The notes under the pieces were generated by a model. The model made no database searches and was not told the DNA's origin. It saw nothing but the letters and a program-made list of their open reading frames with translations. DNA of 64,000 nucleotides. Origin: a bacterium. Its GTDB lineage: Bacteria > Acidobacteriota > Polarisedimenticolia > Polarisedimenticolales > Polarisedimenticolaceae. The stretch lies in assembly GCA_024226515.1 (NCBI GenBank), contig JAAELQ010000281.1, forward strand, positions 1 through 64,000, given 5' to 3'. This document shows, one piece after another, positions 1 through 64,000 of the stretch. Position 1 is the first letter of the stretch. Every line of letters begins with the position of its first letter. A program made the position numbers and the translations under genes.

Positions 1-186
1 ACGCGCAATGCGTCCCTGCCTGCTTCACCCATGAGATGCTCCCACTATTTGCACGTCGAGGAACCGAATCCGCCCTATTCTACAGGCTCAAAGCGGTATC
101 CAATGCATAGAAACGCATCGGGCATCTGGGAAATCCGGGCTTAAGCTACTTAGCTCGCCGTGGCCGCGCCACCGTCGGCGGCCGAG

Positions 187-933
187 CTATTCGGTCGCGC
201 GGCAGCTCACGACGATGACGGTGATGTTGTCCTCACCGCCGCACGCGTTGGCCCGGTCGACCAGCCCCTTGCACGCGGCCTCGGGGTTGTCGGCGTGGCG
301 CGTGAGCGTCTCGAGGATCTCGACGTCGGTCAGCATCGAGTTGAGGCCGTCCGAGCAGAGCATGATCGTGTCGCCCTCGACGCACGCTTCTTCCTTGAGC
401 TCGACCTCGACCTCCTGGCGGTTGCCGAGGGCGCGCGTGACGATGTTGCGCATCGGATGGCGGGAGGCCTCCTCGTCGGTCAGCAGCCCCAGCCGGACCT
501 GCTCGCCGACCCACGAGTGGTCGGTCGTCAGGCGCTCGAGCTTCCCCGCGCGCACGCGGTAGGCGCGGCTGTCGCCGACGTGGCCGATCACCGCCCGGTC
601 GTTCAGCTTCAGCATGGCCACGATCGTCGTGCCCATGCCGCGCCATTCCTCGCGTGTGACGACCGACTCGCAGATCCGCCGATTTCCCTCGTGCACCGCG
701 TGCACCAGCCGACGCCCGGCCTCATCCACCACCGTGTCGTTCGTGCTGTCGTTGCGGCGCAGCGTCTCGGCCAGAGTCTGGATCGCGATCTCGGACGCTA
801 CCTCACCCGCGGCATGCCCACCCATCCCGTCGGCGATGGCGAACAGACCGATGCTCTCGTCGATGAGGAAGTGATCCTGGTTGGCTTCCCGGCGTCGCCC
901 GACGTCGGTGATGCCGTAGACGAAACACCTCAT
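187..933 (-). CDS. PP2C-family Ser/Thr protein phosphatase
   Basis: This 248-residue protein is a complete single-domain PP2C (PPM) phosphatase that removes phosphate from Ser/Thr residues using two metal ions. The sequence shows the motifs in order: NQD at 18-20, DGMGG at 35-39, MGTT, HVGDSRAYR, the late metal-site motif LCSDGLNSML, and GGEDNITVIVV at the C-terminus. There is no signal peptide or membrane segment, so it should be cytoplasmic. The length fits the Stp1/PrpC group. Its ATG overlaps the stop of the upstream TPR gene as ATGA, so the two are probably translationally coupled. It ends a five-gene minus-strand block. No Hanks-type kinase gene lies in this window, so its substrate is unknown. 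Confidence 0.95.
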   Translation of the reverse strand: MRCFVYGITDVGRRREANQDHFLIDESIGLFAIADGMGGHAAGEVASEIAIQTLAETLRRNDSTNDTVVDEAGRRLVHAVHEGNRRICESVVTREEWRGMGTTIVAMLKLNDRAVIGHVGDSRAYRVRAGKLERLTTDHSWVGEQVRLGLLTDEEASRHPMRNIVTRALGNRQEVEVELKEEACVEGDTIMLCSDGLNSMLTDVEILETLTRHADNPEAACKGLVDRANACGGEDNITVIVVSCRATE

Positions 934-1901
934 CCCGCACTGCCCCTGGAAGACGGGCGTCGTCTCTCCGGGAACCGCCCGGTGCGCAACTCTTCCAGTT
1001 TGGCGGCTGCGGCTTGTTCGCTCGGGTCCTGCTCCAAGATCAACTCCAACTCGGCCTCAGCTTGCCTGCATTCTCCCGCACGAAGCAGGGCGAATGCGAG
1101 GTTTAATCGCGGGACAAGATACCGGGGACTGAGCGATACCGAAAGTCTGAACGCTTCTACCGCCTCCTCGACCCGGTCCAATTCGAATAACACGATTCCG
1201 CGGAAGTTGTGTATATCCGGGTACTTGGGGCAGGCCTGGGCCGCTCGCTCGAAGTCCGAAAGCGCCCGCGGATAGTCGCCTGCGTCCAGCCGTGCCAGCG
1301 CCGACTTCCGGTATTCGGCGCAGAGCTGCGGCGAGGACTCGAACGCCTCGTGGAACAGCTCGACCGCTTCCGCGGTCGCCCCCTGGCCCAGAAGGCGGAC
1401 CGCCATGTCGAACGGTCTCTTCGTCTGGTTCTGCTTGATCTTCAGCGCGCCGCGCATGACCTCGGTCGCCTCGTCGGACCGCCCGGCGCGCAGCAGGCAG
1501 AAGCCGCGGGCCACGTGGGCCGCCAGGTACCTCTGATTGCAGTCGATTGCGCGCTCGTACTCCGCAAGCGCCTCGTCGATCCGATCCATCTCCTCGTACA
1601 GTCGGCCGAGCCGGAAGTGGATGTCGGGGAAGCTGGGGCTGACCTCGACGGCGCGTTGCAGGCGTTCGACGCCCTCCTCGAGGCGGCCCTCGCTGCGCAG
1701 CTTGTCCGAGGAGTCGACGAGCGACAGGGTCAGGTAGTGCCGGGCGTTGCGCCGATCGGCCTCGCTCAGGCCGTTCTCGTCCTTCAGCGCCTTCTGCAGG
1801 AAGTCCTCCGCCGGTTTGTACTCGTTGCGAAAGTAGTGATACATGCCCGACTTGACGTGGTAGTTCTCCATCAAGTTGCGGACTTCCATCAACAGACGCA
1901 T
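930..1901 (-). CDS. TPR-repeat protein
   Basis: This 323-residue protein is built almost wholly of tetratricopeptide repeats, for example the segments containing PDIHFRLGRLYEEMDRIDEALAEY and PDIHNFRGIVLFELDRVEEAVEAF (cited here as two repeat units). TPR arrays are helical scaffolds that bind other proteins. There is no signal peptide, so it is likely cytoplasmic. The ATG at 1901 has GGAGT seven bases upstream. The gene lies between a HEAT-like repeat protein and a PP2C phosphatase, and its stop overlaps the phosphatase start. It may therefore present substrates to the phosphatase, which is inference. The C-terminal 20 residues are rich in Arg and Ser and look disordered. Confidence 0.88.
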   Translation of the reverse strand: MRLLMEVRNLMENYHVKSGMYHYFRNEYKPAEDFLQKALKDENGLSEADRRNARHYLTLSLVDSSDKLRSEGRLEEGVERLQRAVEVSPSFPDIHFRLGRLYEEMDRIDEALAEYERAIDCNQRYLAAHVARGFCLLRAGRSDEATEVMRGALKIKQNQTKRPFDMAVRLLGQGATAEAVELFHEAFESSPQLCAEYRKSALARLDAGDYPRALSDFERAAQACPKYPDIHNFRGIVLFELDRVEEAVEAFRLSVSLSPRYLVPRLNLAFALLRAGECRQAEAELELILEQDPSEQAAAAKLEELRTGRFPERRRPSSRGSAG

Positions 1902-1917
1902 CGGGTACTCCGGTCGA

Positions 1918-3024
1918 CTACTTCTTCTTGAAACCGCGGTTGGCCCGCTGGGTTCGGGTGTCGTGCGTGCGCCGCGCCATGCGCCGGATCAGCTCCGGCA
2001 CGTCGCGGCTGTTGGCGAGGTTCTTCAGGTCGCGGTTCGTCAGTCGCGGGATGAAGTTCGTCGAGACGCCCTGCGGCGTGCGCGGGTTGTAGACCAGCGA
2101 CGTGACGACCGTGTAGTTCTTCACCCAGTCCCGGTGGTTGCCGATCTGCCGTAGCACCTCGTCGGTGACGTTGCGCATCTTGGCGATCGCCTCGATCTCG
2201 GACTCGTTCATTCGCGGGTTCTTCAGCACGCCCAGCGACACCGTCTTGTTCGAGTCGCGGATCAGGATCATGCGCTCTTCGCGCCCACCCTTCATCGCCA
2301 GCAGCGCTTTCTGCGCCGTGTTCAACGTGACGATGATCTGGAACGCGTTGCGGACCGCCTCGTCCTCGTGATGCTCCAGCTCCTCGGCGCCGAGGATCTC
2401 GCTGGCCGACAGCAGCTCGCCGACGTCGACCTGCAGCAGCTTCGCCGCCTCTTCGAAGTCGAGCTGCGGCTCTTCCTCGACCTCGGCGCCGTCCGCGACT
2501 TCCGCCTTGCGCTTCTGTTGCAGCTTCGCGGCACGCTCGACCAGTTCGAGAATGCGACCGTGCTGATCGGCCCGCACCGCGGGGTTCAGCATCATGCAAT
2601 CGAGGATCGCCGGCTGGCGCAGCAGCCGTTCCTGGTTGGTCAGGACCAGCTCGATGATCGACGAGCTGCCGCCGGTGGCCAGGACCGAGATCGCGGTCGC
2701 CGGCGCGTCGGGGTGGAAGGCGATCCGCTCGGCGAGCTTCTCTTCCCTGGACGCCCGCTTGGCGAAATGCTCCATCACCTCCGTGGGACACGCCGTTTCG
2801 GCCAGGGCCTCCTGCAGCGTGTCGCTGTCGAGGTTGGTCAGGCTGTTCTCGGCCTCCGAGCGGATCGACTCCTCGCTGTCCTGCAGCAGGAAGACGCCGA
2901 GACGAACCAGCGTCGCGGGGGGCAGCGGCAGCGCGCCGCGAGCGGCCGCGGAGCGCAGCGGTTGCGGCGCGCGCCCCTCGAGGATGCGCTGCACCATGAT
3001 CTCGGCCGGAGTCGGTTCGCCCAT
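1918..3024 (-). CDS. HEAT-like repeat protein with C-terminal NPRTP module (paralogue of 3571-4269)
   Basis: I do not recognise a named family for this 368-residue cytoplasmic protein. It consists of short helical units of the HEAT type, with an acidic linker of Glu/Asp-rich sequence near residues 165-185. Near the C-terminus it has the string YNPRTPQGVSTN followed by LTNRDLKNLANSRDVPELIRR. The protein encoded at 3571-4269 carries a matching string (RNPRTPISTALR, then DLRGLSEDVKVRRIVR) in the same position, so the two are paralogues in one operon. A basic tail ends the protein. Start: ATG at 3024, with AGGAACGGGAC upstream. The role is unknown. The operon context, with a phosphatase and a TPR protein, suggests a scaffold or signalling part. 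Confidence 0.8.
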   Translation of the reverse strand: MGEPTPAEIMVQRILEGRAPQPLRSAAARGALPLPPATLVRLGVFLLQDSEESIRSEAENSLTNLDSDTLQEALAETACPTEVMEHFAKRASREEKLAERIAFHPDAPATAISVLATGGSSSIIELVLTNQERLLRQPAILDCMMLNPAVRADQHGRILELVERAAKLQQKRKAEVADGAEVEEEPQLDFEEAAKLLQVDVGELLSASEILGAEELEHHEDEAVRNAFQIIVTLNTAQKALLAMKGGREERMILIRDSNKTVSLGVLKNPRMNESEIEAIAKMRNVTDEVLRQIGNHRDWVKNYTVVTSLVYNPRTPQGVSTNFIPRLTNRDLKNLANSRDVPELIRRMARRTHDTRTQRANRGFKKK

Positions 3025-3037
3025 CTTCGTCCCGTTC

Positions 3038-3532
3038 CTAGGTCCTTGCGGTCGACGCGATCGCTACGACGCTGCGCGTCCGGATACCTTCGGCATCCAT
3101 CGTCTTACTCTGATCGGCCGGAGCCGACCGTTGCTTGAGCCCGAACCAGATCGCGGCCAGAATCAACACCAGGCCGATCGCCGCGGCGATCCACAGGCGC
3201 TTGTCGCGCAACCGCCCGGTCGGGGCGGTCGGGGGCGACATCGGGACTCCGGAGCGCCGGAGGACCCGGGGGTCGCGGTCCGCGTTCGCGTCCCCGCGCG
3301 ATCGCTCCTCCAGCAGATACGCGTTCACCATCGTCTCGGCGTCCACACCGATGCACTCCGAGTAGGCCCGCACGAAGCCGCGGTTGATCACGCCGCCGGG
3401 AAGCTCGTCGAAACGGTTGGTCTCGAGCGCCTCGAGGTACCCGAGCTTGATCTTGGTCGACTCGGAAACCTCGCGCAGCGAGATATCGCGCAACTCGCGC
3501 TCTCTCTTGATCTCTTCTCCGAAGGAGGGCAT
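3038..3532 (-). CDS. RodZ-like HTH membrane protein, lacking the periplasmic domain
   Basis: This 164-residue protein has an N-terminal Cro/C1-type helix-turn-helix of the RodZ kind (residues 3-70, including SLREVSESTKIKLGYLEALE), a Pro/Arg-rich linker, and one membrane span at about 113-132. RodZ links the MreB cytoskeleton to the cell-wall machinery. Full-length RodZ has a folded periplasmic domain after the span, but here only about 30 polar residues follow, so it is a short form. I start it at the ATG at 3532 because the HTH family begins there (MPSFGEEIK). An upstream extension of 14 residues is possible. It sits in the middle of the five-gene minus-strand block, 13 bp before the NPRTP protein gene. 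Confidence 0.85.
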   Translation of the reverse strand: MPSFGEEIKRERELRDISLREVSESTKIKLGYLEALETNRFDELPGGVINRGFVRAYSECIGVDAETMVNAYLLEERSRGDANADRDPRVLRRSGVPMSPPTAPTGRLRDKRLWIAAAIGLVLILAAIWFGLKQRSAPADQSKTMDAEGIRTRSVVAIASTART

Positions 3533-3570
3533 TCCACCTGCCTCAGCGCGATGCGTCGGCGCGGGCCCGA

Positions 3571-4269
3571 TCACGACCGACCATTCCGGCCCTGTTCGAG
3601 CAGCCGTCGAGCCCCGACACGCACGATTCGTCGAACCTTAACATCCTCCGACAGACCGCGCAGGTCTCCCGGCGCGGCGGCCGCCAGCAGCCTCAGCGCC
3701 GTGGATATCGGCGTGCGCGGATTTCGCGTCACGGCAACGCGCACGTCGCGGCTCCTCGACCAGCGGATGTGGCCCGCCAGCCGGTCCAGCATCGCCGGCG
3801 ACAGCTCCTCGCGCTCGGCGATCGCGGCCGCCTCCTGCTCGAGCAGCCGTTCGTTGCCGAGCAGGGCGACGAGCACGTCCTCGTCCTCGTCCTTCAGCAG
3901 CGCCGACACGACTCCGCGGGGCGCCCGCCGCGCCAGCGCCTTGCGCTCGCCGACGCCCAGGTCCACCACGCGGCGGGCCAGCATGCGCTCGGCCTGTCGC
4001 CGCACGACCGGGTGTGCCGCGGGCTGGTTGCAGACCTGGCAGACGTCCATCCAGAACAGATGACCGAGCAGCGTCCTGGATACGACGAGGGGAGTGCGCG
4101 GGTGCAGGACCAGCCCCTTTTTCACCTCGTAACTGCTCGTTTTCTCCGGATCCCGGCCCACGCCGTGCAGCACGCCCGCGGACGTCGCGGGGTTGCGCAG
4201 GAGCTCCAGCACCCCCGCATCGGCGGCGGCCGGAGGGCCGGTCGGTCGAGTCTCGCGCGGTTCGCTCAC
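3571..4269 (-). CDS. HEAT-like NPRTP-module protein (paralogue of 1918-3024)
   Basis: This 232-residue protein, counted from the GTG at 4269, is not a named family that I recognise. It has helical HEAT-like units, a VCQVC cysteine pair near the middle, and a C-terminal module with the string TRNPRTPISTALR that matches the larger neighbour at 1918-3024. The start is uncertain. The GTG gives MSEPRETRPTG, which is a plausible flexible N-terminus, and avoids overlap with the divergent M50 gene at 4322, but there is no good ribosome-binding site. ATG codons farther upstream would overlap that gene. It is the first gene of the five-gene minus-strand block, so the promoter should lie in 4270-4321. 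Confidence 0.75.
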   Translation of the reverse strand: MSEPRETRPTGPPAAADAGVLELLRNPATSAGVLHGVGRDPEKTSSYEVKKGLVLHPRTPLVVSRTLLGHLFWMDVCQVCNQPAAHPVVRRQAERMLARRVVDLGVGERKALARRAPRGVVSALLKDEDEDVLVALLGNERLLEQEAAAIAEREELSPAMLDRLAGHIRWSRSRDVRVAVTRNPRTPISTALRLLAAAAPGDLRGLSEDVKVRRIVRVGARRLLEQGRNGRS

Positions 4270-4321
4270 GAGGCTAAATATATCCCGGAGCGCGCCGGAG
4301 GGTATCCGGCGCCTTGGTACC

Positions 4322-5050
4322 ATGGCCGCCGGAGGGTTCTTGTTCGACAACCCCGAAATCATCCCGCTTCTGCCCTTGTGGTACGTGGTCTTCCTGCTGT
4401 CGATCACCTGCCACGAGGCCGCTCACGCCTGGGCGGCCTACCTCGGCGGGGACGAAACGGCCTATCTCGGGGGCCAGGTCAGCCTGAATCCCATCCCGCA
4501 CATGCAACGGGAGATCGTCGGTACCGTCGTGTTTCCGCTCCTGAGCTACTTCTGGTGGGGGGGAGGCTGGATGATGGGCTGGGCCAGCGCGCCGTACGAC
4601 CCGTACTGGGAGGATCGGCACCCGCGCAGGGCGGCGCTGATGGCGGCGGCCGGTCCGGCGGCGAATCTGCTCCTGGCCCTTCTCGGCTTCGCGGTGCTGA
4701 AGATCGGGGTGCTGCGCGGCTGGTGGCTTCTGTCCAACGAGTACACGCTCGACAATCTCGTGACGACCGGGTCGACGGAGACGACGTTGGCCGGCGGGCT
4801 GGCGAGCTTCTGCTCGATCCTGTTCGGGCTGAACCTCATCTTGATGCTGTTCAACCTGATCCCGGTCCCCCCGCTCGACGGAGCGTCGGTCCTGGCGGGG
4901 CTCGTTCCGCCCGCCCGCGCGCTGCGCGATGTGGCCCGCGGAAACGCGATGACGGCGATGGCCGGGATCGTCGTCGCGTGGCTCGTTGCCGATCGGGTGC
5001 TCTGGCCGGTGTACCAGTTCGTGGTGCGACTGGCGTTCTACTGGCCGTGA
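4322..5050 (+). CDS. Site-2 protease (M50) family membrane metalloprotease
   Basis: This 242-residue integral membrane protein has the zinc-binding motif HEAAH at 31-35 inside the first helix region and the second M50 signature NLIPVPPLDG ending at residue 187, which supplies the third metal ligand. Several hydrophobic helices surround both motifs. The family cuts substrates within the membrane, although many short bacterial members have no known substrate. The length matches the small Rip/SpoIVFB-like group without a PDZ domain. The ATG at 4322 is preferred because everything upstream in frame looks unlike membrane protein and would overlap the divergent gene. Its 3' end overlaps the end of the convergent K+ channel gene by 13 bp. 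Confidence 0.92.
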   Translation: MAAGGFLFDNPEIIPLLPLWYVVFLLSITCHEAAHAWAAYLGGDETAYLGGQVSLNPIPHMQREIVGTVVFPLLSYFWWGGGWMMGWASAPYDPYWEDRHPRRAALMAAAGPAANLLLALLGFAVLKIGVLRGWWLLSNEYTLDNLVTTGSTETTLAGGLASFCSILFGLNLILMLFNLIPVPPLDGASVLAGLVPPARALRDVARGNAMTAMAGIVVAWLVADRVLWPVYQFVVRLAFYWP

Positions 5051-6039
5051 ACCGCGGGACCCATCGCGGCCTTCTCCAGCTCCGCCAGGTTCTCCGTTCG
5101 CCCGAGCACGATCAGCACGTCGCCCGCGCGCGGGGCCAGGTCCGGTGACGGATTGAACAGCAGCTCGCCCTCGGGCCGCCGCACGCCGACGACGATGATG
5201 TCCAGCTCTTGCCGGATCGGCGCGTCGCGTAACGTGACCTCGGCCAGGGACGAGCCCGCGGCGACGGTGACCTCTTCCAGGTGCAGGTCCGGGTCCTGTC
5301 CCGAGTTGATCACGTCGAAGAACTCGGTCACGCTGGGATGCAGGAGCTGGCGGACGAGCAGCCGTCCGCCGTTGCGGTACGGGTTGAGCACGCGCGTCGC
5401 CCCGGCGGCGAGCATCTTGGACTCGCTCTTCTCCGCGGAGGCCCGTGCGACGATCGCCAGCCCGGGGTTCATCGTGCGCGCCGTCAGCGTGACGAACAGG
5501 TTCGCCGCGTCGTCGCGCAAGACCGCGGCGAGCGCGGTCGCGCGCTCGAGGCCGGCCGCGGCCAGCGTTGCGTCGTCGGTGGCGTCGCCCTGCACGTGGA
5601 GCATGTTCCGCTCTTGCAGTCGCCGGCAGCGCTCCTCGTCCCGCTCCACGACCACGACCCGGCAGCCGCGCGCGGCGAGGTCGTCGCACACCGTGCTTCC
5701 CATGCGGCCGTAGCCGCACACCACCACGTGCCCGTCGATGCGTTTGATTTCCATCTGCATTCTCCGGTGGTAGATCACGCGTCGTGCGAGCAGCGCCTCG
5801 AACGTATTCCGCGCGGCCACTGCCAGCGCGCCGACGCCGACCAGGATCAGTCCGCTGGTGAACAGTTTGCCCGCGGGGCTCAGCTCGCCGACCTCTCGGA
5901 AGCCGACCGTGGTGATCGTGATCACCGTCATGTAGACGCTGTCGAGCAGGCTCCAGCCCTCGATGGCCACGTAGCCCAGCGTTCCTCCCGCCAGGAGCAG
6001 CACGAGAACAGCCGTCGGTGCGCGAATCGATGGGGTCAA
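5038..6039 (-). CDS. Potassium channel with TrkA-N and TrkA-C (RCK) domains
   Basis: This 333-residue protein has two membrane helices (about 8-27 and 58-77) around a pore loop with the filter TTVGFREV at 43-50. A cytoplasmic RCK part follows, with a Rossmann motif GYGRMG at 109-114 and a TrkA-C domain in the last 80 residues. It forms a tetrameric K+ channel in the inner membrane, gated by ligands such as NAD(H) or Ca2+ bound to the RCK ring. The filter lacks the second Gly of TVGYGD, but TVG[YF]xE variants are usual in this group. The start is a TTG at 6039 with GGAG about 11 bases upstream. No in-frame ATG fits better. Confidence 0.92.
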   Translation of the reverse strand: MTPSIRAPTAVLVLLLAGGTLGYVAIEGWSLLDSVYMTVITITTVGFREVGELSPAGKLFTSGLILVGVGALAVAARNTFEALLARRVIYHRRMQMEIKRIDGHVVVCGYGRMGSTVCDDLAARGCRVVVVERDEERCRRLQERNMLHVQGDATDDATLAAAGLERATALAAVLRDDAANLFVTLTARTMNPGLAIVARASAEKSESKMLAAGATRVLNPYRNGGRLLVRQLLHPSVTEFFDVINSGQDPDLHLEEVTVAAGSSLAEVTLRDAPIRQELDIIVVGVRRPEGELLFNPSPDLAPRAGDVLIVLGRTENLAELEKAAMGPAVHGQ

Positions 6040-6173
6040 GGGCGTGTTCGCTCCGCTACGACGCAGCGCGCGTCCACGCGGCGCGCTTCCGCAACAGAGC
6101 TTAGCAGGTTTCGTGTACCACTCCGCGACCGCGTGCCGCTGTCGCGTCGTCTCCGTTCGCCTCCCGGGGCATA

Positions 6174-6716
6174 ATGAAAACCATGGACGAAGGGCGACGC
6201 GGACGGCTTCGAACGATCGTGTGGATCGGACTGCTCGGCCTGGCGTTGCTGGTGTGGTTCAACTACACGAAGCGGATCCGTCTGATCCGCGTCGATCGTG
6301 CCGCCACCGCGTCCGAGCTGACCTTGCGCCGGGTCGACGGCACGCGCCTCGACCTCGAGTCTCTCCGCGGCTCGGTCGTGCTGCTCAACGCATGGGCGTC
6401 GTGGTGCGGCCCGTGCAGAGCCGAGATCCCCGCGCTGTCCGCCGTCGACGCGGAGCTGCGCGACGACGGGCTCGCGGTGCCGGGTCTGAATCTGGAGGAC
6501 CTGCAGCCGCGAGCGCTGGGCGAGCTCGCCGGGCAGCTCGGCGTGACGTACGACGTGGTGCAGGCGGCGTCGCCGCTGCGTGGCACGTTCGAGTCGCCGG
6601 GTACGATTCCGCACACCTGGCTGATCGATCGACGGGGGCGCGTGCGAGCGTCGCACGTCGGGCTGGTCGAGCAGGGATCGCTGATGCGGGCCTGCCGCAC
6701 GTTGCTCGAGGAGTGA
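6174..6716 (+). CDS. TlpA/ResA-like membrane-anchored thioredoxin
   Basis: This 180-residue protein has an uncleaved N-terminal anchor (about 12-30) and a periplasmic thioredoxin-fold domain. The active site is WCGPC with cysteines at 78 and 81, followed by RAEIPAL, and the cis-Pro loop reads TIPHTWLID. TlpA/ResA proteins reduce disulfides outside the membrane, for example in cytochrome c or cuproprotein assembly, but no such genes are adjacent, so its partner is unknown. The ATG at 6174 is followed three codons later by another ATG, and either could be used. The stop lies two bases before the end of the convergent M23 peptidase gene. Confidence 0.92.
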   Translation: MKTMDEGRRGRLRTIVWIGLLGLALLVWFNYTKRIRLIRVDRAATASELTLRRVDGTRLDLESLRGSVVLLNAWASWCGPCRAEIPALSAVDAELRDDGLAVPGLNLEDLQPRALGELAGQLGVTYDVVQAASPLRGTFESPGTIPHTWLIDRRGRVRASHVGLVEQGSLMRACRTLLEE

Positions 6717-6718
6717 CG

Positions 6719-8029
6719 TTACGCGGGCCCGTGCGACTCCAGGCGAGCGAGGAACTCGTCCATCGCCGTCTCGAGTCGCGGGCGCAACGCCTCCGGCAGG
6801 GGATCGACCGCGGGGTTCTCGAACGCCAGCGGATTGATCGGCTGTCCCGAGCGGATCATCGTGTAGTGCAGGTGGGGACCGGTGGCGCGCCCCGTCGAGC
6901 CGACGAAGCCGATGACCTGGTTCTGCCGCACCTCGGCGCCGGCGCGGATCCCGCGCGCGGTGCTCTGCAGGTGGCCGTAGACCGTGACGTACTCGCTTCC
7001 GTGACGGATGCGAACCGCGCGGCCCAGCGGCCCGGACCAGCCCGACGAGACGACACGCCCGTCGGCCGTCGCCACGACCGGTGTCCCGGCGGATGCGGCG
7101 AAGTCCACGCCGTGATGCGGGGAGACCTTGCGCGTGATCGGGTGTCGCCTGGCGCTCGTGAACCGACTGCTGATACGACGGTAGTTCAGCGGGCTCTTGA
7201 GGAAGCTCTTGCGCAACGGGTTGCCGTCCGTGTCGTAGTAGCTGCCCGCTCCGTCGTCCTCCTCGACCCAGAACGCGATCGAGTCCGCCTCGGATCCGTC
7301 GTACACGGCCGCGAGCAGCTTCCCGAGTCCCAGCAGGTCTCCGCGTTTCGACGCGGTGTTGCCGAACGGCGGCAGGTCCGCCGGCACCGCGCCCAGGCGT
7401 TGTAACTCGTACACCACGCGGATCGTGTCTCCCGGGCGCGGGTCGATCAGCAGGTCGACGTCCCACTGGAACACGTCGGCGAAGGCCAGGGTCAGCGCCG
7501 TGCCCAGCGGCAGGGAGGAGAAGGCCTGGGCCACGGAACGCTCGATGACACCGCCGCCCTCGACGATCTCGGTCTCCACCGGCAGGGTTACCCACTCCGT
7601 GACCCACGATCCGGAGTCGGCCTCGGGCGGTGTCGCGCGCAGCATGCGCCGGTCCTCGGACCGTACCGAGATCCCGAGCAGCTTGCCCGCCTCGTCGCGC
7701 GCGGTGGCCAGTCCGCTGCGCGCCGGCAGCTTGCGCAGATCGATCTCCTCGCGCAGCACGGCGAGCAGCTCCTCGCGCGGGCCCGTTTCGAGCCCGAGCC
7801 GGCCGAGCGCCGCCACGACGTTGTCGCCGCGCGAGAGCGTCGTGTGGTCGATGATCGTGGGAGGAGGCGCCGCCGGCTCCGGCGCCGCGAGGACGAGCAG
7901 TCCGTGGGGGCCGCCCGCGGGGCCCGGGGTGTCGTCGGTCGAGTCCGGACCCGAGATCCAGAGCGCCGAGACCGTCACGAGCGCGACCCCGGCAAGGGCG
8001 AGCAGCCATGGCGATTGTCTGTGGATCAA
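6719..8029 (-). CDS. M23-family peptidoglycan endopeptidase
   Basis: This 436-residue protein has one N-terminal hydrophobic segment (about 7-25) and a C-terminal M23/LytM domain that cuts peptide cross-links in peptidoglycan. The zinc ligands are visible: HxxxD at 305-309 (HHGVD) and HLH at 386-388 (GPHLHY). The middle region resembles the OapA/LysM-like part of MepM-type enzymes, including an 'LIDPRPGDTIRVVYELQ' string. The start is likely the TTG at 8029, with GGAGA about ten bases upstream. Farther upstream the frame is Arg- and Cys-rich and would run into the divergent DUF1573 gene. Overlapping divergent promoters probably lie in 8030-8124. Confidence 0.9.
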   Translation of the reverse strand: MIHRQSPWLLALAGVALVTVSALWISGPDSTDDTPGPAGGPHGLLVLAAPEPAAPPPTIIDHTTLSRGDNVVAALGRLGLETGPREELLAVLREEIDLRKLPARSGLATARDEAGKLLGISVRSEDRRMLRATPPEADSGSWVTEWVTLPVETEIVEGGGVIERSVAQAFSSLPLGTALTLAFADVFQWDVDLLIDPRPGDTIRVVYELQRLGAVPADLPPFGNTASKRGDLLGLGKLLAAVYDGSEADSIAFWVEEDDGAGSYYDTDGNPLRKSFLKSPLNYRRISSRFTSARRHPITRKVSPHHGVDFAASAGTPVVATADGRVVSSGWSGPLGRAVRIRHGSEYVTVYGHLQSTARGIRAGAEVRQNQVIGFVGSTGRATGPHLHYTMIRSGQPINPLAFENPAVDPLPEALRPRLETAMDEFLARLESHGPA

Positions 8030-8052
8030 GGCCGTGTTTCTCCGCTGCCGAA

Positions 8053-8082
8053 TTGGGCAGGTCTGTCGATCCGCCGTATCAT
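8053..8082 (+). promoter_or_regulatory. Candidate sigma-70 promoter for the DUF1573 gene
   Basis: TTGGGC at 8053-8058 and TATCAT at 8077-8082 are separated by 18 bases, and the ATG of the DUF1573 gene follows 43 bases after the -10. On the opposite strand, TATGAT (8079-8084) could be a -10 for the M23 peptidase gene, so the two promoters would overlap and compete. This is a motif match by eye only. Confidence 0.4.
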
Positions 8083-8124
8083 AACGCTGACGCCGGTGGC
8101 CCCGACGAAACCACGAGAGACAAC

Positions 8125-9153
8125 ATGAGTGCACGAAGCTCCAGAATCCACAAACTCGGCCGCACGTTCCCGGTTGCGGCCGTCCTCGCGATCGCCCTCG
8201 TCGCTCTTCCGGCCGCGGCCGAAGAGCCGCCGGCCCCGAAGCTGGAGCTCGAGAGCGAGATGGTCGACATGGGCGACCTGGTCCACGGCGAGACCGGCAC
8301 GGCCGAGTTCATCCTGCGCAACACCGGTAGCGCGCCGCTGCGGATCGAGAAGGCCCAGCCGGGCTGCCGTTGCACGGTGGCCTCGTTCGACGAGGAGATA
8401 CTCCCGGGCGAAGCGGGGAAGCTGCGGGCCACGCTGGATACGCTGGAGCTTCCCGGCGGCGAGGTGTCGCGCTCGATCACCGTGTTCAGCAACGACCCGG
8501 GGCGGCCGCGGCGCAACCTCGTCGTCCGCGCGCGAGTGCTGACGAGCGTGCTGCTGCTGCCCGAGCGGCAGGTTCGGATGAGCAACCGCTTCGCCGAGCT
8601 GGCGCGCCCCAAGCTCCTCGTCAGGAAGGACCCGACCGAGACCGGCACGCTGGAGATCACCGACCTGAACGTCAGCGTGCCGTGGCTGACGGTGACGCCC
8701 ACGCGCGTCGAAGAGAAGCGGCCCGCGACCGACGGGCTGCCGACCGCGTTTCCCGGCGATTGGATTCTGGAGATGACCCTCGGCGGGAGGCCGGAGTACG
8801 GCAACAGCCTGCAGCGCGTCACGTTCAAGACCAACCTGCCGCGCCAGTCCGAGATCGAGTTTCAGATCGGCCTCGACCTGCGCGCGCCGCTCAATCTCCG
8901 GCCGAACCGTGTCGTGATCGAGGCCGGCGCGAACGCCCCGGCGGAGCCCGTGCTGGTCGGTGTGCGCCGCGACCTGTCCGCGGACGACGTGTCCTGGGAA
9001 GTGCACCCGAAGGCGATCAGCCTCGAGCTGGAGTCGTCGGGGCGTCGCTTCTACAAGGCCCACGTACGTTGGGACGGGGACACCGCGGGAGAGGGCAAGA
9101 TCACCTTCAGGGTCGGTGACGAGAGCATCGAGTTGCCGGTTCTGCGCAGGTAG
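8125..9153 (+). CDS. Exported DUF1573-domain protein
   Basis: This 342-residue protein begins with a signal peptide ending near AAAEE (about residue 32). A DUF1573 (immunoglobulin-like) domain follows, with the typical 'DMGDLVHGET...FILRNTGSAPLRIEK' layout and GCRCTVASF. Two further beta-rich segments follow. DUF1573 proteins are exported and widespread in Bacteroidota, Planctomycetota and Acidobacteriota, with unknown function. The ATG at 8125 is chosen because the signal peptide starts there. The gene is divergent from the M23 peptidase and converges with the TPR gene at 9165, leaving only 11 bases between the stops. Confidence 0.88.
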   Translation: MSARSSRIHKLGRTFPVAAVLAIALVALPAAAEEPPAPKLELESEMVDMGDLVHGETGTAEFILRNTGSAPLRIEKAQPGCRCTVASFDEEILPGEAGKLRATLDTLELPGGEVSRSITVFSNDPGRPRRNLVVRARVLTSVLLLPERQVRMSNRFAELARPKLLVRKDPTETGTLEITDLNVSVPWLTVTPTRVEEKRPATDGLPTAFPGDWILEMTLGGRPEYGNSLQRVTFKTNLPRQSEIEFQIGLDLRAPLNLRPNRVVIEAGANAPAEPVLVGVRRDLSADDVSWEVHPKAISLELESSGRRFYKAHVRWDGDTAGEGKITFRVGDESIELPVLRR

Positions 9154-9164
9154 CTCCGGCTCGA

Positions 9165-9668
9165 CTACGGAAGCCGGTCCAGCGCCCGGCGCGTGTTGGT
9201 CGCCTCGTCGGAGTCGACGCCCGTCGCGGCGTTCCAGATGGCCAGGGCGCGTTCCAGCGCGGCGCGCGCGTCCTCGTGTCGACCCTGATACGACAGGACC
9301 ATTCCCAGGTTGTGCAGCGTCGCGGCCAGCCGCGGCTGCTCGGCGCCGAGCAGGCGTGTCCACATCTCGACCGATCTGCGGTACAGCGGTTCGGATTCGA
9401 CCCAGCGCTCGTTGCGCCGGTAGAGGTCCGCGAGCCCGTCGACGGCGCGCGCGGTGAGCAGATCTTCGGTACGCGATTCCTCGATGACCGAGCGGTACAA
9501 CCGCTCGGCCTCCCGGTCACGATCGGCTGCCTCGGCGGATCGCGCGTGCTCCAGCGTCTCGCGCCAGCGGTCGAACTGCTCGGCCTTCTTGCGGGCGTGC
9601 GGTGCGACCTCCGCCGCGCGTCCGCCCACCGCCACCAGGAACATCGCCAGCAGGAACACGACACGCAT
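9165..9668 (-). CDS. Exported TPR-repeat protein
   Basis: This 167-residue protein starts with a signal peptide (MRVVFLLAMFLVAVGGRAAE). It then has three to four TPR units of the kinesin-light-chain type, such as 'LYRRNERWVESEPLYRRSVEMW' and 'LGMVLSYQGRHEDARAALERALAIW' (two units cited). It should be periplasmic and bind another protein. The ATG at 9668 has a strong ribosome-binding site, AGGAGGT, nine bases upstream. It shares no operon with its neighbours: the upstream gene on this strand ends 80 bases away. Confidence 0.87.
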   Translation of the reverse strand: MRVVFLLAMFLVAVGGRAAEVAPHARKKAEQFDRWRETLEHARSAEAADRDREAERLYRSVIEESRTEDLLTARAVDGLADLYRRNERWVESEPLYRRSVEMWTRLLGAEQPRLAATLHNLGMVLSYQGRHEDARAALERALAIWNAATGVDSDEATNTRRALDRLP

Positions 9669-9748
9669 GGTTCCGAACCTCCTCGAGTCAATATGAGGTC
9701 CGGGCGCCGGACGGCCAGTCGGGGCCGATTCCGGGCGTGTCGGGCGGG

Positions 9749-10294
9749 TCAGTGGCCGGCGAAATGCTCGTCGAGGTGAATGTCGAGGTGCTCGGCGATC
9801 GGCCCGCGGCACCGGCGCCGGCCGTTGCGGGCGACGCGCGGCTGACGGTCGAGCCTGTCGAGGATCTTGCGCACCGTGCGGATCGGCACGCTGACGGCAA
9901 CGTGCTCGTCGCCGTCATTGATCACGACCTCGAGCTGTCGCCGGTGCTTCTGCACGCGCACGTGATCCCGTCCGTCGCTGAAGTCGACCAGGACGAAGTC
10001 GTCCGAGCTCTCGAGCTGGGCCCAGGAGTCGCGCACGGCGGGCAGGATCGGTCCCAGCTCGCACGACGCCTCGGCGACGATCGACGAGGGGACGAGGCCC
10101 AGCGCGAGGTCCACGAGGCCCGCGGGGACGGAGATCGACAGCCGATCCCCGTCGTCGGGCGCGACGTCGACATCGATCGACCCGGCGCGGTAGATCGTCG
10201 CTCCCGTCACCCCGACGGCGAGCACGAAGACCAGGGCCAACGCGAGGCCGACGCCGAGGAACACGCGCGTCGTCGTGGACCAGCGCTTACTCAC
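9749..10294 (-). CDS. Membrane-anchored protein with beta module paralogous to 10287-10841
   Basis: This 181-residue protein has one membrane span (about 12-34) and an acidic extracytoplasmic part. I do not recognise a family. In it the unit 'DHVRVQKHRRQLEVVINDGD' followed by HVAVSVPIRTVRKILDRL repeats the pattern seen in the upstream protein, and an earlier unit reads DRLSISVPAGLVDLALGLVP. The start is the GTG at 10294, which overlaps the TAA of the upstream gene (10287-10289), so translation is coupled. The C-terminal 30 residues are rich in Arg, Cys and His (RNGRRRCRGP). The pair looks like two parts of one envelope system. Confidence 0.72.
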   Translation of the reverse strand: MSKRWSTTTRVFLGVGLALALVFVLAVGVTGATIYRAGSIDVDVAPDDGDRLSISVPAGLVDLALGLVPSSIVAEASCELGPILPAVRDSWAQLESSDDFVLVDFSDGRDHVRVQKHRRQLEVVINDGDEHVAVSVPIRTVRKILDRLDRQPRVARNGRRRCRGPIAEHLDIHLDEHFAGH

Positions 10295-10841
10295 CGTCGT
10301 TGCTCGAGTCGATCCAGATGCGAACCGACGTGTCGTCGGAGTCGATGGTGACCAGGTCGTCGTCGTAGTCGGCGAGGGCCTCGAGCGCCGCAATCAGATC
10401 GAGCTCGTCGGGGTCGTTGCCGAGCAGGGCGTCGACGACCTCGAGCGGCAGCCGCACGCGGACGTTGTCGCCGTGACGTTCGTCAACGTCGATCAACAGC
10501 AGCCCGCCGTCCTTGGAGACGCGAACCTCGTCGCCGTGATCCTTGACGCGCACGAAGTCCGCGTCGGGGGCCTCCTGGACGGCCTCGAGAATCTCGCGCA
10601 GGTTGATCCCTTCGAGGTCGAACTCGTCGAGCAGCAGCCGTCCGCCGCGCAGCTCGTCGGTCTGGATGGCGGGCAGCAGCGCCTCCACCATGCCGAGCGG
10701 GACGTTGACGGCGACCAGCTCACCGTCGTGGTCGTGATCCTGCACGCGCACGTGCAACCACTTGTCGTCGAGGCCCGCCAGGGCGATCCCGCTGAAGAGA
10801 ACCAGGGCCAGGCTTGCAATTGCGAATCGTCTCGTGTTCAT
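10287..10841 (-). CDS. Exported acidic protein with repeated 'HVRVxD...VPLxxVxxLL' module
   Basis: This 184-residue protein begins with a clear signal peptide (MNTRRFAIASLALVLFSGIA) and is very acidic afterwards. It contains two copies of a short module: a strand 'HVRVQDHDHDGELVAVNVP' then LGMVEALLPAI, and later 'FVRVKDHGDEVRVSKDGG' then VRVRLPLEVVDALLG. The alternating His/Asp strings (DHDHDG, DERHGD) could bind metal ions, which is inference. The ATG at 10841 has GGAGG upstream. It forms a coupled two-gene unit with 9749-10294. I do not know its function. Confidence 0.75.
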   Translation of the reverse strand: MNTRRFAIASLALVLFSGIALAGLDDKWLHVRVQDHDHDGELVAVNVPLGMVEALLPAIQTDELRGGRLLLDEFDLEGINLREILEAVQEAPDADFVRVKDHGDEVRVSKDGGLLLIDVDERHGDNVRVRLPLEVVDALLGNDPDELDLIAALEALADYDDDLVTIDSDDTSVRIWIDSSNDGE

Positions 10842-10878
10842 CGTTTCCTCCAGAGCGCGGGAGCGTCGCGTCCCACAC

Positions 10879-10915
10879 TTGACGAACGGAACAACCCCCT
10901 CCGAGGTTTCGTCAA
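10879..10915. repeat. Inverted repeat in a divergent promoter region (candidate operator)
   Basis: TTGACGAA (10879-10886) and TTCGTCAA (10908-10915) are perfect 8-base inverted arms separated by 21 bases. They lie in the 120-base gap between the divergent genes starting at 10841 and 10962. The spacing of the arm centres is about 29 bases, close to three helical turns, as seen for paired operator sites. The binding protein is unknown. Confidence 0.4.
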
Positions 10916-10921
10916 ACCGCG

Positions 10922-10950
10922 TTGCATGCGTGAGAAAGCGCGTGTAATCT
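10922..10950 (+). promoter_or_regulatory. Candidate sigma-70 promoter close to the start codon
   Basis: TTGCAT (10922-10927) and TAATCT (10945-10950) are 17 bases apart. The start codon of the lipoprotein gene follows at 10962, so the transcript would be almost leaderless. A similar string, TAATCTGGG, precedes the gene at 34527. Confidence 0.35.
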
Positions 10951-10961
10951 GGGGCCAGGCG

Positions 10962-12314
10962 ATGCGCCGATTGTTGCTAATTCTATTCGTCTCAGGGCTT
11001 TACGCCGGTTGCTCAGGCCGGGACCCCGGGGTCGACACCGTTCCCGCGCCGACGGCCGGAGGGGCGATTCGATACGTGGCCGGTGACGAGCACGCCGGTC
11101 GCCTCGTCGGAAGAACGTCCGTCGGCGCACCCGTCGCGACGCGGGCGATGGCCGACGACCCACGCTGCCGCAGCGTCGTCTCCGGAGATGCGGCGGCGTA
11201 CCCGGACGGCCGGATCCCGAACGGCGCCGACATCCTCTCGGGCTGGAACGAGCGGCGCTGGCCCAGTGGCGACGCCGCCTGGCTGCTCGAGGGCCTCGAA
11301 CTGGATCGCGCGGGGGAGGACGGCTCGACCCTGCTCGTGTGCGAGGTCTCCGACGCCGAACTCGCGGCGCGGCTGGGCCATCCCGACCTGTGGATCTGGA
11401 ACGACCGCGCCGGTGGGTTCCCGTCCGGGCCCGGACCGTTCCGCTTCGTCGCGGACGGCTCGCTCGAGGCCAACCCGGCGCACGTCGCCGCGGGCCCCTG
11501 GGTCGAGCGCGTGCGCGACGTGCACTCCGCGGAGACCGACCCGGCGCTGATGCTGCGTCTGGGCGAGGCCGACGTCGCCGTGCTGTACGGGCGATCGGCG
11601 GCCGAGATGCTACGCGAGCCCCCGGACGCGATCGAGCTGACCGAGCTGCCGTCGTGGGACAAGAGCTACGCGCTGTGGCTCGACACGTCGCGGCGCTGGC
11701 TCAACGATCCGTCGTTCCGGCGCTGGCTGGCGGGCGCGATCGATCGCGAGTCGGCGGCGGGGTTCCTGTTCGCCGGCGCCGCCCGCCCGGCCTGGTCGTT
11801 GATCTCTCCCGCCCGGACGGCGGCGGCGTGGACCTCCGTCGCGCGCCGCCCGGTCTCTCCGGGTTCGACGCCACGCCTGTCCCTGCGCTACGACCCGCTC
11901 GACCCGCATGCCGAGCTCGTCGCGCAGAGGCTGCGCGCCGAGTTGGGGTTGCACGGCATCGAGCTGTTGCTGGGGCCGGGGAGCGGCTCGGCGGACGATG
12001 CGGCGGACATGCGACTCGTCGTGCACCGGCCCCCGGTCGCGGACCCGCTGATCGCGCTGCAGCAGACGCTCGCCGGTCTCGCGGACGCGCCCGAGCACGT
12101 CCGCGGGATGCTGCGTTCGTCCCGCGGCCTCGCCGACGCCGAGGCGCGCCGCGCCGCAGCCGAGCTCGTCGAGAACGGACTGCTGGTCGAGGCGCGATTG
12201 ATTCCGATCCTGCGCTTGCGCGCGTGGCTGGCCCACGACTCCGCGCTGCGCGGCGTCGAGCCCGGTCCTTTCGGCAGGCTGTACCTCGAACGCGCCTACT
12301 GGAAGCGGCCTTGA
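10962..12314 (+). CDS. Family-5-like solute-binding lipoprotein
   Basis: This 450-residue protein starts with a lipoprotein signal ([17 protein letters not shown], lipidated Cys at 17). The rest resembles the SBP_bac_5 (peptide/nickel ABC transporter) fold, with segments such as [20 protein letters not shown] and [19 protein letters not shown] that match the 'wfN...PF.d.rVRqAi..AiDr' region. No ABC permease or ATPase gene is adjacent. Instead its TGA overlaps the TTG start of a sensor kinase, so it may feed ligand information to that kinase rather than to a transporter. This is inference. The ATG at 10962 is chosen because it begins the signal peptide. Confidence 0.8.
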
Positions 12315-14017
12315 AGCCGCGATTCGATCGTGCGCGCACGCCGTCGACGGCGATCCAGCTGTTCGTGCTGGTGGCCGTCGTGACGGGCGCGGCGTTCTGG
12401 GTTACGTACGGCGTCGTCGCGCAGCTGCTCGAGCGGCGACTGGGCGACGAGGTCGATGCCGCGACCTCGCGCATGGAACAGGGTCTCGCCCGGCGCTCCG
12501 CCGCGGTCGTGTCGGACCTGGAGCGGCTCGAGGCCTTTCTGCTCGGCCCCGGAAGCTCGGAGCTGCAGGGTCTGCTGCAGCCCGGGGCGCAGGCGGCCGA
12601 CGCCGCCGGACGACTGATCGGCCTGACGCGCCTGGACCGGCTGGAGATCCTCGGCGAGGCTGACCGCGTGCTGTCCGCAGCGCCCAACCGTGCGATCGAG
12701 GGGCTGGTCCTGCCGCGCGCCGCAACGCTTCCGCGTGACGCGGGGGAGTTGCGCGCCGATCCGTCGTCGGTGTCGGGGGCCTCGTGGGTCGCCGCGCGCG
12801 AGGTCGCTGTCGGGGAGCGCAGCGTGCGGCTCTCGGGCGCCGTGTCGTTCGACGCGGCGCTGCTGGACGAGATCGCGGCGGGAAGCGGCGTCGCCGTCTT
12901 CGCCCCCGCCGACGGGGCGCCGCTGTACGACACCGCCGCCCGGCTCGACGGCACGCGCATCGACGCCGAACCGGAGCGCTGGGTCTCACTGCGGCGTCGC
13001 GTGCCCGAATCCGGGACCCCGGTCGGTCACGTGCGTCTCGGGGTCAGCCGCGCCGGCGTCGATCGGAGCCTGACCCGCCTGCGCGGCCGGCTGGCGCTGA
13101 TCGCGGGTCTGGCGGCGCTGATCGCGGCCGGTGGGGGAGTCCTCGTCGCGCGGCGCAGCATGCGGCCGGTGTCGAGGCTGGTCGATGCGGTCGAGGCGAT
13201 CGCCGCGGGGCAGGCGGACTACAGCTTCCCCGCGCGTCCCGGCGACCCGCTGGTCGACATGGCGACGTGGTTCTCGGACGTGCAGCGCGCGCTCGAGAGC
13301 CAGCAGCGGCGCTCGCGCGCGGCCGAGCGCGTGGCGGCGTGGCGCGACGCTGCCCGGCACGTGGCGCACGAGGTCAAGAACCCGCTCGTGCCGATTCGCT
13401 TGACGGTGCAGAACCTGAACCGCGCTCGGCGCGAGGCGCCCGAGCGCTTCGACGCGCTGTTCGACGAGGGGAGCGAGACGATCCTGGAAGAGGTCGCGCA
13501 GCTCGAGCGCATGGTCGGCGAGTTCTCGCGCTTCGCGCGGCTGCCGCTGCCTGCGGCGCGCCCCGTCGACGTGGAGGCGCTGATCGACCGCGTGGCCGAG
13601 CTGCACTCCAGCGAACCGGGGCTGGAGATCGTGCGCCGCAGGACCGAGGGGCTGCCGCAGGTCGAACTGGATCCGGATCAGATCTCGCTGGTGTTGAAGA
13701 ACGTCGTGGGCAACGCGGTGGAGGCGATGCGCTATGCTTCCGCTTCGGGACGCGACATGCGTCTGGAGATCGCTACCACGTTGGAACGCCGGACGATCCG
13801 CATCGAGATCGAGGACACCGGCCCCGGTTTCTCCGCCGAGGCCGAGCAGCGCGTGTTCGAGCCGGGCTTCACGACCAAGAAGACCGGCACCGGCCTGGGC
13901 ATGGCGTTGACGCAGCGCATCGTCAGTGAGCACGGCGGCACGATCGAGGCCGCCAACCGCGACCCGGAGGGCGCCCGCGTGACCATCCACCTTCCGCTGC
14001 AACGGGACGAAGACTGA
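12311..14017 (+). CDS. NtrY-like membrane sensor histidine kinase
   Basis: This 568-residue kinase has membrane spans near 14-38 and 257-276 with a periplasmic sensor region between, then a HAMP-like linker. The phospho-acceptor His is H353 in [15 protein letters not shown], which is the NtrY-type H-box. The ATPase domain has the N-box [14 protein letters not shown], the G1 box IEDTGPGF and the G2 box [14 protein letters not shown]. It should phosphorylate the NtrC-like regulator encoded next. The start is the TTG at 12311, overlapping the upstream stop as TTGA, and it gives [12 protein letters not shown] directly before the first span. The large periplasmic segment next to a solute-binding lipoprotein gene suggests sensing through that lipoprotein. 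Confidence 0.92.
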
Positions 14018-15372
14018 TGCCCACGGTGCTCATCGTCGACGACGAGAAGAACATCCGCTCGACGCTGGCCACGACGTTCACGCTGGACGGCTACGACGTC
14101 GAGAGCGCCGACGACGGCGAACACGTCGTGGACCTGGTCGAGCGCGGCGGCATCGACCTCGTCCTGCTCGACCTGCAGATGCCGAAGGTGGACGGGATCG
14201 AGGCGCTGCGCCGCCTGCGCAAACGCGGGCACCGGCTGCCCGTGATCTTCCTGACGGCGCACGGCACGATCGAGAAGGCGGTCGAGGCGGTGCGCCTCGG
14301 CGCGTTCGATTTCATCGAGAAGCCGCCGCACGCCGAGGCGATCCTGCTCAGCGCGCGCAACGCGCTGCGGCAGTCCGACCTCGAGGAAGAGAATCGCGAG
14401 CTGCGCGACCGCGCCGGCGTGTACGACGAGATGATCGGCTCGTCGCCGCCGATGAAGAACTTGTTCGAACAGATCACGCGCACCGCGCCGACGCAGGCGC
14501 GCGTGTTGATCGTCGGCGAGAACGGGACGGGCAAGGAGTTGATCGCGCGCGCGTTGCATCGCAACTCATCGCGCGCGGACGGTCCGTTCGTGCGCGTCAA
14601 CTGCGCCGCGATCCCGCGCGAGCTGTTCGAGTCCGAGCTGTTCGGCCACGAGCGTGGCGCGTTCACCGGCGCCACCGCGCGCCGCAAGGGCAAGTTCCAG
14701 CGCGCACACCGCGGGACGCTGTTCCTCGACGAGGTGGGGGAGATCCCCCCGGCGCTGCAGGCCAAGCTGCTGCGCGCCCTCGAGTCGGGGGAGGTCGAGC
14801 CGGTCGGTTCGGACCGCGAGGTCAACGTCGACGCGCGCGTGATCGCCGCGACCAACAAGGACCTCGACCGCGCCGTCGCCGACGGCGAGTTTCGCCGGGA
14901 CCTGTACTACCGGCTGCAGGTGGTCACGCTGTCGGCGCCGCCGCTGCGCGAGCGGCTCGACGACCTGCCGGACCTGGCGCGCCACTTCCTCGAGCACGCG
15001 TGCGTGGAGCACAACCTACCGCGCAAGAAGCTGAACGCCGATGCGCTGGATCGACTGAAGGGGCACGCGTTCCCCGGCAACGTGCGCGAGCTGCGCAACG
15101 TGATCGAGCGCATGGTGATTCTCGCCCCCGGCGACGAGATCGACGCCGCCGCCGCCGAGATCTCGCTGCCCGCCCCCGGCGGCGGCGACGACGGCGCGAT
15201 CGCGCTGCGCGGCTCGCTGCGCGACACGCTGATCGACGTCGAGCGCCGCGTCGTGCGTCAGACGCTCGAGCGCAGCGGCTGGCGCATGACCGCGGCGGCC
15301 GAGCAACTGGGACTCGAGCGCAGCCACCTGTACAAGAAGCTGAAGGCGCTGGGGATCGAGAAGCCGGAGTAG
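14017..15372 (+). CDS. NtrC-family sigma-54-dependent response regulator
   Basis: This 451-residue activator has a receiver domain with phospho-acceptor D52 ([11 protein letters not shown]). A AAA+ domain follows with Walker A GENGTGKE at 167-174, GAFTGA at 214-219, which contacts sigma-54, and Walker [10 protein letters not shown] Fis-type helix-turn-helix ends the protein ([20 protein letters not shown]). It activates sigma-54 promoters when phosphorylated by the kinase encoded upstream. Its ATG shares one base with that gene's TGA. The target genes are not evident here. Of its close NtrX/NtrC relatives, the NtrY-type partner suggests NtrX, but I cannot decide from sequence alone. Confidence 0.95.
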
Positions 15373-15490
15373 GGCGCGACGGGTCGCCGCGCGGCTCGTG
15401 GTGCCTGCCCTGCGGATCTGTTGAATCTCCCGGCCGGCGGCATGCGTTCGGAGTATATTCTGCAACAGGCTGGACCAACACGGAGGTGAG

Positions 15491-16906
15491 ATGCGGACTT
15501 CATTCGCGGTCCTCTTATTGCTCGTTGTCCACCTAGTCTCTTCCGTCGGGGCCGCGGCCGGCGTCGATGTCATCATCGATCCGACCGGCGACGGCGCCGG
15601 ATCCTCGCTCAACGGGCCGGAACACGTCACCGTGGACGACGCGGGCAATGTCTACGTGACCGCCGGGATCAGCAGGAACGCGTTCAAGTGGGAGCCCGAC
15701 GGTACGATCTCCGAGATCATCGACCATTCCGGTGGCGGTCACTTTTCCGACTTTTCCCTCACTCCGATCGGCATCGCCGTGGACGACGCGGGCAATGTCT
15801 TCGTCTCCGCCGACGACCCTGGAGACCCGTTCAGCACCCCCGAAGACGACGCCGTATTCCGGATCGCGCCGGACGGCACCCTTGCGCTGGTACTCGACCC
15901 CGCGGGCGCCGGGCTGGGCCCGACGAGCTTCGATCCGAGGAGTCTGACAACCGATGCTTCGGGTAACGTGTACGTCGCCAGCAATCAGCGCGTGTTCAAG
16001 CTGAGCCCGCAGGGGACGGTCACGGTCATCAACGACCTGCTCTTGCCCGGTTCAGCGGTTGGACTCGCGCTGGATCGAACCAGTGGCCACGTCCATACGA
16101 CCACAGGATCGGGCGACGAGGTGTACAGCATCTTTCCCTCGGGTGCGGTCGACCGGATCCTGGAGCCCAGCGAGGACATCCCCTACCACTACCTCACGGA
16201 TCTGACGGTCGATGGTGAAGGGAATGTCTTCGTCTGCAACAGGAGCTATGGTGGCGTGATCCGTGTCGCCCCCGACGGTGCGGTCCAGACGGTCTGGCCG
16301 GATCCGTTGGGGAGCGGTGGGGGCGGTTGTCGGACGATTGTCGCGGACGCGGCGGGTGACGTCTATTTCTCCTCGCACTGGGATGACAGCGTCGTCAAGG
16401 TCAGGCGTGACGGTTCCCACTCGGAGATCCTCTCGGCCGCCGGGGACGGGCAAGGCAATTCGCTGCTCAATCCGGCGGGAGTCGCAGTCGATGCGTCGGG
16501 CAACGTGTACGTGGCCAGCCAGGGGACCAGTCGGGTGTTTCGCATCTCCCCGGATGCGACGGCCGGGAGTGTCCCCGACGGCGCCGACCAATCGGGCCCC
16601 CCGCTGACCGTCACGCGAGTCGGGTCCGAGCTGCTGCTGCAGTGGGGACCCTCGTGCTCGACCGAAGACGTCGAGTTCGCGGTCTACCGCGGAGAGCTGG
16701 GCCAGTTCGACAGCCACGCGCCGGTCAACTGCGAGACGGGCGGCCTGACCGAGGCAACCGTACCGCTGCCGCCCGACGACATGTACTACCTGGTCGCGCC
16801 GCACAACGGCGAGTACGAGGGGTCAGTCGGGACGCGTGGCGACGGAACGCAACGCCCGTCGAGTGGGGCCCCCTGCTTCGTGCGGGCGTACGCGCCCTGC
16901 TCCTAG
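15491..16906 (+). CDS. Exported NHL-repeat beta-propeller protein
   Basis: This 471-residue protein has a signal peptide (about 1-20) and six NHL-type blades, each marked by a string such as VTVDDAGNVYVTAG, IAVDDAGNVFVSAD, LTTDASGNVYVASN, LTVDGEGNVFVCN, IVADAAGDVYFSSH and VAVDASGNVYVASQ. These predict a six-bladed beta-propeller. A beta-rich C-terminal segment of about 110 residues with several Cys follows. NHL propellers bind proteins, sugars or nucleic acid, and no enzyme motif is visible. The ATG at 15491 has a strong site, GGAGGTGAG, directly upstream, and TATATT at 15454-15459 may be its -10. It converges with a decayed gene at 16905-17597. Confidence 0.88.
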   Translation: MRTSFAVLLLLVVHLVSSVGAAAGVDVIIDPTGDGAGSSLNGPEHVTVDDAGNVYVTAGISRNAFKWEPDGTISEIIDHSGGGHFSDFSLTPIGIAVDDAGNVFVSADDPGDPFSTPEDDAVFRIAPDGTLALVLDPAGAGLGPTSFDPRSLTTDASGNVYVASNQRVFKLSPQGTVTVINDLLLPGSAVGLALDRTSGHVHTTTGSGDEVYSIFPSGAVDRILEPSEDIPYHYLTDLTVDGEGNVFVCNRSYGGVIRVAPDGAVQTVWPDPLGSGGGGCRTIVADAAGDVYFSSHWDDSVVKVRRDGSHSEILSAAGDGQGNSLLNPAGVAVDASGNVYVASQGTSRVFRISPDATAGSVPDGADQSGPPLTVTRVGSELLLQWGPSCSTEDVEFAVYRGELGQFDSHAPVNCETGGLTEATVPLPPDDMYYLVAPHNGEYEGSVGTRGDGTQRPSSGAPCFVRAYAPCS

Positions 16907-17597
16907 CTTCGGTACTCGACGCGATGGCGACCCTCCGACGGCCCCGGAGGTCGTCCGCGGCGAACAGTAGCTGTGCGAGACCGGTTCCAGGCGCGAAGAC
17001 GACCCGGTCGCCGATCGCTCGCAGGTGGCGCGGCGTCGAGCTCTCCCGGTCCGGTGCGAACGTCCGCCGCCGGCCGTGTGCCGTCCACCGTGCCGTCGGT
17101 GCGCCACAGCTGTCGCCCACCGTCCGTCCAGTTGCAGAAGAAGAGCTGGTCGTCCGTTGCGGCGAACAGCCAGGGCCAGGAGCAGGTCTCGCTTCGCCCC
17201 TAGATCAGCGGAGCGGTGCCGGTCGCTGTGCCGTCGCTGGCCCAGAGTGCGACGTCCTCCGACGTCCGCGACTTGAGGAAGACGGTCCCGTTCAACTCCG
17301 CGACGATGTAGGGAGCCAGTTCGAACCCATACGCGGGGTCGGGGTCGACCACCAGGCGTGTTCCGCCGCCGGTGCCGTCCGCTCTCCACAGCGAAGAGCC
17401 GTGCAGCTCGTCCTCGGCGGCGAAGTACAGGACGTCCCGACGCCGACCCCGTTCACGCCGAGACGACCCCACGACGCCTCCGGCCGCCCGTTGACGTCGG
17501 CGACCCTACGAAACGGCTGCGAGTCGACGAGATCTCCACCGGCGAGCGTGAGCTGCGCAGCCAGCGCGGCGATGACGACAAGGCACGGTATCCGCAT
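16905..17597 (-). pseudogene. Decayed exported ELWxxDGT-repeat protein
   Basis: Reading the minus strand from the ATG at 17597 gives a signal peptide (MRIPCLVVIAALAAQLTLAG). A shift of frame near 17435 then restores repeat sequence (DVLYFAAEDELHGSSLWRAD). An in-frame TAG at 17201-17203 interrupts the next repeat, after which WPWLFAATDDQLFF and RQLWRTDGTVDGT continue in the same frame. A second shift near 17030-17045 leads to HLRAIGDRVVFAPGTGLAQL and LLFAADDLRG. The repeats are the secreted 'ELWrsDGTxxGT' type found in many Acidobacteriota and Planctomycetota. With three lesions it is probably inactive, although sequencing errors could explain some. The 3' end is approximate. Confidence 0.75.
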
Positions 17598-17686
17598 CGC
17601 GACCTCCCGGCTGCGAGCCCGAGGCAGCCTCGGCGGTGAACATACGCCCAATTGCCGCGACCGGCGGAGTGTTGTTCCGTGCGAGC

Positions 17687-18253
17687 CTACGCGGGCGGCT
17701 CGGCCGGCGGCATCGCCATCGAGCGCAGCGAGATGAACGAGCACATGACTTCCTGGCGCTCGTTCGCGGCGACCTCCGTCTCGATCATCGCGGCGTCCAG
17801 GTCACCCGCGGCCTCGATGAAGAGCTCGAGTGTGACGCCCATGTCCTTGTGGACCTCGACCGGGTCGCGCCCCTTGTACTCGGCCTGGCCGCCTGTTCCG
17901 ATCGTGAGAAACGTCGTGACGTTCTCGATGAAAGGGTCGCGATCCACGCCCCCGAACAGCGGCTCGAGCTTCGGGTTCGCGAGATGGCGATCGAGCAAGG
18001 CGGTCGCGATCGTCCGAATGCCCTCGGCGCCTCCCAGGCGGTCGTGCAGCGTCTGCTCGGCCTGGCGCTGGGCGATGGCCTCGGTGGCGCCGGAGCACCA
18101 CTCCTCGAGCTCCGCGAGCTGCTCCGCGGGTGACTTCTCCGCGATCGGCTCGCCGCCGGCGTCGGTCGCCACGTCCGGGTCCGGCTGCGAAGAGCACCCG
18201 AACGAGCCGGCGACGGCCAGCAAGAGCAAGAGCACGGTTCCACGGAAGATCAT
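17687..18253 (-). CDS. Lipoprotein with a group I truncated haemoglobin domain
   Basis: This 188-residue protein begins with a lipoprotein signal whose lipidated Cys is residue 20 (AVAGSFGCSS). A 45-residue Pro/Glu-rich linker leads to a truncated haemoglobin domain from about residue 69 (LHDRLGGAEGIRTIATALL). The proximal haem ligand should be H135 in PVEVHKDMGV. The stretch GGQAEYKGRD matches the typical GG..Y.GR turn. Group I members bind O2 or NO and are normally cytosolic. A membrane-anchored form outside the cytoplasm is uncommon and may act in NO or O2 handling at the envelope. The ATG at 18253 has GGGGGTAACCG upstream. Confidence 0.88.
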   Translation of the reverse strand: MIFRGTVLLLLLAVAGSFGCSSQPDPDVATDAGGEPIAEKSPAEQLAELEEWCSGATEAIAQRQAEQTLHDRLGGAEGIRTIATALLDRHLANPKLEPLFGGVDRDPFIENVTTFLTIGTGGQAEYKGRDPVEVHKDMGVTLELFIEAAGDLDAAMIETEVAANERQEVMCSFISLRSMAMPPAEPPA

Positions 18254-18346
18254 CGGTTACCCCCAGGTCGGTTCCGGGCGACAGGCCCGCCCGAAGTGCG
18301 GGCAGGTTAGGCAGATCCGCGATCGAGGTCAAACTCCCGCGCGACG

Positions 18347-19129
18347 TCAGGCGCCCGGGCTCCAGATCCGCTCCAAGGCCTCGGCCGCTCGCATCGGCAA
18401 CCGATGCTCGACGAGGTCGGACAGCTCCGTGCGTGCCGGGTTGATCTCGACCGTGGGGATCCCGCAGGCCCTCGCGCTCATGACCGGCCCCGAGATGTAC
18501 GGGAACAGCGCCGACGTGCCGACGACCAGAACCAGGTCCCGGCGCTCCAGCGCGATGCCGAGCCTCGCGACGGCTTCGTCCGGCAGCATCTCACCGAACA
18601 GGACGACCCGCGGTCGGATCAGTCCGTCGCACGTCGCGCAGCGCGGGGGCAGGGGAACCTCGCCCTCGTAACCGGCGAGCAGCTCCTGCGCCGTGGACCG
18701 TTCGCGGCAGGCCGTGCACTCCAGCTCGCCGGCGTTGCCGTGGATCTCGACGACGTTCTTGCTGCCGGCGTCGAGATGGAAACCGTCGACGTTCTGCGTC
18801 ACGACCCAGGTCTCCGGCCTGGCCCGCTCGATCTCGGCCATGACCTCGTGGCCGCGATTGAAGCGCCCGCCGGCGACCGCCGAACCGATCTGCCACAGGT
18901 ACTTCCAGGTCAGCTCGGGCCGCGTGGCGAGCATCGGTCCGCTCAGGGCCTCCTCGATCGGCATGCCCTCGTCGGTGTCGGCGTCCGCGTACAGCCCCCC
19001 GATCCCGCGGTAGGTCGGCAGCCCCGAGTCCGCCGAGAGCCCGGCGCCCGTGATGAACAGCGCTCGCTCGGCTGCCGACAGCAATCGAGCCACCGCGGAC
19101 AGCGTCGTGCTCTGTTCGTCTCCGGTCAT
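18347..19129 (-). CDS. Sir2-family NAD-dependent protein deacylase
   Basis: This 260-residue sirtuin has all core motifs: GAGLSADSGLPTYRG at 28-42 for NAD binding, TQNVDGFH at 111-118, the catalytic His at 130 (VEIHGNAG), and a structural zinc site with cysteines at 138, 141, 164 and 167. It removes acyl groups from lysines using NAD+ in the cytoplasm. The length and the two CxxC pairs fit the bacterial CobB/SIR2 type. It stands alone on the minus strand between a haemoglobin lipoprotein gene and a SnoaL-like gene 22 bases upstream. Confidence 0.95.
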   Translation of the reverse strand: MTGDEQSTTLSAVARLLSAAERALFITGAGLSADSGLPTYRGIGGLYADADTDEGMPIEEALSGPMLATRPELTWKYLWQIGSAVAGGRFNRGHEVMAEIERARPETWVVTQNVDGFHLDAGSKNVVEIHGNAGELECTACRERSTAQELLAGYEGEVPLPPRCATCDGLIRPRVVLFGEMLPDEAVARLGIALERRDLVLVVGTSALFPYISGPVMSARACGIPTVEINPARTELSDLVEHRLPMRAAEALERIWSPGA

Positions 19130-19151
19130 CGCTCTCGGGGCAGCGCTGCCT

Positions 19152-19547
19152 CTAGTGCGGCCAGAACGCGTTGTTCTCGGCCTGGTCGATCGGGACGACG
19201 AGGCCGGAGGTGATGCGCCCGTCGCAGGCCTCGAGGCGCAGCAGCACCGTGGTGTCGAGCGTCTTGCCCTTGCGTGCGGCGTGCATGCGGTACTCGATGA
19301 TCGCGCCCTCGTCGTTGACGAACACCCGCGTCAGATCGAGCTGCAGCGTGTCGGCGGCCTCGCCGACGCCGGCCATGTACTCCAGCACGCGGTCCGGGCC
19401 GACGTAGAGCCCGGACAGCGAGTGGGTTCCGCTGACCTTCCAGACCACTTCTTCGGTCAGCAGCTCGGCGAGGGTGTCCGCGTCGCCCTCCGCGACGGCG
19501 GACCAGAGGCGTTCGGCGAGCTCGACGTCGGGATGTGCTGGCGACAT
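19152..19547 (-). CDS. SnoaL-like / NTF2-fold small protein
   Basis: This 131-residue protein fits the SnoaL-like (NTF2 superfamily) pattern. It begins with helices (LAERLWSAVAEGDADTLAELL), then TEEVVWKVSGTHSLSGLYVG, and ends in strands with VLLRLEACDGRI. Members can be isomerases, hydrolases or binding proteins, and the fold alone does not give the reaction. There is no signal peptide. The ATG at 19547 has GGAG upstream. It lies 22 bases before the sirtuin gene and may be co-transcribed with it. Confidence 0.82.
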   Translation of the reverse strand: MSPAHPDVELAERLWSAVAEGDADTLAELLTEEVVWKVSGTHSLSGLYVGPDRVLEYMAGVGEAADTLQLDLTRVFVNDEGAIIEYRMHAARKGKTLDTTVLLRLEACDGRITSGLVVPIDQAENNAFWPH

Positions 19548-19652
19548 GGCGGGGCTCCAGGCACCCAGAATAGTCCGAGTCGCCGAGTCCGGTCAATCGG
19601 TTCCTGCCGGGCCGCGCGCGAGCCCGGGACCCATGTCCGCCTCGGCGTCAGC

Positions 19653-21359
19653 TCATGGGACGCAGGTGACCACCAGTTCGTACGAGCCGCTGGCGGAGCC
19701 GAAGCCGGTGACGTACACGTGGTAGATCTCGTCGACCACGCTCGGGAACGTCACGCGCGATCGAAGACCCGGGCATGCGTCGTCGTTCCCGGTCAAACAT
19801 GTCGAGAACGTGCTGCATTCACCGGTCACGACACCGATCTTCGTGTCGTAGTTCGTACCGGCGCCGCAGGTTTCCAGCGTGATCGTGTCGCCCGTTCCCA
19901 CGAACGTGTGCCAGCGTCCACCGGCCGAGTTCAGCGACGTGCCGCAGAACGCGAGATCGGCGCTCGGGGGCTCTCCCACCGTGCTTCCGTTCACGACGTC
20001 ACCGCACGCCAGCTCGGCCGCATCGTCGCAACCCGGGTACGGTGCGAGGCAATCTTTGACGAGCACCGTACCGTTGGCTTCGCTTGCGCCCTGATAGCCG
20101 TCGACCTGCAGCAGGTACTGCTCGCCCGGAGTCACCGGGAGGTCGTTCAGGAACGGCGAGGAGCCCGGGCCGCTGTCGTCGTTCGCCCCGATCTCGGTGT
20201 ACGAGAAGAAATCGCTGCAGTCGTCGGTCGACCAGACGGCGGCCTGAAGATCCGCATCCAGGGCCGAGACATCGACGCAGCCGCTGGCGGGCGGGGTGAA
20301 CCGGAACCAGACAGAATTGTCGACGACGGGTTCGGCGCCGATGTTGCACCACCCGTTGACCGCGTTGCAGGTGGCTCCGGCGCCGGTTCCGGGACCTGGA
20401 TCGACCTCGTTGGGCTCGACCGTCGCGCCGAGATTCGAGAACGGCAGCGGGACACCGAGCTCGAGGCAATCGGCGTCGCACGCGTCGTCGTACACTCCGT
20501 CGGCGGTGCAGCAGGCGAGTGGCTCGTACTCCGTGTAAGCGTCGAGGGTCGTGATCCCCAGCGCCGCGCCGTCAAAGCGCACCGCAACCGGTGAGATGTC
20601 GTCATACACGTTACCTTCGGCCAGGATCGCGGGTCCGCCGCCGTCGAAGATCAGCGCGGTCGGGTGGGTCGAATACGAGAGCGAATCGGGCTCAAGACCG
20701 TGAAGCGCGTCGACGTTGGCGACGCCGTCGGATGCCGTGTCGCCGAGCGGAGAGATCTCGCCGGTGGCGCTGTCGCAGCGGTAGGTGTTGCCGGGGTGGA
20801 GAATCACGAAGCTCCCACCGTCGAAGAAGAACTCCGTGCGATCGGTAGAGAAGCCGAAGTCGCCGTCGCAGAAGCGCGTCACGGCACCCAGAGTGCGGAG
20901 CTTCGCGGCACAATCGGCGAACTCGGCGACCTCCGTGATCGCGGCCGGAGGCGTCGCCTCGTCGACAGCCGGTAACGACGGCAAGTCGAATGAGTAGAGT
21001 CTGTTCTCGTGGAGGATCGTCGGTCCACCGCCCAGAAGGACCAGCGTGTTCGGTGTCACCGAGAAGTACACCCGGAGCATGTCTCCATCGATCGGCTCCG
21101 CATGGACCGCATCGACACGGCTCGTCGTCGGCAGCAGCCCGCCCAGCAGGCGGACGATCTGGGTGCCGGGGCCGGAAGTGTCTACGACGTAGAGTTCCTG
21201 CGGGCGCATGATCAGGGGGCCGTCGCTGTCGACGACCGTGGTGTTCGAGCCGGGTGAGACGATCGGCACGCCCTCGGCGAGCGTCGGTTGACCGACGGCG
21301 CCGGCGAGGCAGAGGATCGTCACGGCGATCGACAACGAGCTGGAGTTCTTGATGGACAT
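19653..21359 (-). CDS. Exported Cys-rich protein with four N-terminal 'GGGPxIL' repeats and two PPC-like domains
   Basis: This 568-residue protein has a signal peptide (about 1-29). Residues 43-60, 107-124, 178-195 and 237-254 each carry a version of a motif like LLGGGPTILHENRLYSFD, so the first half is a four-fold repeat of about 65 residues. The second half has two Cys-rich beta-sandwich domains resembling bacterial pre-peptidase C-terminal (PPC-like) domains, with strings VWFRFTPPASGC and GRWHTFVGTGDTITLETC. There is no enzyme domain. It is probably a surface or secreted binding protein. The ATG at 21357-21359 has AAGGAG eight bases upstream and a good sigma-70 promoter at 21413-21441. Confidence 0.82.
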   Translation of the reverse strand: MSIKNSSSLSIAVTILCLAGAVGQPTLAEGVPIVSPGSNTTVVDSDGPLIMRPQELYVVDTSGPGTQIVRLLGGLLPTTSRVDAVHAEPIDGDMLRVYFSVTPNTLVLLGGGPTILHENRLYSFDLPSLPAVDEATPPAAITEVAEFADCAAKLRTLGAVTRFCDGDFGFSTDRTEFFFDGGSFVILHPGNTYRCDSATGEISPLGDTASDGVANVDALHGLEPDSLSYSTHPTALIFDGGGPAILAEGNVYDDISPVAVRFDGAALGITTLDAYTEYEPLACCTADGVYDDACDADCLELGVPLPFSNLGATVEPNEVDPGPGTGAGATCNAVNGWCNIGAEPVVDNSVWFRFTPPASGCVDVSALDADLQAAVWSTDDCSDFFSYTEIGANDDSGPGSSPFLNDLPVTPGEQYLLQVDGYQGASEANGTVLVKDCLAPYPGCDDAAELACGDVVNGSTVGEPPSADLAFCGTSLNSAGGRWHTFVGTGDTITLETCGAGTNYDTKIGVVTGECSTFSTCLTGNDDACPGLRSRVTFPSVVDEIYHVYVTGFGSASGSYELVVTCVP

Positions 21360-21714
21360 GTTGTGCTCCTTCCGGCGCGCTGCGCAGGTCGCAGGCTGAC
21401 GGCAACTGGAATCTTATACGGGAATCTGCTCCGCGCGCCAAGCGGAGGTCGGCCGGATTGCGACGATCCCGCGTCCGAACTGCCACAGCCGTGTCCCGCC
21501 GCCCACACCCGAAACGACCCAGGTTGATGTGATTCGACCCCTTCGTTTTGGGTAACTCGTTGACTGTAAACGACTTGAGGCTTCCTGGGCCGGGTCGGCA
21601 CGGCGTTCGCTGTAGGAGGGGGTGCGCCGCGTCGCAGGACGACGGCGTCGGGTCGAGCCGGACCCGATCCCCGAGCACCTCGTTCCGCCGGCCGGGACGC
21701 AGAGGAGACAGATC
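21360..21714. other. Divergent intergenic region (355 bases)
   Basis: This gap separates the divergent genes starting at 21359 and 21715. It contains a strong minus-strand promoter at 21413-21441 and the ribosome-binding sites of both genes. TTGACT near 21560 on the plus strand could be a -35 for the TPR gene, but no good -10 follows. I see no small open frame with coding character. Confidence 0.6.
21413..21441 (-). promoter_or_regulatory. Sigma-70 promoter for the 568-residue exported protein
   Basis: On the minus strand, TTGGCG (21441-21436) and TATAAG (21418-21413) are separated by exactly 17 bases. The start codon lies about 54 bases downstream with AAGGAG before it. This is the clearest housekeeping-type promoter in the window. 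Confidence 0.6.
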
Positions 21715-22761
21715 ATGACTCGATCCCAGAACGATAAGAGCGACACGAAGCTGTTGATCGCCGTGGCCGGCGTCGTTGCAACCGGAGCGATCGGTATCGC
21801 CCTGCTGGCGGCCTACTCGGTCGACGAGCCCACGAAGACGACCGCGCGCAACGAGACCCGTCTGCGCAGCGTCGCGACGCAGAGCGTCGAGCCGGTCATG
21901 CCAGCGATGGCGGCCGACGAGACGACCGCCGCGCCCGACGCCTTCGAGTTGGCCTCGCTGGTGAAGGACAGCGGCTCCACCGTCGGCCCCGAGATCGTCG
22001 GCGTAGAAGATAACGAGATCGAGATCGTCGTCGACCCCGACGCGAACTTCATCAAGGTCGGCACCGAGGCGTACCAGGCGCGTGACTTCGCCACCGCCGC
22101 GGCGTACTTCACCGCCGAGGTCGAGGCGCACCCGGGCCGCCCGTGGACGCAGTACATGCTCGGCCTGTCGACGTGGAAGAACGACGACCTCTCCCGCGCC
22201 TCCGCCGCCCTGACCGAGGCGACGACGCTGGACCCCGACATGCTGCGCGGGTGGATCAACCTGTCGCGCGTGCAGAACGAGCGCGGCGAGTTCGACGCGG
22301 CGCTGGTCGCGGCGCAGGCCGCGCTGACGGTCGATCCCGCCGACGCCACGGCCCGCTTCCAGGAAGCGCGCAGCCTGCGCAACCTGGGCCGCGTGGACGA
22401 GGCCCTCGTCTCGCTGGAGGCCGGCATCGCCGCTGACGGCGAGAACGCCTACGCGCACAACCTGCTCGGCCTGATCCGCATCGAACAGGGGAACCCCGGT
22501 GACGCCGTCGAGCCGCTGCGTCGCGCGATCGAGCTCGAGCCCGAGGTGGCGTACATGCACAACAACCTCGGCATGGCGCTCGAGCTGAGCGACGACCGCG
22601 AGCAGGCCGTGCAGTCCTACGCCCGCGCCTCCGAGATCGCCCCGGACCACGCCAAGGCGGCGAGCAACCTCGCGCGGCTGCAGCCGACGATCGAGGTCGA
22701 GGTCGCCGGCGAGATCGAGGCCGTCGAGTCGGAAGGCACCGACGTGGCCGACGCCTCGTGA
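21715..22761 (+). CDS. Membrane-anchored TPR-repeat protein
   Basis: This 348-residue protein has one N-terminal membrane span (about 13-33), a polar linker of about 70 residues, and five to six TPR units from about residue 105 (for example AYAHNLLGLIRIEQGNPGDA and AYMHNNLGMALELSDDREQA). It ends with an acidic Val/Glu-rich tail (VEVEVAGEIEAVESEG). The TPR part should lie outside the cytoplasm if the anchor is in the usual orientation. The ATG at 21715 is chosen for the site AGAGGAGA just upstream. It ends four bases before the stop of the convergent amidohydrolase gene. Confidence 0.87.
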   Translation: MTRSQNDKSDTKLLIAVAGVVATGAIGIALLAAYSVDEPTKTTARNETRLRSVATQSVEPVMPAMAADETTAAPDAFELASLVKDSGSTVGPEIVGVEDNEIEIVVDPDANFIKVGTEAYQARDFATAAAYFTAEVEAHPGRPWTQYMLGLSTWKNDDLSRASAALTEATTLDPDMLRGWINLSRVQNERGEFDAALVAAQAALTVDPADATARFQEARSLRNLGRVDEALVSLEAGIAADGENAYAHNLLGLIRIEQGNPGDAVEPLRRAIELEPEVAYMHNNLGMALELSDDREQAVQSYARASEIAPDHAKAASNLARLQPTIEVEVAGEIEAVESEGTDVADAS

Positions 22762-22764
22762 GCT

Positions 22765-25488
22765 TCAGTCGGACGCCGCCCCGCCCACCCCGGGCCGGGC
22801 GGCGTACTTGCGGTACAGACGGTCGTGACGGTTCTCCTTCGGGTCGACCTCGCGGCCGTCGACGAACACGCGCTCGATGTCGGTGCGGATCTCCAGCGGG
22901 TCGCCGTCGGTGACGATCAGGCTGGCCGATTTCCCGACCTCGATCGAGCCCAGCACGTGATCGAAGCCGAGGATGCGCGCGGGGTACAGCGTGACCGCGC
23001 GCAGCGCCTCGTCGCGCGGCAGGCCGAATGCCGCCGCCATCGCCGCCTGGTAGGGCAACGTGCGCGTCATCGGCGCGCCGAAGCGGCTTCCCGAGGACGC
23101 GATGCAGAACGTGACTCCCGCCTCGTGCAGCTTGGACGCGACGGTGAACGGCGTGTCGTACGGCTCGTCCTCGCGGGCGGGAAGCGCCAGCACCGAGGTC
23201 AGGATCACCGGGATCTGCTTGTCGCGCAGCGTGTCCGCGATGCGCCACAGGTCGCGGGCCCCGGCGAGGACGATGCGGATCTCCTGCTCGTCCGACCATT
23301 CGATCGCGCTCTCGAGCTGGCGGATCTCGCTCGCGTGGACGATCACCGGCAGCGTACCGTCGAGCACCGGAAGCATGGCCTCGAGTCCGGGGTCGTGGTC
23401 CGGCGCCGCCCGGCCGTCGGCGGCCGCTCCTCGCGCCTTGGCGTAGGCCCGCGCGTCGTCGAACAGCTCGGTCAGCTTGCGCAGTCGCTCCTCGCGCTGC
23501 TTCTTCTGATCTTCCTCCGACGGTCCGCCCCCGCGCGGGCGGCGCACGTCGAACGACGGCCAGCGCACGTGTAGCGCCAGCGGCCCGCCGGCGCGCAGGT
23601 CCTCCCAGGTCCAACCCTCGAGGCGAATCAGCGTCGACGTGCCGCTGACCAGACCGCCGCCCGGAACGGTCGCCACGTGCGTCAACCCGTTGGCGCGCGT
23701 GACGGGGATCAGCTCGGAGTCGGGGTTGACCGCGATCGCCGTGTTGACGTTGGGGTTGACGTCCCCCGTCTCGTTCGTGTCGACGCTGCCGGCGACCGAG
23801 CCGATCTCGGTCAGGCCGACGGCGGTGTTGACGTCGATCAGGCCGGGGTAGACGTGCTTACCCGCGGCATCGACCACGCGCGCGTCGGTGAGCGGGGCGA
23901 GTCGCGCCCCGACGGCGACGATCTTCCCGCGCTCGAACGAGACGGTGCCGTCGGCGATCGTCTCGCCGGACCCGGTGTGGACCGTCGCGTTCACGATCGA
24001 GACGCGGCCCTCGTTCTCCGTCGGGCGATCGAGATACTCCACGCGCGGCGGCGCGTACGGCTCGCGCGTCTCCGCGGCCGGCTCCTCCGCTGCGGCCTCG
24101 TCGTCGGCACCCTCTTCCTTCTTCTCTCCGGATGCCTCGTCCGGCTTCTTGCGTCCGCTCTTGACGGCCGCGATCAGCTCGGCCCGCTCGCGCTCGACGT
24201 CGGCCCTGCCGGCGAGATCCCGTTCGCGATCGAACTCCTGCCGCCCCTCGACCCAGGTCTGCTCGACGATCGTGTAGACGCTGAGCGGGTCGCCGGACCA
24301 CACGACGAAGTCGGCGTCCTTGCCGTTCTCGAGCGATCCCGTGCGCTCGTCGATGCCGAGCTGTACGGCGGCGTTGAGCGTGACGAAGGCCAGCGCATCT
24401 TCCTCGCCGACCCCGCCCCACTTGACCGCCTTGGCCGCCTCGAGATTCATGCGCCGCGCCAGCTCGGATGAGTCGGAGTTGAACGTGACCGAAACGCCGC
24501 GCTCGTGCATCAACGCGCCGTTGTGCGGGATCGCGTCGTACGCCTCGAGCTTGTAGGCCCACCAGTCGCTGAACGTCGACGCGCCCGCGCCGTGCTGCGC
24601 CAGCTCGTCGGCGACCTTGTAGCCCTCGAGCACATGCTGGAACGTCCCGATCGTGACGCCGAACTCCTCGGCCACGCGCAGCAACGCGAGGATCTCGTCC
24701 TGACGGTACGAGTGACTGTGGATCGCGCGCTCGCCGGCGAGGATCTCGTCGATCGCCTCGAGCTGTAAGTCACGGCGCGGCGGCTCGCGCCGCGTCTGTT
24801 GCCTGGCGGAGAGCGCCTCGTACTCGTCCCACTCGCGCCGGTAGTCGCGGGCCGCGAGGAAGCGCTCGCGAATCGACTCCATCACGCCCATGCGCGTCGC
24901 CGGGTAACGCTGGGGCACGCCGGGGCGCCTGAAGTTCGAGCGCTTGGGGTTCTCACCCAGCGCGAACTTGATCCCGGGCCTGGCCTCGGGTATCGGCAGC
25001 TCGTCGACGCCCGCGTTCCACCTGAGCTTGATCACCGCGTCCTGCCCGCCGATCGAGTTCGCCGAGCCGTGCAGCAGGTGCGCCGCCGTCAGGCCGCCCG
25101 CGAGCTGGCGGTAGATGTTGATCGAGCGCGCGTCGATCACGTCGCCGATGCGTACCTCGGCCGTGACGTTGTTCGAGCCCTCGTTGACGCCGCCGCGAAT
25201 CGCGGTGTGGCTGTGGCAGTCGATCAGGCCGGGCGTGACGTGCTTGCCCTCTCCGTCGATGATGAACGCATCGCCCGGCGCGCGCAGTCCACGACCGACC
25301 TCGGCGATCTTGCCGTTTCTGACGATCAGGTCGGCGTTGTCGAGCTTGCCGTCGGGACCCTGTGTCCAGATCGTCGCGCCCTGCACCATGACCGTTCCCG
25401 GCGGCTCACCGTCGGCGGCCCCGATCGCACCCGCGACCAGGGAGGCACAGAGCAGAGCCGCGCCGTAGCGGATGTCCGCCCGTTTCAT
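22765..25488 (-). CDS. Exported tandem amidohydrolase (two domains, second lacking metal ligands)
   Basis: This 907-residue protein has a signal peptide (about 1-24) and two amidohydrolase-type halves. The first half keeps the metal motif HSH at 92-94 (GLIDCHSHT) and later HSHS and HNGA elements. A charged linker rich in Lys and Glu (about 445-490) follows. The second half repeats the family layout, but its entry motif reads GLIDVNTAVG, so the HxH pair is absent. Amidohydrolases of the imidazolonepropionase/dihydroorotase superfamily cleave amide or ester bonds with bound zinc. The second half may be regulatory or use another site. Its ATG overlaps the stop of the upstream amidohydrolase gene as ATGA. 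Confidence 0.88.
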   Translation of the reverse strand: MKRADIRYGAALLCASLVAGAIGAADGEPPGTVMVQGATIWTQGPDGKLDNADLIVRNGKIAEVGRGLRAPGDAFIIDGEGKHVTPGLIDCHSHTAIRGGVNEGSNNVTAEVRIGDVIDARSINIYRQLAGGLTAAHLLHGSANSIGGQDAVIKLRWNAGVDELPIPEARPGIKFALGENPKRSNFRRPGVPQRYPATRMGVMESIRERFLAARDYRREWDEYEALSARQQTRREPPRRDLQLEAIDEILAGERAIHSHSYRQDEILALLRVAEEFGVTIGTFQHVLEGYKVADELAQHGAGASTFSDWWAYKLEAYDAIPHNGALMHERGVSVTFNSDSSELARRMNLEAAKAVKWGGVGEEDALAFVTLNAAVQLGIDERTGSLENGKDADFVVWSGDPLSVYTIVEQTWVEGRQEFDRERDLAGRADVERERAELIAAVKSGRKKPDEASGEKKEEGADDEAAAEEPAAETREPYAPPRVEYLDRPTENEGRVSIVNATVHTGSGETIADGTVSFERGKIVAVGARLAPLTDARVVDAAGKHVYPGLIDVNTAVGLTEIGSVAGSVDTNETGDVNPNVNTAIAVNPDSELIPVTRANGLTHVATVPGGGLVSGTSTLIRLEGWTWEDLRAGGPLALHVRWPSFDVRRPRGGGPSEEDQKKQREERLRKLTELFDDARAYAKARGAAADGRAAPDHDPGLEAMLPVLDGTLPVIVHASEIRQLESAIEWSDEQEIRIVLAGARDLWRIADTLRDKQIPVILTSVLALPAREDEPYDTPFTVASKLHEAGVTFCIASSGSRFGAPMTRTLPYQAAMAAAFGLPRDEALRAVTLYPARILGFDHVLGSIEVGKSASLIVTDGDPLEIRTDIERVFVDGREVDPKENRHDRLYRKYAARPGVGGAASD

Positions 25489-27188
25489 CGCGTGCCTCCT
25501 TCCGGGCCGCTCGTCCGAGAGCCCTCGACCTCGATCGACCTGGAGCCCATCTCGGCCGTGCCCGTGAAGCTCTCGCCCTCGATCACCACCGTCACCTCGC
25601 TGCTGGGGCGCCCCTCGCGCGCGGGGAAGATCAGCGTCATCACGTTGCCCTCGAGCTGCACCTCGTCGAACGTCACCGTGCCGCCGCGCGTCTCGGCCGT
25701 GCCGCCGAACTCGGGCCGCTCACCGGAGATCGTCCAGGTGCGCTGGATCGTCCGCGAGCCGAACTCGAAGACGACGGACCATTCGCCGCGCGGGTCGACG
25801 ACGGCGTCGGGGTCGCCCTGCGGTTTCTCCTTCACCTCGCGCTCGTGCGGGATGCCGTCGACGAACACGCGCCGGATCTCCGTCTGTTCGGCGAACAGCG
25901 GTCCGTCGGCGACGATCAGGTTGGCGATCTTGCCCGGCTCGATGCTGCCCACGCTGCGCGAGACGCCGAGCAACTCGGCCGGCACGCTGGTCAGCGCCGC
26001 GAGCGCGATCTCCTCCGGCAGCCCTGCGGCGATGATCTCGCGTAGGTTCTTGTAGAAGTTGGCGGTGTTCTTCAGGCCGTTCGTGGTGAGGGCGAAGCGC
26101 ACGCCGGCCTCGTGCAGACGCAGCGCTCCCTGCGGCGCGTCGACCCAGCGACGCAGCGCGCGGCGGCCGACCGCCAGCGCGTCGTGCGGTTCCTTGACGT
26201 CCGGCTTGTCCGGGAAACCGACCGGCAGGATCAGCGCGCGGCCCGTCGCGGCGATCTCGTTCGCCATCTCCCACTCGTGCCCCGCCCCCTCGATCACGAC
26301 GTCCAGCTCGAACTCGTCGGCAAGTCGCGCGGCGAGCAGCGCGTTCTCCGGCCCGTCGACCTCGAAGAACAGCGGCGCGTCGCCGCGCAGTACGGGGCCC
26401 AGCGCCTCGAACGCCGCGTGGTGCTCGGGGCGCCGCATGCCGCGCGGGTCCGCGGCGTAGCGCTCGCTCCAGTTCGCGTAGCGTTCGGCGTCGAGGAAGC
26501 TCTGGCGCAGCGCGGCGACCGTGCCCATCAGGCTGGTCGGGTAGCCTTCGCCGAAGCGGCCGCGCTCGAACGCCGCGTGCTGAGCGACGCCCTCGCGCAG
26601 GATCAGCGCGGGCACGGGAACGCCCTCCGCCAGCAGGATGGCCGTGCTGCTGCCGCGCAGGATGCCGCTGCCGGGGGTGGCGAGCATCACCGTGATGCCC
26701 AGATCGCGGTGCCGCTCGATCGCGTCGGCCCGCGTACCCTCGAAGGACTGCAGCGCGTCGCGCACACGACGCTCGGCGTGGATGCGTTTCAGCGGATGGA
26801 CGGCGCCCGCGGGCGTCGGGTTGCCGCCGCCGCGTGTCGCGCCCGGGCTTTCGCCACCGGCCGCCGCCGCGCGCGGCTCCTGAACACCGAGCGTGCCGTG
26901 CGCGTCGATCAGGCCGGGGTAGACCCAGCCGCCGCCGGCGTCGATCTCGACGGCGTCGGACGGGATCTCGATGCCGCTTCCCACGGCCTCGATCAGGCCG
27001 TCGCGTACCACGACCACGGCGGACTCGATCGCCTCGCCCGGCGTCGGGACCACGGTCGCGTTGTGCACCGCGTAGACGCGCGGCCGCTCCGCGGCGAGGA
27101 TCGATCCGGCCGCCAGGGCCAGAATCGTCAGGCCGAGCGCGCAAATCGCCGGCCTGAAGACGGATCTCGAGTCCCTCGGTCGCAGCAT
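25485..27188 (-). CDS. Exported amidohydrolase-family protein with altered metal site
   Basis: This 567-residue protein has a signal peptide (about 1-33) and an amidohydrolase core with GLIDAHGTLG at 92-101. The family's HxH is reduced to His97 only, the second His being replaced by Thr. The C-terminal composite domain (PGKIANLIVADG) is intact. A beta-rich segment of about 110 residues follows (WSVVFEFGSRTIQRTWTISG), resembling lipocalin-like or DUF-type additions. The ATG at 27188 has GAGGAGGGG upstream. An upstream ATG would add 18 Arg-rich residues ahead of the signal. It is coupled to the tandem amidohydrolase gene and the two probably act on related substrates. Confidence 0.85.
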   Translation of the reverse strand: MLRPRDSRSVFRPAICALGLTILALAAGSILAAERPRVYAVHNATVVPTPGEAIESAVVVVRDGLIEAVGSGIEIPSDAVEIDAGGGWVYPGLIDAHGTLGVQEPRAAAAGGESPGATRGGGNPTPAGAVHPLKRIHAERRVRDALQSFEGTRADAIERHRDLGITVMLATPGSGILRGSSTAILLAEGVPVPALILREGVAQHAAFERGRFGEGYPTSLMGTVAALRQSFLDAERYANWSERYAADPRGMRRPEHHAAFEALGPVLRGDAPLFFEVDGPENALLAARLADEFELDVVIEGAGHEWEMANEIAATGRALILPVGFPDKPDVKEPHDALAVGRRALRRWVDAPQGALRLHEAGVRFALTTNGLKNTANFYKNLREIIAAGLPEEIALAALTSVPAELLGVSRSVGSIEPGKIANLIVADGPLFAEQTEIRRVFVDGIPHEREVKEKPQGDPDAVVDPRGEWSVVFEFGSRTIQRTWTISGERPEFGGTAETRGGTVTFDEVQLEGNVMTLIFPAREGRPSSEVTVVIEGESFTGTAEMGSRSIEVEGSRTSGPEGGTR

Positions 27189-27290
27189 CGCCCCTCCTCT
27201 TCGGTTTCGGTCCGCCCGTGTCGGCGCCCGCGACTCTACCACGGGACCGTCCTGGCATTACATCGTCCGGATGCCTAGATTCTCCAACGA

Positions 27291-28337
27291 ATGCGACGCG
27301 ATTCACTGCCGCCGGCGAGGCTCATCGCACCCCCCGTGCTCGACCCGCCTCCGCCGCATCCCACGCCCGACGAAACCCCGTGCGCTCCGCCCGTGGCGCG
27401 CCCGGCCGAACCCGGCGAGCCGCCGCCGCGCGCGGCGCTGAGCGATCCGAGTCCCGCGCGGCGCCGTGACAAGCGTCGATGGTTCGATCCGGCGAAGGGC
27501 TGGTTCCGCAGGCTCGAGCGCGAGGTCAGTCACTTTCTCAGCCGCTCCGTATTCCCGCATGTCCCGGGGCTGCATCTGCCGTACGACGCGCAGCTGCGCC
27601 GCTGCCTCACGCTAGCGGAGACCGACATCGAGCTCACCGGGTTGCCGGGTGGGTTCGACGGGATGCGTGTGTTGCTGATCACGGACGTGCACGCCGGGCC
27701 GTTCCTCTCGCGGAGGTCGCTGTGCGAGACGTTCCGTCGCTTGCTCGCCGTCCAGCCCGACGTGATCCTGCTCGGAGGAGACCTGATCACCGCGCGCGTC
27801 GAGGACTTCGAGGAGTCCGAGGAGGCGTTCCGGCTGCTGTCCGCACCCCTGGGCGTCTTCGGCGTGTGGGGCAACCACGACCACTACCCGGATCAGCTCG
27901 AGCGACTGCGCGATCGAGTCGAGAGCTGCGGCGTCCGGATGCTGAACAACCGCAACGTCGAGCTGCGACGGGGAGGCGAGGCCCTGAGTCTGGCGGGGGT
28001 GGACGACCTGCTGATCGGAGAGCCCGACCTCGATGCGGCGCTCTCCGGCACGCGCGGACCGGTCGTCCTGCTGTCGCACAACCCGGACCTGCTGTTTCGT
28101 GCCGCGGACCGTGGCGTGGCGTTGATGTTGTCGGGGCACACGCACGCGGGGCAGATCCGCCTGCCCGGGCTACCCGTGCTGGTACGCCAGAGTCGTTACC
28201 GGCTCGATCAGGGACGCTACCGCCGGGATGCGACGGAGCTCGTCGTAAGCAGGGGACTGGGCGTCTCCGGGTTGCCGTTGCGCGCGGCGTGCCCGCCGGA
28301 GGCGGTGCTGGTGCGGCTCAGAAGAAGCCGAGCGTGA
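27291..28337 (+). CDS. YkuE-like metallophosphoesterase
   Basis: This 348-residue protein has a Pro-rich, likely disordered N-terminus of about 60 residues and a calcineurin-like phosphoesterase domain. The metal-binding motifs are all present: DVHAGP, GGDLI, GNHDHY, LLSHNPD and GHTHAGQIRLP. These match the YkuE/YaeI group, which includes periplasmic or membrane-associated phosphodiesterases acting on UDP-diacylglucosamine-like or other phosphodiesters. No clear signal peptide is seen. The start at 27291 has no good ribosome-binding site and could lie farther in. Its 3' end overlaps the end of the convergent sufT reading frame by 20 bases. Confidence 0.9.
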   Translation: MRRDSLPPARLIAPPVLDPPPPHPTPDETPCAPPVARPAEPGEPPPRAALSDPSPARRRDKRRWFDPAKGWFRRLEREVSHFLSRSVFPHVPGLHLPYDAQLRRCLTLAETDIELTGLPGGFDGMRVLLITDVHAGPFLSRRSLCETFRRLLAVQPDVILLGGDLITARVEDFEESEEAFRLLSAPLGVFGVWGNHDHYPDQLERLRDRVESCGVRMLNNRNVELRRGGEALSLAGVDDLLIGEPDLDAALSGTRGPVVLLSHNPDLLFRAADRGVALMLSGHTHAGQIRLPGLPVLVRQSRYRLDQGRYRRDATELVVSRGLGVSGLPLRAACPPEAVLVRLRRSRA

Positions 28338-28665
28338 CCTTCGCCGCCTCGGACATCATCTCCTGGTGCCACGGCGGGTCCCACACCAGCTCGACGCGCG
28401 CGGCACTCACGCCGGGGACTCCGGCGACCTTCGTTTCGACCTAGCCCGGCAGCGAGCCCGCGACCGGGCACATGGGCGACGTCAGCGTCATCTTGACGTC
28501 GACCGACGCGTCGTCCTGTACGTCGACCGAGTAGATCAACCCCAGCTCGTAGACGTCGACCGGGATCTCGGGGTCGTAGCAGGTCTTGATCGCCGCGACG
28601 ACGTCGGCCTCGAGGCCGCCCGGCGCGGCGTCCTGCGTGTCTTCTGTCCGGGCCTCGTCGGTCAT
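28318..28665 (-). pseudogene. sufT: SufT / MIP18-like (DUF59) Fe-S assembly protein, interrupted by an in-frame TAG
   Basis: From the ATG at 28665 the frame encodes a DUF59 protein (ADVVAAIKTCYDPEIPVDVY, then TSPMCPVAGSLPG) and meets TAG at 28441-28443. The same frame then continues without any shift for 40 codons (VETKVAGVPGVSAARVELVW, DPPWHQEMMSEAAK) to a TGA at 28318. This is exactly the expected C-terminal part of the family. One base change, GAG to TAG at codon 75, would explain it. SufT helps mature Fe-S proteins. It is the last gene of the SUF operon, four bases after sufU. It may be a true nonsense mutation, a sequencing error or a readthrough site. The 74-residue product would lack the end of the fold. 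Confidence 0.85.
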
Positions 28666-28668
28666 GGT

Positions 28669-29130
28669 CTACTCGGTGGTCACGGATTCGCGGCGCTCGA
28701 GCGCTGCCAGCATCGTGTGCCAGGCCAGCGTCGCGCACTTCACCCGGACCGGAAAGTCGCGGACCCCCGCGAAGACGATCAGCTTGCCGAGACGCTCACG
28801 GTCCGCGTCAGGGTCCGCGTCGCGGTCGGAGTTGCCGGTGACCAGGTCGTGGAAGTTCTTGAACTTCTGCTCGACCTCCCACAGGCTCCTTCCCGTCAGC
28901 GCCTCGGTCATCATCGAGGCCGAGGCCGTGCAGATCGCGCAGCCCTTCCCCTGAAACGTGACGCGCGACACCTGCTCCTCGTCGGACTTGATGAACACGG
29001 TGATGCGGTCGCCGCAGACGGGGTTGTACCCCTCGGACTCCGCGTCGGCGTCTTCCATCGCCTCGAAGTTCCGCGGCCGCTTGCCGTGGTCGAGGATCAT
29101 CTCCTGGTACAGTTCGCGTAGTTCGGACAT
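28669..29130 (-). CDS. sufU: SufU Fe-S scaffold / sulfur-transfer protein
   Basis: This 153-residue protein is a SufU/IscU-type protein. The three conserved cysteines are visible: in NPVCGDRI, in GKGCAICTASA and in VRVKCATLAWH. The insert between the second and third Cys is longer than in IscU, as in SufU, which takes sulfur from SufS with a zinc-bound site. It acts in the cytoplasm in Fe-S cluster assembly. The ATG at 29130 shares one base with the sufS TGA, so the two are coupled. The start MSELRELYQEMILDH matches the family N-terminus. Confidence 0.95.
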   Translation of the reverse strand: MSELRELYQEMILDHGKRPRNFEAMEDADAESEGYNPVCGDRITVFIKSDEEQVSRVTFQGKGCAICTASASMMTEALTGRSLWEVEQKFKNFHDLVTGNSDRDADPDADRERLGKLIVFAGVRDFPVRVKCATLAWHTMLAALERRESVTTE

Positions 29131-30395
29131 CAGCCCAGCAATTCTATCGCCTTTGGGATCGAGGCCGCGAGAACGTCGAGGTCCTCGCGCGTATTGTACA
29201 GGGCCAGCGAGGCACGCGCAGTCGCGGCAAGGCCGAAATGGTCCATCACCGGCTGGGCGCAGTGGTGGCCGGCGCGCACGGCGACGCCCTCCATGTCGAG
29301 CACGGTGCCGAGGTCGTGGGGGTGAACGCCGTCGATGACGAACGACAGGATGCCGCATTTCTCGGCCGCCGTGCCGACGAGCGTGAGACGCGGAATCTCC
29401 TCGAGCAGCCGCGTTCCGTAGTCCAGCAGATCGCGCTCGTAGGCCTCGACCCGGTCCATGCCGATCTGTTCCAGGTAGTCCACGGCGGCGCCGAGGCCCA
29501 CGGCTCCGGTGATGTCCGGCGTGCCGGCCTCGAAGCGATGCGGCGGGTCCTTGTACGTCGTCTCGTCGAACGTCACGGAGTGGATCATCTCGCCGCCACC
29601 GAGAAACGGCCCGGTCTTCTCCAGCAGTTCGGCCTTGCCGTACAGCGCACCGATGCCGGTCGGCCCGAACATCTTGTGTCCGGAGAACGCGAAGAAGTCG
29701 CAGTCCAGCTCGCGGACGTCGATCTTCTCGTGCGGCACTCCCTGAGCCCCGTCGACGACGACGATCGCGCCGCACGCGTGCGCCGCGTCGATGATCCGGC
29801 GCATCGGATTGCGGGTGCCGAGGGCGTTCGACGTGTGGGCCACGCAGACCATCCGGGTGCGCGGCCCGAGTAGGCGTTCGTATTCGTCCATACGCAGCGA
29901 GCCGTCGTCGGCGATCGGGACGATGCGCAGCTCGGCGCCCGTCCGACCCGCCAGCATCTGCCACGGCACGATATTCGAGTGGTGCTCCATCTCGGTGAGC
30001 ACGATCTCGTCGCCCGGACCCAGGTGGTCGCCGCCGTAGCCGTGGGCCACGAGGTTGATCGCCGTGGTCGTGCCGCTGGTGAAGACGATCTCTCCGCAGC
30101 TCTCGGCCCCGACGAAACGTCCGACCTTGCAGCGCGCCGCCTCGAAAGCCTCGGTGGCGCGGACGCTGAGCTGGTACAGGCCGCGGTGCACGTTGGCGTA
30201 GTCCGACTCGTAGAACCGCCGCATGCTGTCCAGCACCTGGCGCGGCTTCTGCGTGCTGGCCGCATTGTCGAGGTAGACGAGCGGCTTGCCGTGCACCGTG
30301 GTCGAGAGGATCGGGAAATCCGCCCGCACTCGTTCGACGTCGAACGGCGACGGCGCGCGTGCGATATCGGAGTCGCCGCTCAACGCATCACCCAC
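29130..30395 (-). CDS. sufS: SufS cysteine desulfurase
   Basis: This 421-residue class V aminotransferase-fold enzyme takes sulfur from cysteine, making alanine and a persulfide for Fe-S assembly. The PLP lysine lies in FSGHKMFGPTG and the sulfur-carrying Cys in RAGHHCAQPVM, as in SufS/CsdA. The N-terminal part (FPILSTTVHGKPLVYLDNAA) is typical. The start is a GTG at 30395, overlapping the end of sufD by eight bases; a TTG four codons later is an alternative. It is placed between sufD and sufU in the SUF operon. Confidence 0.96.
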   Translation of the reverse strand: MGDALSGDSDIARAPSPFDVERVRADFPILSTTVHGKPLVYLDNAASTQKPRQVLDSMRRFYESDYANVHRGLYQLSVRATEAFEAARCKVGRFVGAESCGEIVFTSGTTTAINLVAHGYGGDHLGPGDEIVLTEMEHHSNIVPWQMLAGRTGAELRIVPIADDGSLRMDEYERLLGPRTRMVCVAHTSNALGTRNPMRRIIDAAHACGAIVVVDGAQGVPHEKIDVRELDCDFFAFSGHKMFGPTGIGALYGKAELLEKTGPFLGGGEMIHSVTFDETTYKDPPHRFEAGTPDITGAVGLGAAVDYLEQIGMDRVEAYERDLLDYGTRLLEEIPRLTLVGTAAEKCGILSFVIDGVHPHDLGTVLDMEGVAVRAGHHCAQPVMDHFGLAATARASLALYNTREDLDVLAASIPKAIELLG

Positions 30396-31694
30396 CGATC
30401 TCGGTCAATCGCGTGGCGACCGCGGCCTCGAGCGCCTCGCGCAACCGCGGGATCGCGATGCGCTCCAGCACCTCGCCCGCGAACGCCGAGACCATCAGGT
30501 GGCGCGCCTCGGTCGCGGAGAGTCCGCGGCTGCGAAGATAGAAGATCGCGTCCGCGTCCAGTCGGCCCACGGTCGCGCCGTGCGTGCACTTCACGTCGTC
30601 GGCGTAGATCTCGAGCTGCGGCCGCGTGTGGGCCAGTGCCGTGTCCGACAGCAGCAAGTTGGGGTTCGACTGCTTCGCATCGGTCTTCTGCGCGTCCTCG
30701 CGCACGATGATGCGGCCGCTGAACACGCCGCGCGAACGACCGCCGAGGACGCCCTTGTACAACTCGCGGCTGTCGCCGTGCGGCTTGGCGTGGTCCAGCA
30801 CGGTGTGGTTGTCCACGTGCTGCGCCTCGTGCGTCGCGTAGAGTCCGTCGAGTGCGCACTGTGCGCGCTCGCCGTCGAGCACCGCGCGCAGGTCGTGGCG
30901 CACGATCCTGCCGCCGAGGTCGATGCCCACGGCGCGATAGTGGCTGTCGCGACCCTGGGTGCTCCAGCCGCCGCCGATGTGGTACGCCTGGTCGCTCTCC
31001 AGCTGCAGCGTGTAATGATCGAGCTCTGCGCCATCGCCGACCGAGACGCGGGACGCGGCGTTGGTCCAGTACGCACCGTCTTCGAGACTACCGAACGACT
31101 CGACCACGGTGGCTCGTGCGCGGTCGCCGACGTGAATCAACGTGCGCGAGTGCGTCGCGGCGGGTTTGTCGCCGCCGCTGGACAGATACATGACGTGCAG
31201 CGGTTGTTCGAGTGTGGCGCCGTCGTCGACCAGCACCGCCGCCCCGTCCTCGAACAGGCTGGCGTTGATCGCCGCCATGGCCGAGGCGTCGCGCGGCGCG
31301 TCCAGCTCCAGCAGTTTCTTCAAGCGTTGCGGCTGTTGCTCGATGGCGTCGGTCAGGCTGCCGCACCAGGCGCCGGCGGCCGGAGCGCCGACCTGCGACA
31401 GGCCGGGGACGATGCGTCCGTCGAGAAAAACGAGGCGCGGTCCGTCGACCCACTGGGCAAACGCAGGCAGGCGACCCTCGTCCAGCTGCACCGCGGGGGC
31501 GGGACGGAACGGAGTCTTCGCGATCGCGTCGAGGCTCGTGCTCTTCCACTCCTCGAGTGCGGCCGTGGGCCAGCCGAGCTGCTCGAAGCGCTCGGACGAC
31601 GCGCGGCGCCAGTCGCGCAGCCAGTCGGGCCCCTCGGCGGCGAGCTTCTTCTCGAGCTCGGCGAACGCGGCCAGCGAGGTGACGCTCGTGTTGC

Positions 31695-31698
<4 letters not shown>
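30388..31698 (-). CDS. sufD: SufD subunit of the SufBCD Fe-S assembly complex
   Basis: This 436-residue protein belongs to the SufB/SufD family. The right-handed beta-helix core and the C-terminal helices are recognisable, including 'DDVKCTHGATVGRLDADAIF' and RGLSATEARHLMVSAFAGEV. SufD pairs with SufB and the ATPase SufC to build clusters on SufB. The conserved His in KCTHGATVG is present. Its ATG overlaps the sufC stop as ATGA. The length is typical. Confidence 0.95.
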
Positions 31699-32453
<755 letters not shown>

Positions 32454-32470
32454 TTCTGATTTTCTCCGGA

Positions 32471-33919
<1,449 letters not shown>

Positions 33920-33929
33920 TCGATTCCCC

Positions 33930-34364
33930 TCAGAGCGTGGTCAGCTTCGATTCCTGCGAATCCGGTCCCACCATCTCGGAGATCGGCACCTGCTCGAGCG
34001 CCTGCTCGACGGTGCGATTGATGCGTTCCCAGTTGACCTTCGTCGGGCAGACCTTCTCGTGCTCGCACGCGCCCGGCTCGGCGCCGCACTGCACCATGCT
34101 GATCGGTCCCTCGATGGCGCGGATCACCGCCGCGATCGACGTCTCGCGCGGCGGATGGTCGAGACTGTAGCCGCCGCTGACCCCGCGATGCGAGGTCAGG
34201 ATGTTCCCGCGCGCGAGCGAGCGCAGGATCTTGCTCACCATCGGCAGGGGCAGCCCCGTTCGTTCGGCCGCCTCGCGCGCCGTCTGGATCTCGCCCAGCG
34301 GGCGATCCGAGAGGTAGGCGAGCAGCATGATCCCGTAGTCCGCTTCCTTGGTGATTCTCAGCAT
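33930..34364 (-). CDS. Rrf2-family [Fe-S] regulator of the SUF operon (IscR/SufR-like)
   Basis: This 144-residue regulator has a winged helix-turn-helix (residues 1-75, with the wing [13 protein letters not shown]) and three cysteines at 93, 100 and 106 spaced C-x6-C-x5-C ([15 protein letters not shown]), which bind an Fe-S cluster in this family. It probably senses Fe-S status and represses the suf genes when clusters are plentiful. The ATG at 34364 is chosen because Rrf2 proteins begin with [11 protein letters not shown] and because AGAGGT precedes it. It leads the operon with sufBCDSUT, and a candidate operator lies at 34425-34438. Confidence 0.94.
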
Positions 34365-34424
34365 GGGACCTCTTCCGCGCATCCGGCGCACCGGCCCGTC
34401 CCGGGCGGTCGCCGCCAAACAATA

Positions 34425-34459
34425 CCGATCTAGTACGGATTCAGCCTAACTGTACCCAA
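34425..34459 (-). promoter_or_regulatory. Candidate SUF promoter with overlapping palindromic operator
   Basis: On the minus strand, TTGGGT (34459-34454) and TACTAG (34435-34430) are 18 bases apart and could be the -35 and -10 of the SUF operon. The -10 lies inside CCGTACTAGATCGG (34438-34425), a near-palindrome centred on CTAG with 10 of 14 positions symmetric. A repressor binding there would block the -10, which fits self-regulation by the Rrf2 protein. It is an eye match without statistical support. Confidence 0.4.
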
Positions 34460-34526
34460 ATGCGAAGGAATCTTCAAGTTGAGCGCTCGTCGCTCCACGG
34501 TTCGGGTGCTAATCTGGGCCTTTCCC

Positions 34527-35456
34527 ATGTCAAGAGTCGTGCTGCTGGGCCCGCAGCGATTCCGGCCCACCGTCGCCCCTGCGCTGGATTCGCTCGGAGT
34601 CCACGGGTGCGTTGCCGCGGTTACCGCGGGGTGGCAGGAGCGCGAGGCCGAGGACGACGAGTTCCGCGAGCACATCGGCCGCGAGGTCAAGAACCTCGGG
34701 CTGTACGCGCGCTCGATGGAGATCCAGGCCGAGGATCCCGAGCTGGATCAGGCGATGCGCGAGCGGCAGGACTCGCTGATGCGGCTGCAGGAGCTGTACC
34801 GGCTGCGGCTGGACCCGCAGCTGCAGGCGGCCCGTACGTTGATGGCCCACGAGGCCGGCAACGAGTATCTGGACGAGCACCGCCGCGCGGCGATCCGCGC
34901 CATCCGCACGCTCGACCGTCAGCACGTGCAGCGCGTGCGCAAGGTGCACGCGGAGTTCGAGGAGCGCTGGCGGCCGTCCGAGCGGCACTCGGTCGCCAGG
35001 CACCGCGAGGAGCTGGCCGAGCTGATCCGCGGCACCGAGGCGCTGGCCGTCGCGGGGGGCCACGTCATGGTCCTGCTCAACCGATTGCGGCTGTTCGATC
35101 TGCTCGCGCTGCTCGGCGACCGGCCGGTCGTGGCCTGGTCCGCCGGCGCGATGTCGCTGGCCGAGCGCGTCGTGCTGTTCCACGATAGCCCGCCGCAGGG
35201 GGCGGGCAACCCCGAGGTTCTGGACGCAGGCCTCGGCGCGTTTCGCAATCTCGTCGCGCTGCCGCACGCGCAGGACCGTCTGCAGCTGGACCAGCCGGTG
35301 CGCGTCGCGTTGTTCGCGCGGCGTTTCTCGCCCGCGGCCAGCGCGGTGCTCGAGCCCGGCGCGAGACTGGACTGGAACGGCGAGCGCTGGCGCGCCCAGA
35401 AGGGGACGCTGCGCCTGGCGCGCAGCGGACGCCTGATCGGGATGGGCACACATTGA
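34527..35456 (+). CDS. Peptidase S51 / PepE-like protein (class I glutamine-amidotransferase fold)
   Basis: This 309-residue protein has a Rossmann-like start (MSRVVLLGPQ, then AAVTAGWQERE), a long charged helical insert (about 45-165), and a C-terminal half like S51 peptidases. The nucleophile elbow is VVAWSAGAMS with Ser205, followed by LFHDSPPQ and the likely catalytic His247 in VALPHAQDRL. S51 includes dipeptidase E and cyanophycinase, which cut Asp-linked peptides. The long insert is unusual for PepE, so the substrate may differ. The ATG at 34527 lacks a good ribosome-binding site. It is the first gene of a four-gene operon, and its TGA overlaps the esterase TTG. Confidence 0.75.
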   Translation: MSRVVLLGPQRFRPTVAPALDSLGVHGCVAAVTAGWQEREAEDDEFREHIGREVKNLGLYARSMEIQAEDPELDQAMRERQDSLMRLQELYRLRLDPQLQAARTLMAHEAGNEYLDEHRRAAIRAIRTLDRQHVQRVRKVHAEFEERWRPSERHSVARHREELAELIRGTEALAVAGGHVMVLLNRLRLFDLLALLGDRPVVAWSAGAMSLAERVVLFHDSPPQGAGNPEVLDAGLGAFRNLVALPHAQDRLQLDQPVRVALFARRFSPAASAVLEPGARLDWNGERWRAQKGTLRLARSGRLIGMGTH

Positions 35457-36589
35457 GCCATACCGTGCAAGCACTGCTGTCCGACGGTGTTCCCAGCGCG
35501 GAACGCCTCGACCGCTTCGTCGAGGAGAACGAGTTCCCCATCGTCGAGGGCACCGGCGTCACGTTCTTCTTCCGCGGACAGGCGGACGACGTCCGGCTGC
35601 GGCACTTCATCTACGGGCTGCCGACCTCGCAGCCGTTCCATCGCGTCGAGGGTGCCGACCTGTGGCACGTGACGATGGAGCTTCCCGAGCGTTCGCGAAT
35701 CGAATACAAGATCGAGGTGATTCGCGGGGACGATCACCAGTGGGTCATGGATCCGTTGAACCCGCGCGTCGCCCACGACCCGTTCGGCGCCAACTCGGTG
35801 TGCCAGGGCCGGGGCTACGAGGAGCCGGAGTGGAGCCGGCCGGACGACGAGGCGCGCCCGGGATCGATCGAGGACCTCAAGATGCCCAGCCGGGCGTTCG
35901 GCGGCGCGCGCCGCGTCCTCGTCTATCTCCCGGCCCGCTTCCGCAAACGCCGCCGCTATCCGTTGCTGATCGCGCACGACGGCGGCGATTTCCTGCGCTT
36001 CGCCTCGCTCAAGACGGTGCTGGACAACCTGATCCACCGCTTGGAGATCCCGCCGATCGTGGTCGCGCTGACGATGGCCGACGACCGGCTGACGGAATAC
36101 GGTGCGGACCCGCGCCACGGCCGTTTCCTCGTCGACGACGTCCTGCCGCGCCTCGAGCAGCGCTACCCGCTGTCGGAGCGGCCGGCCGATCGTGGCCTGC
36201 TCGGCGCGAGCTTCGGCGCGGTCGCCTCGCTGCACGCCGCGTGGTCTCACCCCGGAGTCTTCGGGCGCCTGGGGCTACTGTCGGGATCGTTCGCCTTCTC
36301 GGATATCGGCGACCATCAGCGCGGCCCGGCGTTCGACCCGGTCGCCGCGTTCGTCAACGGCTTTCGCGAGAACCCGGGCCGGCCGACGGACAAGATCTTC
36401 CTGGCCTGCGGAACCTACGAATCGTTGATTTACGAGAATCGCTCGCTATTGCCCCTTCTCCAGACGACCGGAATGACGGTACGCTACGTCGAGGCGCGGG
36501 ACGGACACAACTGGGAGAACTGGCGCGACCGGATGCGCGAGGGGCTCTCCTGGCTGTACCCCGGGCCGTTGTGGATGGTCTACGAGTAA
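35453..36589 (+). CDS. Enterochelin-esterase-like alpha/beta hydrolase
   Basis: This 378-residue protein has an N-terminal beta-sandwich of the CBM48/Fes type (about 30-110, with SRIEYKIEVIRGDDHQWVMD) and a C-terminal alpha/beta hydrolase domain. The nucleophile is Ser253 in LLGASFGAVAS. Later acid and His candidates are in the segment YVEARDGHNWENW, whose His is in the usual last position. Fes-type esterases open ester bonds of siderophores, but related enzymes act on other esters. There is no signal peptide. The start is TTG at 35453 within TTGA of the upstream stop, so it is coupled to the S51-like gene. The ATP-grasp gene follows ten bases later. Confidence 0.85.
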   Translation: MSHTVQALLSDGVPSAERLDRFVEENEFPIVEGTGVTFFFRGQADDVRLRHFIYGLPTSQPFHRVEGADLWHVTMELPERSRIEYKIEVIRGDDHQWVMDPLNPRVAHDPFGANSVCQGRGYEEPEWSRPDDEARPGSIEDLKMPSRAFGGARRVLVYLPARFRKRRRYPLLIAHDGGDFLRFASLKTVLDNLIHRLEIPPIVVALTMADDRLTEYGADPRHGRFLVDDVLPRLEQRYPLSERPADRGLLGASFGAVASLHAAWSHPGVFGRLGLLSGSFAFSDIGDHQRGPAFDPVAAFVNGFRENPGRPTDKIFLACGTYESLIYENRSLLPLLQTTGMTVRYVEARDGHNWENWRDRMREGLSWLYPGPLWMVYE

Positions 36590-36599
36590 AGGAGCTGCC

Positions 36600-37871
36600 A
36601 TGGCCAACGTCACCCGAAAGATCGGGCTGTCGCTGGGCGCCGACATCTGCTGGCCGATCTGTTACGAGGAGATCGTCCGCCGGCTGAAACTGAATCTGCC
36701 GCTCGCGGGCGACAAGGTCGACTTCGAGGTCGAGCGCGTGTCGATCGAGCCGTTCGATCTCAGGCAGCCCTGTCGCTACGACCTGGTCATCGATCGCCTC
36801 ACGCACTGGTTCCACACCAGTCGCGAGTGGATCAAGAAGTCGGTGATCATGGACGGGCTCTACGTGTTCAACAACCCGTGGTCCGTCCAGTCGATGGAGA
36901 AGGCGACGTCGTATGCGGCGATGATGCAGCTCGGCCTACCGGTGCCTGAAACGTGGCTCGTCCCGCCGAAGGAGTACGAACCGTCGAGCGACTTGCGGCC
37001 GACGCTGGAGTCCTACGCCAAGCTGTTCAATCTGGGCGAGATCGGCGAGAAGCTCGGCTATCCGATGTTCATGAAGCCGTACGACGGCGGCGCGTGGGTC
37101 GGTGTCAGCAAGATTGACGACGCCGACCAGCTCACGAAAGCCTACGAGGAGAGTGGGCGGCGCGTGATGCACCTGCAGAAGGCGGTGCTGCCGTTCGACC
37201 TGTTCGTGCGCGTCATCGGCGTCGGGCCGCAGATCAACGTCGTGCGCTACGACCCGGCGGCCGCGTTGCACGAGCGCTACCAGGTCGACTTCCACTTCGT
37301 CGACGAGGACGAGTGGTCGCTGCTGCGCGACATGACGCTGACGATCAACGCCTTCTTCGGCTGGGACTTCAACTCGTGCGAGTGTCTGCGCCGCGACGGC
37401 GAGTTCTACCCGATCGATTTCGCCAACCCCTGCCCGGATTCGCAGGTGACATCGACCCACTTCCACCTCCCGTGGATCGTGCTGTCACAGGTGCGCTGGT
37501 CGATCTTCTGCGCCGCCACGCAGCGTGCCATGCGGCCCAACCTGGACTGGCAGCCGTTCTTCGACATCGCCGAGCAGGGGCTGCCGTATCGCGAGCGGCT
37601 CGCGGCCTACGCCAGGATCGCGGACGAGCGTCTGGAGACGCAGCGCTTCCGCGAGTTCTGCGCCGAGCACCTGAGCCACATCGACGAGGTGGCGCTGGAG
37701 TTCTTCGCCTCGGACGTCGCCAAGGACGCGGTGCACCAGAAGGTCACGGCGATGTTCCCCGATCACGAGGTCGAGCAGTTCACCGAGCATTTCTGGGGCC
37801 TGATCGAGTTCTGGCGCAAGACGGAGGCCGACCGGTTGAACGCCGGCGGCGCGGCGGAGGACCGACGTTGA
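36600..37871 (+). CDS. ATP-grasp ligase (RimK-like)
   Basis: This 423-residue protein has an ATP-grasp fold. It shows a pre-ATP-grasp domain (IGLSLGADICWPICYEEIVR), the ATP-binding Lys in YPMFMKPYDGG, a conserved VGVSKID, and the metal-binding segment GEFYPIDFANPCPD. Such enzymes use ATP to join a carboxylate to an amine, thiol or hydroxyl. The substrate is unknown. The C-terminal 110 residues are helical. The ATG at 36600 has an ideal site, AAAGGAG. The genes on either side encode an esterase and an exported protein, and the first gene in the operon an S51-like peptidase, which together suggest synthesis and turnover of a peptide-like product. Confidence 0.85.
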   Translation: MANVTRKIGLSLGADICWPICYEEIVRRLKLNLPLAGDKVDFEVERVSIEPFDLRQPCRYDLVIDRLTHWFHTSREWIKKSVIMDGLYVFNNPWSVQSMEKATSYAAMMQLGLPVPETWLVPPKEYEPSSDLRPTLESYAKLFNLGEIGEKLGYPMFMKPYDGGAWVGVSKIDDADQLTKAYEESGRRVMHLQKAVLPFDLFVRVIGVGPQINVVRYDPAAALHERYQVDFHFVDEDEWSLLRDMTLTINAFFGWDFNSCECLRRDGEFYPIDFANPCPDSQVTSTHFHLPWIVLSQVRWSIFCAATQRAMRPNLDWQPFFDIAEQGLPYRERLAAYARIADERLETQRFREFCAEHLSHIDEVALEFFASDVAKDAVHQKVTAMFPDHEVEQFTEHFWGLIEFWRKTEADRLNAGGAAEDRR

Positions 37872-40800
37872 TCCGATCGTCCGCAATCCGCCCGGCGTCG
37901 ATCGCGTGTCTGTTGCTGGCCCTGCTGCTCGCCGGGTCCGCGCTGGCGCAGTCCAGGCCCGCCCCCGGCTGGCTCGAGGTGGGCTACGGCGCGCTCGTCG
38001 ACCGGCGGCAGTTGAGCCACTCCGGCGAGCCGGTGGGGACTCTGCTCTCCCGACTCGGCGGCCGGCCGGTCCCGACCGCCGGCGAGCGCCCCGACGACCG
38101 GCTGGCGCACAGCCTGCTCGACCCGCTTGTCGAGCCGTACGCCTTCGTGCTCAGTGACGCGTTGGACGCCTTCGCCGGATCCGGGCCGGTGGCCTGGATC
38201 GAGGTCGGCGGACTGTGGGAGTCCGGACAGGCCCAGCCGGCGTGGGCCGAGCTGCTGCGCTCGCGCCGCTTCGTCGTGGAGAGCGACGGCGAGGGGACGC
38301 TGCGCGTGATTCTCCCCGCCGGCGGGTCGGCGACGAACGATCCGGCGCAGGCGGCGCGCGCGGCGTACGACCGCGCCTGGCCGGTGCTGCGCTTCGTCTT
38401 CGCGGCGGAGCTGCGACGCCGTGCCGACGCCGGCGCCGGCGATCGGCCGCTCACGGTGGACGTGCACGCCTATCTGCACGACCCCGCGGGGTCGCGCTTC
38501 CTGCTGGGCCTCGACGGCCTCATCGAGGAAGTGTCCGACACGCGCGCCGCGGGGCGACGCAAGCCACTCGACCTCGAGCGCATACGATCGTTCCTCTCGG
38601 AGGGACTGCAGCTCGAGGGCGCCCGGATCGACAGCGACGGCTCGCTGCGCCTGTTCGGCAGTCGTGTCGGCCGCCCGCCGCAGATCCTCGACCGCCCGCT
38701 GGAGCTGGCCGACTTCGCCGTCGCCTATCGCGCCGTGGCGCGGGGCGGGCTGGCCGAGCCCTACATGAGTCTCGACCGCGGATTCTCTCCGCAGACGTCG
38801 ATCGTCAACTACGGCGGACGGCTGCGTGACACCGCGCTGGGGCTGGTCAGCCTGCTGTGCGACATTCGCTTCAAGACGTTCAGCCAGGGGCTGGACGTCG
38901 TCTCCGGCGAGGATCTGCGCGCCGGCCTGCGCGAGAAGCTGCCGGAGTTCTACACGCACCTCGAGCGCTTCGCCGCGCACCCGCAGTCCGGCGGCGTGCA
39001 GGCGCAGCAGACCCGGCTGTGGTTCTACCCCGACCGCGTGGACCTGACGGTCTCCCCGCAGACCGACGTCCTGGTGTTGCGACGCGTGCGCATGTCCGCC
39101 GCCTCCGAGCGGCTCAACGATCAGATGCTGAGCGCGGCACGCGGCGAGGATCCGCCGTGGACGCGCGCCACGGTCGACGCGATCAACCGCGACTACGACG
39201 GGCTGGCCGAGCGCTTCTCCGAGCTGGGCGACCTGGATCAGGTCGTGCGCCTGCTGTCGCTGTTCACCTGGCTCAGGCAGGCCGCCGCGGAGGGCCTGCC
39301 CGTGCCCGAGCTCGACGCGCTGCTGGCGCTGGAGCTGCCGACCGTCCCGACACCGCGGTCGTTCCCGCAGCTGCTGACGTACAACGCGCTGCCCGCCGTT
39401 CCCGGCGAGGGCCTCGTCGACGTCTTCGACAAGGTGCCGATCGGCGAGGCGCTCGATCGTCTCGGGTCGCCGACCGGACGTCCGCTACCGCCGCTGCGTA
39501 GGCTGACGCGGGCCGTGTCGTTGCTCGACCGGAACGACGCGCAGCACGCGACGCTGCTGGCCGAGATCTCGAAGACCGACGTGCGGCGTTTGCCCGCGGC
39601 GGAGCTGGACCTGCAGGCGTTCCGCGCGGAGCGACTGCGCATGCACCACTCTTCGCTCGAGACGCTACGCGACTCCGAGCGCGAATACCTGACCCGCCGT
39701 CAGGACGGCGGCGATCGCATGCGCGTCTTCAGCGTCGGCATCGGCGGGCTCGACCTGGGCATGACGCAGGTGCTCGATCGCTCGTCCAGTCGGCAGCTCG
39801 ACCTGGGGGGCGGGTTCACCAGCCTCGCCTCGCGCAGGGCGGCTCCGCAGGCGAACGCGCCGGCGCCGCGCCGCGTGCCTGTCGAGGCGCCGGTGCGCGA
39901 GGAGTGGCGCGTGCCGGCCGAGCGAGTCGCGAACGCGCCGCTGCCGCCGCACGGGGCGAAGCGGAGCGGGCGCAACGATTTCGGCAACCACCGGGCCGAG
40001 CGGTCGACCGACAAGCAGCAGCTCTGGACCTGGGTCGTGCTCGGGGCCGACGGTCCCGACGAGCGCAGCCGGAAGGTGCACTTCGACAAGCAGGCCGCCG
40101 TACGCTTCGAGCGTTCGGAGTCGGGGCGGCAATTGCGCTATCGCCTCGAGCGATCGGGCGACATCGCGCGAGCCGTCCCGGAGCCGACGACGGCAAGCGT
40201 CGCGGACCCGGCCGAGTCGATCCTCGACCTGCCGCCGGGACTCGGCGCGATTCGCGTGCGCCCGCCGGCCGGCGCGACCCCGCTCGACGACACGCCGAAG
40301 TTGAATATCCAGTTGATCGCGCCGAGCCCGACCGGAGCGCGCCAGTTCGACGCCGACGTTCCGCGGGCCCTGCTGCAACGTCTCGTCCTGGGCCACGACG
40401 CCGACCTGACCCCGGGGCGTCCACTGGGCGGCCTGGCGCCGTTGCCGCCCGTGATGGACCGCGCGTCCACGCTGATGGTGCTGCAGTCCGGTCGTGAGTC
40501 CGTCGCGCCGTGGGACGCCGGTGCGGCGATCGGACCCGGCGAGGAGTCCGCGGCAACCGTCGCCCGCGCGCTGAACGACTGGTGGTCCGGCGCCCCCGAC
40601 GGTGGGCGCGGGAGGCGCGCGGTCGTCGGTACCGACGGGCCGCGATCGACGGCGCGCTGGGATGCGGCGCCGAGGCCATCGAGCGCTCTGTTGCTGTTGC
40701 CCGACGACGGCTTCCCGGCGCGACTCGCCCCACTGCGCGATCGGATCGCGGCGGCGTGGGGAGTGGGCAGCGTCGTGTCGCAGCTCGGCGCAGCGGTCGA

Positions 40801-41113
40801 TGCCGAGGTGATCGTCGTCGTCAGCGGGGAGGCGCCCGGTGTGCTCTCCGGCCGCCTGCGTCGACTCGCGGCCGACCCGCGTGCGGCGGGCAAGCACCTG
40901 GTCGTGTGGAGCCTCTCCGGAGCGCTACGTCCCGACCTGCCGGCGTCGCTGCTGGCGCGTCACGACCTCGCCGGCTTCGGTCTGGCGTCGTCGTCCATCG
41001 TCGGACTGCGTGGGCTGGAAGGTCGCGTCGCGGCCCTGTCGAGCGCGCTTGCCGCGGCCGCGGGAGGCGTACGCGTCGAGGAACTCGAGGCGCCGCTCCT
41101 CTGGTACTTCTAG
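37868..41113 (+). CDS. Large exported protein of unknown function (1081 aa)
   Basis: I do not recognise this 1081-residue protein. It has a signal peptide (about 8-28, ending LAGSALAQ) and few Cys. Residues 30-330 are alpha/beta in composition, a helical region follows (to about 600), then a Pro/Ala/Arg-rich linker (about 640-730). The last 200 residues form an alpha/beta-like domain (ALLLLPDDGF, EVIVVVSGEAPGV, HLVVWSLSGALRPD). The last strings resemble the strand-loop pattern of CHAT/caspase-like folds, but I see no convincing His/Cys pair and make no claim. The start is TTG at 37868, overlapping the ATP-grasp stop as TTGA, so it belongs to the same operon. Confidence 0.7.
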   Translation: MIRSSAIRPASIACLLLALLLAGSALAQSRPAPGWLEVGYGALVDRRQLSHSGEPVGTLLSRLGGRPVPTAGERPDDRLAHSLLDPLVEPYAFVLSDALDAFAGSGPVAWIEVGGLWESGQAQPAWAELLRSRRFVVESDGEGTLRVILPAGGSATNDPAQAARAAYDRAWPVLRFVFAAELRRRADAGAGDRPLTVDVHAYLHDPAGSRFLLGLDGLIEEVSDTRAAGRRKPLDLERIRSFLSEGLQLEGARIDSDGSLRLFGSRVGRPPQILDRPLELADFAVAYRAVARGGLAEPYMSLDRGFSPQTSIVNYGGRLRDTALGLVSLLCDIRFKTFSQGLDVVSGEDLRAGLREKLPEFYTHLERFAAHPQSGGVQAQQTRLWFYPDRVDLTVSPQTDVLVLRRVRMSAASERLNDQMLSAARGEDPPWTRATVDAINRDYDGLAERFSELGDLDQVVRLLSLFTWLRQAAAEGLPVPELDALLALELPTVPTPRSFPQLLTYNALPAVPGEGLVDVFDKVPIGEALDRLGSPTGRPLPPLRRLTRAVSLLDRNDAQHATLLAEISKTDVRRLPAAELDLQAFRAERLRMHHSSLETLRDSEREYLTRRQDGGDRMRVFSVGIGGLDLGMTQVLDRSSSRQLDLGGGFTSLASRRAAPQANAPAPRRVPVEAPVREEWRVPAERVANAPLPPHGAKRSGRNDFGNHRAERSTDKQQLWTWVVLGADGPDERSRKVHFDKQAAVRFERSESGRQLRYRLERSGDIARAVPEPTTASVADPAESILDLPPGLGAIRVRPPAGATPLDDTPKLNIQLIAPSPTGARQFDADVPRALLQRLVLGHDADLTPGRPLGGLAPLPPVMDRASTLMVLQSGRESVAPWDAGAAIGPGEESAATVARALNDWWSGAPDGGRGRRAVVGTDGPRSTARWDAAPRPSSALLLLPDDGFPARLAPLRDRIAAAWGVGSVVSQLGAAVDAEVIVVVSGEAPGVLSGRLRRLAADPRAAGKHLVVWSLSGALRPDLPASLLARHDLAGFGLASSSIVGLRGLEGRVAALSSALAAAAGGVRVEELEAPLLWYF

Positions 41114-41126
41114 CTCGCCGTCGGGA

Positions 41127-41468
41127 TCAGGACTGCGCGGAGCTGTTCTGCTCGAGCAGCTTCTGCAGTTCGCCGGTCTGGTACATCTCGGTGACGATGT
41201 CGCAACCGCCGATGAACTTGCCGCCGACGAACACCTGCGGCGTGGTCGGCCAGTTCGTGTAGGCGCAGACGGCCGGGCGCACGTTCGCGTCGGCGAAGAT
41301 GTTCTGCACCTCGAACGGAACGCCGAGCGCGTTGAAGATCTCCATCACGCGGTGCGAGAAACCGCACATCGCGGCGTTCTTCTCGCCCTTGGCGAAGATG
41401 AACACGTGGTTGCTCTCGATGCTCTTCTTGATCTGCTCGGTCCATTCTTCGATCGTGTGACCCTGCAT
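41127..41468 (-). CDS. grxD: Monothiol glutaredoxin (Grx4 type, CGFS)
   Basis: This 113-residue protein is a monothiol glutaredoxin. The active site is MCGFSHR with Cys35, and the glutathione-binding TPQVFVGG and GGCDIVTEM motifs follow. Grx4 proteins carry [2Fe-2S] clusters bound with glutathione and deliver them to targets, often in complex with BolA. The bolA gene lies directly upstream, three bases away. The ATG at 41468 has GAGGAG upstream. Its presence near the SUF operon fits a shared Fe-S role, although a four-gene operon separates them. Confidence 0.96.
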   Translation of the reverse strand: MQGHTIEEWTEQIKKSIESNHVFIFAKGEKNAAMCGFSHRVMEIFNALGVPFEVQNIFADANVRPAVCAYTNWPTTPQVFVGGKFIGGCDIVTEMYQTGELQKLLEQNSSAQS

Positions 41469-41471
41469 GAT

Positions 41472-41726
41472 TTACTCCTCGGTCGGCGCGGCGTCTTCGA
41501 GCACGCGTGTCTTCAAGGCCAGTGCGTGCATGGCGTTGCCGATCAGCCCCTCGAGCGCGCCGTAAACCATCTGGTGCTGCTCGATGAGCGACTTGCCGCG
41601 AAACTGCGGCGCGTGGACGACGGCCTCGAAGTGGTCCAGGCCGGAAAAAGTGCCGACCTGCACCTTGGCGCCGGGAAGGGCCGCCTCGATGCGTTCGCGA
41701 ACTTCGTTGATGCTGATCATGTCCAT
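41472..41726 (-). CDS. bolA: BolA-family protein
   Basis: This 84-residue protein is a BolA/IbaG type: it has EVRERIEAALPGAKVQV, HFEAVVHAPQFRGKSLIEQH with the conserved His that can bind a cluster, and a C-terminal helix ending MHALALKTRV. BolA binds Grx4 and helps Fe-S cluster transfer. The start is ATG at 41726 with GAGAGG upstream, and the ATG two codons later is an alternative. An extended -10, TGTTATACT, lies at 41763-41755. It is the first gene of a two-gene unit with grxD. Confidence 0.92.
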   Translation of the reverse strand: MDMISINEVRERIEAALPGAKVQVGTFSGLDHFEAVVHAPQFRGKSLIEQHQMVYGALEGLIGNAMHALALKTRVLEDAAPTEE

Positions 41727-41754
41727 GAATGTGCCGACCTCTCGTTGGCCGGTG

Positions 41755-41763
41755 AGTATAACA
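41755..41763 (-). promoter_or_regulatory. Extended -10 promoter for bolA-grxD
   Basis: TGTTATACT on the minus strand fits the extended -10 form TGnTATAAT with one mismatch. The bolA start codon lies about 29 bases downstream, with GAGAGG between. No -35 is seen, which is common for extended -10 promoters. Confidence 0.45.
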
Positions 41764-41825
41764 ACCGCCCACGGCACGCGCCGCCCCGTGGTACGCTCCG
41801 CGCCTGACGACCGCGGAAGGAACCG

Positions 41826-44342
41826 ATGGAGATTAATAAGATGAGCCGCGGGGCGATTCTGATCGGCTTGCTCTGCTGGAGTCTCGTCGCGGCGGGGGAG
41901 GTCGCGGACGATGCGCCGTTGCCCGCGATCGAGGAGGTGACCTCCGGGCTCGAGCGTCGCGCGGGGCTGTGGACCCTGTATCTCGACGCCGGGCACGGGA
42001 AGGTACTCGCGGAACTGCCGGCTCCGTCCGGGCCGCGCGGCGAGATCGGGCGCTACCTGTACGTCGAGGGGCTGGTCTCGGGTCTGGGATCCAACCCGGT
42101 GGGCCTCGACCGCGGCCAGCTCGGCGACACGCGCCTGGTCGCACTGCGGCAGGTCGGTGGTCGCGTGATCGTGGAGCAACTGAACACGACGTACCGCGCG
42201 CTCGACGCGGGCGAGGACGAGCGCCGCGCGGTCGAGCAGTCGTTTGCCACCTCGGTGCTGTGGGCGGCGCCATTCGTCGCGCGCGACGACGACGGCCGCG
42301 TACTGGTGGACCTGACGTCGTTCGTCGTTCGCGACGCGCACGGGGTCGAGCCGCGCCTGTCCTTCTCGGGGCAGGGCAGCTTCGCGCTCGACGCCGAGCG
42401 CAGCACGATCGACCTCGATGCCTGTCTGGTCTTCCCGCGCAACGTCGAGCTGGAGGCGCTGCTGACCTACTCCTCCTCCGAGCCGGGCGGCGACGTGCGG
42501 CAGGTCGCGCCGACCGCGGGCGCGGTGTCGCTGGTGCAACATCACTCGATCCTCGCGCTGCCCGAGCCGGGCTACCGCCCGCGCGGATACGACCCCCGCG
42601 CCGGGTCGTTCGACGTCCGCTTCCTGGATTACGCCACCGAGCTCGCGGATCCGCTCGAACGGCGCTGGATCGTGCGTCACCGACTCGAGAAGAAGCACCC
42701 CGGCCGCGAGCGATCCGCGGCGGTCAAGCCGCTGGTGTACTACGTGGACCGTGGCACGCCCGAGCCGGTGCGCGGCGCGTTGATCGACGGCGCGCGCTGG
42801 TGGACCGCGGCGTTCGAGGCCGCCGGCTTCGTCGACGCGTTCCGCGTCGAGCTGCTACCCGAGGGCGTGCATCCGCTCGATGCGCGCTACAACGTGATCC
42901 AGTGGGTGCATCGCTCGACGCGCGGATGGTCCTACGGAGGCGGCATCGTCGATCCGCGCACGGGCGAGATGATCAAGGGCCACGTCAACCTCGGCTCGCT
43001 GCGCGTGCGCCACGACCGGCTGCTGTTCGAGGGGCTGCTGGGCACGGAGGGCACCGGCAGCGGCGAGCCCGACGACCCGATCCAGCTCGCGCTGGCCCGC
43101 TTGCGCCAACTGTCGGCGCACGAGGTCGGCCACACGCTGGGCCTGTCGCACAACTTCGCCGCCAGCACCTACGGCCGCGCGTCGGTCATGGACTACCCGG
43201 CGCCGTGGATTCGCGTCTCGCCCGAAGGAACGCTCGACGCGTCCGCGGCCTACGCGACGGGCGTCGGGACGTGGGATGTGCATGCCGTGCGCTACGCGTA
43301 CTCCGAGACCGGGGCTTCCGACGAGCGCGCGGCGCTCGACCGTCTGCTCGAGGACGGCCTGCGGCGCGGTCTGATCTTCCTCAGCGACTCGGACGCCCGC
43401 CCGGCCGGGGCCGCGGAGCCGCGTGGCAGCCTGTGGGACAACGGCGCGGACCCCGTCGAAGAGTTGCGCAACGTGCTGGCCGTGCGCCGCATCGCGCTCG
43501 ACTCGTTCGGGCGGCGCAATCTCGGCGGGCGCCGCCCGCTGGCCCTGCTCGAGGAGGTGTTCGCTCCGCTCTACTTCCACCATCGCTACCAGCTCGAGGC
43601 CGCGATCAAGGTCGTCGGCGGCATGCGGTACCGTCACGGCTTCGCGCACGAGCCCGAAGCGCGCGCCGTCCCGCTCGACGGAACGACGCAACGCGAGGCG
43701 CTCGGCGCCGTGCTCGACGCATTGGAGCCCCAGCGGCTCGACGTGCCGGACTCGGTCGCGGAGCTGTTGACGCCGCGCCCCCCCGGGTTCGGCTCCAACC
43801 GCGAGCTGTTCCAGGGGCAGGCGCGCCCCGCCTTCGACGGTCTGGCCGCGGCGGGTAGCGCCGCGGAGCTGGTCGTCTCGGGCCTGCTCCAGCGCGAGCG
43901 CTGCGCGCGCCTCGTCGACTTCCACCGCCGCGACCCGAGCCTGCCCGGCCTCGAGGAGGCGCTCGCGGCCCTGGTCGGGCGAGCGTTCGACGGTGGCGTC
44001 CCGAGCGAACGCGTCGCCGAGGTGCGCCGCGCGGTGCAGCGCGTCGTCGTGGCGGGGCTGATCCGCCTCTCCGCCGATCCGCGCGCGTCGCCGGCGGTGC
44101 GCTCGCGCGTCGACCTGAAGCTGCGACGACTCGCCGAGACGCTGGGGGCGACTCGCGACGGCGACGCGAACCGAGCGCACGCGGCCCACCTGACGCGTGA
44201 GATTCGGCGCTACCTCGAGCGCGGGCACGAGCCGCTTCGCGCCGACGAGCCCGCGCGGGACCTGCCTCCCGGAAGCCCGATCGGCGCGTGGGGCTCGCTC
44301 CGCGGTTGTTCGGCCGGGCCGCCCACGGCCTCCCGCGATTGA
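41826..44342 (+). CDS. Exported zinc metalloprotease (metzincin-like, DUF5117/DUF4953 type)
   Basis: This 838-residue protein has a signal peptide (about 6-24) and the metal motif HEVGHTLGLSHNF with zinc ligands at 432, 436 and 442, followed by the Met-turn-like SVMDYPAPW. This matches the large exported metalloproteases with DUF5117 and DUF4953 regions found in Bacteroidota, Acidobacteriota and others. It should act in the periplasm or outside. The N-terminal half is beta-rich (VLVDLTSFVVRDAHGVEPR). The ATG at 41826 has GGAAGG upstream, and a second ATG five codons later is possible. It is divergent from bolA and stands alone. Confidence 0.9.
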   Translation: MEINKMSRGAILIGLLCWSLVAAGEVADDAPLPAIEEVTSGLERRAGLWTLYLDAGHGKVLAELPAPSGPRGEIGRYLYVEGLVSGLGSNPVGLDRGQLGDTRLVALRQVGGRVIVEQLNTTYRALDAGEDERRAVEQSFATSVLWAAPFVARDDDGRVLVDLTSFVVRDAHGVEPRLSFSGQGSFALDAERSTIDLDACLVFPRNVELEALLTYSSSEPGGDVRQVAPTAGAVSLVQHHSILALPEPGYRPRGYDPRAGSFDVRFLDYATELADPLERRWIVRHRLEKKHPGRERSAAVKPLVYYVDRGTPEPVRGALIDGARWWTAAFEAAGFVDAFRVELLPEGVHPLDARYNVIQWVHRSTRGWSYGGGIVDPRTGEMIKGHVNLGSLRVRHDRLLFEGLLGTEGTGSGEPDDPIQLALARLRQLSAHEVGHTLGLSHNFAASTYGRASVMDYPAPWIRVSPEGTLDASAAYATGVGTWDVHAVRYAYSETGASDERAALDRLLEDGLRRGLIFLSDSDARPAGAAEPRGSLWDNGADPVEELRNVLAVRRIALDSFGRRNLGGRRPLALLEEVFAPLYFHHRYQLEAAIKVVGGMRYRHGFAHEPEARAVPLDGTTQREALGAVLDALEPQRLDVPDSVAELLTPRPPGFGSNRELFQGQARPAFDGLAAAGSAAELVVSGLLQRERCARLVDFHRRDPSLPGLEEALAALVGRAFDGGVPSERVAEVRRAVQRVVVAGLIRLSADPRASPAVRSRVDLKLRRLAETLGATRDGDANRAHAAHLTREIRRYLERGHEPLRADEPARDLPPGSPIGAWGSLRGCSAGPPTASRD

Positions 44343-44442
44343 GCTATCCTGTTGCTGTAGCAAGCGGTCAAGCGAACCCACAGAGCGGCAACACGAAGCG
44401 CGCCGTCGCGGCGTGGCCCGGCCGTCTTGTAAGGAGTCGAGC

Positions 44443-46653
44443 GTGGACTATATTCGCCAGGAACCCGCCGGTAAGGAGCGCAGAGTGGCGCGCAAGAGTG
44501 CGAAGCGAGTAGTCCGGAGGAGCGCCGAGCTGCGTCCGCCGGAGACGTTCCCCCAGCCGGTCGAGGCCGAGGCCGGCGCCGAGCGCTTCGTCAACCGCGA
44601 GCTGAGTCTACTGGCGTTCCAGCGTCGTGTGCTGGACCAGGCGCGCGATTCCGACAACCCGCTGCTCGAGCGAATCAAGTTCCTGGCGATCGTCGGGTCG
44701 AACCTCGACGAGTTCTTCATGGTCCGCGTCGCCGGACTCAAGCAGCAGCTCGACGCGGGTGTCGTCGATACCCCGCCCGACGGGTTGACCCCGGCGCAGC
44801 AGCTTGCCGCCGTGCGCACGCAGGCCACCGCGCTGCTGGCCGATTGCCAGGCCTGCCTGCGGAACGAGCTGACCCCGGCTCTGGAGAAGGAAGGCATCTC
44901 GGTCCTCGAGTACCGAGATCTGACCGAGAGACAGAAGGAATCCGCGAAGCGCTACTTCGACGAGACGATCTTCCCCGTGCTGACCCCGCTGGCCTTCGAC
45001 CCCGGGCGGCCGTTCCCGCACATCTCGAACCTCAGCTCGAACCTGGCGATCATCGTCCGCAAGTCGAGCGAGACCGAGCACTTCGCTCGACTCAAGCTGC
45101 CGTCGACGCTCCCGCGTTTCGTTCCGCTCAAGCGCTCTTCGGGCGGCATGCGCAAGGACGGCACGGTGCCGCACCGGCATCAGTTCGTCCGCCTGGACCA
45201 GGTGATCGAGGCGCACCTGCCGGAGCTGTTCCCCGGCATGGAGGTCGTTCGTTCGCACCCGTTCCGCATCGTGCGTGACGCGGACAACGAGATCCAGGAG
45301 CTGGAGGCCTCGGACCTGCTCGAGTCGATCGAACACAGCGTACGCGAGCGCCGCTTCGGCCAGGTCGTGATGCTGGCCATGCGGCCCGACATGCCCGCCG
45401 AGCTGCGCCAGTTGCTGGTGCGCAACCTGGGCGTGACCGAGAACGATGTCTACGAGATCGAGGGCCCGCTGGGTCTCAGCAGCCTGATGAGTCTGTGCTC
45501 GATCGATCGCCACGATCTGAAGGAGAAGCCCGCGCGTCCGGGTACGCCCGTGCGTCTGAGCGACGTGGGTGAGGACGTGTCGAACCTGTTCGACGTCATC
45601 GGCAAACACGACGTGTTGCTGCACCACCCGTACGACTCGTTCTCTTCGGTGGTCGAGTTCCTGCAGACCGCTGCTCGCGATCCACAGGTGATGGCCATCA
45701 AGCAGACGCTGTACCGTGTCGGACCGCGTTCGCCCGTGGTCCGGGCCTTGCTCGAGGCGCGGCAGCGCGGCAAGGAGGTCGCGGTCCTCGTCGAGCTCAA
45801 GGCGCGCTTCGACGAGGAGAGCAACATCGAATGGGCCCGCGCTCTCGAGCGTCAGGGCGTCCACGTGATCTACGGCCTGCTCGGCCTCAAGACGCACTCC
45901 AAGATCGCGCTCGTCGTGCGTCGCGAAGGCGACGGGATTCGACGCTACGTCCACCTGTCTACCGGCAACTACAACGCCGTGACGGCGCAGCTCTACACCG
46001 ACATCGGTTACTTCACGTGCGATCCCGAGATCGGCGCCGACGCGAGCGACCTGTTCAATTACGTGACCGGGTACTCGACGAAGGAGGACTATCGCAAGCT
46101 GCTCGTGGCTCCGATCCAGTTGCGCGAGCGCCTCGAACAGCTGATCCGCCGCGAGATCGACCATCATCGCGAGGGACGCGGCGGCCGTATCGTATTCAAG
46201 ATGAACTCGCTCGTCGATCGCAAGATGATCGAGTTGCTGTACGAGGCGTCGAGCGCCGGCGTCGAGATCGAGCTCCTCGTCCGGGGCATCTGCTGCCTGC
46301 GACCGGGACTGCCCGGGATCAGCGAGAACATTCGCGTGACGAGCATCGTGGGACGCTTCCTGGAGCACAGTCGCGTGTACTACTTCGCCAACGGCGGAGA
46401 GGCGCAGGTCTACCTGGGCAGCGCCGACCTGATGCCGCGCAACCTGGATCACCGCGTCGAGGTGCTGTTCCCGGTCGAGGACGCCGAACACGTGCGCTAT
46501 CTGCACGACACGCTGTTCGCGCTGCAGTTGACGGACAACGTCAAGGCCCGCCGCATGCAGCCCGACGGCTCGTACGTACCGGTGGAGCGCGGTTCGGAGG
46601 ACGAGGCCGTGAGCTGTCAGGCGAAGCTGCTCGCCGCGCGCGCCGCGGACTGA
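44443..46653 (+). CDS. ppk1: Polyphosphate kinase 1
   Basis: This 736-residue enzyme makes polyphosphate from ATP. The start of the domain (AERFVNRELSLLAFQRRVLD), the IVGSNLDEFFMVRVAG motif, and the phospho-acceptor His485 in LKTHSKIALVVRR are all clear, and the second HKD-like site lies in YLGSADLMPRNLDHRVE. The length matches PPK1. The start is unsettled: GTG at 44443 and GTG at 44485 each follow a TAAGGAG at the same distance, 42 bases apart, and would give proteins differing by 14 residues. It ends five bases before the malQ stop on the other strand. Confidence 0.96.
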   Translation: MDYIRQEPAGKERRVARKSAKRVVRRSAELRPPETFPQPVEAEAGAERFVNRELSLLAFQRRVLDQARDSDNPLLERIKFLAIVGSNLDEFFMVRVAGLKQQLDAGVVDTPPDGLTPAQQLAAVRTQATALLADCQACLRNELTPALEKEGISVLEYRDLTERQKESAKRYFDETIFPVLTPLAFDPGRPFPHISNLSSNLAIIVRKSSETEHFARLKLPSTLPRFVPLKRSSGGMRKDGTVPHRHQFVRLDQVIEAHLPELFPGMEVVRSHPFRIVRDADNEIQELEASDLLESIEHSVRERRFGQVVMLAMRPDMPAELRQLLVRNLGVTENDVYEIEGPLGLSSLMSLCSIDRHDLKEKPARPGTPVRLSDVGEDVSNLFDVIGKHDVLLHHPYDSFSSVVEFLQTAARDPQVMAIKQTLYRVGPRSPVVRALLEARQRGKEVAVLVELKARFDEESNIEWARALERQGVHVIYGLLGLKTHSKIALVVRREGDGIRRYVHLSTGNYNAVTAQLYTDIGYFTCDPEIGADASDLFNYVTGYSTKEDYRKLLVAPIQLRERLEQLIRREIDHHREGRGGRIVFKMNSLVDRKMIELLYEASSAGVEIELLVRGICCLRPGLPGISENIRVTSIVGRFLEHSRVYYFANGGEAQVYLGSADLMPRNLDHRVEVLFPVEDAEHVRYLHDTLFALQLTDNVKARRMQPDGSYVPVERGSEDEAVSCQAKLLAARAAD

Positions 46654-46658
46654 GTCGT

Positions 46659-48173
46659 TCAGACTCGGCCGCTCGCCTCGACGAGCCGGCGCACGCGTGA
46701 GGCGAGCTTCAGCGTCAACATTCCGTCGTCGAGGCGCCAGGCCCAGTTGCCCTGTGCGACACCCGGCCGGTTGAGCCGCGCTTCCGAGCCCAGATCGAGG
46801 AAGTCCTGCGCGGGGACGACGGCCAGCTCCGCCGAGCACCCGAGACAACTCTCGATCATGCGCCACGTGACGTCGGATCCGTCCCCGCCCAGTTCGTGCA
46901 GCACGCGCTCGCGCAGCTCTGGTGTCAGGGAGGAGAACCAGCCGCGAGTCGTGTCGTTGTCGTGCGTCCCCGTGTAGGCGACCGCATTCTCGGGGACCGA
47001 CGACGGGTGGTGGCCGCCGCCCGGGTCGTCGAAGCCGAACTGCAGCACGCGGGTTCCAGGCAGGCCGATCCGCTCGCGCAGAGCGACGACGTCGTCCGAG
47101 ATGACCCCGAGATCTTCCGCCACTAGCGGCGGCAGCGATCCTTCGCCGAGCGATTCGAACAGCTCGTGGCCCGGCCCGGGCTGCCACGAGCCGCCGGCGG
47201 CCGTTTCCGCTCCCGCGTCGACCTGCCAGAAGGCGGAGTACCCGCGGAAGTGATCCAGCCGCAGCCTGTCGAACCGGCCGAGGTTGTGCCGCAGGCGCGC
47301 GTGCCACCAGGCGTGACCCGTCTCGCGCGAACGATCCCAGTCGAAAACCGGGTTGCCCCACAACTGGCCGTCCTCGGAGAAATAGTCCGGCGGCACGCCG
47401 GCGATCTTGTCCGGGCTCCCGTCATCGCCCAGGCGGAACAGGTCGGGGTGGGCCCACACGTCGGCGCTGTCCCCCGCGACGTAGAACGGCAGGTCGCCGA
47501 ACAGCTCGATCCCGCGTGCGCCCGCCTCCTCGCGCAGCCGCGTCCACTGGCACTCGAACAGCCACTGCACGAAGCGATGGAATGCCATCTCGTCGCCCAG
47601 CTCGCGCCTCGCCCGCGACAGGGCGTCGGGGCTCCGTCGGCGCAGGTCGTCCGGCCACGCGGTCCAGGCCTGCCCACCGTGGCGCGCCTTCAGCGCGGCG
47701 AACAGCGCCCAGTCCTCGAGCCACGCCGCGTGTCGCCGGTCGGACACGAACCCCGACAGCGCGTCGCGCTGCGCTTCCGTCGCGTTGCGCCGGAAGCCGT
47801 CCCACGCCCGGCGCAGCAGTCGGCTCTTCCACTCGATGACGGCGCCGAAGTCGATCCGGGCGGAGTCGCCGCCGGGTGCGGAGTCGAGCGCCGCGGCCGG
47901 GATCCAGCCGGCGAGCTCCAGCTCGCGCGGAGAGATCAGCCACGGGTTGCCGGCGAACGCGGACGGCGACGAGTACGGCGATCCGTCGACCGGCGTCGGT
48001 CCGAGGGGGAGGACCTGCCACACGCGCAGGCCGGCCTCGCAGGTCCAGTCGAGCAGCGCCGCACCGACCGGTCCGACGTCGCCGATGCCGTGCGGGCCCC
48101 ACAGGGAGCCCGGATGGACCAGGATCCCCGCCGCGCGTCGTCGTTTGACCCGGTCCGTCACCCGGTAGATCAT
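46659..48173 (-). CDS. malQ: 4-alpha-glucanotransferase (amylomaltase)
   Basis: This 504-residue GH77 enzyme moves glucan chains in maltodextrin and glycogen metabolism. Motifs include WQVLPLGPTPVDGSPYSSPS and FDRLRLDHFRGYSAFWQV, with the nucleophile Asp in RLDHFRG. The acid Glu lies in VAEDLGVISDDV, and YTGTHDNDTTRGWF near the C-terminus holds the last catalytic Asp. The length is typical of the bacterial type. The ATG at 48173 lacks a ribosome-binding site, and a GTG four codons later is possible. No glycogen or maltose genes are adjacent. Confidence 0.96.
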   Translation of the reverse strand: MIYRVTDRVKRRRAAGILVHPGSLWGPHGIGDVGPVGAALLDWTCEAGLRVWQVLPLGPTPVDGSPYSSPSAFAGNPWLISPRELELAGWIPAAALDSAPGGDSARIDFGAVIEWKSRLLRRAWDGFRRNATEAQRDALSGFVSDRRHAAWLEDWALFAALKARHGGQAWTAWPDDLRRRSPDALSRARRELGDEMAFHRFVQWLFECQWTRLREEAGARGIELFGDLPFYVAGDSADVWAHPDLFRLGDDGSPDKIAGVPPDYFSEDGQLWGNPVFDWDRSRETGHAWWHARLRHNLGRFDRLRLDHFRGYSAFWQVDAGAETAAGGSWQPGPGHELFESLGEGSLPPLVAEDLGVISDDVVALRERIGLPGTRVLQFGFDDPGGGHHPSSVPENAVAYTGTHDNDTTRGWFSSLTPELRERVLHELGGDGSDVTWRMIESCLGCSAELAVVPAQDFLDLGSEARLNRPGVAQGNWAWRLDDGMLTLKLASRVRRLVEASGRV

Positions 48174-48232
48174 AGAACCGATTGAACAATCCCTCCCGTC
48201 CTACGGCGGGCCGACGACAAGAGGTTGCCCAG

Positions 48233-48763
48233 ATGTCGATCCTGGATCTACTCGGTTTCGGAGGACAGAGGACCAAGGCAGCGGAATCCCGGGCCGACAC
48301 GGAGACCGTGCGCAAGATCGTCTCCGAACTGGATCACCTGCCGCGGGACCGGGCGCGATTCGTCGCCTCGTTCGCCTACATCCTGGGCCGCGTGGCCCAC
48401 GCGGACAGCGATATCAGCGACGAAGAGACGCGAGCGATGGAACGCATCGTCTGCCGGCACGGGCATCTCCCCGAAGAGCAGGCCGTCATCATCGTGCAGA
48501 TGGCCAAGACCCAGACCCTGCTGTTCGGCGGCACGGAGAACTTCCTCGTCACGCGTGAGTTCTCCGAGATCGCGACGCGCGAAGAGAAGCTGTCGCTGCT
48601 CGAGTGCCTGTTCGCCGTATCGGCGGCCGACGAGAGAGTCTCGGCCACCGAGGACAACGCGATTCGCCAGATCGCGGACGAGCTGAAGCTCGATCACTCG
48701 GAGTTCATCGCGGTGCGCAGCCGCTTCCGCGAGCATCTCGGGGTGTTGCGCAAGCCCGAGTAG
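48233..48763 (+). CDS. TerB-like (tellurite resistance TerB/DjlA-N family) protein
   Basis: This 176-residue protein matches the TerB/DjlA N-terminal helical fold: FVASFAYILGRVAHADSDIS, then EETRAMERIVCRH, and a second copy of the acidic motif in LFAVSAADERVSATEDNAI. The two Asp-rich loops can bind metal in TerB. There are no other ter genes nearby, so a tellurite role is not implied. There is no signal peptide. The ATG at 48233 is chosen for the MSILDLLGF start and AGAGG upstream. It is divergent from malQ. Confidence 0.87.
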   Translation: MSILDLLGFGGQRTKAAESRADTETVRKIVSELDHLPRDRARFVASFAYILGRVAHADSDISDEETRAMERIVCRHGHLPEEQAVIIVQMAKTQTLLFGGTENFLVTREFSEIATREEKLSLLECLFAVSAADERVSATEDNAIRQIADELKLDHSEFIAVRSRFREHLGVLRKPE

Positions 48764-48789
48764 CGTCGAACTGCCTGCCGTCCGATGCC

Positions 48790-48795
48790 TATAAT
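48790..48795 (+). promoter_or_regulatory. Perfect -10 (TATAAT) upstream of the gene at 48827
   Basis: TATAAT stands about 32 bases before the GTG start, with GGAGGT just ahead of that start. No good -35 is seen at 16-18 bases upstream. It lies in the 63-base gap after the TerB-like gene. Confidence 0.4.
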
Positions 48796-48826
48796 GACTC
48801 GGACGGGTTCCCGGTCCGGAGGTCAC

Positions 48827-49747
48827 GTGCAGAAGAAAACGAAGCCGGCCTCGAATCCTACGGCGCGCATCGTCTACGTCACGATCGTCGTGTTCGCCGT
48901 GATCCTGTTCGGCTGGACCCAGCGCGAGACGATTCGCGGCTGGTTCGGCGCGGACGAGCCGTCGATCGACGAACCGCTCGCCTCCACGGAGCCGCGCCCC
49001 GAGCCCGTCCGTGAGCTCGCGACGACCGACGCGACGCCCGTGGGCAGCGAGGCCGAGCAGCGCTGGACCGGGCTGGTCGGCGAGCCGCCGACCTGGCCTC
49101 TCGACCTCACGGACCCGCCGGAGTGCGAGGCGATCCGGAGCAGCTTCGAGCGCGTCTGCGGCGTGATCGGTACACGGGACTACCTGAAGCCGGGGACCGA
49201 CGTGTGCGCGCTGCTGCGTGAGGTGTCGCCGCGGCTGGCCGCGAACAGCCCGGTCGTGTCGGGAGAGTTGCGCGACTTCGCCTCGATCCTGGCCAACGCG
49301 TTTCACCTGTTCCGTTCGGTCGGCCGCGAACGGCTCGCGACGCTGCGCTCGATCGCCGACGAGGAGTCGGCGCTGGTCGAGCCGCTGGCGCTGGTCGGCT
49401 GGCGCTGGCTGATCAGTCGCGAGGCCTGCGACCCGGGCAGCGGCGTCACGAACGACACGCTCTACGACTACTCGGCGTTTCTGGTGCAGACGCTCGGCGG
49501 CCAGGCCTACCTGCGACGGCGACCGCCGAACGTCGAGGCGCTGGTCACGTTCTACGCGCTGGTCGCGCTCGAGAGCGCGGTCGAGCGCGGGCACAACCCG
49601 CACGGCATCGATCCGCGGCCCGAGATCCGTCGGGCGCGCGAGCTGATCCGGGATCGCCCGCTCGTGTTCGGCGACCGCTACCTCGAGTGGCTCGACGCGA
49701 CCGATCGGCGCTGGGAGTCGCGCGCGCGGACGACGGCGGGCGATTGA
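48827..49747 (+). CDS. Membrane-anchored protein of unknown function
   Basis: This 306-residue protein, from the GTG at 48827, has one membrane span (about 14-33) and a largely helical part outside. I do not recognise a family. Near the middle are two Cys (CEAIRSSFERVC) that could pair. Later stretches such as VEALVTFYALVALESAVERG look like helical hairpins. The GTG is chosen because GGAGGT lies four bases upstream; an ATG at 48785 would add a polar stretch ahead of the anchor. The arsenate reductase gene follows 17 bases later and may be co-transcribed. Confidence 0.72.
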   Translation: MQKKTKPASNPTARIVYVTIVVFAVILFGWTQRETIRGWFGADEPSIDEPLASTEPRPEPVRELATTDATPVGSEAEQRWTGLVGEPPTWPLDLTDPPECEAIRSSFERVCGVIGTRDYLKPGTDVCALLREVSPRLAANSPVVSGELRDFASILANAFHLFRSVGRERLATLRSIADEESALVEPLALVGWRWLISREACDPGSGVTNDTLYDYSAFLVQTLGGQAYLRRRPPNVEALVTFYALVALESAVERGHNPHGIDPRPEIRRARELIRDRPLVFGDRYLEWLDATDRRWESRARTTAGD

Positions 49748-49764
49748 CCTCGGAGGCACGTGGG

Positions 49765-50253
49765 ATGAGTCGTCGACCTCGGGTGTTGTTCCTCTGTACC
49801 GGAAACTCCTGTCGCAGTCAGATGGCGGAGGGCTGGACGCGCGCCCTGCACGGCGACGCGATCGAGGCCTGTTCGGCCGGCATCGAAGCGCGCGGGGTGG
49901 ATGCGCGAGCGGCCCGTGTGATGCAGGAGGCCGGTGCGCCGATCGACGGGCAGGCGTCGCGAACGCTGTCCCGGCTCGACTCGCTCGAGTTCGATCTGGT
50001 CGTCACCGTCTGCGATCACGCGGCGCAGAGCTGCCCCGCGTTCCCCGGGACGACGCCCGTCGTCCACGTGCCGTTCGACGATCCACCGCGCCTGGCGAAC
50101 GAGATCGAGGACGAGGCGCTGAAACTGGAGCCCTATCGCCGTGTGCGGGACGAGATCCGCGCGTTCATCGAGCAGCTTCCGGGCCGGATTGCGGCCGCCT
50201 CGCGCGCTCAGCGTCCGGCGGGCAACTCCGCCGACTCGTCGAACGGGCGATAG
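49765..50253 (+). CDS. arsC: Thioredoxin-coupled arsenate reductase (LMW-phosphatase fold)
   Basis: This 162-residue protein has the P-loop CTGNSCRS with Cys11 and Arg17, and a second pair at Cys83 and Cys90 (VCDHAAQSCPAF). The three redox cysteines match the thioredoxin-coupled ArsC of Gram-positive bacteria (10, 82, 89). It reduces arsenate to arsenite in the cytoplasm. No arsR, arsB or acr3 gene is adjacent, so it is an orphan copy. The ATG at 49765 has GGAGG upstream. The last 46 bases overlap the end of the convergent gene at 50208. Confidence 0.92.
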   Translation: MSRRPRVLFLCTGNSCRSQMAEGWTRALHGDAIEACSAGIEARGVDARAARVMQEAGAPIDGQASRTLSRLDSLEFDLVVTVCDHAAQSCPAFPGTTPVVHVPFDDPPRLANEIEDEALKLEPYRRVRDEIRAFIEQLPGRIAAASRAQRPAGNSADSSNGR

Positions 50254-51398
50254 CCGACCTTCAACCAGACCTTGAACGGATCGCTCTCGCGGCGTTCGAG
50301 CAGCACCTGGAGCTCGTCGCGTTCGGTCGATCGCGCCTCCCTGCGCTGCGCGGCGTGACGCCAGACGCGGTAGCGCGTCGTGGCGCCGCCCAAGGTGGCA
50401 TGCCAGCCGCTGTCGCCGGTGACCGCGAGCCTCGACGGCGTGCTGTCCACGACGCGGAAGCGAACGACGGGCGAGCTGCTCCAGTCGAAGCGGCCCGCCG
50501 CGCGCGGAACGAGCGTCTCCACGACGCGGATCAACTGGGCCAGCCAGCTATCGTCGCCGCGCCCGTGGGCCATGACGAAAAAGCGCGTCCCCGGCTCGCT
50601 CGCCGTCCCCGCTTCGGGGTACGGGCTCCAGCCGAGCGTCTCCAGCGCCGCGGCCAGGGTCTCGTAGGTCCGCGGCTCCCAGTCCGGGCGTTCGCCCTCC
50701 CAGAAGCCGTAGCCCGCGCTGCGCTCGCCCGCGATCCAGCGCGACCAGCCCGAGGCGAGCCACGGTCGCGTCATCGTCTCGCTCACCGACCCGTGGCGCA
50801 GGCTGCCGTCGCGCTCCACGGCGAACGCCAATCGGCCCGACGGGTCGCCGAGGACGTGGAACGGGTAGACCGGGTCCTCGTGCAACGGGTCGAGCCGTTC
50901 GTTCCGATGGCGTGCGGCCCAGAAGCGATCGGTTCGCTCGCGCCAGCGCGGTTCGACCGGCGCGGTTCGTTCCACCCGCTCGCCGCCGGACCACTGGCGG
51001 TAGCGTCGCTCCGCTTGCGCGGTGAGTCGCTCGGCCAGCGCGCCGTACGGATGGCCCGACGGTGCGTCGACCCAGACCGCCGCGCCCAGCTTGACCTCGT
51101 CCTTGGTCGGATACCAACGCAGGGTCCACGGGTCCTCGAGCGGCCGGATCAACCGCATCCGGTCCACGCCGCCCGCGCGCGTCCGCTGCAGCAGCAGCCG
51201 GCCGCCGGCCCATTGATCGAGCTTGGCCCGACCCGCGCGCAGCTGCAGCTTGAGCTCGAAGTACAGCTCCGTCCGCTCCGCGCCCTCCGCCGCTACCGGC
51301 GGCGTCTCGGCGACCACGCTCAGCGCCGCGAGCGCCAGCAGCGCCGCCGCGCAGCAACGCGGAAACCGCCGGTGGGACTCGACGTCGCGCGCGAACAC
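50208..51398 (-). CDS. Exported protein of unknown function
   Basis: This 396-residue protein has a signal peptide (about 12-30) and a beta-rich body with few Cys. I do not recognise a family with certainty. The layout, strands such as LYFELKLQLRAGRAKLDQW at the start and FKVWLKVGYRPFDESAEL at the end, resembles periplasmic lipocalin-like or DUF3108-like folds, but I make no firm claim. It starts at a GTG at 51398, eight bases after the GT87 stop, so the two are probably co-transcribed. Its end overlaps the arsC end on the other strand by 46 bases. Confidence 0.72.
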   Translation of the reverse strand: MFARDVESHRRFPRCCAAALLALAALSVVAETPPVAAEGAERTELYFELKLQLRAGRAKLDQWAGGRLLLQRTRAGGVDRMRLIRPLEDPWTLRWYPTKDEVKLGAAVWVDAPSGHPYGALAERLTAQAERRYRQWSGGERVERTAPVEPRWRERTDRFWAARHRNERLDPLHEDPVYPFHVLGDPSGRLAFAVERDGSLRHGSVSETMTRPWLASGWSRWIAGERSAGYGFWEGERPDWEPRTYETLAAALETLGWSPYPEAGTASEPGTRFFVMAHGRGDDSWLAQLIRVVETLVPRAAGRFDWSSSPVVRFRVVDSTPSRLAVTGDSGWHATLGGATTRYRVWRHAAQRREARSTERDELQVLLERRESDPFKVWLKVGYRPFDESAELPAGR

Positions 51399-51406
51399 GG
51401 CTCGGC

Positions 51407-52717
51407 TCAGGCCTCGGCCGCGCCGGGCGCCGCCGCGCCCTGCGGCGGGCGCAGCAGCAACGCCAGCGGGACCAGCGCGAGAGCGAGCGTGCTGATGCCG
51501 CGCGTCGCCACGAGCGCGTCATGCAGGCCGCGCGGCAACGCGACGAGGCCGAGGAACAGCGGCGTCTGCGCGCAGGGCCACGCTACGTCCGGAGCGCGGC
51601 AGGGCCAGTAGAACAACAGCGGAACGTAGGCCAGCGCGACGACGGTGAGCAGCACGCGTCGCTCCCGGTTCTCCTCGCACGAGAGCGCGTAGCGCAGCAG
51701 AGCCAGCAGCGGGACGAGCAGCAGCAGCTGATAGTTGACCCAGCAGTTGGGCATCCACAGCAGCATCAGGGCGACGAACATGCCGAAGCCCAGCGTGGCG
51801 CCATGGAGGTCGGCCTCGCGCCGCCGGTGCGCAGCCCAGACGCCGAGCAGGATCAGCGGGGCGACCAGCAGTTGAGCGACTCGCTTGGACAGCGACGGGT
51901 CGAGGTCGAGCAGCGTTTGCAGGTAGCGCGCGAGCCCGACGTTCTCCGTGGTCGGCAGGGGACTCTCCGCCAGCAGTTGCGGCAGGACCGCGGTGTAGAA
52001 GGCGACGTTCTGCTCGGTGCCGATCACGATCCAGCCGACGACGAACAGCATCAGCGACGTCCCGGCGAACCAGACCACGGCGCGGAAACGACGTGTCGCG
52101 ACCAGGTACAGCACGAGAAAGGCGGGGTAGAGCTTCAGGCTCGCCGCCAGGGCCAGCGCGACCCCCGCCGGCTCTTCCCGCCGGCGCAGCAGACAGCCCA
52201 GGGCGATCGCCAGTAGCGCGAGGATCGGTGTCTCGAGCTGTAGGCGCCACAGCGTCTCCAGGAACGGCTCGAAGTTCAGTGCCAGGAGCGCGGCCGGGAC
52301 GGCGAAGCGCAGACCGCCGCCGAACGCCCGGCAGACGATGGCCACGGCCGCCACGAACAGGAGGATCTGCGCCAGCCAGTGGGCGAACAGCACGGGCGCC
52401 GGATCGCCGAAGCGCACCAGCGGCAGCAACAGCACGGCGAACAGGGGAGGGAACTTGTAAACGGCGGCCGCCGGGGCGACGGCGTCCGCCTGGCCCATAT
52501 CGGGGTAGAGCGCGCCGCTCTCCAGGAACTGCGCCGCCTGACGCAGGAAGATCGGCAGGTCGACGAATCCGGTGGCGAGCAGCGCGTGGGCGTTGCGAAA
52601 CAGGTGGAACAGCGAGACGGCCGCCAGTGCCGCGATGCCGACCTGCAGCGCGGGGAAGAGGCCGGCGCGGTCCCGGCCCGGCGCGCTTCCAGTCGTCTTT
52701 TCCGGTTGGGCGTTCAA
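51407..52717 (-). CDS. GT87-family (DUF2029) membrane mannosyltransferase-like protein
   Basis: This 436-residue protein has about ten to eleven membrane spans and fits the GT87 family. A VDLPIFLRQAAQFLESGALY stretch with the conserved Asp near the start and YKFPPLFAVLLLPL soon after are typical of polyprenyl-phosphate mannosyltransferases. The family adds sugars to lipids or glycans on the outer face of the membrane. The acceptor here is unknown. The start is TTG at 52717 with GAGG upstream. The gene is divergent from the S9A peptidase gene and precedes the exported protein at 50208 by eight bases. Confidence 0.9.
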   Translation of the reverse strand: MNAQPEKTTGSAPGRDRAGLFPALQVGIAALAAVSLFHLFRNAHALLATGFVDLPIFLRQAAQFLESGALYPDMGQADAVAPAAAVYKFPPLFAVLLLPLVRFGDPAPVLFAHWLAQILLFVAAVAIVCRAFGGGLRFAVPAALLALNFEPFLETLWRLQLETPILALLAIALGCLLRRREEPAGVALALAASLKLYPAFLVLYLVATRRFRAVVWFAGTSLMLFVVGWIVIGTEQNVAFYTAVLPQLLAESPLPTTENVGLARYLQTLLDLDPSLSKRVAQLLVAPLILLGVWAAHRRREADLHGATLGFGMFVALMLLWMPNCWVNYQLLLLVPLLALLRYALSCEENRERRVLLTVVALAYVPLLFYWPCRAPDVAWPCAQTPLFLGLVALPRGLHDALVATRGISTLALALVPLALLLRPPQGAAAPGAAEA

Positions 52718-52787
52718 ACGTGAATCCTCGACGGTGATCGTTCATGGTACACCTCCGCCAGGGATCCGGAATCTGCGCCAGAGCCGC

Positions 52788-52816
52788 TTGTCCGTGTCGC
52801 CGTTCCCCCGTAAGCT
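52788..52816 (+). promoter_or_regulatory. Candidate sigma-70 promoter for the S9A peptidase gene
   Basis: TTGTCC (52788-52793) and TAAGCT (52811-52816) are separated by 17 bases. The ATG at 52856 follows about 39 bases later, with GGGGAGA before it. The match is moderate: four and three of six bases fit the consensus. Confidence 0.35.
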
Positions 52817-52855
52817 AGGGCCGTTCCGAAACACACAGAGGGGTTGGGGAGAACC

Positions 52856-54985
52856 ATGCGCTCGATTCGAATCGCATTGTTGCCGGCGCTTTGCGCGGTA
52901 CTTCTTTCTTGCGCGCCGACGTCAGGGAATCACCCGCCGGACGTCGCTCCGCCGGTGGCCAAGGTCGATCCGTTCTCGCTCGAGCAGCACGGGCACGAAC
53001 GCGTCGACAACTATTACTGGTTGAAGGAGCGCGAGGACCCCGAGGTGATCGACTACCTCGAGCAGGAGAACGAGTACACCGCGGCGTTGATGCAGCACAC
53101 CGAAGATCTGCAGGAGGCCCTGTTCGAGGAGATCAAGGGGCGGATCAAGCAGGACGACGCTTCGGTGCCGTATCGCTTCGACGACTACTTCTATTACACG
53201 CGCTACGAGGACGGTAAGGAGTACCCGTTCTATTGCCGCAAGCGCGACTCGCTGGAAGGCGAGGAAGAGGTCATGCTCGACGTCAACGAGATGGCCGAGG
53301 GACACGATTACTTCAGCGTCGGCGGCCGCGCGATCAGCCACGACCAGCAGCTGCTGGCCTACACGGAGGACACCGAGGGGCGGCGCATCAACACGATCCG
53401 CTTCAAGGACCTCGAGAGCGGCAGGACGCTGACGGACGCGATCCCCGGCGTGACGCGCAACATCGCCTGGGCCAACGACAACAAGACGCTGTTCTATACC
53501 AAGCAGGATCCGCAGACCCTGCGCTGGCACCGGATCTACCGCCACACGCTGGGCACTCCGGCGTCCGACGACGTGCTGGTGTTCGAGGAGACGGACGACA
53601 CGTTCAGCTCGTTCGTTTACCGAACCAAGTCGAAGCGCTACGTGATGATCGGTTCGTCCCACACGCTGAGCAACGAATACCGCTATCTCGATGCCGACGA
53701 GCCGCACGGTGCGTTCAAGGTCGTCGAGCCGCGCGAGATGGGGCACGAGTACGGCGTCGACCACTACGGGGATCACTTCTACATCCGGACGAACCACCAG
53801 GCGAAGAATTTCCGCCTGATGAAGGCCCCGGTTGCGCGAACCGGCAAGCGTCACTGGAAAGAGGTGATCGCGCATCGCGACGACGTGCTGCTCGAAAACT
53901 TCGAGATCTTCAAGGAGTTCCTGGTCGTGGCCGAGCGCAAGGCGGGTCTGATGCAGATGCGCATCAAGCCGTGGGGCGCAGCCGCCGAGCACTATATCGA
54001 CTTCGGTGAGCCGGCCTACTGGGCGCGCATCGGGACGAACTACCAGTTCGACACCACGACGCTGCGCTACGTGTACAGCTCGATGACGACGCCGCGCAGC
54101 GAGTTCGATTACGGCATGCGCGACAAGAAGAAAGAGCTGCTCAAGCAGGACGAGGTCCTCGGTGGGTTCGACTCGGCGGATTACGTCACCGAACGTCTGC
54201 ACGCCAAGGCACGCGACGGAGTCGAGGTGCCGATCTCGCTCATGTATCGCAAGGACATGCGCCGCGAGGGCAAGAACCCGTTGCTGCTGTACGGCTACGG
54301 ATCCTACGGGGCCAGCATGGACGCCAGCTTCAGCTCGACGCGCCTGAGCCTGGTCGATCGCGGTTTCGTCTACGCCATCGCGCACGTTCGCGGCGGTGAA
54401 GAGCTCGGCCGCCGGTGGTACGAGGGCGGCAAGCTGTTCCACAAGAAGAACACGTTCACCGATTTCATCGATTGCGCGGAGTATCTCGTCGAGCGGAAGT
54501 GGGCCGATCCGGAGCGGGTCTTCGCGCAGGGCGGCAGCGCCGGCGGGCTGCTGATGGGCGCCGTGATCAACATGCGCCCCGAGCTGTTCCACGGCGTCGT
54601 GGCACGCGTGCCGTTCGTCGATGTGATCACGACGATGCTCGACGACTCGATCCCGCTGACGACCAGCGAGTACGACGAGTGGGGCGACCCGCGCAAGAAG
54701 GCGTACTACGACTACATCCTGTCCTACTCGCCGTACGACAACGTCGAGGCCAAGGCCTATCCGAATCTGCTGGTGACGACCGGGCTGCACGACTCGCAGG
54801 TGCAGTACTGGGAGCCGGCGAAGTGGGTGGCCAAGCTGCGCGCCAGCAAGACCGGCGACAACCGCCTGCTGTTGAAGACCAACATGGAGGCGGGACACGG
54901 CGGCGCGTCGGGCCGCTACAAGCGCTACGAGCAGACGGCGTTCTACTACGCGTTCCTGCTCGACCTGGCGGGACTTGGTTCGTAG
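52856..54985 (+). CDS. Lipoprotein prolyl oligopeptidase-family (S9A) peptidase
   Basis: This 709-residue protein has a lipoprotein signal (LLPALCAVLLSCAPTS, Cys near 19), a seven-bladed propeller region, and a C-terminal alpha/beta hydrolase domain. The catalytic Ser561 is in GGSAGG. The Asp is in TGLHDSQVQYWE and the His in EAGHGGASGRY. This matches oligopeptidase B / prolyl oligopeptidase, although those are normally cytosolic and here a lipid anchor places it on the membrane. It should cut short peptides. The ATG at 52856 has GGGGAGA upstream. The next gene (TrmH-type) begins inside its last codons. Confidence 0.93.
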   Translation: MRSIRIALLPALCAVLLSCAPTSGNHPPDVAPPVAKVDPFSLEQHGHERVDNYYWLKEREDPEVIDYLEQENEYTAALMQHTEDLQEALFEEIKGRIKQDDASVPYRFDDYFYYTRYEDGKEYPFYCRKRDSLEGEEEVMLDVNEMAEGHDYFSVGGRAISHDQQLLAYTEDTEGRRINTIRFKDLESGRTLTDAIPGVTRNIAWANDNKTLFYTKQDPQTLRWHRIYRHTLGTPASDDVLVFEETDDTFSSFVYRTKSKRYVMIGSSHTLSNEYRYLDADEPHGAFKVVEPREMGHEYGVDHYGDHFYIRTNHQAKNFRLMKAPVARTGKRHWKEVIAHRDDVLLENFEIFKEFLVVAERKAGLMQMRIKPWGAAAEHYIDFGEPAYWARIGTNYQFDTTTLRYVYSSMTTPRSEFDYGMRDKKKELLKQDEVLGGFDSADYVTERLHAKARDGVEVPISLMYRKDMRREGKNPLLLYGYGSYGASMDASFSSTRLSLVDRGFVYAIAHVRGGEELGRRWYEGGKLFHKKNTFTDFIDCAEYLVERKWADPERVFAQGGSAGGLLMGAVINMRPELFHGVVARVPFVDVITTMLDDSIPLTTSEYDEWGDPRKKAYYDYILSYSPYDNVEAKAYPNLLVTTGLHDSQVQYWEPAKWVAKLRASKTGDNRLLLKTNMEAGHGGASGRYKRYEQTAFYYAFLLDLAGLGS

Positions 54986-55769
54986 CTCCTGGCGCGGCGA
55001 TCTGGCCGACGTGCGCCGCGCGCTGTCGCCGGCCGGCCGCCGTAGCCTGGGCCGCTTCTCGATCGAGGGCACCCGTCTGCACGAGCGTGCGCTGCGGGCG
55101 GGAGCGGAGATCGAGGCGGTTCTCGTCTCGCGCTCGTATCGCGACGGCGAGGCGTCGCGCACACAGGCGTTGCTGCTTCAGCTCGAGCGGGCGGGCAGTC
55201 GCGTGCACGTGGTCGACGACGAGACGCTGCGCGAGCTGACCGAGGGGCGCGACATCGGAGCGATCGTGGGGCTCGTGCCCCTGCCCGACGCATCCGCGCT
55301 GCCGCAGAGGGGCGCGGGTCGGACGCTGCTCGTTGCGGTCGACGTCGAGGATCCGGGCAACGTCGGAGCCCTGGTCCGCACGTCGCTCGCCTGCGGCGCG
55401 GCCGCATTCGTCGCCGTGGGGATCAGCGACCCGTACCATCCCAAGGCGGTGCGCACGTCGATGGGCAGCCTGTTCCGCATCCCGGTCGTGCGGCGCGAGC
55501 GCGCCGAGCCGCTCATCGGCGAGCTGCGCGAGGCCGGGACGCGTTGCCTGGGCGCGGTGTCGTCGGGGGGCACGGACCCGCGTGCGATCGGGCGCGGGTC
55601 CTGCGGCGCCGCGGTGTTCCTCGGCGGCGAAGCGCACGGCCTGCCCGGCGAGCTGCGCGGAGCGCTCGACGAGGAGGTGACGATCCCGATGGCGCCGGAC
55701 GTCGACTCGCTGTCGGTCAATGCCGCCGCGGCGATCTTGCTCTACGAGCTGGGCCGTCCGCCCGGATGA
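54975..55769 (+). CDS. TrmH/SpoU-family RNA 2'-O-methyltransferase
   Basis: This 264-residue protein is a SPOUT methylase. The N-terminal substrate-binding part (RFSIEGTRLHERALRAGAEI) precedes the knot domain with the family motifs VAVDVEDPGNVGALVRTSLA, 'FLGGEAHGLPGEL' and IPMAPDVDSLSVNAAAAILL. It methylates ribose in tRNA or rRNA; the exact target is not clear from sequence. The start is TTG at 54975, overlapping the last codons and stop of the S9A gene (54983-54985), so it is coupled to it. No better in-frame start was seen before the conserved region. Confidence 0.9.
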   Translation: MVRSSWRGDLADVRRALSPAGRRSLGRFSIEGTRLHERALRAGAEIEAVLVSRSYRDGEASRTQALLLQLERAGSRVHVVDDETLRELTEGRDIGAIVGLVPLPDASALPQRGAGRTLLVAVDVEDPGNVGALVRTSLACGAAAFVAVGISDPYHPKAVRTSMGSLFRIPVVRRERAEPLIGELREAGTRCLGAVSSGGTDPRAIGRGSCGAAVFLGGEAHGLPGELRGALDEEVTIPMAPDVDSLSVNAAAAILLYELGRPPG

Positions 55770-56113
55770 TCCGTGCCATGGGGTGCTGTGGTCGGCCGGC
55801 GGGGCTCGCCGTCTGTTGAGAGAACCCCCGGGGGGTACTGCCCCCGGACCCCCGCTACCGCACTGCGTGACGGCGGCAGACCGCCATTCGATGACGGTCC
55901 TGGATCCAACGAGATCGGAACCCGTTGAAGGCGGCGAACAGCTTCACCCGACCGCATAACGCCCTCCGAGAGAAAAGGACCAAACGGAACGATGGCCGTC
56001 TGCGGCCGTCGTGGAGTGCGGAGCGGGGGGTCCGGGGGGCCGCCACCCGGGGGTCCCCTCCCCACGACCCGGCCACAAACGAAACAGCGATCCAAAAGCA
56101 AGCGCCCGAACCC
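55770..56113. other. Convergent intergenic region (344 bases) filled by an inverted repeat
   Basis: This gap lies between the ends of the convergent TrmH-type and RluA-type genes. It holds a 69-base and a 67-base imperfect inverted arm (see the repeat at 55822-56056) and G/C runs. No coding frame with normal composition is seen. It may hold a bidirectional terminator. Confidence 0.6.
55822..56056. repeat. Imperfect inverted repeat of about 70 bp with a 99-base spacer
   Basis: The arm at 55822-55890 and the reverse complement of 55990-56056 align over about 70 columns, with about three quarters identical by eye. Shared strings include ACCCCCGGG, CCCCCGGA, CCCCCGCT, CCGCACT, GACGGC and GCAGAC. 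Each arm also has internal G/C stems, such as GGGGGTACTGCCCCC in the first. The structure could be a bidirectional terminator or a pair of REP-like elements. No transposase is near. Confidence 0.7.
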
Positions 56114-57040
56114 TCAGCGCGAAGTCTCACGCAATGACGCAGGCGGAGCGCAGCGTACGACGAGCGTCGCCCCCGTCGCGGGGTGAAGCAGGCGGATCTC
56201 GACGGCGTGCAGCCGGTACCCGGGATCGCCGGGCAGCGCCGTCGTGTCGCGGCGCGGCACGCCTCCCGCCGCGTAGAGCGGGTCGCCGACCAGCGGATGC
56301 CCGGCGGCCGCGAGGTGGATCCGGATCTGGTGCGGCCGGCCGGTGACCGGCTCGACCTCGGCGAGGAACTCGGCGTCGCGCTGCTCGACGACCCGTACTC
56401 GGCTCAACGAGGAGCGCCCCGTGGGCGTCGCGGCGTGCAGCGAGCCGAGCAGCGCGTGCGGCACCGGGCCGATCGAATTCACGATGTCGAAACGCTCGCT
56501 CGCGGCGCGGCCCGCCGCGAGCGCGAGGTAACGCTTCTCGACGCGACGGTCGCGCAGCTCGCGGCACAGCGCGGATCGCGCCCGCGGCGTGCGGGCGAAG
56601 ACGACGAGCCCCGACGTCCAGCGGCCCAGGCGATGGATCGGGCTCGACTGCGGATCGTAGCTGCGCACTCGTGAGAGGAGGGTTCGCTCCAGAAACCCGG
56701 CGCCGGGCAGCGTGGGCAGGCCGGCCGGCTTGGCCACGACCAGCAGATCCGGGTCCTCGTGCAGGACGGCGAACTCCGCGGGTGCGTCGGGTTCGGTCCA
56801 CGGCGGACGGGACCAGACGACCTGCTGGCCGTCCCGGACCTGCGCCGAGACGTCCGCCGGGCTGCCGTCGAGCAACACGCGCCCGCGCGCGATGCGCTCG
56901 CGCCACTCGTCGCGCCCCGTGTGGTCGAACGCGTGGGCCAGGTAATCGAGCAGCGACGTCGGGCCCGCCACGCCGCGCACGCGGCCGCGGAAGTCGAAGC
57001 CCCGGTTCTTTGCGGGCGCAGGCTTGCGCATCCGTTCCAT
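56114..57040 (-). CDS. RluA-family pseudouridine synthase-like protein without the catalytic Asp
   Basis: This 308-residue protein has an N-terminal S4-like region (about 28-80, with RIARGRVLLDGSPADV) and a PseudoU_synth_2 (RluA) domain. The signature reads IHRLGRWTSGLVVFAR, so Gly139 stands where the catalytic Asp of HRLDxxTSG normally is. Other elements are present: LLVVAKPAGLPTLPG, EKRYLAL and 'GRPHQIRIHLAAAGHPLVGD'. Without the Asp the usual mechanism fails, so it may bind RNA only, or belong to a subgroup with a different catalytic residue. The ATG at 57040 is preferred. Confidence 0.88.
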   Translation of the reverse strand: MERMRKPAPAKNRGFDFRGRVRGVAGPTSLLDYLAHAFDHTGRDEWRERIARGRVLLDGSPADVSAQVRDGQQVVWSRPPWTEPDAPAEFAVLHEDPDLLVVAKPAGLPTLPGAGFLERTLLSRVRSYDPQSSPIHRLGRWTSGLVVFARTPRARSALCRELRDRRVEKRYLALAAGRAASERFDIVNSIGPVPHALLGSLHAATPTGRSSLSRVRVVEQRDAEFLAEVEPVTGRPHQIRIHLAAAGHPLVGDPLYAAGGVPRRDTTALPGDPGYRLHAVEIRLLHPATGATLVVRCAPPASLRETSR

Positions 57041-57077
57041 CTCGCATCTACTCTACCCGAGCCGGGAGGATGTGACG

Positions 57078-58310
57078 ATGGACCGAATCACCGAGACGCT
57101 GGAATCGTGGAATGCGGAGTACCCGACCCTGATGACGCTGGGGGCGGTGCTGCTGTTGATTCTGGTCTGTGTCATCGCCAACACGATCGCGCGTCGCGTC
57201 ATCGTGCGCGCGGTGCAGCGCGTGGCTGCGCGCAGTCGAACCCAGTGGGACGACGAGATGGTGCGCGCACGAGTCTTCTCGCAGCTGGCTCATTTCGTGC
57301 CCGCGCTGATCGTGTTCTTCGGGGTGCGCGCGATCCCCGGCCTGCCCGAGACGATCGACACGCTGGTGCAGCGCGTCAGCGTGGCCGCGATGATCATCAT
57401 CGGCGCGGCGACGCTCAGCGCGCTGCTGCGCGCGGTCGACGGAATCTACAACCGTAACCCCGACAATCGCGAACGGCCGATCAAGGGCTACCTGCAGCTC
57501 GTGCGGATCGTGCTCTTCGTCTTCGTCGGGATCCTGGTGCTGGCGTCGTTGATGGATCGCTCGCCGCTGTTGTTCCTCAGCGGCCTCGGCGCGATCTCGG
57601 CGGTCCTGCTGCTGGTGTTCAAGGACACGATCCTGTCCCTGGTCGCGAGCATCCAGATCGGCGCCAACGACATGGTGCGCGTCGGCGACTGGATCGAGAT
57701 GCCGCAGTTCAAGGCCGACGGCGACGTGGTGGACGTCGCGCTGCACACGGTCAAGGTGCAGAACTGGGACAAGACGATCACCACGATCCCGACGCACAAG
57801 CTGATCACGGACTCGTTCAAGAACTGGCGCGGGATGTCGGAGACGGGCGCGCGGCGGATCAAGCGCTCACTGTGCCTGGACGCCGGCAGCGTGCGCTTCC
57901 TGACCGACGAGGAGATCGAGCGCTTCTCGAACTTCCGTCTGCTGCGGGACTACATCGCCGGGAAGCGGAGCGAGCTGGCCGAGGCCAACGCCGAGCCGGG
58001 ACGCGATCCGTCGATCAACGCCGACATCCGGCGCATGACCAACATCGGGACGCTGCGGGCCTACGTGGTGAGCTACCTGCGCAACCACCCGTCGATCAAC
58101 CAGGACCTGACGCTGATCGTGCGCCAGCTCGCGCCGGGCCCCGACGGCCTGCCGCTGGAGATCTACACCTTCACCGACACCACGGCGTGGGCGGCATACG
58201 AGGGGATCCAGGCCGATCTGTTCGACCACCTGCTGGCGATCGTCCCCGAGTTCGGCCTGCGCGTGTTCCAGAAGCCGGCCGGCGCCGACGTCGCCGCGTT
58301 GAAGTCCTGA
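57078..58310 (+). CDS. MscS-family mechanosensitive channel (YbdG-like)
   Basis: This 410-residue protein has three to five membrane spans and an MscS beta/C-terminal domain. The last span and pore helix are in FLSGLGAISAVLLLVFKDTI, with the following LSLVASIQIGANDMVRVGDW typical of the family. The C-terminal part matches the YbdG/Ynal-like group with a longer soluble domain. It forms a channel that opens under membrane tension to release solutes. The ATG at 57078 has GGAGG nine bases upstream. It is divergent from the RluA-like gene. Confidence 0.93.
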   Translation: MDRITETLESWNAEYPTLMTLGAVLLLILVCVIANTIARRVIVRAVQRVAARSRTQWDDEMVRARVFSQLAHFVPALIVFFGVRAIPGLPETIDTLVQRVSVAAMIIIGAATLSALLRAVDGIYNRNPDNRERPIKGYLQLVRIVLFVFVGILVLASLMDRSPLLFLSGLGAISAVLLLVFKDTILSLVASIQIGANDMVRVGDWIEMPQFKADGDVVDVALHTVKVQNWDKTITTIPTHKLITDSFKNWRGMSETGARRIKRSLCLDAGSVRFLTDEEIERFSNFRLLRDYIAGKRSELAEANAEPGRDPSINADIRRMTNIGTLRAYVVSYLRNHPSINQDLTLIVRQLAPGPDGLPLEIYTFTDTTAWAAYEGIQADLFDHLLAIVPEFGLRVFQKPAGADVAALKS

Positions 58311-58318
58311 AGCGGGCC

Positions 58319-58600
58319 TCAGGGCTCGCAGGTGACCGTGACGGGGGCGGTGCGCGCCGTGCATTCCACCGTCTGGGTCATGCCCGAGGCGAGGAACGCG
58401 CACGCGTTGTCCTTCGCCGTGTTGGTCGCCTCCTCGCGCGTCGCGCCCATCGCCTCGCGGCACGTGTTGCGCCCGAGGTACTGCATGCAGACGTTGCACG
58501 AGTGCTGGTTCGCCGTCGTGGCCGAGTAGAGCAGCAGCGCCAGCGTCGCCACGGCGAACAGCACGCCCAGGATGGTGGCCACGATGATCGGTCGTCGCAT
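58319..58600 (-). CDS. Small membrane-anchored Cys-rich protein
   Basis: This 93-residue protein has one N-terminal membrane span (about 5-26) and a short outer part with six Cys (HSCNVCMQYLGRNTCREAM, then ACAFLASG, VECTAR and VTCEP). I do not recognise a family. The even number of Cys suggests disulfide bonds outside the cytoplasm. Its ATG is two bases after the arfB stop, so the two genes are one transcription unit. Confidence 0.75.
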   Translation of the reverse strand: MRRPIIVATILGVLFAVATLALLLYSATTANQHSCNVCMQYLGRNTCREAMGATREEATNTAKDNACAFLASGMTQTVECTARTAPVTVTCEP

Positions 58601-58602
58601 GA

Positions 58603-59073
58603 TCAGTCCTCGTGTCCCGATCCCGAGCGGGTTCGCTTGACCTCGGAGCGGCGGCGTTTGGTGTTCAGTCGCCGCTCGCGCGAGGCCTTCGTGGGGCGTG
58701 TTCGCTTGCGTGGCCGGCGTCGCCTCAACGCCTCCTCCAGGATGGCGGCGAAGCGCTCCTGGGCCACGCGTCGGTTCGCGCTCTGGCTGCGATGCAGTTG
58801 AACGTGGAGCTTGAGGATCCCCTCGCGGTTGATGCGCGTCGCCAGCCGGCGGCGGATCCGGCTCTTCTGCTCGTCGTCGAGTGTGGGCGACGCCCCCACG
58901 TCGAATTGCAGGGTCACCCGGCTGGCGACCTTGTTGACGTGCTGCCCGCCGGGGCCGCTGCTGCGCGACGCCGTGAACTCCACCTCGTCGAGCGGGATGG
59001 AGAGTCGTTCGTTGATGTGAATCGCTCGCTCGCCGTCCAAGTTCGTGTCCTCGCCGTCCCGCGGCACGGTCAT
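58603..59073 (-). CDS. arfB: ArfB (YaeJ) peptidyl-tRNA hydrolase, ribosome rescue
   Basis: This 156-residue protein is a short release-factor-like peptidyl-tRNA hydrolase. The GGQ motif lies in SSGPGGQHVNKVASRV, and there is a basic, Lys/Arg-rich tail (about 115-150) that enters the empty mRNA channel of stalled ribosomes. It frees ribosomes stuck on broken mRNA, in the cytoplasm. I choose the ATG at 59073; an ATG seven codons upstream (59094) is possible. The small Cys-rich gene follows two bases later. Confidence 0.93.
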   Translation of the reverse strand: MTVPRDGEDTNLDGERAIHINERLSIPLDEVEFTASRSSGPGGQHVNKVASRVTLQFDVGASPTLDDEQKSRIRRRLATRINREGILKLHVQLHRSQSANRRVAQERFAAILEEALRRRRPRKRTRPTKASRERRLNTKRRRSEVKRTRSGSGHED

Positions 59074-59221
59074 GGTACCAATCCGGCCCCTCATCGTGAA
59101 AAACCCCGTTTCGCGTGTCCTCAAGGTACGGTATATTCCGATAGTAACCTGAAGATTCAAAAGGATTTACTCGAGTGCCGGCGTTCCGATTCGGGCGTCG
59201 CCGGGTGAACCGGGTGGGGTG

Positions 59222-59473
59222 ATGTCCGAAAACGAGAAGCTGATCGAGGCGGTGACGGAGATCGTCGCCGACGTGGCCGAGCTGGAGGTCGAGGAGGTCG
59301 CTCCCGACGCGAAGCTCGAGGACCTGGGCGTGGACTCGCTCGGCGGGTTGCGCATCGTCGCCGCCGTCGAGAAGAAGTTCGGCATCGTCATCGACGAGGC
59401 CGAGATTCCGAAGATCCGCACCATGCCCGATATCTTCGCGCTCGTCGAGCGACATGCACCGGAGGCCACGTGA
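59222..59473 (+). CDS. Acyl carrier protein
   Basis: This 83-residue protein is an acyl carrier protein. The phosphopantetheine attachment site is Ser39 in LGVDSLGGLRIV. It carries the growing acyl chain in the type II cluster that follows. The start is ATG at 59222 (a GTG lies just before). An A/T-rich stretch with TATATT near 59130-59150 could hold the promoter. The next gene starts at GTG 59470 inside its stop as GTGA. Confidence 0.93.
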   Translation: MSENEKLIEAVTEIVADVAELEVEEVAPDAKLEDLGVDSLGGLRIVAAVEKKFGIVIDEAEIPKIRTMPDIFALVERHAPEAT

Positions 59474-60693
59474 GCGACGGGCGACGAGCGGTCGTGACCG
59501 GCCTGGGGGTCGTGACTCCCGTCGGAAGCGACGCGCCCGCCTTCTGGGGCTCGCTGGTCGAGGGGCGCCGCGGCGCGGCCGAGGTGCGGTCGTTCGAAAC
59601 GTCGGAGCTGCCCAACAAGCGCGGCTGCGAGGTCGACGAGTTCGAGCTGGACTCCCGCATCCGCGACCGCCTGCTGGGCGGCCGCTGCACGGAGCTGGGC
59701 GCGGCCGCGCTGTCCCAGGCCGTGGCGCAGGCCGGCGTCGCCGATCGAATCGCCGGGCGGGGGAACGCGGCGATCGTGGTCGGGACCACGATGGGCGAGG
59801 TCACGCAGTTCGAGCAGGACCGTGCCGCACACGCCGACCGCGAGCCCGACGCCGAGGACGTGCGCAGCCTGGTGCACCGCCCGCTCGACGTGATGGCCCG
59901 CTCGCTGGCGCACGCGTACGACCTCGTCGGCGACGTCGTGACGGTTCCGGCGGCCTGTGCCGCCGGTTCGTACGCGGTCGGCGTCGCCGCTTCGATGGTC
60001 AACCGCGGCGACGTGCCGTTGGCGCTGGCCGTGGGCTGCGAGGCGTTCTCGCGGCTCGCGTTCGTCGGCTTCACCCGCATGCACGCGATGTCGAGCGATC
60101 TCTGCCGGCCGTTCAGCCTCGACCGTCCGGGACTGCTGCTCGGCGAGGGGGCCGGAGCGCTGGTGATCGAAGCGGAGGAGGTCGCGCGGTCGCGCGGGGC
60201 GGAGCCGCTGGGTTACGTCGACGGATTCGGGCTGTCGTGCGACGCTTACCACATCACGGGGCCGCACCCCGAGGCGGAGGGCGCAACACGCGCCATTCGC
60301 GACGCGCTGACGCGCGCTCGCGTGAATCCCGACGACGTCGATTACGTCAACGCGCACGGCACTGGTACGCCGCTGAACGACAAGATCGAGAGCCTGGCGG
60401 TCAACAACGTGTTCGGCGAGCGGGCGGGGAAGCTGCCCGTCAGCTCGATCAAGGCCCTGACCGGGCACATGCTGGGCGCCGCGGGCGCGGTCGAGGCGGT
60501 CGCCTCGTTGCTCGCGATGCGCCACGGAGTGATCCCGCCGACGTGGAACTGGATCGAGCGCGACCCCGAGTGCGCGGTCGACTGCGTCCCGAACGAACCG
60601 CGCGAGGCGACGCTGAGCCGGGTCGTCTCCAACTCCTACGCGTTCGGCGGAAACAACGCGAGCCTGTTGTTGACCTCGCCGGCGGCCGGGTAG
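59470..60693 (+). CDS. Beta-ketoacyl-ACP synthase (KS, FabF-like)
   Basis: This 407-residue enzyme extends acyl chains by decarboxylative condensation. The catalytic Cys163 is in TVPAACAAGSY, the first His in VNAHGTGTPLND, the Lys in SSIKALTGHMLGAAG with the second His, and the Gly-rich C-terminal SNSYAFGGNNASL. All active-site residues are present. It sits next to a Cys-less KS, and together they could form a KS/chain-length-factor pair. The start is a GTG at 59470, coupled to the ACP gene. Confidence 0.95.
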   Translation: MSDGRRAVVTGLGVVTPVGSDAPAFWGSLVEGRRGAAEVRSFETSELPNKRGCEVDEFELDSRIRDRLLGGRCTELGAAALSQAVAQAGVADRIAGRGNAAIVVGTTMGEVTQFEQDRAAHADREPDAEDVRSLVHRPLDVMARSLAHAYDLVGDVVTVPAACAAGSYAVGVAASMVNRGDVPLALAVGCEAFSRLAFVGFTRMHAMSSDLCRPFSLDRPGLLLGEGAGALVIEAEEVARSRGAEPLGYVDGFGLSCDAYHITGPHPEAEGATRAIRDALTRARVNPDDVDYVNAHGTGTPLNDKIESLAVNNVFGERAGKLPVSSIKALTGHMLGAAGAVEAVASLLAMRHGVIPPTWNWIERDPECAVDCVPNEPREATLSRVVSNSYAFGGNNASLLLTSPAAG

Positions 60694-60699
60694 TCGTCG

Positions 60700-61878
60700 A
60701 TGGCTGCTACCCGCGTCTTCACCTCGATCGGACTGGTCAGCGCCCTGGGCGACACGTCCGCCGATCTGTTCGATCGGTTGCTCGACGGGCGCGTTCCGGA
60801 GGGGCGGCTCCCGGAGGACGACGGGGCGGAGTTCCCGCACATCGCGATCGAGGGCTTCAAGCCGCGCGACTACGTGAAGCGCAAGGGACTCAAGCACGTG
60901 TCGCGCGCGTCGCAGCTCGCGTGCGCAGCGGCGTCGCGCATCGCCGGCGGACTGGAGACGCTGCCCGCCGAGCGGGTCGGGGTCGTCTTCGGCTCCGCCT
61001 GGGCCAGCCTGGACAGCATCGTGCGCTTCGAGCGCGAGGCGCATGTCGAGGGGCTGCGCTTCGTCGATCCGATCCTGTTCACCGAGACCGTGGCCAACGT
61101 GCCCGCCGGTCAGGTGTCGATCTTCTTCAACTGGTCCGCGGTCAACGCGACCGTCTCCGCCGGGACCGCATCCGGCATCGAGGCCATCCGTCGGGCGATC
61201 GAGTTCCTCGACGAACAGCGCGCGGACGTCGTCGTCGCCGGCGGCGGCGACGAGCTGAACCGCCATCTGTTGCGGACCCTGCGGGCGGAGGGGCAGTCGG
61301 CCGCCGAGCTGCCGTGCGCGCCGCTGAGCGAGGGGGCCGCCGGAGCGGTAGGCAGCGAGGGCGCGTGTCTGCTGACCGTCGAGAGCGAGTCCCACGCGCG
61401 GTCCCGCGGCGCCGAGGTCCTGGGTCGGATTCGCGCCGTCGCGGGGCGGACGGTCTCCGCCGACCGCTCGCCGGCGGAGGCCGGAACCGAGATGCTGCGG
61501 GGTCTGCTGGACGACGCCGGACTGGCGGCCGCGGACGTCGACCTGCTCGTGCTGTCGATGAACGGAAGCCACGGGCGCGACGCGCTGGAGCTGGAGGTGC
61601 TGCGCCGTGTGTTCGGCGACTCCGTGCCCGCGACCGTCGCGCCGAAGGCGGTCAGCGGCGAGACCTGGGCCGCGTCGGCTCCGCTCGGTGTCGCTCTGGC
61701 CTACGAGGCGATGCGCCGTGGCTGCGTGCCGCGCCGTCCCGACTGGATGGAGCACGCGGCGCGCGCCTGGCCCGGTTTCGTCGACCGCACCGTGCAACGC
61801 GACGTGCGCAACGCGGTGATCGTCGACTGCTCGGATAACGGGCATCTCGCGGCGCTGGCGCTGGGGTCGGCGCAGTGA
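60700..61878 (+). CDS. Cys-less ketosynthase, chain-length-factor-like
   Basis: This 392-residue protein has the ketosynthase fold, but Thr156 stands at the nucleophile position (ATVSAGTASGIEA), and the later His-containing loops are changed (VLSMNGSHGRD for NAHGTGT). It therefore cannot act as a normal KS. It resembles chain-length factors (KS-beta) of type II polyketide and aryl polyene clusters, which pair with a KS to set chain length. The ATG at 60700 is six bases after the KS stop. Its stop overlaps the next GTG as GTGA. Confidence 0.88.
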   Translation: MAATRVFTSIGLVSALGDTSADLFDRLLDGRVPEGRLPEDDGAEFPHIAIEGFKPRDYVKRKGLKHVSRASQLACAAASRIAGGLETLPAERVGVVFGSAWASLDSIVRFEREAHVEGLRFVDPILFTETVANVPAGQVSIFFNWSAVNATVSAGTASGIEAIRRAIEFLDEQRADVVVAGGGDELNRHLLRTLRAEGQSAAELPCAPLSEGAAGAVGSEGACLLTVESESHARSRGAEVLGRIRAVAGRTVSADRSPAEAGTEMLRGLLDDAGLAAADVDLLVLSMNGSHGRDALELEVLRRVFGDSVPATVAPKAVSGETWAASAPLGVALAYEAMRRGCVPRRPDWMEHAARAWPGFVDRTVQRDVRNAVIVDCSDNGHLAALALGSAQ

Positions 61879-62318
61879 CGGCCCTGGGCACGCGCGAGAT
61901 CATGAAGCTGGTGCCGTGGCGCCAGCCGTTCCTGATGGTCGACCGCGTGGACGAGTGCACGCCGCACGAACGGATCGTGACGCGCAAGACCGTGAGCGCC
62001 GACGATCCGCTCGTGAGCCGCAGCGAGTGGTTTCCCTCCGTGCTGTTGATCGAGGCGATGAGCCAGTCGGCGGCGTTGCTGTTCCGCCTGAGCTACGGCG
62101 ACGAGGTGTCGACGGAGCGACCGCTGCTCGGCTTTCTCGCGGCGAACCTCGAGGGGACCGCTCCGGTCGGCTCCGAGATCACGTTCGAGGTTCGCTCGGT
62201 CAAGATGACGCGCAACGGCGGAGTGTTCGAGGGCCAGGCCAGCGTGAGCGACGAAACCGTGGCCACGGCGGAGCTGGCCTTCTCGTCCGCGCCTCCCGAC
62301 CCCGCGGGAGACGCCTGA
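61875..62318 (+). CDS. FabZ-like hotdog-fold protein without the catalytic His
   Basis: This 147-residue protein has the FabZ-like hotdog fold. The start (EIMKLVPWRQPFLMVDRV) and the helix WFPSVLLIEAMSQSAALLF are clear, with Glu60 at the place of the catalytic Glu. The His of GHFP, needed for dehydration, is replaced: the matching string is EWFP with Trp52, and about four residues are missing before the helix. It may be a dehydratase with another base, or a binding or thioesterase-like protein. It is coupled to its neighbours by GTGA and TGATG overlaps. Confidence 0.85.
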   Translation: MTALGTREIMKLVPWRQPFLMVDRVDECTPHERIVTRKTVSADDPLVSRSEWFPSVLLIEAMSQSAALLFRLSYGDEVSTERPLLGFLAANLEGTAPVGSEITFEVRSVKMTRNGGVFEGQASVSDETVATAELAFSSAPPDPAGDA

Positions 62319-63064
62319 TGCAGCTCGAGTTCAACGACGGGGTCGTCCTGGTCAGCGGTGGCAGCGGGGGCATCGGCTCGGCGATCGTTCGACTCCTCGC
62401 CGGCAGCGGGGTCTCGGTCGCGTTCACCTACAACCGCGATCGCGCGGGTGCCGAGGCGCTGGCGCAGAGCCTCGCAGGGCAGGCGAGGGTGGCGCCGTAC
62501 GCCTGGGGCAGCTCCGCTTTCGACGACGCGACCGAGCTGCTCGGCCGCGTCGCGCAAGAGCTGGGGCCGGTCTCGGCGCTGGTGCACGCGGCCGGCATCG
62601 CGCAGGAGAAGGCGTTCTTCTCGCTGGAGGAGGCCGAGGCCCGCGCGCTGATCGAGACCAACTTCGTCGCCGCGGCCGCGCTGTGCCGCGCCGCGATCAC
62701 ACCGATGATGAAGCAGGGCACGGGGCGCATCGTGCTCGTCGGATCCGTCTCCGGTAGTCGCGGCATCAAGGGACACACGGTCTACGCCGCGACCAAGGCC
62801 GCGCTCGAGGGCCTCGCGCGTCCGCTGGCGCAGGAGGCGGGCGCCTTCGGCGTGACCGTCAACTGCGTGGCGCCCGGCTTCATCGAGACGCCGATGATCG
62901 CCGACGCCCCCGAGGCGACCCGAAAACAATGGAAGCGCAGCATCCCGCTCGGTCGCCTCGGCGAACCTGCGGAGGTGGCCGGTCTCGTGGCCTATCTGCT
63001 CAGCCGTCAGGCCGCGTACGTGACCGGACAGACGTTCGGCATCGACGGCGGGATCTCGCTGTGA
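62318..63064 (+). CDS. 3-oxoacyl-ACP reductase (FabG-like SDR)
   Basis: This 248-residue SDR enzyme reduces beta-ketoacyl-ACP with NADPH. The cofactor motif is GGSGGIG (14-20), followed by NAAGI-like HAAGIAQ and the active-site Ser, Tyr and Lys in GSVSGSRGIKGHTVYAATKAA (cited in two parts: GSVSG and VYAATK). The C-terminal 'GQTFGIDGGISL' is typical. It is the ketoreductase of the type II cluster. The ATG shares one base with the upstream TGA, and the next gene starts as GTGA at 63061. Confidence 0.95.
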   Translation: MQLEFNDGVVLVSGGSGGIGSAIVRLLAGSGVSVAFTYNRDRAGAEALAQSLAGQARVAPYAWGSSAFDDATELLGRVAQELGPVSALVHAAGIAQEKAFFSLEEAEARALIETNFVAAAALCRAAITPMMKQGTGRIVLVGSVSGSRGIKGHTVYAATKAALEGLARPLAQEAGAFGVTVNCVAPGFIETPMIADAPEATRKQWKRSIPLGRLGEPAEVAGLVAYLLSRQAAYVTGQTFGIDGGISL

Positions 63065-64000
63065 GTGGGCGCCGCGTCGCGATCACGGGTCTCGGGGCGG
63101 TCACCGGATACGGTCGGGGTATCGAGGCGCTGTGGAACGGCCTCGACTCCGGCAGCAGCGCGGTGCGCGATCACGAGGCGATGTTCGGGTCGAAGAACTG
63201 GTTGCACTATCCGATGGCGGCGCTGCGTGACGACGTGAAGCAACTCGCCGCCGAGCTGCCCGGCCAGCACATCGTGCGGCACGAGCACCTCGAGCAGGAC
63301 CCCGATCTGGTGGCGATCGCCGATTGCGTTCAGCAGGCGCTGCAGGACGCACAGCTCCGGTACGATCATGACGACAACGACGTGGGGATCGTCGTGACGC
63401 ACGAGAGCCCCGGCCTGTCCGAACACCTGCAGGGCTTCTTCCGCTGGGGCGAGACGGCGCGTGCCTGGTGGCGCTCGCCGGTGCGCTTCGACCTGCCTGA
63501 GTTCCTCTATCAGCAGAAGAGCGACGGCGTCTACCGGCTGCACTCGTTTCTCTACATCCACTACCTGGCCGCGCTGTTCCAGCTGCACGGCTTCAGCATG
63601 TACAACAACAACGCCTGCTCGTCGGGAGCGTACGCGTTATCTGTGGCGGTCGATCGAGTGCGCTCGGGCGAGGTCTCCGCGATGGTCGTCGTCGGCGGCG
63701 ACGTGCCGGAGGACGGAACGAAATACCGCTGGTTTCGCGACCTCGGCCTGTACTCGCCCTCGGGCGAGTGCCGACCGTACCGTGCCGATCGCGACGGGTT
63801 GGTTCTCGGCTCCGGCGCCGCAGCGCTGGTCGTCGAGGATCTCGAGGCCGCCCGGGCGGCGGGAAAGACGATTCATGCCGAATGGCTCGGGGGTGGGTTC
63901 ACGTCCGAAGGCTGGAAGATCACCATGCCGGACGTCGTCAGTGGGCGCTACGCGACGGCTATCCGGCGCGCCCTCGAGACGGCTCGCATCGCGCCGGAAG
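63061..64000 (+). CDS. Beta-ketoacyl-ACP synthase (KS), truncated by the window
   Basis: Reading from the GTG at 63061 gives a continuous frame to the window edge (313 complete codons). It starts VSGRRVAITGLGAVTGYGRG and has the catalytic Cys186 in YNNNACSSGAYALS. LGLYSPSGECRPYRADRDGL then matches the FabF layout. The C-terminal His motifs are beyond the edge. It is a second complete-looking KS in the cluster, typical of aryl polyene clusters that use two KS enzymes plus a chain-length factor. The start overlaps the stop of the reductase gene. Confidence 0.93.
   Translation, partial: MSGRRVAITGLGAVTGYGRGIEALWNGLDSGSSAVRDHEAMFGSKNWLHYPMAALRDDVKQLAAELPGQHIVRHEHLEQDPDLVAIADCVQQALQDAQLRYDHDDNDVGIVVTHESPGLSEHLQGFFRWGETARAWWRSPVRFDLPEFLYQQKSDGVYRLHSFLYIHYLAALFQLHGFSMYNNNACSSGAYALSVAVDRVRSGEVSAMVVVGGDVPEDGTKYRWFRDLGLYSPSGECRPYRADRDGLVLGSGAAALVVEDLEAARAAGKTIHAEWLGGGFTSEGWKITMPDVVSGRYATAIRRALETARIAPE

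Follow-up and report, generated by a model that had tools for sequence, protein, structure and literature searches.

A putative exported amidohydrolase trio in which one complete metal site is conserved alongside two altered paralogs

The window, that is the whole stretch of 64,000 nucleotides that was analyzed, carries two coupled genes, P0002 and P0001, which encode three amidohydrolase-type domains: B in P0002, and D1 and D2 in P0001 (Table 1). The sequence-only reading had described two coupled amidohydrolases, and both open reading frames prove to be real; their stop and start overlap as ATGA, and each start is closely preceded by a GGAGG-like site. A hydrophobic, export-signal-like stretch is found at the N-terminus of both proteins. 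Across the 80 loci of a genome-collection scan, such a hydrophobic stretch precedes the first domain of an open reading frame in 139 of 142 cases and an internal domain in 2 of 89. The C-terminal region of P0002 shows no Pfam match at E 0.1; in the AlphaFold model of a fused B–D1 relative (L062), the segment after B is beta-rich (strands 412–501). In the P0001 model, blocks within residues 451–470 of the linker have mean pLDDT values of 54 and 65. A TPR-repeat protein (21622–22761, + strand) stops three bases short of the end of P0001, so that the two genes lie tail-to-tail. Elsewhere in the window, SUF-type genes at 29130–33919 (− strand) encode a cysteine desulfurase-like class-V aminotransferase, two SufBD-core proteins and an ABC ATPase, with a SufU-like sequence (judged by eye) next after them, and a Sir2-family protein (Pfam 5e-40) is found at 18347–19129 (− strand).

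Table 1. Features of the P0002–P0001 gene pair, in positions of the window
Feature	Position	Strand	Basis or remark
P0002, 567 aa, export-signal-like N-terminus, domain B and C-terminal region	25488..27188	-	ATG at 27188
P0002 stop TGA	25485-25487	-	gene 27188-25485
Domain B, P0002 residues 31-460, amidohydrolase-type, metal site incomplete	25809..27098	-	Pfam Amidohydro_1 and aligned ligands
H97-G98-T99 of B, aligned with D1 HSH	26892..26900	-	alignment and DNA
P0002 C-terminal region, residues 461-567	25488..25808	-	
ATGA overlap of P0002 stop and P0001 start	25485..25488	-	DNA
P0001, 907 aa, export-signal-like N-terminus, D1, charged linker and D2	22765..25488	-	
Domain D1, P0001 residues 27-440, complete amidohydrolase domain	24169..25410	-	3ooq match by sequence and fold
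H92-S93-H94, beta-1 metal motif of D1	25207..25215	-	H92, H94 in 106/106 distinct D1
K174 of D1, beta-4 lysine, expected carboxylated bridge	24967..24969	-	106/106 distinct D1
H259 of D1, beta-5 ligand	24712..24714	-	106/106
H285 of D1, beta-6 ligand	24634..24636	-	106/106
D339 of D1, beta-8 Asp, ligand and expected general base	24472..24474	-	106/106
D1-D2 linker, P0001 residues 441-485, charged	24034..24168	-	
Domain D2, P0001 residues 486-907, amidohydrolase fold, metal site incomplete	22768..24033	-	fold match 2aqv
N554-T555-A556 of D2, replacing HSH	23821..23829	-	alignment
E561 to D570 of D2, conserved acidic residues specific to D2, loop after beta-1	23779..23808	-	

Both proteins score over the Pfam cut-offs as amidohydrolases; for P0002, the Amidohydro_1 family gives a whole-protein E value of 4.1e-12 with its best stretch at residues 356–445. 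Among solved structures, both P0001 (5.1e-54) and P0002 (7.5e-24) come closest in sequence to 3ooq. This amidohydrolase of Thermotoga maritima MSB8 belongs to the family of D1, with 35% identity in the aligned part, the six metal ligands and the GENPKR motif in common; however, its solved chain is a single domain, it has Pro at the position of H140 in D1, and the positions of R345 and K353 also differ. We found no paper on 3OOQ in the open-licence literature. By fold, D1 matches 3ooq with a Z-score of 48.5 and an RMSD of 1.9 Å over 372 residues, and D2 matches the isoaspartyl dipeptidase 2aqv with a Z-score of 24.5 and an RMSD of 3.5 Å over 301 residues. The amidohydrolase fold is thus assigned to D1 and D2 by comparing the model with structures and to B by sequence (Pfam), the B–D1 model of the relative matching amidohydrolase structures through its D1 part. 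The cog1228-type prolidases and carboxypeptidases (3feq, 3mtw and 2qs8) and imidazolonepropionase (2g3f) share the amidohydrolase fold with Z-scores of 22–25. The ligand set of the cog1228-type carboxypeptidases is identical to that of D1, and we know of no pseudoenzyme partners of these prolidases and carboxypeptidases or of imidazolonepropionase. Among the best 25 of 70 NCBIfam matches for P0001 and the best 25 of 49 for P0002, all models fall far below their cut-offs. Two candidate identities were rejected on this ground: imidazolonepropionase (HutI), with 99.7 bits for P0001 and 35.4 bits for P0002 against a cut-off of 298.15, and Xaa-Pro dipeptidase (NF051886), with 91.2 and 45 bits against a cut-off of 500.

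The AlphaFold models have a mean pLDDT of 91.8 and a pTM of 0.92 for the D1–D2 chain of the window, and of 91.2 and 0.88 for the B–D1 chain of Robertkochia sediminum (L062). The alignment for the P0001 model took 22 of 24 fused, 26 of 54 D1-only and 28 of 54 D2-only rows, and that for the B–D1 model took 49 of 56 B–D1 rows, 11 of 17 B-only rows and P0002. The high pTM values suggest a confident relative placement of the domains, and may derive in part from a tendency of AlphaFold to pack paralogous domains like any dimer.

In amidohydrolases with this ligand set, two divalent metals are bridged by a carboxylated lysine and a hydroxide, and the aspartate acts as the base. The two-metal set (HxH, carboxylated Lys, His, His, Asp) is complete in D1 and incomplete in D2 and B. 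The domain alignment places all six ligands in D1 at H92, H94, K174, H259, H285 and D339. Their equivalents are N554, A556, R642, H718 (kept), G743 and S799 in D2, and H97, T99, A206, E276, G301 and N370 in B, which leaves one of the six in each. By analogy, D1 should bind two divalent metals with K174 as the carboxylated bridge together with a hydroxide, and with D339 as the base. The sequence-only reading had placed a complete HSH in the first half of the 907-residue protein, which is borne out by H92–S93–H94, and an HGT in its neighbor, where H97–G98–T99 indeed aligns with H–S–H. Its VNT at the corresponding place in the second half was one residue out of register; the β1 segment D90–C91–H92–S93–H94 of D1 aligns with D552–V553–N554–T555–A556 of D2, and the equivalents are N–T–A (554–556).

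We collected 110 loci from a protein search of 100 genomes, including the genome of the window, and from the genome-collection scan, which contained at least 584 relatives, 80 of which were kept; two of the 110 duplicate others. B, D1 and D2 occur together in 103 of the 110 loci (101 of 108 without the duplicates), contig-end fragments being counted. The domains are arranged as B–D1 and D2 in two genes (51 loci), B followed by a fused D1–D2 (17), B–D1–D2 in one chain (17), three separate genes (15), or D1–D2 followed by B (3). Six loci lack B and one lacks D2. Four of the six stop at a contig end near the gene, and two (L024 in G063 and L029 in G072) have B in the genome on another contig; in G063, B lies at C23, and D1 and D2 at C27. 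L016, the only locus lacking D2, is cut off by a contig edge, and in G088 a D2 match turns up on a different contig. Labeled by the phyla stated in the record titles (eight phyla), the 80 scan loci fall into Bacteroidota (44), Planctomycetota (18), Acidobacteriota (10) and Verrucomicrobiota (2), with one each in Zixibacteria, Armatimonadota, Hydrogenedentota and Pseudomonadota and one titled Actinomycetota. Culturable environmental carriers of the locus include Singulisphaera acidiphila and a Winogradskyella, and single-chain B–D1–D2 proteins are found in Planctomycetota. A trio is also present on a plasmid of Hymenobacter volaticus (L131), where several reading frames share the B and D1 parts and the annotation lists them as shorter amidohydrolase genes.

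Co-occurrence was assessed in the 100 genomes of the same phylum, own genome included, with cut-offs picked post hoc in gaps of the match lists. The 30 genomes with D1 at E ≤ 1e-120 are the same 30 that have B at E ≤ 1e-50, and neither cut-off is reached in the other 70. Another 13 genomes have a D1-like match in the range from 1e-108 to 1e-80 and lack B at E ≤ 1e-50. One of these, G051, shows a B-type match (2.7e-43) where a contig begins; in the remaining 12, the P0002 match is at best 9.2e-41, and such matches may represent D2-type domains. Gene order and fusion are evidence of coupling, not of stoichiometry.

Across this sample, the altered paralogs are conserved alongside the live one. 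All six ligands are intact in 106 of 106 distinct D1 domains, duplicates left out. Of 105 distinct D2 rows, 51 retain none of the six, 46 retain one and 8 retain two; for the 96 distinct B rows, the numbers are 70 with none, 21 with one, 4 with two and 1 with three, and six of these 96 have no residue at the β1 column, so that their counts are lower bounds. These ligand counts omit domain rows of less than about 300 residues (two D1 and three D2), six loci without B and six with B fragments. The scan patterns for D1 relatives contained K174 and D308, and conservation at these positions is therefore biased; in the 29 loci found without patterns (protein search, window excluded), K174 is present in 29 of 29 and all six ligands fully agree. 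The proposal that only one of the three domains is a classic metal hydrolase is thus strongly supported and holds for the whole sampled family. In metalloBSH of Bilophila wadsworthia, activity was reported to be lost when any one of the six equivalent ligands was changed to alanine (PMC13081902). Like D1, metalloBSH is a secreted amidohydrolase that shares the six ligand types; unlike the trio, it acts on bile salts (PMC13081902). The two are compared here at the level of the superfamily. Since each ligand is essential in metalloBSH, domains with 0–3 of the six should be dead as such. Classical metal chemistry is very probably absent from D2 and B.

We compared what D2 conserves in place of the ligands. 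Eleven positions are conserved in at least 93% of D2 rows and in less than 30% of D1 rows (G558, L559, E561, D570, S591, R598, P609, P644, V761, P770 and L787). E561 occurs in 97% and D570 in 100% of D2 rows, and at these columns 97% and 100% of D1 rows, respectively, are gapped. Eight of the 11 fall in the loops that follow barrel strands, on the former catalytic face, compared with 95 of 279 positions overall (p 0.009), and the same enrichment is seen at laxer cut-offs (13 of 20, p 0.003; 15 of 28, p 0.02); the loops were delimited manually on the DSSP assignment for the model, and the kinship of the sequences makes these p values optimistic. The pattern points to an interface or ligand role of the former catalytic face of D2, without telling which. 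The loop enrichment and the invariance of D570 would suit a re-invented site in D2 or B, in which E561, D570, E573 and W626 of D2 bind a metal or ligand for new chemistry or ligand sensing. However, Gly, Pro and hydrophobic residues dominate the list, which is what loop shape or an interface would call for, and none of the listed D2 and B positions is a conserved His or Cys, so we regard this reading as unlikely. It is similarly improbable that D2 and B merely bind or anchor, holding substrate polymers or the envelope, with the catalysis of D1 unaffected. The export-signal-like stretch on every separate polypeptide and the additional beta-rich region after B in the model of a relative would agree with such anchoring, but conservation falls on the former catalytic face, and packing on D1 accounts better than a loose tether for the fusions and for the confident models of two domains.

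One-metal chemistry in D2 or B, which the sequence-only reading had offered as an option, fares worse. In its favor, the β5 His is retained in 45 of 105 D2 rows, including H718 of the window; the altered domain of one pair from a related subfamily (L126) has an HxH together with the β6 His; and one B (L100, 4108–8520), alone among the 99 aligned B rows in having an HxH near β1, also keeps the β5 His. However, the β4 Lys is retained in only 1 of 105 D2 and 1 of 96 B rows, the β6 His in 0 of 105 and 0 of 96, and the β8 Asp in 12 of 105 and 11 of 96. An HxH near β1 is found in 109 of 109 D1, 0 of 108 D2 and 1 of 99 B rows (the window being counted twice and two duplicate loci included), and apart from that one B, no HxH is supplied elsewhere near β1 in the D2 and B rows. 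With the HxH, the β4 Lys, the β6 His and mostly the β8 Asp gone, neither an α-site-only centre nor a β-site-only centre, which is the NagA-like type, remains. These losses across the D2 and B relatives make the usual kinds of one-metal chemistry very unlikely, and open-licence papers yielded no relative that carries this change and is proven to be active.

Selection and phylogeny were examined for the three domains. For pairs with dS < 1 (Nei–Gojobori), dN/dS is 0.076–0.124 for B (3 pairs), 0.045–0.178 for D1 (7 pairs) and 0.104–0.170 for D2 (4 pairs). The pairs are L015/L016, L014/L015, L007/L008, L029/L030 and L031/L033, with L007/L010 and L019/L020 for D1 only. They come from 19 pairs that were run, of which two are identical duplicates and the rest have dS > 1 or are saturated; among defined values with dS > 1, the ratio rises to 0.51, and many are undefined from saturation. 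Mean identity to the window is 53% for D1, 40% for D2 and 33% for B, so that the dead domains are faster-evolving than D1 yet constrained. In a tree of 136 subsampled sequences, B, D1 and D2 each fall into a clade of their own, with support values of 1.0, 0.85 and 0.64, the D2 clade being weakly supported; the tree is midpoint-rooted without a true outgroup and therefore does not settle how many losses occurred. That D2 and B are decaying gene duplicates without function, as the loss of most of their catalytic residues might imply, is scarcely credible, because the trio is kept together, B and D1 co-occur, D2 and B are retained in eight phyla (by title), and the dN/dS of B and D2 (0.076–0.170 among close pairs, dS < 1) lies within the D1 range. 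Co-occurrence, varied fusions and purifying selection instead support the structural roles that had been suggested for D2 and B.

Pairing of a complete with an altered domain extends beyond the trio. We found 13 such pairs in related subfamilies within the phylum and two more in Novosphingobium and Qipengyuania (L132 and L134). The complete member has six ligands in 15 of 15 pairs, and the altered members have 0–3 by a quick alignment; this alignment misplaces K174 in some rows, and a slower one gives K174 in 20 of 20. D1-like matches without B, and pairs without a neighboring B, indicate that B is dispensable in some related systems. Of the 13, one is a second, divergent complete/altered pair in the genome of the window itself (L111, G000:C227:37180-39629), which L121, L124, L125, L128 and L129 resemble, and three are complete/altered pairs in tandem in L122 (G045, 3670–11367), the last of them fused. 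In L126 (3882–6536), the altered partner keeps HTH and the β6 His and has lost the Lys, the β5 His and the Asp, an apparent half-way state as far as its sequence indicates; the altered partner in L127 (2934–6725) is half-decayed, with fewer ligands than that of L126. Solo homologs occur in Acetoanaerobium, Nonomuraea, Monoglobus and Cytobacillus (L133 and L135–L137), each with a single domain within about 8 kb. These four and 3ooq have six ligands each, and by eye a signal sequence is not evident at the four N-termini. H140, R345 and K353 of D1 are invariant in 109 of 109 D1 rows, absent from the four solo homologs and 3ooq, and present in 1, 1 and 3, respectively, of the 15 other paired complete enzymes, a distribution that suggests a trio-specific role relating to the substrate or a partner.

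Gene neighborhood was tried as a clue to the substrate in the 80 scan loci and given up, as the largest neighbor clusters cover only 11 and 10 loci. Both are confined to Flavobacteriaceae or close groups by title, and the 10-locus cluster is PepD-type dipeptidase-like by eye and lies on the opposite strand. A cluster of ABC-transporter ATPases, drawn from 7 loci outside these groups, is scattered in position and strand, and the smaller clusters each involve few loci. On the Qipengyuania citrea plasmid (L134), the pair is flanked by a peptide MFS transporter and an FKBP-type isomerase; these neighbors hint at peptide substrates, a single case that is suggestive only.

Dead paralogs in complexes have precedents. 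In bacterial aspartate transcarbamoylase, pseudo-dihydroorotase is reported to be an inactive amidohydrolase-superfamily homolog required in the enzyme complex (PMC7053772); its partner is a transcarbamoylase and not an active sister, whereas two dead sisters accompany one live domain here. The trypanosome AdoMetDC–prozyme is reported to be a dead paralog functionally complexed with a live one (PMC5201418), but in an unrelated enzyme family, in a eukaryote, and with one dead partner. By title and abstract, we found nothing describing the trio system in open-licence papers, and the passages on metalloBSH (PMC13081902) do not describe it.

Taking these results together, we think it likely that the trio is an exported enzyme–pseudoenzyme hetero-complex of three paralogous amidohydrolase domains, in which D1 is catalytic and B and D2 are structural or gating. 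P0001 and P0002 would form one exported (periplasmic or surface) hetero-complex; given the fusions and the pTM of the two models, physical association of the parts is highly probable. We infer that the two-metal centre of D1 (HxH, carboxylated Lys, His, His, Asp) activates water, and D1 probably hydrolyzes a small amide or peptide-like substrate. The substrate class is a guess, and a peptide-like substrate taken by itself is somewhat less likely than not. D2 and B would keep the barrel and probably the oligomer contacts without the metal site, replacing identical subunits of an inferred ancestral homo-oligomer and fixing or gating the active site of D1. The simplest history would then run from an oligomer of identical subunits through export and duplication to one live subunit, with sisters that keep a packing role. 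A broader reading falls a little short of an even chance: that this is a widespread, undescribed exported enzyme class in which a homo-oligomer became an obligate three-part complex, with dead faces completing or gating the live site, live/dead pairing in several subfamilies, and half-decayed intermediates still visible.

The annotated plasmid records name these genes only 'amidohydrolase' or 'amidohydrolase family protein', and such plain labels leave the dead two thirds of the system invisible in annotation. The three-gene, two-gene (with varied fusions) and one-gene forms make up a natural experiment on the change from homo-oligomer to hetero-complex. The trio thereby lets one ask why dead enzyme copies persist, a question testable by ordinary protein chemistry.
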